Shown here: in pieces, positions 1 through 40,468 of the stretch | Numbering within the stretch: position 1 is the first letter of the stretch | Layout: each line of letters opens with the position of its first letter | Assembly (NCBI GenBank): GCA_903944135.1 | Contig: CAJAQL010000034.1 | Coordinates: 1 to 40,468 of the forward strand | Direction of reading: 5' to 3' | Origin: an uncultured Parcubacteria group bacterium | GTDB taxonomy: Bacteria; Patescibacteriota; Minisyncoccia; UBA6257; 2-01-FULL-56-20 | Length of the DNA: 40,468 nt | Notes under the pieces: model-generated | Seen by the model: the letters and a program-made list of their open reading frames with translations, nothing else | The model's database searches: none | Told to the model about the DNA's origin: nothing | Program-made: the position numbers and the translations under genes

Positions 1-219
1 AGGAAACCTCCGGAAAAATAGAGGAGATATTTTCGAGAGATCGTGGTATAGACCAGCGCGAAATATCGCCAACGACCCACTGATGGCTACGCACCTTGCG
101 AGCAAGTTCTAGAGTCCTCAAATAACCACTCTGAATATTTTTTCGAATGCCAGATGTCCGCCATGGTTATATGACTGCCGCGCCCATGAGGGTTACATAA
201 AACTTGGGACTATATGGCT
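1..219. other. Left edge, no assigned gene
   Basis: Two plus-strand frames are open from the window edge: frame 2 to a TAG at 110-112 and frame 3 to a TGA at 88-90. Frame 3 has a protein-like composition rich in Glu, Ile and Arg, so it could be the last 29 codons of a gene entering from the left. I could not recognise either product. The rest holds no RNA signature or repeat that I can name. Confidence 0.3.
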
Positions 220-396
220 TCACTTCCCTTGACCCTCTTTCTTTGCAGGGGATTTCATGCCACCGCTTTTCATATGCTTGAACATTTCAATCTGTCCGAG
301 GCGCCGTGCCGCTTCGGCTTTTGTGGTATAGCTCCCAAATGAACGTCCGTTTTTTTCCGAAAGCACTACATATTTCCCCTTAATCTTTTTGATCAT
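220..396 (-). CDS. Small conserved basic protein (58 aa)
   Basis: A 58-residue basic protein starting MIKKIKGKYVVLSEKNGRSF. It has the pattern KYVVLS..GRSFGSYTTKAEAARRLGQIEMFKH, which I know as a recurrent small hypothetical family in phages and candidate-phylum bacteria (Lys-Tyr/Trp-x-Val-x-Ser start, G-x-Y-x-T-K-x-E-A-x-x-R, then F-K-H). Function is unknown. A longer upstream frame exists, but the internal ATG is preferred: a perfect TATAAT reading leftward lies 13 bases upstream (410-415), giving a very short leader, and the family pattern begins here. The tail is rich in Lys and Gly. Confidence 0.6.
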   Translation of the reverse strand: MIKKIKGKYVVLSEKNGRSFGSYTTKAEAARRLGQIEMFKHMKSGGMKSPAKKEGQGK

Positions 397-571
397 TGAT
401 GTTGCCACTATTATAACGCAGAGATATATAAAGAACTTCGTGCAAGATTTCCCGTGGTCATGGTAGTGTTTGATGCGGAATTTGTGTTGATGCTTCACAT
501 TCGTCTCCATGTGGCCCATAATAGAGGCAGAGTTGCGGTTCAAAATAGATCCATTCAGAAGGGAGGGAGAC

Positions 572-1177
572 GTGAAAACTCGTCTTGTGGTTAGCATCAC
601 ACTTGCCGTTGTTATGAGTTCCCTGTTTGGACTGGGACAAACTCCGGCAAACAATAATGATCGCGGGCGCATGCAGGCGCAGTCTGCCTGCGAAAATAAG
701 TTGTTGCGCGATGCTCAAGCGAAGGAAGTTTTGAGCGGCGACGAGTACAAGACACTCCAGGGCGTTGCTATGGCTTTTGGACTTAACCGTATCCCGCGTC
801 TTTACCTCTTTGAAGGGGGTGGCAATTCCTACTATATCGCCGGAAGTTTTTCTTTGGACGGCAGGGGGAAGATACTCATCTCCCGGCAGTTTGCGGATCT
901 TATAGGGGGAGGTCTGGCGTTCAGAGGCGTCCTGGCCCACGAGACCGCTCATCTGGTCGTTGACGTACATGGCGATACAAGTTGCGATCAATGGGTCATG
1001 CGTGATCCCAAGATCGAGGAAGCGGCAGACGCACTCGCGGCCGCTACGGTCGGATTCGGCCCATTGAAAGCATTTCTTATAAGGGTTGAAAAGATGACCG
1101 GGACAACGGGCGGCGAAACAGAATCGCGTCTTCAGGCGCTTGAAAAACTTGAAGCGCAAAAAAACGGGCAGCGATGA
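572..1177 (+). CDS. Secreted M48-like zinc metallopeptidase
   Basis: A 201-residue protein with an N-terminal signal or anchor segment (residues about 4-22) and a zincin core: H123-E-T-A-H127, followed 21 residues later by E149-E-A-A-D153. HExxH plus ExxAD is the zinc site of the M48 (Ste24/HtpX) family, so it probably cleaves proteins at or outside the membrane. It is much shorter than HtpX and lacks the four-helix membrane domain, resembling the soluble secreted M48 group. The GTG start is chosen because GGGAGGGA lies just upstream and the signal peptide begins immediately; a longer frame from 509 would put it in the middle. It ends in its own hairpin terminator. Confidence 0.72.
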   Translation: MKTRLVVSITLAVVMSSLFGLGQTPANNNDRGRMQAQSACENKLLRDAQAKEVLSGDEYKTLQGVAMAFGLNRIPRLYLFEGGGNSYYIAGSFSLDGRGKILISRQFADLIGGGLAFRGVLAHETAHLVVDVHGDTSCDQWVMRDPKIEEAADALAAATVGFGPLKAFLIRVEKMTGTTGGETESRLQALEKLEAQKNGQR

Positions 1178-1189
1178 TCATCGCTGCCC
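1166..1189 (+). terminator. Perfect 24-bp palindrome at the end of the M48-like gene
   Basis: A perfect palindrome with 12-base arms (GGGCAGCGATGA and its complement) includes the stop codon of the preceding gene. An A-tract precedes it and TCTTCTT follows, so it could terminate in either direction. The T-tract on the plus side is imperfect. Confidence 0.5.
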
Positions 1190-1291
1190 TCTTCTTGGCG
1201 GGGGCGATGCTTCCAATACTTTATGGGGGTTGGTATCATTAGAAATACTATAGTGGTATGCCTTATTAATCCGACCGCCCTTTTTAAATAC

Positions 1292-3673
1292 ATGCCGTTA
1301 TTATCGCGTTCTTCAAAATTTCGTTTTCGTGCTATCGCGGATATTATTTCCCGCAATGTCTTTCTTCTTATAAATGGAATCATTTTCGTTGTTGCAATCC
1401 TTCTTATGGCATTCGGTGATGTCCAGGAAGGAATTTTTCTCGGGCTTATTACGGTACTGAATATCATCCTGGGATGTTTTCAGGAAATCAGCGCGTGGCT
1501 TGCCCTTCAAAGACTGCAATTGCTCACAGTTCCCAGGGTGACGCGGATCGATAAGGATAACGGTGAATCGACCATTTTCGTAGAGGATATTAGAGAGAAG
1601 GACAAGATCAAGCTTGGTATAGGAGACCAAGTACCCTGTGACGGCATCTTAATATCGTCACACGGTCTTGAGGTGAATGAAGGGCTGATCACGGGTGAAT
1701 CGACCGATTTTTTGAAAAAGCCCGGCGACAGGATATTTGCGGGGAGTATCGTGACGTCCGGTTCAGCCACTTTGGAGGTCGAAAAGATCTTCGCCGACAG
1801 CAGGATCGCACTCATGACGAAGAGCATTAAAAAATACTCCTTAGTTCAGAGTCCGATCCAGCGATCGATAAGCACCGTGGTTAAATATACCGGCTACGCG
1901 CTCCTTTTCATCATCCTTTTTGTCATTGGGCGGGGATTTCTCGTCCATGAATCCACGATAAATATCATTCAGACCATAGGAGCCTTAACGAGCATCCTTC
2001 TGCCGCAGGGAATGGTGCTGATCGTTACGTTGCTTTTTTCGTATGGCGCAGTTCATCTTTATCACCGGCATGTGTTGCTCCAGGAGATCAACGCCATCGA
2101 GAAGCTCGGGAGGATACAGAATCTTTGCATGGATAAAACCGGAACGTTGACCGACAATGATCTTGTGGTCGAGCACCTTTATGTGGCGCCGGGAGTGGAT
2201 GAAAGAAACGCGAAGGAATCTATTGCGGCATATATCAAAAATTCAGGAGATTTTTCCTTGACCATAGAAGCCATCAAAAAGGCGCTTACGGACGAATATA
2301 CGGGCGCCGTTCTGGACTCCCGGAGCTTCTCTTCGTCGCGTCAATTCGGCGCTATCCATATTAAAGATGACTTAGGAGAGCGCGTTATTCTGGCGGGAGC
2401 GCCGGATGTATTCCTGCCGTATTTCAAAACCGCAGGCGAAAAGGAATGGGTACAAAAATACATAGATGCCGAAGCAAGAATCGGCAAGAGGCTCATCTGT
2501 TTCACCCAGTCGGATTCGAAAGAATTACCGAGCGACCTTTCCGGCCTCAAGCTGACGGTTCTCTCTGTTTTTGTGCTGAACAATAATCTTCGCGAAGGGG
2601 TTCAAGAGGCGGTACGATTTTTTCAGGAGCGGGGCGTGACGATCAGGATAATCTCCGGCGATAATCCTGAAACCGTCCGTGCCGTCGCCACGAAGGCAGG
2701 CGTCAACAATCCCGATGCCGTCATAACAGGGCCGGAAATCGAAACATGGGCCGAAGCTGATTTTTCCAGGAAGATCCATGATTACAATGTTTTTGCAAGG
2801 ATAAAGCCCGAACAAAAAGAAAAAATAATCGAGGCATTGAAAAAGGACGGCTTCACGGCGATGATAGGCGACGGAGCGAACGATGCTCTCGCGATAAAGA
2901 AGGCCGATCTTGGGATAGCGATGTTCGACGGGGCGCGAGCAACCCGACAGGTCGCCTCGGTGGTGCTCGTAAAAAATAGTTTTTCCGATCTGCCGAACGG
3001 CGTAAGGCTCGCCGACGGCATCATTCAAAGCATAAAAATATGCGCGAGTATCTTTTTTAATCAGGTGTTTCTCGGTCTCCTCTTCTTCGTTATTCTCACG
3101 GCGGCCGGCTATTCGTTCCCTTTCACATCGCTCAATTTTACGTTTACGAGCTATTTCGCCATAGGCCTACCGGGATCCCTTGTCTTCTATTGGATAGTTC
3201 GGCCTGTGCGCGCCGATATTGCGAGAGATCGTAAGTCCTTTTTCAGGCAAGTATTCCCCCTCGCCTTTATCTCGGCCATTCCGCAGGCGCTTGTTGTCGC
3301 CGCCGCTTTTTATGAAAGTCTGGAACATACCGGACAGCACGGACCGACAAGCTTGGTCCTCGTCGTAATGATAATCGTCGGTTTTATATTCTTCGCATTT
3401 ACGCCGAGCGTGTATAGTGGACCGATAACGAAAATGCAGATAAAACAAATATCCGCATTGGCGATAGCGGAGATCATTGCCGTCGCTATTTTGATCAGGA
3501 TCCCGGTCGTTGAAACTTTCTACAACCTCACGAATTCTCCATTGCACAGCATCATAGAGCTCGCGCCATTCATTGCGCTATATGCGCTCATCCAATACGG
3601 ATTAGTCCGATGGTTTTTCGTGATGCGAGCTCCGGCTTTGATAGGGCCTTCCAGGATTCAAACGGATATTTGA
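1292..3673 (+). CDS. HAD-IC P-type cation ATPase, CtpE-like
   Basis: An ATP-driven cation pump of 793 residues. Visible in order: two membrane helices, actuator domain with TGES (residues about 134-137), a helix pair carrying PQGM at the cation site, the phosphorylation motif DKTGTLT (D at about 281), nucleotide-binding domain, hinge GDGANDALAIKKADLGIAM (about 526-544) and six C-terminal helices. The PQGM helix, the segment RIQNLCMDKTGT and the C-terminal FPFTSLNFTFTSYFAIGLPG resemble the CtpE branch (mycobacterial calcium pump), so Ca2+ is the best guess and remains inference. No heavy-metal-binding domain is seen. An upstream ATG at 1223 would add 23 residues; I prefer 1292, where the conserved cytosolic segment begins. 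Confidence 0.85.
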   Translation: MPLLSRSSKFRFRAIADIISRNVFLLINGIIFVVAILLMAFGDVQEGIFLGLITVLNIILGCFQEISAWLALQRLQLLTVPRVTRIDKDNGESTIFVEDIREKDKIKLGIGDQVPCDGILISSHGLEVNEGLITGESTDFLKKPGDRIFAGSIVTSGSATLEVEKIFADSRIALMTKSIKKYSLVQSPIQRSISTVVKYTGYALLFIILFVIGRGFLVHESTINIIQTIGALTSILLPQGMVLIVTLLFSYGAVHLYHRHVLLQEINAIEKLGRIQNLCMDKTGTLTDNDLVVEHLYVAPGVDERNAKESIAAYIKNSGDFSLTIEAIKKALTDEYTGAVLDSRSFSSSRQFGAIHIKDDLGERVILAGAPDVFLPYFKTAGEKEWVQKYIDAEARIGKRLICFTQSDSKELPSDLSGLKLTVLSVFVLNNNLREGVQEAVRFFQERGVTIRIISGDNPETVRAVATKAGVNNPDAVITGPEIETWAEADFSRKIHDYNVFARIKPEQKEKIIEALKKDGFTAMIGDGANDALAIKKADLGIAMFDGARATRQVASVVLVKNSFSDLPNGVRLADGIIQSIKICASIFFNQVFLGLLFFVILTAAGYSFPFTSLNFTFTSYFAIGLPGSLVFYWIVRPVRADIARDRKSFFRQVFPLAFISAIPQALVVAAAFYESLEHTGQHGPTSLVLVVMIIVGFIFFAFTPSVYSGPITKMQIKQISALAIAEIIAVAILIRIPVVETFYNLTNSPLHSIIELAPFIALYALIQYGLVRWFFVMRAPALIGPSRIQTDI

Positions 3674-3741
3674 CATCATGAACCATGGCCGTACCATATA
3701 TCTTATAAGGTAAGGAAAAATTAAGAATAAAAACAACCGCT

Positions 3742-4023
3742 ATGTTTTCACAAATACCGTTCGAGCAAAAAAACATCAAGAAAGAAGACGTAATCAAGGA
3801 AATACTTCGCGTGGCGATCGCTGCCGAGTTTGATGCAATCAGCCTTTATGAGCAATTGGCGGCAGTGAGCGATCGGGAGGATATAAAGAAAGTCTTTCAA
3901 GACGTCGCGAGCGAAGAAAAAACGCACGTGGGAGAATTTCAGACGCTCCTCTTGAGGGAAGACAAGGAGCAGATTACGAAATTGGAGGGCGGCAAAAAGG
4001 AAGTAGACGAATTGTTGCGCTAA
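3742..4023 (+). CDS. Half-ferritin of the encapsulin-cargo type
   Basis: A 93-residue, two-helix ferritin-like protein. Helix 1 carries E29 and E37 (AAEFDAISLYEQL); helix 2 carries E59-x-x-H62 (SEEKTHVGEF). Such half-size proteins dimerise to make one di-iron ferroxidase site and are typical cargo of encapsulin nanocompartments in Thermotogae and archaea, where the shell gene is adjacent or fused. No encapsulin gene lies in this window, so the partner is elsewhere or absent. The gene begins 68 bases after the P-type ATPase, and both may serve metal homeostasis. The ribosome-binding site is poor. Confidence 0.72.
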   Translation: MFSQIPFEQKNIKKEDVIKEILRVAIAAEFDAISLYEQLAAVSDREDIKKVFQDVASEEKTHVGEFQTLLLREDKEQITKLEGGKKEVDELLR

Positions 4024-4149
4024 GGGGAAAAGTTCGGATCAACCGTCGGAAGAAAGATGTATTTGCCGTGGCCGTATGGCCGAACCGCATACGGGTATCG
4101 CACAAAAACACTGCCCGATCCCCCTCCTCTCGCGGGAAATTCATAATGA

Positions 4150-4746
4150 TCAAAAGAATCCGTATTTGAGCGCAAAAAAGTTCAGGACGCCATGGCTCAG
4201 CGCGATCAGGAACAGGTTGGGATATTTTTCGTACATCCACGCAAATCCTAAACCCGCGAGGAATGTCAGCGGCAAGATCAAAAAGGGAGGGTTGTATAAA
4301 ATATGAAGCATCATAAAGAGAAGCGCGTTTATGATGATCGCTACCGCCATCGAAGTATGGAGCCGATGCAATTCGCGCATGAGAAATCCTCGGTATAAGA
4401 ATTCCTGTATCGCGCCGATCGGAAGCGACCACGCAAAAAATAAAACATAGGGATTCACGGTGCTGGTTTGCAGGCCAAGCACCTTCATGGTTCCCGCAAG
4501 CATGATGATGCCAAGTGCCGTGAAGACGGTATACGGCAGGAGGGCGCCTCCCAGATTATCGAGTCGCAGATTCAATGCCGTGAGCGTCCAGTGCTCCTTA
4601 TATATCAATGCGAGCACAAAGACCGTGCAGCAGGCCAATACTACGAGATAATAGCTCCGCGGGACGAAATTAAAATACAGCAATAAAACCGGAACAACGA
4701 AGATGAAGATGATTTTTAACCATGTCCAATTTTGTTGCTTGTCCAT
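4150..4746 (-). CDS. CPBP-family intramembrane metalloprotease
   Basis: A 198-residue polytopic membrane protein with the three CPBP (Rce1/Abi) motifs: Q114-E-F-L-Y-R119 for the usual EExxxR, FMMLH148, and H185-G-V-L-N189. The family includes CAAX-type prenyl proteases and bacteriocin-immunity proteins; the substrate here is unknown. The first glutamate of EExxxR is glutamine. The second Glu and the histidines remain, so a metal site is possible, but activity is uncertain. A TAGAAT box lies about 8 bases upstream of the ATG on the minus strand. It converges with the ferritin-like gene and diverges from the next gene. Confidence 0.78.
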   Translation of the reverse strand: MDKQQNWTWLKIIFIFVVPVLLLYFNFVPRSYYLVVLACCTVFVLALIYKEHWTLTALNLRLDNLGGALLPYTVFTALGIIMLAGTMKVLGLQTSTVNPYVLFFAWSLPIGAIQEFLYRGFLMRELHRLHTSMAVAIIINALLFMMLHILYNPPFLILPLTFLAGLGFAWMYEKYPNLFLIALSHGVLNFFALKYGFF

Positions 4747-4803
4747 GTTCCATTATTCTAATCCGCGGATCGGCGATAAACAACAGAAAATGCCGATCTT
4801 TGA

Positions 4804-4809
4804 TATACT
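4804..4809 (+). promoter_or_regulatory. Extended -10 box upstream of the 4834 gene
   Basis: TATACT preceded by TGA at the correct spacing (TGnTATACT) lies 24 bases before the ATG at 4834. No clear -35 is visible, as expected for an extended -10 promoter. Confidence 0.4.
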
Positions 4810-4833
4810 GAATGAAACCGAATAGTCACATCT

Positions 4834-6306
4834 ATGTTTGACCTCATTGTATATGCGGGCGGTTGTTATGCGATCATCGGCACCGCGGGGTATGTCATTG
4901 GCCATCCGGCCGTCGCAAAACGGTATGGAACAACCTTTCGAAAAAGCGGCGCGCAGGAACCAGCGAGCCGCCAGGGAATTATTGCTCGTCAATTCGCGCA
5001 CGCCATTCAAATGGTCAATTTCCTCGTGTATGCCATTGCCGGCTCGCGGATCACGGAATACCAATACCCGCCTTCAATATCGGAATTGTATACGGAAGCA
5101 ACGCGGCGCGCTTTCGATATGAGCAACCATTTTTTTATTACGACCGGCTCGCCTCACTCCCGGGCCTATTACCCGAGGAATTTCGCGTGGTTCTATCCCA
5201 CGCTTCTCGATGCGGCGACGATCCGTGATTCCGAGGATATAGCGAACCGCGTCGCGCTTCTTGAGCAAAGTCTGAAGACCGTCGTTATAAGCGCCCGCAA
5301 TACACCTTATACAACAACACTCGTGGCGTTCTCGCAAAAACGTTTCGCCGCCGTAAACTATGTGACCCCGCCATCCGATTCCCTGCTGGGTGTTCTCTGC
5401 GGCATTGAGCAATTGCTTGGACAAGCTACGCCGTTATCTCCTCCGATAAGAGCAGCTGTTCTTGCCGGAACCGCGTTGCTCAGTGAGTATCGTGCCGATC
5501 TTGCGGCACAGGCGCGGTATCTTATCAGTCAACTTTCTCCGGCGACATTCGAAACTGCCTCGGGAACGGTGACGTGCCCCCTGTTCGATATCCAGAAGAA
5601 CAAATCGTCGGCGACCGACACGCGGCGGGAGCGCATGCGGTTCGTCGTAAACGCGAACATCTGGAGCACGCTCAGAAAAGCGGTCAGTCTCGGCATTATA
5701 GGATCGGAAGAAGTTGCCGATTGCATCGGTTGTGATCTGCTTTCCTATAAGGAAAAAATACTCGATCTTTTTGGTAGTGAGGGATTTATCCGAAATTCTG
5801 TCGATCCCAACTATCCCGCTGAAGGAATACATGCCATCACGCTCGACTTTGCACATGTAAACCGTGGTTTCTGGGACTTTTCGTCAGCACGGGAGGCTGC
5901 ACTTTTCAAGAACACCGTTGCCATGATCACGGGAAGCGATGAGTTTACGGATACTTCCGGAAAATGTTTTTTTGTCTCGGCGGAAAATGCCCGAACAGGA
6001 CTCATCCATTGGATGACCGTGCCAAGCTACCATGGGCGGACGGTCTGGCCAGCCTTGAATGTTGAGTTTGCGGATCGGTTGCTTGATCTTGCAGACGCAA
6101 CGAACGATGCCGATTGCTTTGCCCGGGCGGCAACGACGCTTCAGCAGATAAAACGATATGTCGCATCCGCGAATGGCTATCCCGAACTCTTGGACGCACA
6201 CGGCAAGCCTTACCGCACATGGATTTATCGGAGCGCGGTTGCGGATTCATGGTTTCCCCGTTTCGCTTCGGTCTGGTACAAGGCGTTCGGCGAGAGATTG
6301 GCGTAG
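4834..6306 (+). CDS. Putative six-hairpin (alpha/alpha)6 glycosidase-like protein
   Basis: A 490-residue protein without a signal peptide. The segment YYPRNFAWFYPTLLD (about residues 110-124) resembles the R-(D/N)-F-x-W-F-Y-P-x-x-L-D signature of (alpha/alpha)6-barrel carbohydrate enzymes (GH15/amylo-1,6-glucosidase-like). Repeated helical segments ending in aromatic-rich turns (NRGFWDFSSARE, WMTVPSYHGRTVWP, WFPRFASVWYKAF) fit the same fold. I cannot point to a certain catalytic acid/base pair, so function is only suggested. It is transcribed alone behind the 4804 promoter. Confidence 0.5.
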   Translation: MFDLIVYAGGCYAIIGTAGYVIGHPAVAKRYGTTFRKSGAQEPASRQGIIARQFAHAIQMVNFLVYAIAGSRITEYQYPPSISELYTEATRRAFDMSNHFFITTGSPHSRAYYPRNFAWFYPTLLDAATIRDSEDIANRVALLEQSLKTVVISARNTPYTTTLVAFSQKRFAAVNYVTPPSDSLLGVLCGIEQLLGQATPLSPPIRAAVLAGTALLSEYRADLAAQARYLISQLSPATFETASGTVTCPLFDIQKNKSSATDTRRERMRFVVNANIWSTLRKAVSLGIIGSEEVADCIGCDLLSYKEKILDLFGSEGFIRNSVDPNYPAEGIHAITLDFAHVNRGFWDFSSAREAALFKNTVAMITGSDEFTDTSGKCFFVSAENARTGLIHWMTVPSYHGRTVWPALNVEFADRLLDLADATNDADCFARAATTLQQIKRYVASANGYPELLDAHGKPYRTWIYRSAVADSWFPRFASVWYKAFGERLA

Positions 6307-6724
6307 AGCCATATTCATTCATTTTACAGAGACCATTTTTTCAGGACGGGTTTTGACATTTTTGATCCAGGCATCCCTTTTTTATTATCAAAGGGACGGG
6401 ACGGTCGCTCCCGTCACATCATGAGATTATGACCGATCTTTTTTCGATGTTTCGGGAAAAGTGGTGGGTGTAAATGTTGTGACGATACAAGAAGCGAACA
6501 ACGTCAGCTTCTCTATTTCGATAAATGAAATCGCAGGGATCGTTAATAAGGTTCTTCGCTAAGGATCATCATGGGAATTTTCATATCGGTTCCACTGTCC
6601 CAACTTCAAATCTCAAAAACAGTTCCTAAGGGAAGATGAACCTTATTTCTCCCGTGCTGCGTAGTAGTTAGAGTGAGCAATCGTCACAACGGCACATTAA
6701 CAATCCATCATATCGGAGGGAACA
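6307..6724. other. Intergenic region with a hairpin and a pseudogene remnant
   Basis: 418 bases without an intact gene. A 7-bp hairpin (GACGGGA/TCCCGTC, 6395-6415) has no T-tract after it. A readable peptidase fragment at 6425-6562 is listed separately. The last 160 bases hold nothing I recognise apart from the AGGAGG-like site (CGGAGGGA) before 6725. Confidence 0.5.
6425..6562 (+). pseudogene. 3' remnant of a trypsin-like (HtrA/DegP-type) serine protease
   Basis: The frame ending at the TAA 6560-6562 reads ...SFFDVSGKVVGVNVVTIQ and then EANNVSFSISINEI. This closely matches the stretch after the catalytic GNSGGP of S1C proteases (LFD..GKVVGVN......SFAIPIN). A stop (TGA 6422-6424) cuts the frame just upstream. 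The catalytic Ser motif and the whole N-terminal part are absent, and I could not recover them in another frame nearby. I read it as the decayed end of a deleted gene. Confidence 0.6.
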
Positions 6725-7168
6725 TTGAAGTATCTACGAATAGGGTTATCGCTGATCGCGCTACTTTCCATTGCGTCGCTCGGAGCGCGCGGCGGCAACC
6801 CCCACGTTGAATCAAGGATCATCAAGAAGCCTGTCGTTTCTGTACCCACTGAACAACATTTCGCCTATGCCACGTGGTATGGGCCAAGATTTTTCGGGCG
6901 CACCCTTGCGTGTGGAAAATCATATGTAAAGAGCGCGGTATTTGCGGCACATCGGACTTACCCGTTAGGGACAAGGCTGAGGGTCACGAATCTTCACAAT
7001 CATCGGAGTCTCATAGTTGCCGTGGAGGACAGGGGACCGTATAGTCTGGGCAGGGACTTGGATCTTTCCTATGCGGCAGCCCGTAAGCTTCACATGATGC
7101 CGACGGGCGTTGTCTTGGTCTCGTATTCCAGAGTAATACCACCATCAAAGGGAGGTTCTCTACAATGA
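6725..7168 (+). CDS. RlpA-like double-psi beta-barrel protein
   Basis: A 147-residue exported protein: signal peptide (residues 1-21), then a double-psi beta-barrel domain (about 47-138) with FAYATWYGPRFFGRTLACG, FAAHRTYPLGTRLRVTN and VEDRGPYSLGRDLDLS. These are the hallmark RlpA motifs, including the Asp of the DRGP segment used in septal lytic transglycosylases that cut denuded glycan. It has no SPOR domain, so it is a minimal RlpA. The start is TTG, preceded at proper distance by GGAGGGA. The stop codon overlaps the start of the next gene (ATGA). Confidence 0.8.
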   Translation: MKYLRIGLSLIALLSIASLGARGGNPHVESRIIKKPVVSVPTEQHFAYATWYGPRFFGRTLACGKSYVKSAVFAAHRTYPLGTRLRVTNLHNHRSLIVAVEDRGPYSLGRDLDLSYAAARKLHMMPTGVVLVSYSRVIPPSKGGSLQ

Positions 7169-7431
7169 TCGAGTTGATCGGTGCGAAGCATCAGATCGTG
7201 AAAATGAAGAGCTTGATTCCTTTATCCATCCGTGGATTCCCCTCAAAGCTGCCCAAAATTCCAAATGGGCATGACATAGTCTGTGAGCTTGACCACGGCG
7301 ACGGGGAACGCATATTCACCTGTAAATCTCTCAAGGATATGCAAGAGCTCTACCGCGAATATGCCCTCGGACACGCCGTCAGCATTTCGTGGTATCACAC
7401 AGATGTTTTCAGGGATGCCTCGACATCATAG
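7165..7431 (+). CDS. Hypothetical protein coupled to the RlpA-like gene
   Basis: An 88-residue soluble protein that I do not recognise. Its ATG overlaps the RlpA-like stop by four bases (ATGA), with GGGAGG upstream, so the two are translationally coupled. It has no signal peptide or membrane helix. The pattern (short strands, HDIVCELDHGDGERIFTC, then a helix SLKDMQELYREYALG) suggests a small alpha/beta domain. It may assist the RlpA-like protein, but that rests only on position. Confidence 0.6.
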   Translation: MIELIGAKHQIVKMKSLIPLSIRGFPSKLPKIPNGHDIVCELDHGDGERIFTCKSLKDMQELYREYALGHAVSISWYHTDVFRDASTS

Positions 7432-7475
7432 CCGCGCATCCGTTCATTCACTGCTTGTATCATTTGATACGAACC

Positions 7476-7503
7476 AAGAACCCTTAAGCAAGGTTCTTTT
7501 TTT
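7476..7503 (+). terminator. Rho-independent terminator after the RlpA operon
   Basis: Stem AAGAACC/GGTTCTT with a 9-base loop, followed by an unbroken T-tract to 7503. Confidence 0.75.
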
Positions 7504-7542
7504 ATGCCAAATCCGCAGTTTCCGAAAATCATTTTTGCCTCG

Positions 7543-7551
7543 TGCTATACT
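7543..7551 (+). promoter_or_regulatory. Extended -10 promoter for the secreted GH18 protein
   Basis: TGCTATACT (TGn plus TATACT) begins 49 bases before the ATG at 7592, just downstream of the preceding terminator. No matching -35. Confidence 0.4.
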
Positions 7552-7591
7552 GATGTTAATAAAGGAGTTCAAAGGTGGATTCTAAAAATCT

Positions 7592-10500
7592 ATGCATTCA
7601 TTTTCATCTTTAAAATCATTCTCTCGTTCGCTGACAATTCTTTTTGTCGGAGGGATATCCATGGGGATATTTCTTTTTTTCACGCCGCCGGCCCATGCAG
7701 CTTCTTGGTATGATGCTGCTTGGCCTTATCGCAAAGCGATCACGATCAATAATGCAAAGATTAGCCAGACCGGCGGCACGGTTCTATCCAATTTCCCTGT
7801 TTTGGTCTCTCTCACCGACCCTGATCTTAAATATGCCGGAAGCGGTGGCAGAGTGGCATCATCCACGGGGGCCGATATTGTCTTCACCGACTCAGACGGC
7901 AGAACCGCGTTGAACTACGAGATAGAGAACTATTCTTCGTCCACGGGAAATCTCGTGGCCTGGGTGAATGTGCCGATATTGTCGCCAGCCGTGAGCCATA
8001 CTATTTATGCCTATTTCGGCGATGCCACCGCACCGACGGAAAGCGTGGCGACCGAGGAGGCAACCTGGGACAGCGATTTTATCAGTGTTTATCATCTTGG
8101 GAACATCACGGATCTTAGAACCAACGATTCGACTGGAAATTATCCGGGCATGAACAATGGAGCGGCTGTTGTGACGACGGGCGAAGTTTTTGGTGGTGCA
8201 GGTTTTAACGGGAGCAGCACATATATTTACAATAATTCTTTTGTCGAACCGACCAACTCGGCGACACTTTCGGCATGGGCGAAATTGACCGATGCGAGCG
8301 ATAACTGGAATACGATCGCCGATGTGGATTATGGCTATTTGCAGCTGCAGCTTGCCGCTCGGTCCGGTGCAGGGGATATTAGTTGGCTCGTTTCCCATCC
8401 CGGAGGAAGCAGTCTCTGTAAAATAGGCGACGCGGGTATTCTGAACCAGTGGCATCTCTATACTGCTACCTATGACAGCTCGAACAATGCTTTATCGGTA
8501 TATGTCGATGGGAACAAACTCGGCAGTTGCGCCATGACAGGAAGTCCGAATTTTTCAGGAAATTCAGCACTCACGATCGGGGCGATCTACAAAGGATCCG
8601 GAGGCGCCTATTTTAATGGCGCGATGGATGAGGTTGAAGCGTCCGAGGTGGCTCGATCCGCAGACTGGATCAATACGGAATACAACGATCAGAGCGATCC
8701 CTCAGCCTTTTATTCTGTGGGAGTCCTCGAACGATACGCTTCATCGCCGATCATCAATTCTTTTACGGCAAGTCCCGCCTACATCGGCCACGGAGGAAGC
8801 TCGACTCTTTCCTGGAACGTGACCGGTACGATAACTTCGATAGCTATCACGCCGGGCGTATTTACTTCTTCTTTAAGTTCAGGATCTATGACGGTGACGC
8901 CGGGCGGGACGACGGTTTACACGCTTACGGCAACGAACAATAACGGCTCGGCAACGGAAAATACCGCGATTACACTTGGGTCAACTCCGCCCACGGTTCC
9001 GAGTGGCTTAAGCGTAGTGACCAGTACGCCCTCAACTATCGCTCTTTCTTGGCCGGCTTCGACGGGAGCGGGGACTGCTGTCGCTGGATACGACATTTAT
9101 CGCAATGGTGCAAAGATCGCATCGATAGGTCCCGGGACATATATCGACACCGCCATCAATTCACCGGCGTACGTCTACTATCTTGATACCGGTCTCACGG
9201 CCGGGACGGCATATGTCTATGCGGTCGACGCCTACGATGCTACCGACGATGTTTCGGCGCAGTCTTTCGGCATCCGTGCAGCGACATTGAGCCAGACGGT
9301 TCCTTCGATATCTGAATGGAGCGCGGCGTTTTGGATGAGCGGCAGCGGCAGCAGTTCCACGCCGCCGATCTCCGCAATAGACTGGTCATCAATGACCCAC
9401 ATTATCCATGGACCCGCCATTCCTTGGGCGAACGGAACACTCGATCTTACTACCTATTCCATTACGAGCGATGCTCCGGCGCTTGTGAGCGCGGCCCATG
9501 CGCACAACGTAAAGGTTCTCTTGTCTATTATGTCGGGGTGGTCGGCTCAGGATGATTTTGCGGATGCCGCGAACAACAACATGACTACCCTTGTTGGTAA
9601 TATTGTGAACGCGGTAAATACCTATGGATATGACGGAGTAGATATCGATTGGGAAAATACCGCAAGCAGTATGATAAACTGGACATCAATGACGACCCTG
9701 ATCTCGGATCTGCGTGCCGCTCTCGGCACAAAACTTCTCACCGCGGAAGCGGATGGCGGAGATCAATCCCATTGGGCGCCATTATCCGGTGATCTGGATC
9801 GGGTCAATGTCATGGTCTATGATATGGCCGCTTCGTGGGAACCGTTCACTTGGTACGATTCTCCTCTCTATGGGATCAAGAGCGCCGTTTCGTTGGATTC
9901 ATATAAGAATGATTTCGTGAACGCAGGGATCCCTGTGTCGAAAATAGATTTAGGATTGCCGTTCTATGGATACGCGGTGCGGGGCGGATGTCAGACGCTC
10001 GGATGCGCCGCGGGGATCTCGGCGCCTTTGCAGATGTGGACAACGCCACCGACATGGATACCGGAAAATGAGGCAAGGCTTGCGGGTAATTATGATCTGT
10101 CTTCCTCGAATCCCGATTGGCATTGGGATATTTACGCGCATGAACCATATCTCAGCATCAATGAGCAGGACAATGCGAGCGATACATTCGTGACTTTTGA
10201 AAATCAACAATCTCTGACGGACAAGATCGATTATATAAAATCAAACGATCTCGGCGGGTGGAGCATATGGAACATCAACAACGATTATTTTCCGAGTGAA
10301 CCGGCAACGGCTCAAATATATCCGCTCTCTCATGCTGTCGCGCTTGAGTTGGCTAGTGCTCCAGCCGCGCCGTCCTCTGTGGTTATCGCTCCATTGCAAA
10401 CCGGCAGCGGTTCTACGGTCTCTGCACCGATCTCCTCCGTGGCGACTTCTTCTGTTTCTTCTCCGTCTTCTTCTATTATGGCAGGCATGACTTCGTCACA

Positions 10501-10822
10501 GCTGGAAAGTCTCCTTCTTTCGCTCGAGTCGGAACTTCAAACCTTGCATGAGGAAAGTTCTTCCTCTTCTCCGTCTTCCTCGGTTTTTACGCGCGATCTT
10601 TCCTCCGGCATGACGGGTGCCGATGTGAAGCAATTACAGCTTTTTCTCATTTCCCGAAATATCGGGCCTGCCGCGAAAAAACTCGCCGCCAACGGCGCGA
10701 CCATGAATTTCGGATCTCTTACAAAAGCTGCTCTTATGGAGTTTCAGGTGTCTGCGCATATTACTCCCGCAGCGGGCTATTTCGGACCTGCTACGAGAGC
10801 ATATGTGAATGCGCAGGATTAG
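7592..10822 (+). CDS. Secreted DUF2341/LamG/FN3/GH18/peptidoglycan-binding protein
   Basis: A 1076-residue exported protein. Domains in order: signal peptide with AHA-A cleavage site (about 1-37); DUF2341 (about 38-150, YRKAITINNAKI... to YAYFGD); LamG/concanavalin-like domain (about 165-375, ending in NGAMDEVEASEVARSADWI); an Ig-like domain (about 385-465); FN3 (about 470-565); a GH18 TIM barrel (about 570-915) with the active-site motif D681-G-V-D-I-D-W-E688; a Ser/Pro-rich linker; and a C-terminal peptidoglycan-binding domain (about 1005-1073). E688 is the proton donor of GH18 chitinases and spore-cortex hydrolases, so it likely cleaves a GlcNAc polymer while anchored to wall glycan. LamG may bind a polysaccharide. 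It could act on the producer's own wall or that of a host cell. Confidence 0.85.
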   Translation: MHSFSSLKSFSRSLTILFVGGISMGIFLFFTPPAHAASWYDAAWPYRKAITINNAKISQTGGTVLSNFPVLVSLTDPDLKYAGSGGRVASSTGADIVFTDSDGRTALNYEIENYSSSTGNLVAWVNVPILSPAVSHTIYAYFGDATAPTESVATEEATWDSDFISVYHLGNITDLRTNDSTGNYPGMNNGAAVVTTGEVFGGAGFNGSSTYIYNNSFVEPTNSATLSAWAKLTDASDNWNTIADVDYGYLQLQLAARSGAGDISWLVSHPGGSSLCKIGDAGILNQWHLYTATYDSSNNALSVYVDGNKLGSCAMTGSPNFSGNSALTIGAIYKGSGGAYFNGAMDEVEASEVARSADWINTEYNDQSDPSAFYSVGVLERYASSPIINSFTASPAYIGHGGSSTLSWNVTGTITSIAITPGVFTSSLSSGSMTVTPGGTTVYTLTATNNNGSATENTAITLGSTPPTVPSGLSVVTSTPSTIALSWPASTGAGTAVAGYDIYRNGAKIASIGPGTYIDTAINSPAYVYYLDTGLTAGTAYVYAVDAYDATDDVSAQSFGIRAATLSQTVPSISEWSAAFWMSGSGSSSTPPISAIDWSSMTHIIHGPAIPWANGTLDLTTYSITSDAPALVSAAHAHNVKVLLSIMSGWSAQDDFADAANNNMTTLVGNIVNAVNTYGYDGVDIDWENTASSMINWTSMTTLISDLRAALGTKLLTAEADGGDQSHWAPLSGDLDRVNVMVYDMAASWEPFTWYDSPLYGIKSAVSLDSYKNDFVNAGIPVSKIDLGLPFYGYAVRGGCQTLGCAAGISAPLQMWTTPPTWIPENEARLAGNYDLSSSNPDWHWDIYAHEPYLSINEQDNASDTFVTFENQQSLTDKIDYIKSNDLGGWSIWNINNDYFPSEPATAQIYPLSHAVALELASAPAAPSSVVIAPLQTGSGSTVSAPISSVATSSVSSPSSSIMAGMTSSQLESLLLSLESELQTLHEESSSSSPSSSVFTRDLSSGMTGADVKQLQLFLISRNIGPAAKKLAANGATMNFGSLTKAALMEFQVSAHITPAAGYFGPATRAYVNAQD

Positions 10823-10993
10823 ATCACGATTCCTGTTAAAAAAAGTTTTCGTCCAGGCATTTCGATAAATATAAATTCAATCACTATTTTTTGAGGCCGC
10901 AGATAGAGTGGAGCTGATTTTTTATTGAAGTTTATCAACAGTATCCCGCTTATTTAATGTGGTATGCTTACAGTATCAATTATCTCTACGAAA

Positions 10994-11983
10994 ATGAGTT
11001 TCTTTTCACAAAATCGGAAAGGTGTTGTCATCGCAAGCATTGTTTTTTTGGTGCTTTTCATCCCAACCCTTATTACGGGAATATTTTATTATCGAAGTTT
11101 CAATAAGAATTTAACCCAGGAGGTTTTTAGCCAGCGGGAAACAGTGGCCAGTCTTACGGCCTCGGCAATTGGATTGAAACTTCAGCAACTGACCTCGATC
11201 GTTCAGATATATGCATCGCAACCCGAAGTGATCAATGATGTCGCCGCGGGCAATTGGAGCGCAGCAAAGAATATCATTATCAATTTGCAGAATGATCCCA
11301 AGAACTACGATTATTTTATCGGGAGATTTTTATTGGTGGATACGCAGGGAAATATAAAAGTGGTGTTCCCGGGTATCGCGGATGAGGGTATTGGGCAACC
11401 CGATGATGCGTTCAGCGAGTGGAAAACGCCAATTTTGGAAAATGGAGCCGATTCGTTCGTCTCCGATGTTTTTCAGCGAAGCGTGTATCCAAAGAACAAT
11501 CATATCGAAGTTTTAGTGCCCATACGGAAAGCCTCTGTCCTTGTGGGGGTCGTGGGGATCACGGTGCCTATCAATGAATTTTCCGACTATGGCAAGGACA
11601 TCGACCTTGGAAGCAATGGGTTTGCTTATGTTGTTGATCGATTGGGCCATATCATCACTCATCCGAAGTACGCGTCAGACGGGCCGATCATAGATTATTC
11701 GAGCATCCCGGTGGTTCAAAAATTAATGCAGGGGCAAAGCGGGACGGCAATCGCCTACAACCCTATCGAGCGCGTGGAACGGGTCGCCGCATATGAACCT
11801 ATCCCTACTTACGGATGGGGGATCATTTCCCAGGAGCCGGTGAAGGATGCGTTCGAGACACGGGACGGCATCCTTTTGCAGGTCATCTATCTGATCATTG
11901 CCATAAGTTTGATCGAACTGGCTATCGCGTGCGGAATCCTCTTTCTGGTAAGTCATCGCCATCGCGAACACAGCAATGTTTAA
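10994..11983 (+). CDS. Double-Cache extracellular sensor without output domain
   Basis: A 329-residue protein with an N-terminal helix (about residues 10-32), an extracellular dCache ligand-binding region (about 35-290) and a second helix (about 300-325), then a tail of about 10 residues. LLVDTQGNIKVVFPG, VLVPIRK...VGVVGITV and GSNGFAYVVDRLGHIITHP are typical dCache_1 strands. Normally a HAMP, kinase or methyl-accepting domain follows; none is present. It must signal through a partner or only bind ligand. A start at 10964 is possible, but a TG-extended TATGCT (10963-10968) overlaps it, making 10994 better. Its end overlaps the prepilin gene by 8 bases, hinting at a link to pili. Confidence 0.72.
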   Translation: MSFFSQNRKGVVIASIVFLVLFIPTLITGIFYYRSFNKNLTQEVFSQRETVASLTASAIGLKLQQLTSIVQIYASQPEVINDVAAGNWSAAKNIIINLQNDPKNYDYFIGRFLLVDTQGNIKVVFPGIADEGIGQPDDAFSEWKTPILENGADSFVSDVFQRSVYPKNNHIEVLVPIRKASVLVGVVGITVPINEFSDYGKDIDLGSNGFAYVVDRLGHIITHPKYASDGPIIDYSSIPVVQKLMQGQSGTAIAYNPIERVERVAAYEPIPTYGWGIISQEPVKDAFETRDGILLQVIYLIIAISLIELAIACGILFLVSHRHREHSNV

Positions 11984-12557
11984 CATTATAAAAAAAGAAG
12001 AAAAAGGATTTACCCTCATTGAACTCTTGGTTGTTATCGCCATCATAGCCATACTTTCTGTTGTCGTGGTGCTTACTATGAATCCTGCCGAAATGTTGCG
12101 TCAGTCAAGGGATTCAAGCAGGGTCTCTGATTTCAGTACGTTGCGAACCGTCATCTCCCTCTCTCTCGCAAACGGAAATTACAATCTTGCATCGTCATAT
12201 TCCGCTTGTTATCTTTCCACGCCTCTCGGAACAGGAACAACGGCATCCCGGTGCGGTATTTTTACGAGTGCCGGCATCACGTCAAACTCAAGCAGCTCAT
12301 CCGCGAATTACCGAAAGATCAATGCGACCGGTTGGATACCCATTGATTTTACGCAGGTTGCCGGAGGCACTCCTTTCGGTTCGTTGCCGGTCGATCCCAC
12401 AAATAATGCTGGCTATTACTACGCCTATGCCGCGAATGCGGCTGGCATGTATGAGTTCGGGGCATTTCTGGAAAGCAAAAAATATACCAGCGGAAGCAAT
12501 AGCCTCGTGACAACGAGTACTGCCATTTACGAATCCGGTTCAACGCTCACGCTCTAG
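11976..12557 (+). CDS. Type IV prepilin (major-pilin-like)
   Basis: A 193-residue prepilin: short basic leader (MFNIIKKEEKG), then FTLIELLVVIAIIAILSVVV, the N-methylated hydrophobic helix cut by prepilin peptidase after Gly11. The globular part starts MNPAEMLRQSRDSSRVSDFS, a form common in candidate-phylum pilins, and is rich in Ser, Thr, Asn and Gly with two cysteines (ACYL, RCGIF) that could form a disulfide. It is translated from an overlap with the Cache gene. Assembly genes (pilB, pilC, pilD) are not in this window. Confidence 0.9.
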   Translation: MFNIIKKEEKGFTLIELLVVIAIIAILSVVVVLTMNPAEMLRQSRDSSRVSDFSTLRTVISLSLANGNYNLASSYSACYLSTPLGTGTTASRCGIFTSAGITSNSSSSSANYRKINATGWIPIDFTQVAGGTPFGSLPVDPTNNAGYYYAYAANAAGMYEFGAFLESKKYTSGSNSLVTTSTAIYESGSTLTL

Positions 12558-12709
12558 ATCTTAAGCGATTCAATTTTCATCTGGTGCGCGGTGAACAAGT
12601 GAGCTGGTGAGCGACCATCACGTCCATGAGTATCGGTGAGGCGTTTGAGATATGTAAAAATATAAGCGTCGATAAGTGACGCATCGGTTGGATAGAGAAC
12701 ATAGATCAT
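12554..12709 (-). CDS. Possible small protein (51 aa) downstream of the PAS gene
   Basis: A minus-strand frame encodes MIYVLYPTDASLIDAYIFTY and continues to ...HQMKIESLKI. The frame is also open upstream into the 3' end of the PAS gene, in a different reading frame. Composition is protein-like, but there is no strong ribosome-binding site and I recognise no family. It could be a real short gene or the relic of a longer one. It overlaps the prepilin stop codon by four bases on the opposite strand. Confidence 0.3.
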   Translation of the reverse strand: MIYVLYPTDASLIDAYIFTYLKRLTDTHGRDGRSPAHLFTAHQMKIESLKI

Positions 12710-12726
12710 TCCACGGGGATCGACCG

Positions 12727-13263
12727 TTATTTTCCGGTCAATTTTTCCTTAAGCTTTTCGATTTCCCCCTTAAGCTCAACCATCTTCAGTTCCCGGCCGA
12801 CCATCGTCTTGTTCACTTTTTCGAGCTCCTCCAAATAGGTCGCCGCTTTCTTTTCTGCCGTCTTGCGCACGGTAATGTCGCGTATATTGCACTGGATCAT
12901 CGTTGAGCCGTCGATGCGATATTTGTTGCTCACAAATTCAACCGCATGTTCCGTTCCATCTTTGGATTTGAGCGGTATATCCTCGTAGTGAACATATCCG
13001 TTTTTCTGCAATTCCGCGAAGAGTGCCTTCGTGACTTCGATATCTTCAAATGTCCCGATTTCCCAAAGTTTCTTTCCGATGATATCGCACAGAGAATATC
13101 CGATCATATCAAGCAGAAAGGGATTGGCATCTATGATCTTTTCCGTCGCGGGATCAATGAGCAATATGCCGTCTTTGGCCGTCTCGAATAGCTTGCGGTA
13201 GCGCATTTCGGAAACGAGCAACTTATGGTCTATATCTTCTCTCTTTGGCGTTCTTTTCACCAT
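12727..13263 (-). CDS. PAS-domain protein with C-terminal coiled coil
   Basis: A 178-residue cytoplasmic protein. Residues about 20-140 form a PAS/PAC domain (RKLFETAKDGILLIDPATEKIIDANP, later EDIPLKSKDGTEHAVEFVSNKYRIDG, then CNIRDITVRKTAE); residues 140-178 form a charged coiled coil. It has no kinase, GGDEF or DNA-binding domain, so it would act by dimerising with or regulating another protein. A TATAAT (minus strand, about 13325) gives a leader of roughly 50-60 bases. It stands convergent with the Cache/prepilin operon, but a functional link is not shown. Confidence 0.78.
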   Translation of the reverse strand: MVKRTPKREDIDHKLLVSEMRYRKLFETAKDGILLIDPATEKIIDANPFLLDMIGYSLCDIIGKKLWEIGTFEDIEVTKALFAELQKNGYVHYEDIPLKSKDGTEHAVEFVSNKYRIDGSTMIQCNIRDITVRKTAEKKAATYLEELEKVNKTMVGRELKMVELKGEIEKLKEKLTGK

Positions 13264-13462
13264 AGTAAAGCGAAATGCTTCATGGTTCTCGACCGACCTT
13301 TGCGGACGCTTTATTGTTTTTTATTATATCATATTGGGTTATGGAAGGTGCCACGGATAAATGACCGTTGTGCGGTTACGATCCCATTGTCCACGGCAGT
13401 GATAAGCGAAAATCGCCACGGTTTTTGGGTTAAGCCCGCTATCCCTATCTTAAAATTCACGA

Positions 13463-13468
13463 TAGAAT
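13463..13468 (+). promoter_or_regulatory. -10 box of a probable leaderless transcript (NUDIX fusion)
   Basis: TAGAAT ends exactly 6 bases before the ATG at 13475, so transcription would begin at or next to the start codon. No Shine-Dalgarno sequence is present. Confidence 0.4.
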
Positions 13469-13474
13469 CAGTTT

Positions 13475-14194
13475 ATGAGACAGCGGGCCGCAATATTTGT
13501 TATCGATCAAAACAAGTTGCTTCTTTTCCACCGCCTTAAGAAAGGAAGGGAATATTATGCTGTTCCTGGTGGTGGCGTAGAGGCTGGCGAAACAGTGGAA
13601 CAGGCCGCCGTGCGCGAACTGAAAGAAGAAACGAATCTGGATGTCGTGCTTGGCGAAAAGACGGGCGAATTCGAAACGGCCGATTCCCATGAATATTTTT
13701 ATGGCGCAAAATCATGGAGCGGCATGCTTGCGCTCGGCGGGCCGGAAGCGCAACGTCAATCTCCCGATAATTTCTATCAGCTGGAATGGGTGCCGATGGA
13801 AAAACTCGGCGGAATCAATTTAAGGGATGAGATCAGGGAGATGGTGTTGAGATATGTGAGCCCCGCTTCTTATTTTCTCAATACCATGGTTAAGGTGATC
13901 ATTGATCGTCCGCTTGGCAGCAGGCATCCTGAATGGGGATTTGAGTATCCGATCAATTACGGTTATGTCCCGCACACGAAAAGCGATGACGGCGAGGAGA
14001 CGGATGCTTACGTGCTCGGTGTCGCTGAACCGCTGAAAGAATTTACCGGCAAGTGTATTGCGATCATCCATCGCTTGAATGACGATGACGATAAATTGAT
14101 CTTGGTCGCGGGTGCCGCAGAATTTAATGACGAAGAAATCCGCTCCGCCACCGATTTTCAGGAGCGCTTTTTTAAATCGGTAATCGTGCGATAA
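13475..14194 (+). CDS. NUDIX hydrolase fused to inorganic pyrophosphatase-like domain
   Basis: A 239-residue, two-domain protein. Residues 1-125 are a NUDIX hydrolase with box G33-x5-E39-x7-R47-E-L-K-E-E52-T-N-L (the usual Gly before the last residue is Asn54). Residues about 133-239 match the short family-I-like inorganic pyrophosphatase group: VKVIIDRPLGSRHPEWGFEY, INYGYVPHT, then DDGEETDAYVLGV in place of the classical DGDPxDxxV signature, and CIAIIHRLNDDDDKLI. NUDIX cleavage of a nucleotide often frees PPi, which the second domain could hydrolyse, pulling the reaction forward. The acidic metal-binding pattern differs from classical PpaA, so activity is inferred. Gap to the next gene is 7 bases. 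Confidence 0.82.
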   Translation: MRQRAAIFVIDQNKLLLFHRLKKGREYYAVPGGGVEAGETVEQAAVRELKEETNLDVVLGEKTGEFETADSHEYFYGAKSWSGMLALGGPEAQRQSPDNFYQLEWVPMEKLGGINLRDEIREMVLRYVSPASYFLNTMVKVIIDRPLGSRHPEWGFEYPINYGYVPHTKSDDGEETDAYVLGVAEPLKEFTGKCIAIIHRLNDDDDKLILVAGAAEFNDEEIRSATDFQERFFKSVIVR

Positions 14195-14201
14195 TTTCAA
14201 T

Positions 14202-14813
14202 ATGAAACTTCTCCTTACCTCTCATGGCTGGAAGTACAACCCGAAGATCGCGAAGGAGTTTTTGCGCTTAGCCGCCAAGGAACCTTCGGAGATAAGGATT
14301 TTTCTGGTGACGACGGCTGATAAAAAAAGTAAGGACTGGAAGTGGGTGAGGCAGGAGATGAAAATGATCACCGGTATCGGCATCGCCAAAGAGAACATTT
14401 CGATTTTCAGTTTGAACCGGAAAATAAAGAAGAATGAGCTTGCGGATAGGGATATTGTTTACGTGTGCGGAGGCAACACCTTTCTTTATTTGTATGGCGT
14501 CAGAAAAACGGAGCTGGACAGGGAAATTATAAAATTCGCAAAGAAAGGAGGCTTATATTATGGCGTGAGTGCGGGGAGCGTCCTCGCAGGACCGAACATT
14601 GCGGTCGCCAAACCTTTCGATGACAGCAGGGCTGTAAATCTAAAAAATGATAGAGGGCTCCGATTGACCGATGTCGTTATCGGCCCCCATTACGAAGGAG
14701 AGGCTGTAAAAATACTGGATGCATTCAAGCTGAGGTCGAAATATCCGACGGTTCTGCTGACGGATGAACAGGCTCTTGAGATCGTCGGTCGCAAGAAGAA
14801 GCTGATCAAGTAG
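14202..14813 (+). CDS. Peptidase E-like (S51) class I glutamine amidotransferase fold protein
   Basis: A 203-residue protein of the peptidase E/cyanophycinase superfamily. YVCGGNTFLYLYG forms the oxyanion side and GVS123AGS the nucleophile elbow (G-x-S-A-G with catalytic Ser123). It ends with the GPHYEGE segment and LLTDEQALEI, as in PepE-like proteins. Known relatives cleave Asp-X dipeptides or cyanophycin; the substrate here is unknown. It follows the NUDIX fusion by 7 bases and precedes a zincin by 14 bases, so the three are likely one operon. Confidence 0.78.
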   Translation: MKLLLTSHGWKYNPKIAKEFLRLAAKEPSEIRIFLVTTADKKSKDWKWVRQEMKMITGIGIAKENISIFSLNRKIKKNELADRDIVYVCGGNTFLYLYGVRKTELDREIIKFAKKGGLYYGVSAGSVLAGPNIAVAKPFDDSRAVNLKNDRGLRLTDVVIGPHYEGEAVKILDAFKLRSKYPTVLLTDEQALEIVGRKKKLIK

Positions 14814-14827
14814 ATTGTCACATTTTT

Positions 14828-15565
14828 ATGTACCCCAGAGTAAAATTCAGGATCAGCGCTCGAAAAGATATTGCTTCGTTCGGGTCATTTGTCGGCCAAG
14901 CTGATTTTGATAACGGACGAAGCCTGCGATGGGCGATCCTCAGATGGCATCCTCTGTTGCGGCAAGCGATCAAAAACGGGAAGATCGTCGACCGGATCTT
15001 CGCTGAAAAATATGTGAAAGATATTTATCGAAAAAACAGGGGGATCGCTTCAAAAAATATGGAGCGGTACGAGCGCGATTGGCGGAAGAAAGAGGGGATA
15101 TTTTTCGAAATGACGGACGATATCTTTCACGGCTGTCCATGGCCACCGGGAAAATATATCGCCTATGCGACGATATGGGGCATGTTCCCGCGTTTTTTGG
15201 ATGATAAGACGTTTCAGGTTCCCATGGAATATCGAAATAAGAAGTATATCCCGGTTACGATCGCGCATGAAATGCTGCATTTCATGTTCTATGCTTATGT
15301 CGAAAAAAATTATCCACGCTACCGCGATCCCGAACATAATTTCTTCTTATGGCATATCTCGGAGATCTTCAATATTCTCGTCATAAATTCTCCGGCATGG
15401 CTCGATGTTTTTAGGGAAAAGAACATGCTCTATCCCGAGCACCGGAAGATCGTCGCCGAACTCCGAAAAAAATATCAGGAACCGTCATCTCTTGATGCGG
15501 ATAGTCTCATTCGGGACATCCATCCGCTCGTGAAGAAAATGATGCAGGAAAAGAAGCCGATTTAA
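14828..15565 (+). CDS. Putative zincin metallopeptidase, family A (HEMLH)
   Basis: A 245-residue soluble protein with H147-E-M-L-H151 in TIAHEMLHFMFYAYVEKNYP, then EIFNILVINSP with a possible third ligand. The same layout (HE-x-x-HF..., about 25-30 residues, E-x-x-x-(V/L)-(L/I)-N-x-P, then an ELRKK(Y/W) helix) recurs in the protein at 25584-26243, and more distantly at 26765-27574, so the window holds a family of related zincins. I cannot name a characterised family. There is no signal peptide; it is probably cytoplasmic. Last gene of the NUDIX-PepE-zincin operon. Confidence 0.62.
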   Translation: MYPRVKFRISARKDIASFGSFVGQADFDNGRSLRWAILRWHPLLRQAIKNGKIVDRIFAEKYVKDIYRKNRGIASKNMERYERDWRKKEGIFFEMTDDIFHGCPWPPGKYIAYATIWGMFPRFLDDKTFQVPMEYRNKKYIPVTIAHEMLHFMFYAYVEKNYPRYRDPEHNFFLWHISEIFNILVINSPAWLDVFREKNMLYPEHRKIVAELRKKYQEPSSLDADSLIRDIHPLVKKMMQEKKPI

Positions 15566-15594
15566 AAAAGAAAACCCCGGCATTTGGGCCGGGG
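15565..15594 (-). terminator. Terminator of cbiZ (minus strand)
   Basis: Stem CCCCGGC/GCCGGGG (15575-15581 and 15588-15594), followed on the minus strand by TTTTCTTTTTT. It lies 9 bases beyond the cbiZ stop and just after the stop of the convergent zincin gene. Confidence 0.8.
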
Positions 15595-15602
15595 CTTGGG
15601 GA

Positions 15603-16268
15603 TCAGTGTGCAAAACGTTTTCCGAGACTGTCGTCCATGGCGGCAGCGACGGCGCGGCCGATGAGTTCGCCGAGTTTGGTGTGTTTTCCGGCATAGGATA
15701 GTTCTTCTCCAATGCCGAGCGATACGATGGTGATGCAATCGGTCCCGGTTCCGGTGGCCGGTCTGTTTGAAACAACGCTTTTGACGTCATGTTCGAAAAG
15801 AAATGCCAGCTTTGCTTCGGTAGCGATCGCGACGCACTCGATCAGCGCTTCGTCGGTCAGCGCTGCTGCAATGGGAACGATGAGATTGATGGTCCCTGGC
15901 TGGGAGGATCCGCTCGCGGGATCGCCTGCGGCGAGCGAGTTCCCCAGGCCGACGGTCGCGAATGTCTGTACGGAAAGATCGCCGTGCCAGCATTCTGCAT
16001 ACCCCGCGAAGCGCTGTTTTACGGATGTCATCATGACGATCGTCTCGTTCGCGGGCAGAAGAAGTTTGCGTGCGACCGATTTGGCATAAGCGCAGCTATC
16101 TTCTACCCAGGTATTTGGGGCGATGGTATGATTGACAACATAGCGCGGGGTCGAAATGCCGCCGCCATAGACCGCCCATGAGATGGCGCGCGGAGAGGGA
16201 AAAATTTCCGGAGGGATAAAAACCACCAGAGAATCCCTCTCGATTTTCCCTTGAATTTTATGGATCAC
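15603..16268 (-). CDS. cbiZ: Adenosylcobinamide amidohydrolase
   Basis: A 221-residue CbiZ-family enzyme that removes the aminopropanol side chain of (pseudo)cobinamides to give adenosylcobyric acid, letting cells remodel scavenged corrinoids. Family landmarks are RAISWAVYGGG near the N terminus, TVGLGNSLAAGDPA, GTINLIVPIAAALTDEAL, TEAK, ATGTGTDCI and YAGKHTKLGELIGRAV. The GTG start keeps the full family N terminus, which makes its first codons overlap the start of the divergent cbiB. Together they form a cobamide-salvage pair: CbiZ makes cobyric acid and CbiB re-amidates it. No corrinoid riboswitch is seen between them. Confidence 0.86.
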   Translation of the reverse strand: MIHKIQGKIERDSLVVFIPPEIFPSPRAISWAVYGGGISTPRYVVNHTIAPNTWVEDSCAYAKSVARKLLLPANETIVMMTSVKQRFAGYAECWHGDLSVQTFATVGLGNSLAAGDPASGSSQPGTINLIVPIAAALTDEALIECVAIATEAKLAFLFEHDVKSVVSNRPATGTGTDCITIVSLGIGEELSYAGKHTKLGELIGRAVAAAMDDSLGKRFAH

Positions 16269-17264
16269 TTTCTCTCACCTCTTTTTCTTGCATGGCCGCT
16301 TCTCGCGGGGTTTGTGCTGGACGCAATTATAGGCGACCCCGAGACAAAATACCACCCCATCCGTTTCATTGGCCGTTTGATCGACTGGGAAGAGGGAAAA
16401 CTCTATCATGCGCACTTTTCAAAAAGATTGGCCGGCATATTTTTGGTGATCGCGACGCTTGCGGTGACGCTTGGCATAGGGCTCGGTATCTCTTGGCTTC
16501 TCTTTCGGATGAATTTCTTTCTCGGCTGCGCTTGGAGCGTTTTTATATTTTATACAGGACTTGCGTTTCGATCTTTGCTTGATGCCGGAGAAACGGTTGC
16601 GCATGATCTTCGAAAAGGCGACCACGCGGCGGCGCGCGCGCATCTTGCCGATATCGTGAGCCGCGACACGAAAGATTTATCCGATCATGATATCATCCGC
16701 GGTACGATAGAATCGCTTTCCGAGAATCTGAACGATGCCATCATTGCGCCGCTTTTTTATGCTTTTCTTTTCGGTATCGGCGGCATTATTGCCTATAAGA
16801 CCGTGAACACGCTTGATTCGATGGTCGGCTATAAAACGGAGCGCTATGTGCATTTCGGCTGGTGCGCGGCGCGCCTCGATGACGTTTTGAATTTTATTCC
16901 CGCGCGCCTTGCGTTCCTTTTTGTCATCGTTGCCTCGGTCATGCTGCGCTATGACGCGGGGCTCTGCTGGACGACGGTTCTGAAGCAAAGCCAGACGGGT
17001 GAAAGCCCGAACGGCGGCATCGGTATCTGCGCTTTTTCGGGGGCGCTTGGCGTTCGGCTCGGCGGCATGAATCATTTCCATGGTCAGCCGTCTTTCACGC
17101 CGACCATCGGCCGTGCCAAGCATGAGCTTTCCGTTGAAGACATTCTCCGGAGTCAAAAGCTCATCATGGCGAGCACCGTGGTCGGACTTTTTGTTTTTCT
17201 CGCGATGTTCTCCGTACTCTTGAAATTCGCGTGGTTCAAATGCATATTTTCCATCAATGTCTGA
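16260..17264 (+). CDS. cbiB: Adenosylcobinamide-phosphate synthase
   Basis: A 334-residue membrane enzyme (CbiB/CobD family) that attaches aminopropanol or its phosphate to adenosylcobyric acid. Seen are the N-terminal GFVLDAIIGDPETKYHPIRFIG, the helix pair, DTKDLSDHDIIRGTIESLSENLNDAIIAP split over two lines of the fold, YKTVNTLDSMVGYKTERY and GGIGICAFSGALGVRLGG, all family hallmarks. About five membrane helices. An in-frame TTG at 16251 is also possible. The 5' end overlaps the antisense start of cbiZ, so the divergent promoters must lie inside each other's coding regions. It overlaps the next gene by 8 bases. Confidence 0.9.
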   Translation: MDHFLSPLFLAWPLLAGFVLDAIIGDPETKYHPIRFIGRLIDWEEGKLYHAHFSKRLAGIFLVIATLAVTLGIGLGISWLLFRMNFFLGCAWSVFIFYTGLAFRSLLDAGETVAHDLRKGDHAAARAHLADIVSRDTKDLSDHDIIRGTIESLSENLNDAIIAPLFYAFLFGIGGIIAYKTVNTLDSMVGYKTERYVHFGWCAARLDDVLNFIPARLAFLFVIVASVMLRYDAGLCWTTVLKQSQTGESPNGGIGICAFSGALGVRLGGMNHFHGQPSFTPTIGRAKHELSVEDILRSQKLIMASTVVGLFVFLAMFSVLLKFAWFKCIFSINV

Positions 17265-18333
17265 TACGACGTGGCAATTTTATCTGCGGTCCGCGGATGC
17301 ATGGGACATCATGCTGGCTGACTGCGCTGCGGCGCACGCAACCATAGACATTGAACAGTATATTTTTGGCATGGGCGAGATCGGCGCGAGGTTTTTTGAT
17401 GTGCTGAAAAGGAAAAACAGAGAAGGCGTGAAGATCAGGATAATCGGCGACGCGGTCGGTAGTTTTGATTTTTTGAATTCCGCAACTGAACGTTCGCTTA
17501 TGGCTCTTGGCGTCGAAATAAAGTTCTTCAATCCCATTCAGCAGTGGCGGATCAGAAATTTTTCCTCCTGGTTCCGGCGCGACCACCGCAAGATATTGGT
17601 GGTTGACGGGAACGTGGCGCATACCGGCGGTGTCGGACTCGATGATCGCATGAAGGATTGGCGCGATACGAATGTCAGGATAACCGGCCCGGTCGTTGCC
17701 GAAATGCAGGAAGCTTTCAACCAGGCATGGATCGCCGTTTCCCGGCATAAATTTTTCAAATTCAAACCGGTATTTGGAGTGAGCGAGGATTTTTCCTTTC
17801 TCGTAAATTCGCCGCGATTCCGCCGCCGTTATATCTATCATGATCTGAGGCGAACGATCCGGAAAGCGAAAAAATATATCTATCTGACAACGCCGTATTT
17901 CGTGCCGAGCGTGAAAATATTCAGATCGCTCACGAAGGCGGCGCGGCGCGGCGTTGACGTCAGGATACTCCTGCCCGCGCGCTCGGATGTTCATATTGCG
18001 GACATTGCGGCAGGGTCTTATTTTCTTCTGGCGCTCCGCGCGGGGATCAAGATCTACCGGTATGGCGGCGGGAGAATTCTGCATGCGAAAACCGGCATTA
18101 TCGATGACATCTGGGGCAGTGTGGGCAGCGCGAATGTCGACAATCTCAGCCTGCTGCTGAACCTTGAGGGGAATATAAAAAGTCTCGATCAGGATTTTAT
18201 CGCCGAGCTGAAGCGTCAATTTCTGGATGATATTGCGAATGCAAGGATCGTTGACAAGGAAAATTGGATCAGACGCCCTCTTTTACTTAAATTTTTTGAG
18301 GTCATCATTTGGCCGATCCATAATATCTTATAA
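17257..18333 (+). CDS. Phospholipase D-family cardiolipin synthase-like protein
   Basis: A 358-residue protein with two HKD motifs: H110-R-K112-x4-D117 and H276-A-K278-x4-D283, each with the trailing Gly-Ser/Gly-Gly typical of the PLD superfamily. The arrangement matches bacterial cardiolipin synthases (ClsA/B), which join two phosphatidylglycerols, but the N-terminal membrane helices of ClsA are missing, as in ClsB-like proteins. Many candidate-phylum bacteria lack full lipid synthesis, so it may remodel scavenged lipids; this is inference. It overlaps cbiB by 8 bases, so it is cotranscribed though functionally unrelated. Confidence 0.85.
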   Translation: MSDTTWQFYLRSADAWDIMLADCAAAHATIDIEQYIFGMGEIGARFFDVLKRKNREGVKIRIIGDAVGSFDFLNSATERSLMALGVEIKFFNPIQQWRIRNFSSWFRRDHRKILVVDGNVAHTGGVGLDDRMKDWRDTNVRITGPVVAEMQEAFNQAWIAVSRHKFFKFKPVFGVSEDFSFLVNSPRFRRRYIYHDLRRTIRKAKKYIYLTTPYFVPSVKIFRSLTKAARRGVDVRILLPARSDVHIADIAAGSYFLLALRAGIKIYRYGGGRILHAKTGIIDDIWGSVGSANVDNLSLLLNLEGNIKSLDQDFIAELKRQFLDDIANARIVDKENWIRRPLLLKFFEVIIWPIHNIL

Positions 18334-18415
18334 AAAATGACCATACCTCCGTGGGTGGTCATGACGGTGGAAAAAAGGAACCGATGGGAGTATAAAGGGG
18401 GAAGGAGGTGCCGTC

Positions 18416-18736
18416 ATGGCGCAATTAATAGAGTGGTTCGTGGAACCGACTGGTGATGTTGCCCGCGCAAACCAGGTGTTCGCGCGCGAACTTAGTTCAG
18501 CGGAAGAATCCGCCAGTGAGCAGAGGGACGACATGAAGATCGTCCGGAAAGTGTGGGCTTGCGCGTCGTTTGCTCAGGTGCTCCAGTTTTGGAGAAGTCG
18601 GGGAACGCTCGGGATCACGTTTGATGTCTGGAATCGGGAGCGCAACTACGGCCCGATCCGATATGTGACGTTTCTCATGCCGCATCGGCGCCCCGCAAGA
18701 ATGCCCGCTCAAAAAACAAGGGCCGTCACTCCATGA
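18416..18736 (+). CDS. Hypothetical protein (106 aa)
   Basis: An unrecognised 106-residue soluble protein. Three points make it likely real: a near-perfect Shine-Dalgarno sequence AAGGAGGTG at the right distance before the ATG, a hairpin (ATGACCA/TGGTCAT, 18337-18362) separating it from the upstream gene, and a strong terminator that includes its stop codon. The N-terminal half is acidic and helical; the C terminus is basic and Pro-rich (PHRRPARMPAQKTRAVTP), possibly nucleic-acid binding. The strong SD contrasts with the SD-poor or leaderless starts of many neighbours. Confidence 0.6.
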   Translation: MAQLIEWFVEPTGDVARANQVFARELSSAEESASEQRDDMKIVRKVWACASFAQVLQFWRSRGTLGITFDVWNRERNYGPIRYVTFLMPHRRPARMPAQKTRAVTP

Positions 18737-18755
18737 CGGCCCGTTTCATTTTTGT
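18720..18755 (+). terminator. Rho-independent terminator
   Basis: Stem GGGCCGTCA/TGACGGCCC (9 bp, loop CTCCA), followed by GTTTCATTTTT. The second arm contains the TGA stop of the 106-aa gene. Confidence 0.8.
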
Positions 18756-18833
18756 CTTCCGAGGGATATTCGAGATCATCCGCGGGTTCAGATTTTTTAC
18801 ATGATACGGGAATAAATGAAAGAGGTGACAAGC

Positions 18834-19484
18834 TTATCGCCATGGCCATATGATGGATAGCACCTTCAGGATAAGAATAACCGCAACCTGGAGGATGATG
18901 TTCGCAAAGATCAGGCTGAGTGCCGCAAGGCAGATGCCCGTGAGAAACGGCGATTTTATAAAAAGAAGAATGATGAGCGCGGGCCAGACATTTTTAAGAT
19001 CGCGCACCGAGGGTCCGAGCATCGCTCCGGCATTGAAAGAGAGGAATATCATCACCCAGCTTTGCCAGCGCAGGAGGTTTATCTGCGATAAAAGCTTCAG
19101 TGGCCCAAGGAGGATGTTCTGCCAGCTCTCCTCAATCGAAAATTGCGGAATTACAAAATAATCTTTCAGGCAAAAGTGATTTATCAGAAAAAGAAAGAAT
19201 AGTCCTCCGGCGATCGGGGCGAGAGAGATCAAAAGTTCGCCCAAAAACGGCAGTTTTGATTTTCCGTGCACGACGTGCGGCTGATCGGAAAAAACGGTGA
19301 ATTCCTGTATTCTCGAACCCGTGAGAATGCAGAGTATTGCGTGCGAGGTCTCATGAACGATAGCTCCTACATAATAGAGGAGACGGATGATCCGATAGTT
19401 CAGATAGCGCCAGTTGAGAAAGTTGCTGAAATAGCCGAATGCGGTGATCAGGATAACGGCGATGCCAAGACTTACGTCGATCAT
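18834..19484 (-). CDS. M50-like membrane metalloprotease-related protein
   Basis: A 216-residue polytopic membrane protein with H44-E-T-S-H48 at the end of a hydrophobic segment (YVGAIVHETSHAILCILTG), the site-2-protease/M50 arrangement, followed by IQEFTVFSDQPHVVHG. I see no clear NPDG-type second motif; N156/A/G residues in FLSFNAGAMLGPSVRDL may take that place (M50B-like proteins have such a segment). It could release a membrane-bound regulator. Start is ATG, with TAGAAT about 10 bases upstream. Confidence 0.62.
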   Translation of the reverse strand: MIDVSLGIAVILITAFGYFSNFLNWRYLNYRIIRLLYYVGAIVHETSHAILCILTGSRIQEFTVFSDQPHVVHGKSKLPFLGELLISLAPIAGGLFFLFLINHFCLKDYFVIPQFSIEESWQNILLGPLKLLSQINLLRWQSWVMIFLSFNAGAMLGPSVRDLKNVWPALIILLFIKSPFLTGICLAALSLIFANIILQVAVILILKVLSIIWPWR

Positions 19485-19599
19485 GATAGATTCAATTCTA
19501 ACAGAAACAACTCTCCGTTCACAGAAAGGCCCCGCTTCACAATAGAGAATAATGCCAGTTGTTCGAATGTAAAGTCATGAGCGAGTTATAAAATTCAGT

Positions 19600-19628
19600 T
19601 TGACGAAGATTTTAATAAACACTAAACT
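19600..19628 (+). promoter_or_regulatory. Sigma-70-type promoter of a candidate ncRNA
   Basis: TTGACG (19600-19605), a 17-base spacer and TAAACT (19623-19628). No open reading frame follows on this strand, which points to an RNA gene starting near 19635. Confidence 0.5.
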
Positions 19629-19634
19629 AACTTT

Positions 19635-19822
19635 AGTGCGCAAAGACAGGAAATCAACGTTCCTGGTACTGCGGAATCGCTTCTATGGGGTACAAAGCGA
19701 TGAACCGTAAAGCTTTCCCCTCCCATGTTGGGATAAGAAAAAGCTTCGCGGCGTAAAAACTCAACAGACCCGAGACGGCAAGGGTCATAACCAAAAGAGG
19801 GGAAGCGCTTCCCCTCTTTTTT
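19635..19822 (+). ncRNA. Candidate structured non-coding RNA (about 185 nt), unassigned
   Basis: Between the promoter at 19600-19628 and a strong terminator lie successive hairpins: CAGGAA/TTCCTG; ATCGCTT/AAGCGAT extended by CGG/CCG; an AAGCTTT/AAAAGCTT stem enclosing TCCCA/TGGGA; GACCC/GGGTC; then the terminator palindrome. No start codon leads to a plausible protein on this strand. Size is in the range of 6S or raiA-type RNAs, but I do not see SRP, RNase P or tmRNA signatures and cannot place it. It converges on tRNA-Leu. Confidence 0.42.
19793..19822. terminator. Bidirectional terminator between ncRNA and tRNA-Leu
   Basis: A perfect 28-bp palindrome centred at 19806/19807 (arms AAAAGAGGGGAAGC) with a T-tract on the plus side and a TTTT on the minus side. 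It can end both the rightward RNA and the leftward tRNA-Leu transcript. Confidence 0.8.
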
Positions 19823-19830
19823 GTTCATAG

Positions 19831-19914
19831 TGCGCGGGACAGGATTTGAACCTGCAAGCCCTTACGGGCGCTACCACCTCAAGGTAGTGCGTCTGCCAGT
19901 TTCGCCACCCGCGC
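19831..19914 (-). tRNA. tRNA-Leu (anticodon GAG)
   Basis: An 84-nt class II tRNA on the minus strand. Acceptor stem GCGCGGG/CCCGCGC with discriminator A, D-arm GGCGAAACTGGCAGACGC, anticodon stem CTACC/GGTAG around loop TTGAGGT (anticodon GAG), long variable arm CGCCCGTAAGGGCT, and T-arm CAGG-TTCAAAT-CCTG. CCA is not encoded. A terminator lies 9 bases downstream. Confidence 0.95.
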
Positions 19915-20091
19915 CCGAACGAATCCCATTATAGGTGAGTGAGGGGTGATTTTCAACCTTAATCATATCCGGGCCATGGATAAAACCGAGATGCCGCCTG
20001 TGCATTACTGATATATTGATTTCGCCTCGAATGAGTTACAATTAAATAAAGAAAACGTCGCTCTTTTATTTTAATAATCTAAAAAATATCC

Positions 20092-21153
20092 ATGATACAG
20101 GATCAGCTTGTTGAATATGTTTCGTCTCAGCTCAAACTCGGCATTTCGCGCGACGCGGTAAAAGCGGCATTGGTGGGAGTCGGTTGGGCACCGCTTGACG
20201 TTGAGGATACTTTGAAAAAAGTGGAAGGCAGTGCGACCGTGGTTCCTGCGGAGCCGATTGTTTCTCCGAAAACGACAGATGTTGCCGGAACTGCAGCTGT
20301 CGCATCGCCGAAATTCGTTTCGTTTTCGGGGCCAGGCATGGTTGCGGGTCAGGTGAAGAGTTCCGAGCCGCAACAGACGGTTCGCGTGAGCGACTTGGTC
20401 TCCTCGGTTGCACCCGCTTCCAGTACTCCAAGTGCGCCCGCCTCGAGGGTTGCTCCCGCAATGAACATTTCCACGGACATCGGAAAAACGCCCGTCATGA
20501 CACAGAAGAGCCCGCTTTCAAAAACGCCTCTCGCGGGAAATTTTCCTACGTATACGGCGCCTATGGCGCAGAAAAAAAGCGGGAGTAAACTTGTGGAAAT
20601 AATTGAAGCTGTCGTTGTTGTTGTTCTTTGCTGCTTTACGGGCTATCTCTTTTATAAAAATAACAACTTGAACAATCAGCTCCAGGCGATAAACGGGCAG
20701 AGCCAGGGTATGGCGCAAGGTTCTGCGTCGCAACTTCAGATGCTTAATGCGTCGAATACCGCACTGACGACGGAGGTCGCATCGATCACGGCGGAAAATC
20801 AGGATCTCATGACCAATCTTTCGTTCCTTGTATTGCCTACCAGTTCTTCTTCAACGGCTTCTTCGACGTCGGTTTCGATAAGCGGTACGCTTTCCGCGGG
20901 CCTTGGGAAGAACACCTATATCGTGACCACGCCGTATGGCGTGAAGACATATGTGAAAAATTCTTCCGCGAGCGGAGTTGCGGCAGCGTTGCAGCCGCTT
21001 CTCGGAACGATGATACAAATTTCAGGCACCTATACTCCCGGAACGCCAAACATAACCGTGACAAGCATAAATGGTTCACCGATCTCTGTGCCGACTGTTA
21101 CAACGACCACGGCAGCGGTCAAAGTGAACACCGCAACGACCACGGCTCCGTAA
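20092..21153 (+). CDS. Membrane-anchored protein with N-terminal UBA-like helix bundle
   Basis: A 353-residue protein. Residues 1-42 (QLVEYVSSQLKLGISRDAVK, then GWAPLDVEDTLKKV) form a small three-helix UBA-like motif often found at the N terminus of candidate-phylum membrane proteins. A Pro/Ser/Ala-rich linker (45-165) leads to one membrane helix (about 168-185) and then a coiled coil with 'ASITAENQDL' near residue 230. The outer domain (about 255-325; GTLSAGLGKNTYIVTTPYGVKTYV) may be OB-like. The C terminus is a Thr-rich tail. Function unknown; probably an envelope scaffold. It shares a terminator with the convergent gene. Confidence 0.68.
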   Translation: MIQDQLVEYVSSQLKLGISRDAVKAALVGVGWAPLDVEDTLKKVEGSATVVPAEPIVSPKTTDVAGTAAVASPKFVSFSGPGMVAGQVKSSEPQQTVRVSDLVSSVAPASSTPSAPASRVAPAMNISTDIGKTPVMTQKSPLSKTPLAGNFPTYTAPMAQKKSGSKLVEIIEAVVVVVLCCFTGYLFYKNNNLNNQLQAINGQSQGMAQGSASQLQMLNASNTALTTEVASITAENQDLMTNLSFLVLPTSSSSTASSTSVSISGTLSAGLGKNTYIVTTPYGVKTYVKNSSASGVAAALQPLLGTMIQISGTYTPGTPNITVTSINGSPISVPTVTTTTAAVKVNTATTTAP

Positions 21154-21175
21154 AAGTATAAGGTTTGAAGGTCAT

Positions 21176-21203
21176 AAAAATCCCCGCTTTGGCGGGGATT
21201 TTT
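21176..21203. terminator. Bidirectional terminator between convergent genes
   Basis: AAAAATCCCCGC-TTTG-GCGGGGATTTTT: a 12-bp A/T-flanked stem with T-tracts on both strands. Confidence 0.85.
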
Positions 21204-21807
21204 ATGATGTAGCAGGGGAAGGTGGTTCGGGTTCTGTGGGTTGTTTCTTCTCTATATCGAACACACCAAGATTTTTCAGGGCCACATTATAGGTTTCAAG
21301 GGCATGTTCTGCGGTGTCGCGCTTAAGGACGAAGTTCGTTTCATGCGCGATTTCATTGCGTAATTTGTGAGCGTCCCAGATGTCTTCGAGATTCGGCATC
21401 TGGCTGCGTTTGATGTTCTTCAGCCGCTCACCAAGGTTGGTGCCCCGGATTCCGGCATACCGCAGGGCATCGTTCAACATATTGTCCGCTTCCACGATCG
21501 ACATCTTAAGATCACTGGGATTGCCCGAGAAAAAATGTTTCTGGACCGTGGCCCAGGCTTCTTTGGCGTGTTTTTTGGGCATATCGGTCTTCAGGATGAC
21601 GTCGCGTACGCGGTCAACGCGAATGGAGAGCCAGCCTGTTTTGATGATGATGATGATCGTTCCCGTGATGAATATCGCCGATACGAGGACGGCGAATATT
21701 TCAAGCATGAAAAGGTTGGCGTTATAGGCCGCAAGCGCCGTCTGTCCGAGATGTCCCGCGGTCTCGGAATATCGGGAAGCAGTCAATGAGATCGTCTGAA
21801 AGTTCAT
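21202..21807 (-). CDS. Membrane-anchored protein with HEPN-like C-terminal motif
   Basis: About 201 residues from the ATG (an in-frame TTG at 21828 would add 7). A membrane helix (LEIFAVLVSAIFITGTIIII) is followed by a conserved cytosolic region (RVDRVRDVILKTDMPKKHAKEAW, SDLKMSIVEADNMLNDALRYAG) and DAHKLRNEIAHETNF. The whole layout is one I know as a conserved hypothetical family of Parcubacteria. The motif R-N-E-I-A-H fits the Rx4-6H pattern of HEPN RNase domains, with the preceding helix pair also compatible, but this is a weak match. The tail is rich in Pro and Glu. Confidence 0.65.
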   Translation of the reverse strand: MNFQTISLTASRYSETAGHLGQTALAAYNANLFMLEIFAVLVSAIFITGTIIIIIKTGWLSIRVDRVRDVILKTDMPKKHAKEAWATVQKHFFSGNPSDLKMSIVEADNMLNDALRYAGIRGTNLGERLKNIKRSQMPNLEDIWDAHKLRNEIAHETNFVLKRDTAEHALETYNVALKNLGVFDIEKKQPTEPEPPSPATS

Positions 21808-21865
21808 GGAAAAGTTATTGAACGACAAAGAATGTCAGAATTTTATCGCGAACGGCGAGGAATGA

Positions 21866-23308
21866 TTATATTTTTTCGTAAAATTGTCCGATGCCCAAAA
21901 TATCCGCCTCATGCCATTTTTTGCCGATGAGTTGAAAGCCGATCGGCAGTTCACCCGGCGCGAGGTCGTGCTTGGTCGGCAAGACGAGGGCGGGAAGCCC
22001 GGCGAGATTTACGGGGATCGTGAAAATATCAGAGAGATACATCGCGAGCGGGTCATCCGTTTTCTCGCCGATCTTGAACGCGGGGGTCGGCGTGACCGGT
22101 GTCAGAAGGACATCGACGTCCTCGAAGGCCGTTGTGAAATCGTTCGCAATGAGCGTTCGCACGCGCTGTGCTTTGTCGTAATACGCATCGTAATAGCCCG
22201 AGGAAAGAACGAATGTCCCGAGGATCGCGCGACGCTTGGTCTCCGGCCCGAAACCGAAGCCTTTTCTGTTCAGATAGATCTCCTGCAGATTTTTTTCCTC
22301 ATGCTTATGCGGCGTGCCGTAGCGGATGCCGTCGAATCGCGCCAGATTCGAGCTTACTTCTGCGGGCATGATGACATAATAAACGGAAAGCGCGTATTTT
22401 GTATGGGGGAGGGAAACCTTTTTGAATTTCAGTCCCAGACTTTTTATCTTTTTGATCGTATCTTCAACCTCCTTCGTGACGGCATCGTCGGTGCCTGAAA
22501 CGAAATATTCGTCCGGGATGCCGACCACGAGCTGTTTCACTGTTTCCAATTTCGGATGGTTGAGGTCTTTATAATTTGTTTCAGTGCTGGTCGCGTCGAG
22601 CGGATCGTATCCGGCGATCGCCTTGAGCATGATCGCGGAATCCTCAACGGTTTTTGTGAGCGGGCCGATCTGATCAAGGCTGGATGCCATGGCGATAAGG
22701 CCGGAGCGCGAAACGGCTCCGTAGGTCGGCTTGAGGCCGACCACGCCGCAGAAGGATGCCGGTTCGCGGATGGAGCCGCCGGTATCTGAACCGAGTGCCG
22801 CAAGCGACAGATGCGCCGCAACGGCCGCAGCGGAACCGCCCGATGAACCGCCCGGTACGCGCGTAAGATCGTGGGGGTTCCTGGTTTTCTTGAAAGCTGA
22901 ATTTTCCGTGGATGATCCCATGGCGAACTCATCCATGTTCGTTTTTCCGAGAAAAACGGCATGCTGCGATTTCAGTTTTTTGATGACCCCCGCGTCATAA
23001 CTTGCCCGATAATGTTCCAGCATCTTCGATGCTGCGGTTGCGGGCTGATCTTTAATGAGAATGACGTCCTTGATCGCTAGGGGAACGCCTGCGAGATCGC
23101 TCACGGTTTCGTCCCTTGCGATGGCGATATCTATCGTTTCCGCTTCGCGGGCAGCCGACTCTTCCGCCAGACTCAGATAGGCGCCGATCTCGGGATCCTT
23201 TTCCTTGATGCGCGCAAAATATTCCTGCGTGATCTCCAGGGCGGAAAACTTTTTGTCCAAAAGTCCCTCGTGAAATTTCTTAATGGTCAGATTATGCAGG
23301 GGTTCCAT
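21866..23308 (-). CDS. gatA: Asp-tRNA(Asn)/Glu-tRNA(Gln) amidotransferase subunit A
   Basis: A 480-residue amidase subunit that frees ammonia from glutamine for transfer onto mischarged Glu-tRNA(Gln) or Asp-tRNA(Asn). The catalytic triad is complete: K80 (PLAIKDV), S155 in PGGSSGGSAA and S179 in DTGGSIR. Length is normal for GatA (about 485). CATATT lies 6 bases before the ATG on the minus strand, which may give it a leaderless promoter of its own besides readthrough from gatC. gatB is not in this window. Confidence 0.96.
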   Translation of the reverse strand: MEPLHNLTIKKFHEGLLDKKFSALEITQEYFARIKEKDPEIGAYLSLAEESAAREAETIDIAIARDETVSDLAGVPLAIKDVILIKDQPATAASKMLEHYRASYDAGVIKKLKSQHAVFLGKTNMDEFAMGSSTENSAFKKTRNPHDLTRVPGGSSGGSAAAVAAHLSLAALGSDTGGSIREPASFCGVVGLKPTYGAVSRSGLIAMASSLDQIGPLTKTVEDSAIMLKAIAGYDPLDATSTETNYKDLNHPKLETVKQLVVGIPDEYFVSGTDDAVTKEVEDTIKKIKSLGLKFKKVSLPHTKYALSVYYVIMPAEVSSNLARFDGIRYGTPHKHEEKNLQEIYLNRKGFGFGPETKRRAILGTFVLSSGYYDAYYDKAQRVRTLIANDFTTAFEDVDVLLTPVTPTPAFKIGEKTDDPLAMYLSDIFTIPVNLAGLPALVLPTKHDLAPGELPIGFQLIGKKWHEADILGIGQFYEKI

Positions 23309-23318
23309 ATTCTTAATA

Positions 23319-23347
23319 TGTCATCCCCGTGCAGACGGGGATCCAGG
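23319..23347. repeat. REP-like palindromic repeat unit
   Basis: TGTCATCCCCGTGCAGACGG followed by GGATCCAGG. It belongs to the GTCATTCC(C)G..CGGGAATCCAGG type of imperfect palindrome, with stem CCCCGT/ACGGGG. Located between gatC and gatA. Related units occur at 23702, 36183-36254 and 36711. Confidence 0.55.
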
Positions 23348-23354
23348 CTGTTTC

Positions 23355-23645
23355 TTATTCAAACACCGGCGGGATCTTCAAAAATCCGTTTTTACTCTCG
23401 GGAAATGCTTCGAGTCCTGCGCCCCGGTTCGTGCTTTCGCGTTCGGTATCGTTGCGGAAAACATTCTTAAGATCTGTTCCGCCGGTCATCGGTGCAACGG
23501 TCGTAGTGTCGAGTTCCTGCAGTTCTTCAAAATGCCCAAGGATACTGCCGAGGTCCTTGATCAGCTTATCCTCTTCTTTTGGATCTATCTTGATGCGTGC
23601 CAGATCCGCGAGATGCCGGAGCTCTTCCTTGGAGATCGTTGCCAT
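23355..23645 (-). CDS. gatC: Asp-tRNA(Asn)/Glu-tRNA(Gln) amidotransferase subunit C
   Basis: A 96-residue GatC: MATISKEELRHLADLARIKI, then ...ILGHFEELQELDTTTVAPM and a C-terminal loop ending GFLKIPPVFE that tucks against GatA. An ATG six codons upstream (23663) is in frame, but 23645 gives the family N terminus and has TATATT exactly 6 bases upstream, suggesting a leaderless mRNA. It lies upstream of gatA in the same direction, 46 bases apart with a REP-like unit between them. Confidence 0.92.
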   Translation of the reverse strand: MATISKEELRHLADLARIKIDPKEEDKLIKDLGSILGHFEELQELDTTTVAPMTGGTDLKNVFRNDTERESTNRGAGLEAFPESKNGFLKIPPVFE

Positions 23646-23651
23646 GCAAGA

Positions 23652-23657
23652 AATATA
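23652..23657 (-). promoter_or_regulatory. -10 box for leaderless gatC
   Basis: TATATT read on the minus strand, 6 bases before the ATG. Confidence 0.4.
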
Positions 23658-23701
23658 ACGCATTTTGAGCGTTGATTCAACCCGTAACCTGTTCCATTCT
23701 T

Positions 23702-23731
23702 TGTCATTCCGGCGGATGTCCGGATCCGGAT
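23702..23731. repeat. REP-like palindromic repeat unit (diverged)
   Basis: TGTCATTCCGGCGGATGTCC followed by GGATCCGGAT, an imperfect palindrome of the same type as 23319-23347, in the murD-gatC gap. Confidence 0.45.
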
Positions 23732-23829
23732 TTTATTTCCAGGCTCCGTTTTGCGATACAGAGGGATGGCTTGAGATTTCCCGCAATACGCCATATTTGG
23801 ATGACGGCAAAAATTTCCCCGAGATGCGA

Positions 23830-25179
23830 CTAGGAAGAAGATAATCCATCAAAGTATGCCTTGAACTGGTCGCCGCGATCGTACTCATTTTTGAAAACGC
23901 CGAAGCTTGTTGCGCCGGGCGAAAGCAGGATGATATCCCCGGCTTTTGCCGAGCTGAGCGCATGGGTGACGGCATCGGACATGTTCGATACGGTTTCAGC
24001 GGGGAACTCTTCCGGCAGAAGCTTTTGCAATTTTTCGGTTGCCTTTCCAATGAAGAAAACCGCTTTTTTCACCTTTTCCTCTATTTCGCGGGCAAGTTCG
24101 GTAAAATCCAGTTCTTTATCGCTCCCGCCGCCAATAAGTATGATCGGACGTCCTGTGCTTGCGAAGGTTCGAAGCGCGGCAACTGCGGCTTCCGGCGTCG
24201 TGGAATTCGCGTCGTTATAGAATGCAATACCGTTCTTTTCCCCGAGGAATTCCATGCGTCCCGGCAAGCCGGAAAAATTCTTTAATACATTCTTAATGAT
24301 GTCGTCTGAAATGCCGAGAGTCCTTGCGGCGGCCGCGGCATAGCCGGCATTTTTTCGATTATGTTCGCCGGGCAGGGCGATATCCCAATCGTCCGGAAGT
24401 AAGGCGTTCGTAACGCATGTTCCCTGAAGCGAGCCGAACGTCGTTTCTATTTTTTCCTTTATTTCCGGGATGGTGATGAAGACATCTCCTGCTTTTTGAA
24501 ACCGCGCGATAGCCGCCTTATCACGGAAATAGCGATCCATGTCGCCTTTGTAGTAATTCATGTGATCGGGCATGAAATTGGTCCAGATGGAAATGTGCGG
24601 GCTGATCATGCTTTCCTCGAATCCCTGGAGCTGCCACGAATCAAGCTCGAGGATGACAAGATCGCCTTCGTTTATTTCGGGCAGAAGCTGGAGCGTCGCC
24701 ACGCCCCGTTCGTTCCCTCCGAGATGAGGATTTTTCCCCGCCGCCTTCGCCATCTCGTAAACAAGGTGCGTGACCGTTGATTTTCCGCGCGTCCCGGTGA
24801 TGCCGATGATCGAAGCATGCGAAAGTTTTGCGAAAAGCGATGCGTCCATCTCGATCGGAATGTGCTTCTCGCGGGCATGGGCGAGAAAAGGAGAATCGAG
24901 CGGCACATTCGGTGCGCGTACGATCATGTCGCGGTTCTCGAAGTCTTCGAGCCGATGTTCTCCGAGGTGGTAGGCGATATTGGAAAACTGCTTTAATCGT
25001 TCGATTGACGGCGCGAGATCAGCCGCGCTTTTCATGTCGGTCACGATAAGCTCCGCACCCGCCGCCGCAAAAAGTTCCGCATCGCCCACGCCGCGCCCCA
25101 GAAGACCAAGCCCCATGAGCGTTATTTTCTTGCCCGCAAAAATCTTTTTAATGTCATTCTGTATCATATTCTCCATCAT
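23830..25179 (-). CDS. murD: UDP-N-acetylmuramoylalanine-D-glutamate ligase
   Basis: A 449-residue Mur ligase adding D-Glu to UDP-MurNAc-L-Ala in the cytoplasm. The N-terminal Rossmann domain (KKITLMGLGLLGRGVGDAEL) binds the UDP part. The P-loop is G129-T-R-G-K-S-T135, followed by ELDSWQLQG, the EHNRKNAGYAAAAA segment and FYNDANSTTPEA with the DxxxT signature, then a C-terminal ligase domain ending LLSPGATSFGVFKNEYDRGD. Length matches MurD. There is no mur cluster around it. Two ATG codons lead the frame (residues 1, 2), and a third at residue 5 is also usable. Confidence 0.95.
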   Translation of the reverse strand: MMENMIQNDIKKIFAGKKITLMGLGLLGRGVGDAELFAAAGAELIVTDMKSAADLAPSIERLKQFSNIAYHLGEHRLEDFENRDMIVRAPNVPLDSPFLAHAREKHIPIEMDASLFAKLSHASIIGITGTRGKSTVTHLVYEMAKAAGKNPHLGGNERGVATLQLLPEINEGDLVILELDSWQLQGFEESMISPHISIWTNFMPDHMNYYKGDMDRYFRDKAAIARFQKAGDVFITIPEIKEKIETTFGSLQGTCVTNALLPDDWDIALPGEHNRKNAGYAAAAARTLGISDDIIKNVLKNFSGLPGRMEFLGEKNGIAFYNDANSTTPEAAVAALRTFASTGRPIILIGGGSDKELDFTELAREIEEKVKKAVFFIGKATEKLQKLLPEEFPAETVSNMSDAVTHALSSAKAGDIILLSPGATSFGVFKNEYDRGDQFKAYFDGLSSS

Positions 25180-25273
25180 GACATCGTTTTTTTATTTTGA
25201 CAATTGTTGCAAAAAGAAATAAAATAGGTGAGCTGTATCCCTTGTTATTACGAGTCGTCCACAGGACGAATCT

Positions 25274-25313
25274 CGCGATATTTTCCCCGCCATAATTTGG
25301 GAAAAATATCGCG
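25274..25313. repeat. Long inverted repeat beside the tRNA-like sequence
   Basis: Arms CGCGATATTTTCCC (25274-25287) and GGGAAAAATATCGCG (25299-25313) pair with a single-base bulge. A smaller TCGTCC/GGACGA hairpin lies just upstream (25255-25269). The right arm runs into the 5' end of the tRNA-like sequence. Confidence 0.65.
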
Positions 25314-25383
25314 GGAGGGTTGGGAAAGGTTTTCCGGGGAGCCCCATAAGCTCCCGAAGCAAGTCCGAGTCTTGCCCCCGCAA
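25310..25383 (+). pseudogene. Degenerate initiator-tRNA-Met-like sequence (anticodon CAT)
   Basis: 74 bases can be folded as a tRNA: acceptor CGCGGGA with CCCCGCA (first pair C1-A72, the mispair typical of bacterial initiator tRNA; one A-C mismatch at the stem base), anticodon stem GGAGC/GCTCC around loop CCCATAA (anticodon CAT), T-arm GCAAG-TCCGAGT-CTTGC and A73. Invariant bases are lost (C at 33 and at 55) and no normal D-arm forms. CCA is not encoded. It is most likely a pseudo-tRNA or tRNA-derived recombination site. Its T-arm and acceptor 3' half are the start of repeat A. Confidence 0.45.
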
Positions 25384-25485
25384 CACTCAAGTTTCAATCT
25401 TTAAAGACCCACGGGCCTCATTTTTGCTACATTTTCAAAATCGGTTTTTCGCAAAAAACGGGCCACCCCGACAGGACTCGGACTT
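25361..25485 (+). repeat. Repeat A, copy 1 (125 bp, inverted termini)
   Basis: Begins AAGTCCGAGTCTTG and ends with the near inverse CAGGACTCGGACTT (13 of 14 bases match as an inverted repeat). Inside is a CGGTTTTT/AAAAAACG hairpin. It differs from copy 2 at about 6 of 125 positions with no length change. Its first 23 bases are the T-arm/acceptor half of the tRNA-like sequence. Confidence 0.9.
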
Positions 25486-25540
25486 GCGATGTCGTTTCCG
25501 GCGACTGCAACAATTAACCGCAACGTTCTGTTTCATAACC

Positions 25541-25572
25541 ACGGAGGGTTGAATCAAACCCTCCGTTTTTTT
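25541..25572 (+). terminator. Terminator immediately upstream of the 25584 gene
   Basis: Stem ACGGAGGGTT/AACCCTCCGT (10 bp, loop GAATCA), then seven Ts. The -10 box of the next gene overlaps the T-tract, so readthrough into the cassette gene is blocked. Confidence 0.85.
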
Positions 25573-25577
25573 ATACT
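25572..25577 (+). promoter_or_regulatory. -10 box for a leaderless cassette gene
   Basis: TATACT ends 6 bases before the ATG at 25584; no Shine-Dalgarno sequence. Confidence 0.45.
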
Positions 25578-25583
25578 ACTACT

Positions 25584-26243
25584 ATGAAATTGATTTTTTG
25601 TGAGTCTCTTGACCGTGATATATGGAATTGGCAAACCGCAGTAATGGCAACGAGTTACGGCATTGATTGGAAAAAATTTCTTCCAGAAGGAGTTACTGTT
25701 GAAAATGTTGGCGATAAGAAATTTTTAAGACAGTATCTCGAAAAAGAATTTTACGATACTCGTAAGGTTTCTGATTTCAAACAATGGCTCGAGAAGAACG
25801 TTTTGGGCAATCAAGTCGAGGGGGACCTTATATCATTAATGCAAAAACCTTTGCGTTCCGAATCGGTGAAAATTTATCTCACTACATTTCATCGTGCTCC
25901 TTATGATCCGGACGAGCCATCGCTTTTCCTTTTCGATCGTTCGCCGCGCGAGCGTTGCGCCACCACAATCTATCACGAGATAATGCATTTTCTTTTTCAT
26001 TGGTATTACTGGGAACAATGCGAAGCGGCGGGATTTTCGAATCAGGAAATACATGATCTGAAAGAATCACTGACGGTACTCTTGAATCCTATTTTAAAAA
26101 AACGAAATTTGCCTTTGGACAATGGTTATCCGATGCATCAAGAACTAAGGAAGAAATGGACGGCGCTCTACGAAGAAAATCCTAACTTTCCAGTATTTTT
26201 AGAAAAGGCGATTCCCTTATACGAAGAGTCACTCGCGAAATAG
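25584..26243 (+). CDS. Putative zincin metallopeptidase in cassette unit 1 (HEIMH)
   Basis: A 219-residue soluble protein with H131-E-I-M-H135 in TTIYHEIMHFLFHWYYWEQ, followed by DLKESLTVLLNPILKKRNLP with a candidate third ligand (Glu), and an ELRKKWTALYEENP helix. The layout parallels the 14828-15565 protein (HEMLHF..., EIFNILVINSP, ELRKKYQE), so I regard them as paralogues. No signal peptide. It is the only gene between repeat A copy 1 and repeat B copy 1, behind its own terminator and leaderless promoter, i.e. an independent cargo gene. Substrate unknown; the related protein next to the RiPP precursor suggests peptide processing. Confidence 0.62.
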   Translation: MKLIFCESLDRDIWNWQTAVMATSYGIDWKKFLPEGVTVENVGDKKFLRQYLEKEFYDTRKVSDFKQWLEKNVLGNQVEGDLISLMQKPLRSESVKIYLTTFHRAPYDPDEPSLFLFDRSPRERCATTIYHEIMHFLFHWYYWEQCEAAGFSNQEIHDLKESLTVLLNPILKKRNLPLDNGYPMHQELRKKWTALYEENPNFPVFLEKAIPLYEESLAK

Positions 26244-26274
26244 CAGGGGCAAGCGTATCAAAAAAGACGACACT

Positions 26275-26374
26275 AGTACAAAGTTTCCGGCTGACCTATT
26301 CCCTGTGGCACTAGGTCAGCCGAGCCGGAGCTCAAATAATGCTTGTACTGTCTAGACGAAAGTCCGAGTCTTGC
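26275..26374 (+). repeat. Repeat B, copy 1
   Basis: A structured block: outer stem AGTACAA (26275-26281)/TTGTACT (26343-26349) encloses an 11-bp perfect stem CGGCTGACCTA/TAGGTCAGCCG (26288-26298, 26312-26322). It then runs through TCTAGACGA into repeat A copy 2. The stretch from CTAGGTCAGCC to the AAGTCCGAGTCTTG core is almost identical in copy 2 at 29031. Confidence 0.85.
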
Positions 26375-26484
26375 CCCCGCAACACGCAAGTTTCAATCTT
26401 TAAAGACCCACAGGCCTCATTTTTGTTACATTTTCAAAATCGGTTTTTTGCAAAAAACGGGCCACCCCAATAGGACTCGGACTT
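26360..26484 (+). repeat. Repeat A, copy 2 (125 bp)
   Basis: Same length and about 95 percent identical by eye to 25361-25485, including both inverted ends. It lies directly after repeat B copy 1 and before the RiPP precursor promoter. Confidence 0.9.
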
Positions 26485-26500
26485 TTTAAAAGCAGTCATT

Positions 26501-26529
26501 TTGACAAAATATAAGCTTAAAGTTGCTAT
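26501..26529 (+). promoter_or_regulatory. Promoter of the RiPP precursor gene
   Basis: Consensus TTGACA (26501-26506), 17-base spacer, weak -10 TGCTAT (26524-26529). The -10 is also one arm of a TGCTAT/ATAGCA hairpin (26524-26539). Confidence 0.5.
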
Positions 26530-26539
26530 TTTTATAGCA

Positions 26540-26549
26540 CCTCCGGAGG
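26540..26549 (+). promoter_or_regulatory. Ribosome-binding site inside a palindrome
   Basis: CCTCCGGAGG is a perfect 10-bp palindrome whose right half is the Shine-Dalgarno sequence of the precursor gene, 8 bases before its ATG. It identifies 26558 as the start and could hide or expose the site in a dimer or alternative fold. Confidence 0.5.
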
Positions 26550-26557
26550 GGTGTTAT

Positions 26558-26707
26558 ATGAATGAATCCCTTGTTCTTTCCGCTAATCAACAGGAAGAGG
26601 AAATGGAGTTGACGAAAGTCACTTCTGACCTCAACCAGGAACTCGGCCGTTGTATCCCGCAATGTGGCCCGGATTGCTCGCCGGCCTGTAGCCCGTTTGT
26701 CGACTGA
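26558..26707 (+). CDS. RiPP precursor peptide with four CxPx core repeats
   Basis: A 49-residue peptide. The acidic leader (MNESLVLSANQQEEEMELTK..., residues 1-31, ending NQELGR) precedes the core CIPQCGPDCSPACSPFVD: CIPQ, CGPD, CSPA, CSPF, i.e. four tandem C-x-P-x units with cysteines every fourth residue. A short acidic leader, Cys-rich periodic C terminus, strong ribosome-binding site, own promoter and terminator, and a radical SAM/SPASM maturase 1 kb downstream make this a ribosomally made, modified peptide. Likely changes are thioether links (sactipeptide or ranthipeptide style), but other SPASM chemistry is possible. An in-frame ATG at 26501 lies inside the -35 box and is rejected. Confidence 0.75.
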   Translation: MNESLVLSANQQEEEMELTKVTSDLNQELGRCIPQCGPDCSPACSPFVD

Positions 26708-26727
26708 AACAATCCGGCGCTTGATGA

Positions 26728-26766
26728 GACGCCTTCTCTCTTGAGGGAAGGCGTCTTTACTTTTTT
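26728..26766 (+). terminator. Terminator after the precursor gene
   Basis: Stem GACGCCTTC/GAAGGCGTC (9 bp) with a 10-base loop, followed by TTTACTTTTTT. It isolates the precursor transcript from the maturase gene. Confidence 0.85.
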
Positions 26767-27574
26767 AATGCCACTCCGCCCATTCGGCAATCTTGGACAT
26801 CGGTCTTAAAAGTTTTTCTTCTTTATATTTCTTTCGCATCCGTTTTTCAAACTGATAGATATTTTCATTGGGATCTTTGAGATAGTTTTTCCAGTCGGGG
26901 AGAAGTTTTTTATTCAGATTAACGAGATATTTGTGACCCAAAAGAGCGCCGCCTTCTTTGAAATATGCCTTGCCGCCGTTGAGGCGGATCCGTAGTTCAT
27001 TATCACAGGAAAGCTCTATTAGAGAATGCATTAAATGCGGCGCACACGGAATATCTTTCGTGATGTGATGCATTATTTCATGCCAGAGATAGACCGTTGC
27101 ATAATTCTTCCATTCATCAGGATGAGACCATGCAATGGCATTGTCCTCGATATATGATCTTCCGCGTGAGAGGCGTGGATGTGAAATGTATACTGTGATT
27201 TGCTTATCGATCTTCGAGAAATCGATTTTTGTTATATTGCTGAGATCACGGATGGAAGTTGTATAGTTTTTGTTCCATTGCTTCTCCACGGTTATGGCAT
27301 AGCGTTCGGCTTCACGAAATATCTTTTTGAAATCGTTCGTTTTATAGACCAAGAAAAGATCTTTATTGAGGTTTTTTGTTGCCATGGAAAGTCCCTTAGC
27401 GATGCCATGTTCGATAACAAGCGGTTCCAAATTTTGAGAAAGAACCTGATAAAGATCGGAATTTGTCTCAAAAACCTTCTTTTTAATTCTTAAAAAAGGA
27501 AGGTGATCCGAATAGCTTTTAAGGATATGTTGGAGGATAAAATCTTTATCTACAACGAACTTTAAAGTAATCAT
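26765..27574 (-). CDS. Putative zincin metallopeptidase in the RiPP locus (HEIMH)
   Basis: A 269-residue soluble protein with H165-E-I-M-H169-H in ATVYLWHEIMHHITKDIP, then HSLIELSCDNELRIRLNG, where E187 or E193 could be the third zinc ligand. The N-terminal 150 residues look helical with no named domain. Related in motif and layout to the zincins at 14828 and 25584, though more distant. It lies between precursor and maturase on the opposite strand, so it is a candidate leader peptidase or a self-protection protease. Assignment rests on motif and position only. Confidence 0.62.
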   Translation of the reverse strand: MITLKFVVDKDFILQHILKSYSDHLPFLRIKKKVFETNSDLYQVLSQNLEPLVIEHGIAKGLSMATKNLNKDLFLVYKTNDFKKIFREAERYAITVEKQWNKNYTTSIRDLSNITKIDFSKIDKQITVYISHPRLSRGRSYIEDNAIAWSHPDEWKNYATVYLWHEIMHHITKDIPCAPHLMHSLIELSCDNELRIRLNGGKAYFKEGGALLGHKYLVNLNKKLLPDWKNYLKDPNENIYQFEKRMRKKYKEEKLLRPMSKIAEWAEWH

Positions 27575-27611
27575 AAGGATAATTGTGGTAGGTTTCTTTT
27601 TAAATGTCTAA

Positions 27612-27640
27612 TTGACAAATATATAAATTTAGGTTATTTA
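27612..27640 (+). promoter_or_regulatory. Promoter of the radical SAM gene
   Basis: TTGACA (27612-27617), 17-base spacer, TATTTA (27635-27640), 34 bases before the start. It has the same TTGACA-17 layout as the precursor promoter, so the two may be co-regulated. Confidence 0.55.
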
Positions 27641-27673
27641 TTGATCGGATACTTCAAAATTCAGGAGGACGAA

Positions 27674-28951
27674 ATGAGAACGGAACAGGCATTTGCTCTT
27701 GCGGAAAAAGTTGTATTGGTATCTGGCATAAAGCGAGGTGCTCTTTATGACTTGCGGAATGGCGCTGTCTATTCCGTTAACGAACATTCAAAAGCGTTTC
27801 TTCTTGCATGCGAAAACGCGCGGTCTCTTTCCGATATATTTTCTTCAACGTCTCGGTTTTCTCCCGGTCGATGCATGACTTATCTCGATAAGCTTGTTGC
27901 AAACAACCTGGGAAGATATTGCAACGTTGGAGAAGTGTCGGGAAGGATTAACCCAGCGATGACATCACCGGGGCTTGAATTTGCCTGGCTGGAAGTCACC
28001 GCTGGCCGCAATCTTCGTTGCGTGCATTGCTATGAACAGGGATGCGCATCTCTAATCGGTTCTGAAAAGATGCAGATAGCCGATTGGCGAAGGATTATCA
28101 ATGAGTTGAGTTGCCTCGGTTGTAAAAGATTGCAATTCATCGGTGGCGAACCGCTTTTGTTGGGAGATGACCTTGTTTCTCTCATCGAGTACGCGCGGGA
28201 ATCTAGATTCACCTTCATTGAAGTCTTTACCAATGCAACACTGCTCACTGAAAAATTTATTTCAGCATTTGTGACCAACGATGTGCACGTAGCAATTTCT
28301 TTTTACGGAGAAACACCCCAAACACACGAACTGGTAACGCTTTCTCCTGGAAGTCACAAAAAGACACTGGAGGGAATCAAGCGGGTCATCGATGCGGGCT
28401 GTGATCTGAGGGTTGCCGTGGTGGGTATGCGTCAGAACGAATCTGAATGTGAACAAACGATTGCCTACCTGAAAAAAATCGGCGTGAAGCATGTGAAATT
28501 CGACGTTGTGCGCCCAAGCGGGAGAGGTGCATCGGTTGATGTCATTTCCGAGAAGTTGCTTAAGTCAGTGCTACAAAGTAAACCTGCTTTTCCGCCCTGC
28601 ACCGAAGATACTTTTCTACGGAGAATGCGTGGACACAATTGCTTTCTCACGAAGATTTGCGTGAGTTCCAATGGGGCGGTATATCCATGCATCATGGAGC
28701 GACGCGTCAGTTACGGAAATGTCCTCCAAGATTCCCTTTCGAACATTCTGAGTGGTGATAAGGCGATAGGTGCTCAAGGGTTATCGAAAGACAAGATAAC
28801 AACTTGCCGTGACTGTGAATATCGCTACGCTTGTTCAGATTGCAGACCAAGGGCCGTGGTGGGAGAAGAAAATTCTTTTACCGCGAAACCAAAAGAATGT
28901 CTCTATGATCCCTATTCTGGAATTTGGGGAATTGTTGCCTCTGAAGAGTAA
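27674..28951 (+). CDS. Radical SAM/SPASM peptide maturase with PqqD-like N terminus, altered cluster motif
   Basis: A 425-residue maturase. Residues about 10-85 (LVSGIKRGALYDLRNGAVYS to LVANNLGRY) resemble PqqD-like RiPP recognition domains, which bind leader peptides. The radical SAM barrel follows (LEVTAGRNLRCVHCYEQGC, then FIGGEPLL, VEVFTNATLL-type strands). The usual CX3CX2C would read CNLRCVHC; here the first position is Arg112 (codon CGC), leaving C116-x2-C119-x4-C124. The C-terminal SPASM domain is complete (CVSSNGAVYPC, CRDCEYRYACSDC, final ECLYDP) for auxiliary 4Fe-4S clusters. AGGAGG 5 bases before ATG fixes the start. It may use a CX2CX4C cluster or be inactive. Confidence 0.85.
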   Translation: MRTEQAFALAEKVVLVSGIKRGALYDLRNGAVYSVNEHSKAFLLACENARSLSDIFSSTSRFSPGRCMTYLDKLVANNLGRYCNVGEVSGRINPAMTSPGLEFAWLEVTAGRNLRCVHCYEQGCASLIGSEKMQIADWRRIINELSCLGCKRLQFIGGEPLLLGDDLVSLIEYARESRFTFIEVFTNATLLTEKFISAFVTNDVHVAISFYGETPQTHELVTLSPGSHKKTLEGIKRVIDAGCDLRVAVVGMRQNESECEQTIAYLKKIGVKHVKFDVVRPSGRGASVDVISEKLLKSVLQSKPAFPPCTEDTFLRRMRGHNCFLTKICVSSNGAVYPCIMERRVSYGNVLQDSLSNILSGDKAIGAQGLSKDKITTCRDCEYRYACSDCRPRAVVGEENSFTAKPKECLYDPYSGIWGIVASEE

Positions 28952-28967
28952 ATGTTTTACAGGGATT

Positions 28968-28998
28968 GGGCGCGTCGATAACGGCGCGCCCTTTTTTT
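28968..28998 (+). terminator. Terminator of the radical SAM gene
   Basis: Stem GGGCGCG/CGCGCCC with a 10-base loop, then seven Ts. Confidence 0.9.
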
Positions 28999-29030
28999 GA
29001 TCTGGATAAATGGATATTTAGAATATGGGG

Positions 29031-29133
29031 AGTACACAAAGTTTCTCGATGAATCGATTCCCTATGGCGCTAGGTCAGCCGAGCCGGAGCTCAAATAATG
29101 CTTGTACTGTCTAGACGAAAGTCCGAGTCTTGT
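29031..29133 (+). repeat. Repeat B, copy 2
   Basis: Matches 26275-26374. Identity is nearly complete from CTAGGTCAGCCGAGCCGG to the AAGTCCGAGTCTTG core. The outer stem AGTACA/TGTACT is kept, but the left arm of the inner stem has been replaced by a small CGAT/ATCG hairpin. Confidence 0.85.
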
Positions 29134-29149
29134 CGCCCCAACACTCAAG
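29119..29149 (+). repeat. Repeat A, truncated copy 3
   Basis: Shares AAGTCCGAGTCTTG, then a diverged CGCCCC and AACACTCAAG with copies 1 and 2, and ends after about 30 bases at the 3' end of fur. It marks the right end of the cassette region. Confidence 0.75.
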
Positions 29150-29150
29150 G

Positions 29151-29606
29151 TTAGGAGGTAGAGCAAGACCGACCCCCGTCGGGATGTTTTTTGGCGCATG
29201 ATTTGCAGAGGCCATAGAATTCCAATGTGTGCTGTCGTATCTCTGCAAAGTGCTTGGAATCGTGGAGGACAGTATCTTGTACCTCTTTGACCCAGCAATG
29301 ATGTACGTCTTCGATCTTGCCACAACCGAGACAGATAATATGGTGATGCTCGACGATGTTTGCAAGCTCGTAGTGTGCGTGATTGTGGCGCAGATCGATC
29401 GGTTTGATCACCCCTTTTCCTTTTAAAGATTTTAATGTTCGATAAACAGTAGCCTGGTCCGTATCAGAGGGAAGTTCATTAATGATTTCCTGAGCGCTTA
29501 TCGGATTTTTATTTTTCTTGAAAACCTCGAGAATGGCGATCCGGGAAGGAGTCGCCTTATAGCCGCTTTTTCTCAAGAGTGTTCGGAGATCGTCTTTCTT
29601 TTGCAT
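29151..29606 (-). CDS. Fur-family metal-responsive repressor
   Basis: A 151-residue Fur-family protein: winged helix (about 8-85, ATPSRIAILEVFKKNKNPISAQE and TDQATVYRTLKSLKGKGVI), then a metal-binding dimer domain with HHHIICLGCGKIEDV and the second Cys pair CKSCAKK (structural Zn site). It represses metal-uptake or stress genes; metal specificity (Fe, Zn, Mn, peroxide) cannot be read from the sequence. TATAAT lies 6 bases before the ATG, so the mRNA is probably leaderless, and the -35 (TTGCAA) sits in a candidate operator shared with the divergent ATPase gene. The last residues (HPDGGRSCSTS) run to the edge of repeat A copy 3 and may be an altered C terminus. Confidence 0.9.
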   Translation of the reverse strand: MQKKDDLRTLLRKSGYKATPSRIAILEVFKKNKNPISAQEIINELPSDTDQATVYRTLKSLKGKGVIKPIDLRHNHAHYELANIVEHHHIICLGCGKIEDVHHCWVKEVQDTVLHDSKHFAEIRQHTLEFYGLCKSCAKKHPDGGRSCSTS

Positions 29607-29612
29607 TCCCCC

Positions 29613-29674
29613 ATTATATCTAAATGCGAATTACTTGCAACTAATTTGCCATGGAAGCGTGTGGCCGTTATCCT
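29613..29674. promoter_or_regulatory. Divergent fur / ATPase promoter region with candidate Fur operator
   Basis: Leftward: TTGCAA (29640-29635), 16-base spacer, TATAAT (29618-29613). Rightward: TTGCCA (29646-29651), 17-base spacer, TATCCT (29669-29674), 7 bases before ATG 29682. The overlap holds TGC-starting 10-mers in phase (TGCGAATTAC, TTGCAACTAA, TTTGCCATGG) and a near inverted repeat GCGAATTA/TAATTTGC around TTGCAA, a plausible Fur-type operator covering both -35 boxes. Confidence 0.45.
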
Positions 29675-29681
29675 TGAATAC

Positions 29682-30638
29682 ATGAGAATAGCATTTGTGG
29701 GGAAAGGAGGCTCAGGCAAGACAACGCTTTCCGCCCTTTTTGCCCAATATATTAATAAGCAGTATCCCGTGCTAGCCCTTGATGCGGACTTGAACATGCA
29801 CCTCGGATCGCTTCTGGGATTCGAAGCCGAGTTGCCAATCGAGCAGAATATCTCTCATCCCGCAGCGGCGAAGATCATTAAAACGCATTTAAGAGGAAGG
29901 AACGCCCGTATCAAAGATATTGTACAGTTCCGGAAAACAACGCCGCCCACTGCCGATTCAAACTTTATTCATCTGAGCGATCCGCAAGACCCCGTTCTTT
30001 CGCGATTCGGGCGTGGCGACGGCGCATTGCGGCTTCTTGTCGTCGGTTCATATGATACCGAAGAGATCGGCGCGAGTTGTTATCACAATAATCTCGCCAT
30101 TCTTGAGAATATCCTTTCGCATCTTATGGATGATTCTGGCGTTGTCGTGACCGACATGGTCGCGGGCGTAGATGCGTTCGCGAATACACTTCATGCGCAG
30201 TTCGACCTACTGGTTCTGACTGTCGAGCCGACGAGGCGTGGCCTCGAAGTGTTCGAGCAATATCGAAAGCTCGCCGAAGAGGCTGGCGTATATAGCCTGC
30301 TCTTTGTGGTCGGCAATAAAGTGCGGGCTGATGCCGATGTGGATTTTATCAAGGCGCATATCCCCGCAGAAAAATTCATCGGTTTTTTAAGAGAATCAGA
30401 ATATCTTCGCCGGAAGGATCAGGAGGGTGGAGCGCTCAACGTCGATTTATTGGAAAATGAGAATAAGGCGCTCTTGGAGAAAATTAAAAAAAAGCTCGTC
30501 TCGATAATTCCGGATCCCCAGAAGCGATTACGGAAATTATATGAGTTGCATCGTCGCTACGTTGCGCAGGGATTTATCACCGAGCGTTATGGCGACCTCA
30601 CTAATCAGATAGATGAAACATTCACCTTTCCCGCTTAA
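29682..30638 (+). CDS. CooC/MinD-like P-loop ATPase
   Basis: A 318-residue deviant-Walker ATPase: MRIAFVGKGGSGKTT (signature Lys8 and Lys13), then LALDADLNMHLGSLLG (Walker A'), VVVTDMVAGVDAF (Walker B) and TVEPTRRGLEVFEQY with VVGNKV. Among SIMIBI ATPases it most resembles the CooC group that loads Ni or Fe into carbon monoxide dehydrogenase-like enzymes. It lacks an obvious CxC metal site (a single Cys in GASCYHNN). No CODH is visible, so the client is unknown. Its 3' end overlaps the next gene by 26 bases, and it is divergent from fur, pointing to metal-cofactor work. The upstream ATG at 29601 lies inside the fur promoter region and is rejected. Confidence 0.78.
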   Translation: MRIAFVGKGGSGKTTLSALFAQYINKQYPVLALDADLNMHLGSLLGFEAELPIEQNISHPAAAKIIKTHLRGRNARIKDIVQFRKTTPPTADSNFIHLSDPQDPVLSRFGRGDGALRLLVVGSYDTEEIGASCYHNNLAILENILSHLMDDSGVVVTDMVAGVDAFANTLHAQFDLLVLTVEPTRRGLEVFEQYRKLAEEAGVYSLLFVVGNKVRADADVDFIKAHIPAEKFIGFLRESEYLRRKDQEGGALNVDLLENENKALLEKIKKKLVSIIPDPQKRLRKLYELHRRYVAQGFITERYGDLTNQIDETFTFPA

Positions 30639-32130
30639 CGTCTTCGGCGGGCCGGATGCGGTAAAAGATTTTTTGAATCCCGATTGCAACCCGCCACTGC
30701 CGCTTGTGGAGATTCCGCGGCGCCTCAATCCTTTCGCCCGCGACGGCATTCGCATTTTTGCGAAGCTTATGAATTTTCTCCCGCTCGCGAACGTGAAGTC
30801 GCTTCCTGCGTACAACATGCTTCTTGAAAAAGAAGGTGGTGCCGGAGGATTAGGCGGCATACATTCGCTCATTGAGAACTCTTCCGGCAATACTGTCTTT
30901 TCTTTGGCCGTGATCGGGAGATTGTTCGGTATCCCGCAGACCAAAGCGATCGTTTCGCACGAAGTGACGTGGGGCAAGCTCCAGATGCTCCGCTTTTTTG
31001 GAACCGAGATTATGGTCAACGAAGAGCCGATCTGTCCCGACCCGGGTGATAAGGAAAGCGGTATTTATAAAGCGAAGCAAATAGGAAAAGAGAGAGGGTG
31101 GTTCAACCCGGGGCAATATGACAACGAAGCCAATCCGCGCGCCCACGAGCGATGGACGGGGCCGCAGATATGGGAGCAGACGGAAGGCAAGATCACCGTG
31201 TTTTGCGCTGGGCTTGGCACGACCGGCACGATGGTCGGAACGGGCGGATATCTCAAAGGAAAGTCATCAAAAATCATCCGGGTTGGAGTTGCGCGGCAGC
31301 CCAATAATCCCGTGCCTGGCGTGCGGACACCGAACCTCCTTCGAGAAATAGCTTTTGATTGGAAGCAGGCAACGGATCACCTCGAAGATGTCGGCACCAA
31401 GGAATCGTTTGAAAAAAGCCTAGAGCTCTGCCGAGGGGGCATCGTCGCCGGACCAAGCGCAGGTTTTGCGCTTCAAGGATTATTGCAATTTCTTTCCAAA
31501 CAAAAAGAACAGGACAAACTCGATAGTATGAAGAACGAAGATGGCGAGGTTGTTGCGGTGTTCATCTGTCCCGACAGTCCGTTCCCATATATTGATGAAT
31601 ATTTCGAATATCTCGACGCGTCTCATTTTCCGAACATCGAGCACGAAGAGCTTCTCATCAACAAGTCCGGAGAGAAGAAAAAAAGCAAACATGAAAATAA
31701 AACCACTCGGACTGAATTTGAAGTTGACCCTCTCGATGCTTATGCTCTGGCCTATCCCGTATCTCCAAAAGAAGCGTGGGTACAACTCAAAGATCGCGGC
31801 GGCGTAGCGCCGCGAAAAGGGATTTCAATCATTGATGTTCGGCCATATAACGAATTTATTCATTTTCACCTTCCCGGGTCGGAGCGCATGGATTCGCATG
31901 ACATTACCGACAATCTCTCGAAGCTCTCCAAAAAATGGAAAGATAGAAAAGTGTTTCTTGTGTGTGCCATGGGAATCCGAACAAGGGTAGTCGCTGAATT
32001 TCTGCGAGAAAAGGGGGTTGAAGCTTACAGTATCAAAGGCGGTGCAGCCGAATGGTCTGCGCTTAATCTGCCGCGCTGGCGTCCAAATATTTGCAATGTA
32101 CAAGATAAAGATAGGGGAGGATCAGTTTAA
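30613..32130 (+). CDS. Cysteine synthase-like PLP enzyme fused to a rhodanese domain
   Basis: A 505-residue fusion. Residues about 1-330 are a fold-type II PLP enzyme of the cysteine synthase/CBS group: NVK62SLPAYNMLLE aligns with the SVKDRPA Lys motif, S90-S-G-N-T94 binds the substrate carboxylate, and GLGTTGTMVGTGGYLKG is the PLP phosphate cup. After a Lys-rich linker (about 350-375), residues about 405-500 are rhodanese-like (ISIIDVRPYNEFIHFHLPGS, then VFLVC451AMGIRTRVV with active Cys451). It could make or desulfurate a Cys-type amino acid and pass sulfane sulfur onward. The Lys motif lacks the usual D-R, so the substrate differs from O-acetylserine. Joined by overlap to the CooC-like ATPase. 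Confidence 0.85.
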   Translation: MKHSPFPLNVFGGPDAVKDFLNPDCNPPLPLVEIPRRLNPFARDGIRIFAKLMNFLPLANVKSLPAYNMLLEKEGGAGGLGGIHSLIENSSGNTVFSLAVIGRLFGIPQTKAIVSHEVTWGKLQMLRFFGTEIMVNEEPICPDPGDKESGIYKAKQIGKERGWFNPGQYDNEANPRAHERWTGPQIWEQTEGKITVFCAGLGTTGTMVGTGGYLKGKSSKIIRVGVARQPNNPVPGVRTPNLLREIAFDWKQATDHLEDVGTKESFEKSLELCRGGIVAGPSAGFALQGLLQFLSKQKEQDKLDSMKNEDGEVVAVFICPDSPFPYIDEYFEYLDASHFPNIEHEELLINKSGEKKKSKHENKTTRTEFEVDPLDAYALAYPVSPKEAWVQLKDRGGVAPRKGISIIDVRPYNEFIHFHLPGSERMDSHDITDNLSKLSKKWKDRKVFLVCAMGIRTRVVAEFLREKGVEAYSIKGGAAEWSALNLPRWRPNICNVQDKDRGGSV

Positions 32131-32263
32131 TCGTCTCCCTTATTATTCGAAGGTTATTTTTTGTCCTTGAACACCAGCCTGCCCCTCAGATTGGCGAGAA
32201 GCTTCCGTTTCTCATTGGGAAGGCGCTGTTGCGTTTGTAGCATTTTCTCTCTAGGACCTCATA

Positions 32264-32286
32264 CCGAGATGCCTCGGCATTTTTTG
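32264..32286 (+). terminator. Rho-independent terminator
   Basis: Stem CCGAG/CTCGG with loop ATGC, then CATTTTTT; about 130 bases after the fusion gene. Confidence 0.65.
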
Positions 32287-32353
32287 GATATGCTAGTATA
32301 AAGATATGGGTGTTCATGGGCGAATGAAGGGGAAATAAAATTTAAATAATCAA

Positions 32354-32797
32354 ATGAACTATTTGCGGGAATCTTGGAAAAAGTGTTTTTGCTATGCGGG
32401 GAGGGCGAGCAGAAAAGAATACTGGATGACCTTCCTTTGGTACATCGTAAGCGTGATCGTCGCGGGGATCTTATCGGTGATACTCCGAATACCCGTGGGC
32501 CCGCTTTACGTGCAGGATGCACTGGCATGGGTTGCCTACGCTCTTATCATCCTGATCACGCTCTATGTCATCGGGTCATTTTTGATGTTCCTCGCGCTTG
32601 CCGTGCGCAGAATCCACGACATTGGATCGAGCGGATGGTGGGTTCTTGTTGGCTTCATTCCATTCATTGGAGCGATCGTAATTTTTGTGTTCACGGTGAT
32701 TCGTGGGAATATTGGTGATAACAAATACGGACCAGATCCGATAAAACCGATCGTTGTTCCTGATTCGGGGATGCCCTTGGCCGGCGGCCAATTGTGA
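32354..32797 (+). CDS. DUF805 membrane protein
   Basis: A 147-residue protein with three to four membrane helices. DUF805 signature: CFCYAGRASRKEYW at the N terminus, LAVRRIHDIGSSGWWVLVGFIPFIG in the middle, and GDNKYGPDP near the end. The family is widespread and uncharacterised. TTAAAT lies 6 bases before the ATG, a possible leaderless promoter. It is monocistronic, between two terminators. Confidence 0.88.
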   Translation: MNYLRESWKKCFCYAGRASRKEYWMTFLWYIVSVIVAGILSVILRIPVGPLYVQDALAWVAYALIILITLYVIGSFLMFLALAVRRIHDIGSSGWWVLVGFIPFIGAIVIFVFTVIRGNIGDNKYGPDPIKPIVVPDSGMPLAGGQL

Positions 32798-33099
32798 TAG
32801 AACGCATGTGATGAGATATGCGCATAGACCGAGCCGCCTCGGTTTCTTTGCTAGCTTTGAATGGGGGCTTATGTTCTGAGCGCAGATCATCTTTTGAAAC
32901 TTTATTTCATGCAATATCGTATCAATAATATTGAAATAGGCCGGTAAGAACGTTACGCAACAGATTATGGAATAGACGGGATGATTGCGGGATATTTAGT
33001 GCAACCATCATATATAATAAAAAGGTTCTCTATGCGCAAAATTAGGCATCGTTGTCATGGCTGCGCGTGCCAGGCAAGACAGGGGATCTAAGAATAGCG
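32798..33099. other. Intergenic region with terminator, promoter and possible 19-aa leader ORF
   Basis: Contains a hairpin ACCGAG/CTCGGT with a short T-rich tail (32828-32849) ending the DUF805 gene, then AT-rich sequence with TATAAT (33013-33018). A 19-codon open frame at 33032-33091, MRKIRHRCHGCACQARQGI, lies 8 bases before the next start. It could be a chance frame or a leader peptide. Confidence 0.4.
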
Positions 33100-33666
33100 A
33101 TGCACCGATCAAAATCAAAGATCAAATACTTGGCTCTTGCGGCGATTTTGGCCGTAGGAGCGATTTTCTTTTTCATTAACAAAAATGCCACGACCTCTGT
33201 TGAAACGATCTTGCCGATAGGGAGCGCCTCTTCTTCGGGTCAGATTTCAACGTCGTCGTCCGTATTGTCATCAGCCAGCGACAATGATGCGCCACAGGTG
33301 ACCATTCACGGCACGGATATTGCGGTTGAACTTTCGACGACCACGGCGGCCATTCAACAAGGTCTTTCCGGCAGGTTGTCGCTTGATCCGGGAAGCGGCA
33401 TGCTTTTTATTTTTCCGAAACCGGCGATCTATCGCTTTTGGATGCCCGATATGCATTTCCCCCTCGACATGATCTGGATCAACGATGGCGCAGTAGTCGA
33501 TATTTCCGCGAATGTGCCGACCACCTTTGATCCGGCGGATCCGACGTTTTATAGGCCGGACAAGCCCGCGCAATATGTCCTTGAGGTGAATGCCGGATTT
33601 TCCGCCGCCCACGGCATTATTCCTGGCGATACGGTCGTTTTCCGTAATATCCCGCCATTGCCATGA
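33100..33666 (+). CDS. DUF192 family secreted protein
   Basis: A 188-residue exported or anchored protein: basic N terminus, membrane helix (about 9-26), Ser/Thr-rich linker, then a DUF192 domain (about 68-185) with IQQGLSGRLSLDPGSGMLFI, YRFWMPDMHFPLDMIWIN and VLEVNAGFSAAHGIIPGD. The family is a small beta barrel of unknown role common at bacterial surfaces. The internal ATG is preferred to one at 33052 because the signal anchor begins here. It overlaps the next gene by 4 bases (ATGA). Confidence 0.86.
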   Translation: MHRSKSKIKYLALAAILAVGAIFFFINKNATTSVETILPIGSASSSGQISTSSSVLSSASDNDAPQVTIHGTDIAVELSTTTAAIQQGLSGRLSLDPGSGMLFIFPKPAIYRFWMPDMHFPLDMIWINDGAVVDISANVPTTFDPADPTFYRPDKPAQYVLEVNAGFSAAHGIIPGDTVVFRNIPPLP

Positions 33667-34709
33667 TCATAAAAGATGCTGCATCCGAAAATAAATACGA
33701 ATGGGATGCGTTCGTCGCGGAAAACTATCCTCCAATCGGTGCGTTCATATCGACGTGGGAATGGGGGGAATTTCAGCAGAACCTCGGGAGAAAGATCGAC
33801 CGCTACATCGTGATCGAAAATAACGTACGCGTCGCAGCGTTCACGGTCGTGCATTTCGATCTGCTGCTCGGTTTAAGCTATGGATATATTCCGCGCGGAC
33901 CCGTGATTGCAAGTAGTGTAACGAAGCCTGATGAGATCATTTCCATTTTCAAGACCATACAAGCATGGGCGGCGGAAAAGTTCCCCCATTTTGTTTTCCT
34001 GAGGCTCGAACCGCCCCTTTCTGTTTGGCCGGAAGGATTGGAGGGCCAGGTTGGTTTTCGCATTCCGTCCTATTATGTACAGCCTCGTTACAACGCCTCC
34101 ATTTCATTATCCGGCAGCGAAGATGATATCGCCGCGTCATTCCATCCTTCGACCCGTTCCAATCTCCATAGGTCCGAGAAGCGCGGCGTCAGGGTGGAAA
34201 CAAAAACAGAGATCACGTCTGACGATTATGCGGCGTTCGGTTTGATGATGAAAGACACCATCGAACGAAACAGCGGAAAGAACGCCTATCCGAGCGACGC
34301 CTATTTCAGGTCGTTGCTGAGAACCATCCCGTTCGTCGGTGAAAAAAGCGGAAAAGGAACATTGTCCCTGAGGGCGTACTACGGTTATCATGAGGGCGAA
34401 CCGGCGTCGGCGCACCTCGTTCTTTTTTTCGGAAAGACCGCCACATATCTTTATGGCGCATCACGCACGGATCATCTCAGTTCAAAAGTAGACACCTATC
34501 TTCATTGGACGGCATTGCGTGAAGCCAAGCGTGAGGGGTTTGATCATTACGATCTTGGCGGGATCGATCATGACAAGTGGCCGACGCTTACCGATTTCAA
34601 ACGCCAGTTCCGCGGCAAGGAAACGGTCTATGTTGGCAATTGCGATATTGTTTTTCGTCCGGCATTATATCGATCATATTCCTTTTTGCGGAAATTCAGA
34701 CATCTATGA
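33663..34709 (+). CDS. FemX/FemAB-like peptidoglycan-bridge aminoacyltransferase
   Basis: A 348-residue protein with two GNAT-like domains, the Fem fold. Typical features are WEWGEFQQNLGRKIDRY, YGYIPRGPVI, HPSTRSNLHRSEKRGVRV (the K/R-rich segment near the substrate site), ASAHLVLFFGKTATYLYGAS, and DHYDLGGIDHD... FKRQFRGKETVYVG near the end. It transfers amino acids from tRNA to the lipid II stem peptide to build wall cross-bridges. Located in an operon with DUF192 and C39-like genes, overlapping each by four bases. Confidence 0.88.
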   Translation: MIIKDAASENKYEWDAFVAENYPPIGAFISTWEWGEFQQNLGRKIDRYIVIENNVRVAAFTVVHFDLLLGLSYGYIPRGPVIASSVTKPDEIISIFKTIQAWAAEKFPHFVFLRLEPPLSVWPEGLEGQVGFRIPSYYVQPRYNASISLSGSEDDIAASFHPSTRSNLHRSEKRGVRVETKTEITSDDYAAFGLMMKDTIERNSGKNAYPSDAYFRSLLRTIPFVGEKSGKGTLSLRAYYGYHEGEPASAHLVLFFGKTATYLYGASRTDHLSSKVDTYLHWTALREAKREGFDHYDLGGIDHDKWPTLTDFKRQFRGKETVYVGNCDIVFRPALYRSYSFLRKFRHL

Positions 34710-35812
34710 TGAAAAAAACATTTTTTATATTCTGCATCGTCGTTGTCCTGGGGTCGGTGTTGTTCTTTATATTGAAGCAGGATCGCACCAGCGGATCTTT
34801 CGCCGGCGAGCAACGTCAATCAGCGCAGGTCGGAAATTCCCTCGGGCAAACGTCAACGTCCCAATCGTTGCCTCCAAAGGTTCTTTTGAACGATGGCGGC
34901 TATTATGTCACGCAGACGTTCAATAACTGCGGTCCGGCGGCGCTATCGATAGACCTTTCTTTCTATGGCGTGCACGTCGATCAGCAGACACTGGCCGATG
35001 CGCTGCGCCCTACGAACAATACGACCGGCAAAGATGACGACAAATCAACGCCGCCGGACGAGATCGCAGCGCAGGCAGGAACCTACGGACTCGTTGCATA
35101 TTTCCGCCCGGGAGGCAATATTGATCTTCTGAAGCGCCTCATTGCCGCCGGTTTTCCCGTCATGACACGGACGCTTCTCAATACGAGCGAGGATTTCGCG
35201 CATTATCGCGTGATCAAAGGATACGACGACACGAAAGGCGAGCTTACGGACGAAGACGGCTTCCAGGGCGAAAACGTGAACTTTTCGTACAGTGATTTTC
35301 TCGCGATCTGGAAACCTTTCAACTATGAATATGTTGTGTTTGCGCCGTCCAACGAGCAAACGGAAGTGGAATCGATCTTGGGAAATGACGTCAATGCGAC
35401 GACGGCGTGGAAAGAAGCGGCGCAGGCTGCCGGTCAGGTGGTTGCGGCCGATCCGAAGGATGCATCGGCTCAGTTCGATCTTTCGGTCGCCGACTATTAT
35501 ATATCCGACTATACGGATTCCGTGCGCGCATTTGAAGCGGCTCAACCTTCGCTGTCCGAGCACGCATTGTGGTATCAAATAGAGCCGATCGAGAGCTATT
35601 ATGAGCTCGGCGATTACGACAAAGTGTTCTCGCTTGCAAAATCGATCCTTTCCGACAACAATCCCGCCTATCCCGAGCTCTATGTCATTGAGGGTGAAAG
35701 CTATCTCAAAGAAGGCGACAACGCCTCAGCGAAGACCGCATTTGAAACGGCTCTTCACTACAATAAAAATCTGAAGAGCGCTCAGGACGGACTTGCTTCC
35801 GTTGCTGATTGA
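34706..35812 (+). CDS. Membrane-anchored C39-like peptidase with TPR repeats
   Basis: A 368-residue protein: signal anchor (about 4-24), a C39-like papain-fold domain (about 65-225) with C75 in TFNNCGPAALS and H166 in EDFAHYRVIKGYDD, as in C39-like-2 domains, then TPR helices (about 235-365; SAQFDLSVADYYISDYTDSV, ALWYQIEPIESYYELGDYDK, PELYVIEGESYLKEGDNASA). It may cleave a surface or secreted peptide, with the TPRs choosing partners. Start is the first of two adjacent ATGs, overlapping the FemX stop (ATGA). Confidence 0.82.
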   Translation: MMKKTFFIFCIVVVLGSVLFFILKQDRTSGSFAGEQRQSAQVGNSLGQTSTSQSLPPKVLLNDGGYYVTQTFNNCGPAALSIDLSFYGVHVDQQTLADALRPTNNTTGKDDDKSTPPDEIAAQAGTYGLVAYFRPGGNIDLLKRLIAAGFPVMTRTLLNTSEDFAHYRVIKGYDDTKGELTDEDGFQGENVNFSYSDFLAIWKPFNYEYVVFAPSNEQTEVESILGNDVNATTAWKEAAQAAGQVVAADPKDASAQFDLSVADYYISDYTDSVRAFEAAQPSLSEHALWYQIEPIESYYELGDYDKVFSLAKSILSDNNPAYPELYVIEGESYLKEGDNASAKTAFETALHYNKNLKSAQDGLASVAD

Positions 35813-35875
35813 TTGCTCGATAAGCGCCTGTCGCCATGCTCTTTTTTGGGAGTGGCTCCGATATTCCAGATGAAA

Positions 35876-36133
35876 TCAGAATCCGCCGAGGCCTGATGCG
35901 AGCATCGTCTTCGCGAGCCGTTTCTGAATGTTCTTTTGAGCTTCGTTGATGCACTGCGCAAGCGCGATCTCCGTTTCTGATTGATCAAGTGCGGGATTGA
36001 GCGTTATGCGTTCCACCTCGAGCGTGCCATTCACGGTGACGGTGATGCCTTTTTTCTGGACGGTCTCCTGCTCCTGCTTCATGGAATCCTGAAGTTTTTT
36101 CAGTTCCTGTATTTTTTTGAGTTGGTCGAACAT
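35876..36133 (-). CDS. ybaB: YbaB/EbfC nucleoid-associated protein
   Basis: An 85-residue YbaB-family protein: N-terminal helix MFDQLKKIQELKKLQDSMK, KKGITVTVNGTLEVERITLNPAL (beta sheet), and a C-terminal helix ending KTMLASGLGGF. It forms a dimer that binds DNA. The family is often next to dnaX and recR, which are absent here. TATACT lies 7 bases before the ATG, giving a probable leaderless mRNA. Confidence 0.9.
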   Translation of the reverse strand: MFDQLKKIQELKKLQDSMKQEQETVQKKGITVTVNGTLEVERITLNPALDQSETEIALAQCINEAQKNIQKRLAKTMLASGLGGF

Positions 36134-36140
36134 GAGGATG

Positions 36141-36146
36141 AGTATA
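36141..36146 (-). promoter_or_regulatory. -10 box for leaderless ybaB
   Basis: TATACT on the minus strand, 7 bases before the ATG at 36133. Confidence 0.4.
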
Positions 36147-36181
36147 ATTCTTTTTATTCGTTCTGTGAATAATAAAAATGG

Positions 36182-36255
36182 TGTCGTTCCCGCGAAAGCG
36201 GGAATCCAGGTTTAAAAGAAAGAGATTCTGGATTTCCGCATTCGCGGGAACGACA
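36182..36255. repeat. REPIN-like pair of inverted REP units
   Basis: Two units in opposite orientation, TGTCGTTCCCGCGAAAGCGG...ATCCAGG (36182-36210) and its inverse CTGGATTTCCGCATTCGCGG...AACGACA (36228-36255), separated by 17 bases. Each unit is itself an imperfect palindrome. Confidence 0.65.
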
Positions 36256-36289
36256 GAAAGCGCTATTTTCTTATATTCAGGCGCTACGG

Positions 36290-36547
36290 TTACTGCTTAA
36301 CCGTTCCGGTGAAATTCTGCAAAGCGGCACGAAACTCCGCCACTTGGTGGCTCAGTGCGGGAATGACGCCGATGACATTCAATATCCATCCCGCGACCAC
36401 GATGATGACGATAGCACCAAGGACATATCCTGCACCATAGACGCATCCGCGCCACAGCGTGTGCCATGTTCCGGTCGATTCCTTGTCCATATGGGACAGC
36501 TCCTTTTCTATTTTCTTCAGATCAGTCTTCAGTTCCGGATCGATCAT
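36290..36547 (-). CDS. Small single-helix membrane protein
   Basis: An 85-residue protein: charged N-terminal helix (DLKKIEKELSHMDKESTGTW), then hydrophobic segment GAGYVLGAIVIIVVAGWILNVIGVIPAL, then a short polar tail. I recognise the general type (small membrane protein of candidate-phylum genomes) but not a function. No Shine-Dalgarno sequence; an AT-rich -10-like stretch precedes the ATG. Confidence 0.65.
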   Translation of the reverse strand: MIDPELKTDLKKIEKELSHMDKESTGTWHTLWRGCVYGAGYVLGAIVIIVVAGWILNVIGVIPALSHQVAEFRAALQNFTGTVKQ

Positions 36548-36810
36548 AATATATTAAGTGTAGCAGAATTTTTGAGCGGACACGAATAAAAATCATCTCT
36601 TTGCAAAAGCTTTTTTCCATTTCCGCACCTCGACAGACTCCCGCCTTTGCCAAAGCTATGGACGGGACAAGTGGGATAAGCTCCGGCAAGGGGTCATTTC
36701 TCCCTTTTTGCCATTCCGGCGAACGCCGGAATTCAGGGGCTAGTATGTTTGCGCCCGCGTGGCGGTTATTGGAAAAAGTTCGCACTTTTTACCAAGAAAA
36801 CCCCTACATT
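36548..36810. other. Intergenic region with a REP-like unit
   Basis: A REP-like unit CCATTCCGGCGAACGCCGGA-ATTCAGG lies at 36711-36737. The remainder has GC-rich inverted stretches but no gene I can support. It ends at the left inverted repeat of the terminal element. Confidence 0.5.
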
Positions 36811-37033
36811 GCCTAGTCGTTTACCCCTTCATTCAGGTAGTCACTAGCTCTTTTCGGAGTGACTACCATCCTAACTCAAAATCACCCCGTTATCATTGGC
36901 TTTCTTGCGTTGCCGCGATCTGAAATCCAATGCCGACTTCACTTCGCTCCGGCCTGCTGTCCTCCGCTCCGTTCATTGTCCTCGGCCTTCTCTCCCGTCC
37001 GTCTTTTGTTGTGGCTCGTTGGTGGGGGTGAAA
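36811..37033 (+). repeat. Left 223-bp inverted repeat of the terminal element
   Basis: Begins GCCTAGTCGTTTACCCC and ends GGTGGGGGTGAAA. Compared line by line, it is the exact reverse complement of 40246-40468 with no difference seen. It contains a smaller hairpin, GTAGTCACT/AGTGACTAC (around 36837-36866). Confidence 0.95.
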
Positions 37034-37090
37034 CAGTGAAATATGGTAGCGGACGGGTCGAGAAGGCCTCGGACGGAGAGGGTCTGAAAT

Positions 37091-37099
37091 TGCTATAAT
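37091..37099 (+). promoter_or_regulatory. Extended -10 promoter of the replication-relaxation gene
   Basis: TGCTATAAT (TGn plus a perfect TATAAT), 19 bases before the ATG at 37119 and just inside the left inverted repeat. Confidence 0.55.
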
Positions 37100-37118
37100 T
37101 GAGGCGTACAGCTTCTTT

Positions 37119-37982
37119 ATGCCCAACAATTTGCGCAAAAGGTTAGTCCGCAGGGAGGTAACCGACCCCCTCCGTTTAATGCCCCGCGATATGGAGCTTC
37201 TCCAAGAGCTCGGAGAGTCCAGATTCCTCAACACCGAGCAAATCCTCGCCCTACACCCCGGAGGCAGGCGCAATTTCCTTCGGAGGCTTGCCGCGATGTA
37301 CGACCTAGGCTATCTCGACAGGCCTAAAGTACAGAGCCGCTCCAAGTTGCCTTCCTCGCATATCGTCTATTCTCTCGGCAAGCAAGGCGTGGAAGCCGTC
37401 TTCGGGGACGCGGGGCAGTACCAAGCGGTGTTGCGCCGCCTGCGGGAGATCGAACGTTCTTTGCCGCTCATCGCCCACGCCTTGATGATCTCGCAGTTCA
37501 AAGTGTGCCTTACGCTTGCGACGCGGAAACGAAATGACCTCACGCTTGAACGGTGGTTGCAGGGCTATGACTTGAAATATTCATTGAAGGGGAGATACGG
37601 CGAGAATCCCGGACTCGTGCCGGATGCGTTTTTCGTCCTCGGACACGACGGGTACGAATATCCCGTTTTCCTTGAGGTTGATCGGGGCACGATGACGGAA
37701 GAACGATTCGTGAACAAGTTGAAACTCTATTGGCGGTGGTGGCGGGAAGAACGGATCAAGGACACTTTGGGATTTACCAATTTCCGGGTGATCACCGTTA
37801 CGCCGAACGAGACGCGGAGCGAGAACCTGCGGATCGCCTCGAAAGAGGCCAACACCGACAAGAAGGGCAGCAATATGTTCCTGTTTACGCCAGACAAAAA
37901 TTATTCCATTGTGAAGCCGGAGGCGATCTTCGAGCCTATATGGAAGTCGCCGAAGGACGATCTGCCGAAGGGGATTCTATAA
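37119..37982 (+). CDS. Replication-relaxation family protein (plasmid/ICE type)
   Basis: A 287-residue protein. An N-terminal winged-helix region (about 15-95: RDMELLQELGESRFLNTEQI, GGRRNFLRRLAAMYDLGYLD, SHIVYSLGKQGVEAVFG) is followed by a nuclease-like half with PDAFFVLGHDGYEYPVFLEV (D174, E188 and D190-type acidic pattern) and ERFVNKLKLYWRWWREER. This fits the replication-relaxation (Replic_Relax) family found on plasmids and integrative elements of Gram-positives and candidate phyla. It marks the region between the inverted repeats as mobile. No relaxase, integrase or transposase accompanies it. Confidence 0.8.
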   Translation: MPNNLRKRLVRREVTDPLRLMPRDMELLQELGESRFLNTEQILALHPGGRRNFLRRLAAMYDLGYLDRPKVQSRSKLPSSHIVYSLGKQGVEAVFGDAGQYQAVLRRLREIERSLPLIAHALMISQFKVCLTLATRKRNDLTLERWLQGYDLKYSLKGRYGENPGLVPDAFFVLGHDGYEYPVFLEVDRGTMTEERFVNKLKLYWRWWREERIKDTLGFTNFRVITVTPNETRSENLRIASKEANTDKKGSNMFLFTPDKNYSIVKPEAIFEPIWKSPKDDLPKGIL

Positions 37983-38021
37983 TGGTCTTGCCAAATTGCT
38001 TATTCAATAACTAAAAATCAA

Positions 38022-38049
38022 AAACTCGCCGTGCGTGATCGGCGAGTTT
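38022..38049. terminator. Bidirectional terminator
   Basis: Stem AAACTCGCCG/CGGCGAGTTT (10 bp, loop TGCGTGAT), between the convergent 37119 and 38065 genes, with A/T tracts on both sides. Confidence 0.7.
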
Positions 38050-38064
38050 AAGATTAACGATTGT

Positions 38065-38487
38065 CTACCAAGGAGAACTAATCTGCACGGGAACTACATC
38101 GGGGAACCTATCTCCTACCTTAGGATTCCACTTCTCGGCCAAAAATCGCTCCACTCCATCCATTAACGTCGGATGGACAGCTATCCATGTAGCATAAAGA
38201 CCTAATGGTCGATATGCGAGGATGCTCGAATCGTTGCGATGTTGAGAAAGGCGGTCGCTAATGACTCCTTGCCCCACCCTCACAACTGCTGGATTAGTGC
38301 CGCCGTGCCAAATGATGTAGACGCCACGCAAATCCTTGAAATGAGGATCTGCTAAGTTCAGCGTCATGAGATCGCACCACTTGCCGTCTGTGTACCGTAC
38401 CCAATTATTGGGACTCATTATTAAGTTGTCGATCGGGGATGTCTGTGGTAAGCTAAAACCAAGGTTAAAGGGTTGTAGCGCGGCCAA
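38065..38487 (-). CDS. GIY-YIG-like domain protein
   Basis: Up to 140 residues; a second ATG at 38418 (MSPNNWVRYTDGK) would give 117. It carries GVYIIWHGGTNPAVVRVGQG (GIY-YIG-like first strands, with G-V-Y and V-R-V-G), RLSQHRND, and DGVERFLAEKWNPKVGDRFP, where Glu may be the metal ligand, ending in VPVQISSPW. I recognise this as a small phage- or plasmid-associated nuclease-like family. Function is not established. Convergent with the replication-relaxation gene. Confidence 0.6.
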   Translation of the reverse strand: MAALQPFNLGFSLPQTSPIDNLIMSPNNWVRYTDGKWCDLMTLNLADPHFKDLRGVYIIWHGGTNPAVVRVGQGVISDRLSQHRNDSSILAYRPLGLYATWIAVHPTLMDGVERFLAEKWNPKVGDRFPDVVPVQISSPW

Positions 38488-38593
38488 GTCGACCCAAGAT
38501 TCACGCCTCTTGAAGCCGCTTTTCTCACTGTTCTACTCAAATCACTCCTTCTGGGGTGGTTTTTGTATGTGGAAGCGCCTGTGGACATCCCTA

Positions 38594-38646
38594 TTGCGCG
38601 CCACGGGGGATAATGCTATTATCTCATTAACCCTTGGGGTTAATGA
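38594..38646 (+). promoter_or_regulatory. Promoter and operator of the higBA pair
   Basis: -35 TTGCGC (38594-38599), 17-base spacer, TG-extended -10 TATTAT (38617-38622). A perfect palindrome TCATTAACCC-TTG-GGGTTAATGA (38624-38646) follows directly, covering the likely transcription start. This is the expected site for autorepression by the HTH antitoxin. Confidence 0.6.
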
Positions 38647-38706
38647 TAACCTCACAAGGGGAATAGCGCAAGAGGTGGTAGCGTTCAGGACGGCCTCATC
38701 TTATAC

Positions 38707-39033
38707 ATGATAGTATCGTTCGGCGATAAAAAGATTGCTAAGATATCAGACCCCAAAGAATGTACCAAGAATTATGGCTTAAGCATGAAGAAAATCATTC
38801 ATCGCAGGTTGAATGAACTCCATGCCGCACCAAGTCTCGAAACTATGCGGGGCATTGGTGATTGCCACGAATTACAAGGTAATCTTAAGGGTTACTTTTC
38901 CGTCGATCTACAAGGATCGTATCGGATGGTATTCAGACCCGCCACAAGCAATCCTCCCTACGTTGATAATAAAATGATTATCTGGGGGAAAATAACCGAG
39001 GTCGAGATAACTGAAGTTCTTGATTATCACTAA
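38707..39033 (+). CDS. higB: RelE/HigB-type toxin
   Basis: A 108-residue basic protein of the RelE/HigB killer family: IHRRLNELHAAPSLETMRGI, CHELQGNLKGYFSVDLQGSYRMVFRP, ending KITEVEITEVLDYH. HigB toxins cut mRNA on the ribosome. The toxin gene precedes the antitoxin gene by 6 bases, the order typical of higBA. The operator upstream supports a functional toxin-antitoxin pair that could stabilise the element. Confidence 0.85.
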   Translation: MIVSFGDKKIAKISDPKECTKNYGLSMKKIIHRRLNELHAAPSLETMRGIGDCHELQGNLKGYFSVDLQGSYRMVFRPATSNPPYVDNKMIIWGKITEVEITEVLDYH

Positions 39034-39039
39034 AATCCT

Positions 39040-40161
39040 ATGAACGATAAAAATACCGAGAAAAAGTTAATATTTAAACCAGTAATAGCGATAGCTCCCG
39101 GCGAAACGCTTTTGGAGGTCATCCGATCATTGGATATTACCCAAGCGGAATTGGCACGGAGGATGGGTCGCCCACTGAAACTCATCAATGAAATCATTAA
39201 AGGGAAGACTTCAATTACCCCAGAAACAGCAGTGCAGTTGGAACAGGTTTTAGGAAAGCCCGCGGCTTTTTGGAATAACCTAGAGTCGATGTACCAAGAT
39301 TTAAAAATCAGGCAAGAGCAAGGAAATAAGTTTAAGGAGATGATTGATGAAGCAAAAAAGTTTCCTTATGCAGAGATGGCGAAGCATGATTGGGTTCCCG
39401 AAGCGCGAGACGCAGTTAAAAGAGTAGAATGCCTACTCCAATTTTTCTCCGTTACTTCTTTTGAAAATATCATAGAAAAGGCAGCATTACAGGGAGCTTA
39501 TAGTATCTCCACAAAACATAAGCACTCTATGCCAGCGATTTATGCATGGTTAAGACAAGGCGTTCGGGAAACTGAGAATATAAGCGTCAATGATTTCGAT
39601 AAAGATAAATTAATCAATAGTTTACCGCTTATAAAAGCTCTCTCTAAATCAGGGCCAGATATTTTCGCCCCGGAATTAGAGAAAATTTTCAATGAATGTG
39701 GCATAGCTTTTGTGGTAGTCCCGGAACTGACAAATGCTCCGATTTTCGGATCGACAAGATGGCTAGCGCCAAATAAAGCATTAATTCAGATGAGCATCAG
39801 ATTAAAATGGGCTGATTATTTCTGGTTTCATTTATTTCATGAGATAGGGCATATTCTCTTCGACAACAAAAAAGAATTTAATGTGGATTTTAAGGAGAAT
39901 AATCCTAGGAAGGAATCCGAAGATAGGGCAAGTGAATTTGCGATGGACACTTTAATATCCAAAAATCACTATCAGGAGATCAAGACGAAGGTCGAAAAAT
40001 TAAAATCGCAGGGATCGAGTTTTTCTGGCGAGATAAAAAGCTTCGCTACACAATTAAATATTCATCCTGGAATAATTGTCGGCAGGCTACAGCATGAAAA
40101 GGTATTGCCCTATACATTCAACCAACTAAGGATGAGGTTGGAATGGGTAAAAAAAGATTAA
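39040..40161 (+). CDS. higA: HigA-type antitoxin fused to ImmA/IrrE metallopeptidase
   Basis: A 373-residue protein. Residues about 15-85 are an XRE helix-turn-helix of HigA type (PGETLLEVIRSLDITQAELA, INEIIKGKTSITPETAVQLE, GKPAAFWNNLE). The C-terminal part (about 225-330) is an ImmA/IrrE zincin with H267-E-I-G-H271 (FWFHLFHEIGHILFDNK) and SEDRASEFAMDTLI as the next helix. Such fusions may combine repression with regulated proteolysis of the antitoxin or another regulator. Separated from higB by 6 bases. Coding composition is more AT-rich than the region left of the inverted repeat. Confidence 0.87.
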   Translation: MNDKNTEKKLIFKPVIAIAPGETLLEVIRSLDITQAELARRMGRPLKLINEIIKGKTSITPETAVQLEQVLGKPAAFWNNLESMYQDLKIRQEQGNKFKEMIDEAKKFPYAEMAKHDWVPEARDAVKRVECLLQFFSVTSFENIIEKAALQGAYSISTKHKHSMPAIYAWLRQGVRETENISVNDFDKDKLINSLPLIKALSKSGPDIFAPELEKIFNECGIAFVVVPELTNAPIFGSTRWLAPNKALIQMSIRLKWADYFWFHLFHEIGHILFDNKKEFNVDFKENNPRKESEDRASEFAMDTLISKNHYQEIKTKVEKLKSQGSSFSGEIKSFATQLNIHPGIIVGRLQHEKVLPYTFNQLRMRLEWVKKD

Positions 40162-40201
40162 ACTAAGCTTAGGTCTAGTTGATATTCGGTTTTTATTTTT
40201 T

Positions 40202-40244
40202 TCGCGCTCGGCCTTGCGGCCTTGAGCGCGATTTTCTGTTTTAA
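40202..40244 (+). terminator. Terminator of the higBA operon
   Basis: Stem TCGCGCTC/GAGCGCGA with an inner GGCC/GGCC stem, followed by ATTTTCTGTTTT, just before the right inverted repeat. Confidence 0.8.
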
Positions 40245-40245
40245 T

Positions 40246-40468
40246 TTTCACCCCCACCAACGAGCCACAACAAAAGACGGACGGGAGAGAAGGCCGAGGA
40301 CAATGAACGGAGCGGAGGACAGCAGGCCGGAGCGGAGTGAAGTCGGCATTGGATTTCAGATCGCGGCAACGCAAGAAAGCCAATGATAACGGGGTGATTT
40401 TGAGTTAGGATGGTAGTCACTCCGAAAAGAGCTAGTGACTACCTGAATGAAGGGGTAAACGACTAGGC
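40246..40468 (-). repeat. Right 223-bp inverted repeat of the terminal element
   Basis: Exact reverse complement of 36811-37033. It ends at the last base of the window, so the outer boundary coincides with the sequence end, as when an assembly stops at a multi-copy repeat. Confidence 0.95.

Follow-up and report, generated by a model that had tools for sequence, protein, structure and literature searches.

What mobilises a DNA segment that is bounded by long, identical inverted repeats and has no transposase between them? The last 3.66 kb of the window (the whole 40,468-nt stretch that was analysed, equal to the complete contig C34 of a genome of 856 kb in 38 contigs) raise this question. The original prediction had suggested an invertible segment, or else an integrated plasmid-like or telomere-like element. 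Our analysis makes it highly probable that we are dealing with the cargo arm of an integrative element that a large serine recombinase (LSR) mobilises and that has inserted at the 3′ end of a tRNA gene.

Extent of the repeat and the adjoining recombinase module

Sequence comparison showed that the stretches 36811-37033 and 40246-40468 match exactly as reverse complements along all 223 bp, as originally predicted, and no further copy of this repeat was found elsewhere in the 38 contigs (856 kb) of the same genome. The repeat is longer than it first appeared. Bases 1-52 of contig C14 (11,314 bp, same genome) are the exact reverse complement of window 36759-36810, and C14 base 1, the reverse complement of window 36810, takes up the cut right arm with neither gap nor overlap. 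Because the right arm ends where the contig ends and its remainder lies on C14, the full arm is 275 bp rather than 223 bp, with the left copy at 36759-37033 (plus strand) and the right copy at 40246-40468 (minus strand), resuming as C14:1-52. The repeat exceeds typical short reads; C14 probably joins the right arm, the alternative being a flipped cargo arm. The suspicion that the repeat had stopped the assembly was borne out, since the break falls inside it. Control DNA of these organisms (236 kb) contains no inverted repeat of similar size, which excludes a chance origin.

C14 carries a second inverted-repeat module at 49-7210, with 119-bp arms that are 100% identical. It encodes a Vsr protein, a cytosine methyltransferase, a protein matching DnaA-type helix-turn-helix and sigma-70 region 4 models, proteins of 695 and 204 aa without clear family, and an LSR of 528 aa (C14:5711-7297) possessing the Resolvase (PF00239), Recombinase (PF07508) and zinc-ribbon (PF13408) domains. 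The LSR lies on the adjoining contig, outside the window. Its gene extends at the 3′ end into an oppositely oriented tRNA gene (C14 c7207-7280), which is atypical and is given no amino acid by ARAGORN. Pfam, NCBIfam and PADLOC searches revealed no transposase among the four cargo proteins of the window, so the statement that the repeats enclose none is correct; it misleads all the same, with the LSR in the neighbouring arm.

The two modules share a four-base core. At 36759-36762 the window reads GTGG (CCAC on the other strand), marking the distal chromosome junction (attR), and the same four bases occur at C14:49-52 and C14:7207-7210. The three junctions read GGGT-CCAC-ATTTC at the tRNA, ACCG-CCAC-ATTTC between the arms and ACCG-CCAC-GCGGG at the chromosome end in the window. 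The window feature would therefore be the cargo arm of an LSR element of about 10.9 kb, arranged as tRNA, LSR arm, cargo arm and chromosome, which makes it one half of a larger element, neither free-standing nor telomere-like. A transposon with terminal inverted repeats was rejected, given the lack of a transposase in the four cargo proteins and the fact that only the core is common to element, tRNA and chromosome.

Putative attachment sites and recurrence of the two-arm layout

Junctions from 21 loci were aligned on CCA (one of the 'tRNA' rows, L060, is a cargo-arm end). In the tRNAs, the GTTCGAA of the T-loop is 20 nt ahead of CCA, the distance set by tRNA structure; in the cargo-arm ends, a GTTCGAA-like sequence is found 25 nt ahead of CCA. 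Mean motif matches were 4.95 of 6 for the tRNAs and 4.24 of 6 for the element ends, the 95% maxima of shuffled sequences being 2.14 and 2.29, respectively. The 5-bp displacement has one exception, L071, with a shift of 4. In the window, the corresponding motif of the P half-site is GTTCGCAC (36778-36785, minus strand), a GTTCGAAC-like sequence located by the element-end alignment about 25 nt from CCA. In the sites of serine integrases, the motif bound by the zinc ribbon sits 5 bp closer to the centre of attB than to that of attP (PMC3783163). The observed shift matches this difference, which gives the cargo-arm ends the appearance of P half-sites and the tRNA end that of a B half-site. Only a weak motif with no clear GTTCGAA is present at the LSR-arm ends (X half-site); its position assigns them neither to P′ nor to B′, and their reading as P′ is uncertain.

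Precise insertion could be followed in a relative. In G090 (L066), a 2.85-kb array is located between the chromosome and a tRNA-Ala gene, and its congener G168 (L125) has chromosome-GTGG-tRNA-Ala at the corresponding place with no LSR, which constitutes an empty site for the G090 array. For the window's own insertion, flank searches in 46 relatives found no empty site, only scattered gene matches with no shared synteny. About 140 bp outside the L066 array (near 7134-7160), the tRNA 3′ end occurs again in degenerate form, a possible sign that this site had been used before.

We retrieved 40 loci surrounding LSR genes from this order, four of them from the window's genome, and scored inverted repeats of at least 65 bp at no less than 85% identity. 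Such repeats were present in 20 of the 40 loci, giving 37 pairs in 681 kb against none in the 236 kb of control DNA, a comparison in which the controls are loci retrieved for other purposes and selection of the LSR loci partly favoured those with sequence on their low-coordinate side. The layout was the same wherever it was legible. The LSR arm, usually 1.5-1.8 kb long and at most 7.2 kb, ends on its outer side at the 3′ end of a tRNA, and a second arm of 0.9-7.3 kb, containing varied genes and no recombinase, abuts it. In bracketed loci with a tRNA nearby, the 3′ end of the LSR gene is the end facing the tRNA, and in most loci adjacent arms have 3-6 bp in common at their junction. Larger arrays also occur, with three modules in G123, three or four in L011 and L055, and an alternating arrangement in L055, which is counted there as four modules. 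The layout was likewise observed elsewhere in the phylum (L132, L140, L142 and L144), including the single-contig genome G248. About half of the LSR loci, tRNA-adjacent ones among them, lack the repeats, which are thus not needed for LSR integration.

A DNA search found the window repeat in four further genomes belonging to this order. Two copies of the repeat enclose a Replic_Relax gene in G123 and G066 (89% and 70% identity, respectively), and the G123 arm, 89% identical, sits inside a 420-kb contig. No close relatives were found among viral contigs.

Genes of the cargo arm

The first cargo gene (37119-37982, plus strand) encodes a Replic_Relax protein of 287 aa (PF13814, E 6e-25), as had been predicted, which is kept beside the same repeat in G123, G066 and G014. 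Its predicted structure is confident (pLDDT 83), with an N-terminal part that appears winged-helix-like and a C-terminal part that may be PD-(D/E)XK-like, the latter judged from conserved residues: D169, E186, D188 and K200 are invariant in a nine-sequence alignment, as a site of that type would show. Fold comparison gave no significant match, the best being a MarR-type regulator (E 0.026), followed by weak matches to restriction enzymes and XisH (E 0.12-0.14). A role in excision would be a guess, for which the XisH matches are a mere lead. Since the repeats recur in LSR elements that lack this gene, and since in L037 and L041 the gene immediately preceding the LSR gene is Replic_Relax-like, the protein is better read as belonging to LSR elements than as a replication protein. 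An LSR-free Replic_Relax element as the general rule was rejected, as distant relatives have Replic_Relax-like genes next to LSRs and the repeats are also found where such genes are absent.

The 140-aa product of the next open reading frame (38065-38487, minus strand) had been called GIY-YIG-like; it matched nothing in Pfam, NCBIfam or PADLOC, and the assignment found no Pfam support even at E 0.05. The prediction of a HigBA-like pair was right. The HigB-like toxin (38707-39033, plus strand) matches PF05015 weakly (E 1.8e-4, below the Pfam cut-off), and the HigA-like helix-turn-helix protein (39040-40161, plus strand) passes the NCBIfam cut-off for TIGR02607 (E 3.7e-15). The latter possesses a C-terminal extension, described in the original prediction as ImmA/IrrE-like, and the same protein fits the PADLOC defence model PD-Lambda-2_B (E 7e-34), marking it as a relative of PD-Lambda-2 B.

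The proposed second attP and competing explanations

Under the preferred reading the whole would run from the tRNA through a CCAC core, the LSR arm (C14:49-7210), a core, the cargo arm (36759-40468 with C14:1-52) and a core to the chromosome. The LSR would act on the attP of a circularised element and on attB, situated where the tRNA gene ends (3′), and after integration attL would lie at the tRNA and attR at window position 36759. The two attP halves would be represented by the repeats, extended by 70-290 bp and each present twice in inverted orientation, and the consequence of this doubling would be an intact second attP at the junction of the arms, pointing in the opposite direction. Excision of the element, like its present activity, may be presumed from this organisation.

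A standard LSR element has one attP, which is split into attL and attR on integration. The present layout departs from this, for at the junction of the arms the P half seen in attR meets the X half seen in attL, both inverted and matching their counterparts completely or almost completely along the arms; the junction reads as an intact second attP facing the other way, with identical flanks of about 70-290 bp. This counts against the LSR-element reading, in which the second, inverted site has no explanation here. The junction was compared with an attP rebuilt from the tRNA and chromosome junctions in a rough check using a loose 90% extension, which stopped early in one arm at L052 and L058 (small shifts) and failed for L136 and L144 (module limits uncertain); the arm identities are the better measure.

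Within one element the arms are identical at 275 of 275 positions (window) or 98.6% identical (G123), whereas the arms of the window and G123 differ by about 11% over some 219 bp, and their outermost 50-70 bp are dissimilar. Because the arms are identical within an element yet different between elements, copying between the arms of one element is likely. Reciprocal inversion is not an obvious route for it, since LSR arms keep one orientation. We favour, with somewhat less than even confidence, the view that the internal attP serves as an extra site for LSR binding a short way upstream of the LSR gene and that gene conversion between the arms preserves its identity.

The same modules could also be understood as separate travellers, the cargo arm being an independent, recombinase-less cassette with palindromic attP-like ends (P.P′) that is moved in trans by the LSRs of neighbouring elements, somewhat like integron cassettes. 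The varied genes of the 0.9-7.3 kb arms adjoining LSR arms are consistent with this, as are the alternating four-module array L055 and the three modules of G123. The Replic_Relax arm, moreover, lies beside different LSR arms in the window and in G123, where the outer half-sites are unlike and the inner repeat is 89% identical. However, in the loci examined no cargo arm is joined directly to a tRNA, each being found beyond an LSR arm, and neither a lone cargo arm nor a circle was seen, so that we regard this explanation as unlikely. In its broadest form, it would make the cargo arms a new class of satellite cassettes, recombinase-less, with long perfect inverted repeats tipped by attP half-sites, exchanged among the tRNA-inserted LSR arms of Patescibacteria and kept identical at their ends through some form of copying, such as gene conversion or a single-stranded intermediate that folds; we offer this as a speculative proposal that is probably wrong.

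An invertible segment, in which recombination between the arms flips the cargo as a phase-variation switch, appears still less probable. Long perfect inverted repeats would permit flipping, the assembly broke in the repeat, and the homogenised arms (no difference in 275 bp in the window, 11% over about 219 bp between elements) are compatible with it. Yet the Replic_Relax gene is at the distal end in both Replic_Relax arms that could be placed, and LSR arms with equally perfect repeats keep the LSR 3′ end toward the tRNA; because gene placement and LSR arm orientation are constant, free inversion is not seen there. It is very improbable that a replicon, or a linear telomere-like element, has entered the chromosome here and that Replic_Relax is its replication protein: several genomes do have the gene beside a terminal inverted repeat, but the repeats recur in LSR elements without it, and its relatives directly precede LSR genes in L037 and L041. 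That the right copy stops at the contig's last base hardly makes an assembly fold-back or chimera credible, when that arm runs on into a different contig, relatives (one a single-contig genome) hold both arms within long contigs, and a relative array has an empty site.

The element resembles those of the phiC31/A118/Bxb1 type in its LSR domains (Resolvase, Recombinase and zinc-ribbon), short core and 5-bp motif shift between att sites (PMC3783163), and differs in that the attP arms are extended to 70-290 bp and doubled in inverted orientation, with an intact attP inside the integrated element. The closest published system is that of the Dehalococcoides ssrA islands (PMC3146451), in which serine-recombinase islands form a stack downstream of the 3′ end of an RNA gene; some of these islands lack an integration module and are thought to be mobilised with their neighbours. 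Those islands have 20-bp direct-repeat boundaries, the main text making no mention of 'inverted', and target tmRNA, whereas a tRNA is the target here. Islander-type genomic islands also insert at tRNA genes, but are described as using tyrosine integrases and as marked at the far end by a displaced tRNA fragment (PMC4383910), and IS607-family transposons share serine-recombinase mobility, but have no terminal inverted repeats (PMC6188088), in contrast to the LSR and site-specific tRNA insertion seen here. In the literature on LSR, tRNA and Patescibacteria integrative elements we found no description of this layout or of a standing second or inverted attP, which is weak evidence of novelty as most subscription papers and preprints were outside the coverage.

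Integrons combine a tyrosine integrase with attC sites and place compact, varied cargo modules beside a recombinase module. The present arrays are alike in the latter respect, but an integron cassette array was rejected, since the recombinase is an LSR with attP-like half-sites.

LSR genes occur in about half of the sampled genomes of the group, and 9 of 35 LSRs are no more than 2 kb away from the far end of the contig, where 1.8 would be expected. The two-arm layout, built by a good share of these LSRs, tends to break assemblies, and such breaks can cause genome-resolved studies to miss cargo, defence-like genes for example. If the proposed organisation is true, each element would keep an intact attP in the assembled chromosome, and recombinase, attP and tRNA attB could be read from one locus, which would aid the discovery of new integrases.

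Surroundings of the element and related LSR loci

Palindromic REP-like repeats (cgttcccgcgaaagcgggaat and gccattccggcgaacgccggaattc) lie at 36182-36255 and about 36707-36735 of the window, and short sequences resembling them recur elsewhere in the same genome and in relatives. Distant relatives carry a gene like Replic_Relax, the PF13814 protein gene of the window cargo arm, immediately 5′ of a large serine recombinase (LSR) gene (L037, 9070-11595; L041, 9295-11938), and at neither locus is it surrounded by the inverted repeat of that arm. At a further LSR locus, L080, a 123-bp repeat occurs close to the LSR in several related copies and in both orientations (10893-17680), an arrangement that differs from the layout of the LSR-element arms.

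Further LSRs in the genome

Two additional LSRs of the window's genome were located close to the starts of contigs C13 (L045, position 1058) and C3 (L048, position 219), and therefore more arms may be cut off there.

tRNA genes at the elements

ARAGORN assigned no amino acid to the tRNA adjoining the LSR arm on contig C14 (7207-7280, output tRNA-???), whose anticodon loop is apparently oversized; this tRNA is possibly degenerate or intron-bearing. At the relative locus L066, whose array lies between chromosome and tRNA-Ala, the 3′ end of this tRNA recurs in degenerate form about 140 bp outside the array (7134-7160), suggesting that the same tRNA-Ala was the site of a previous integration.
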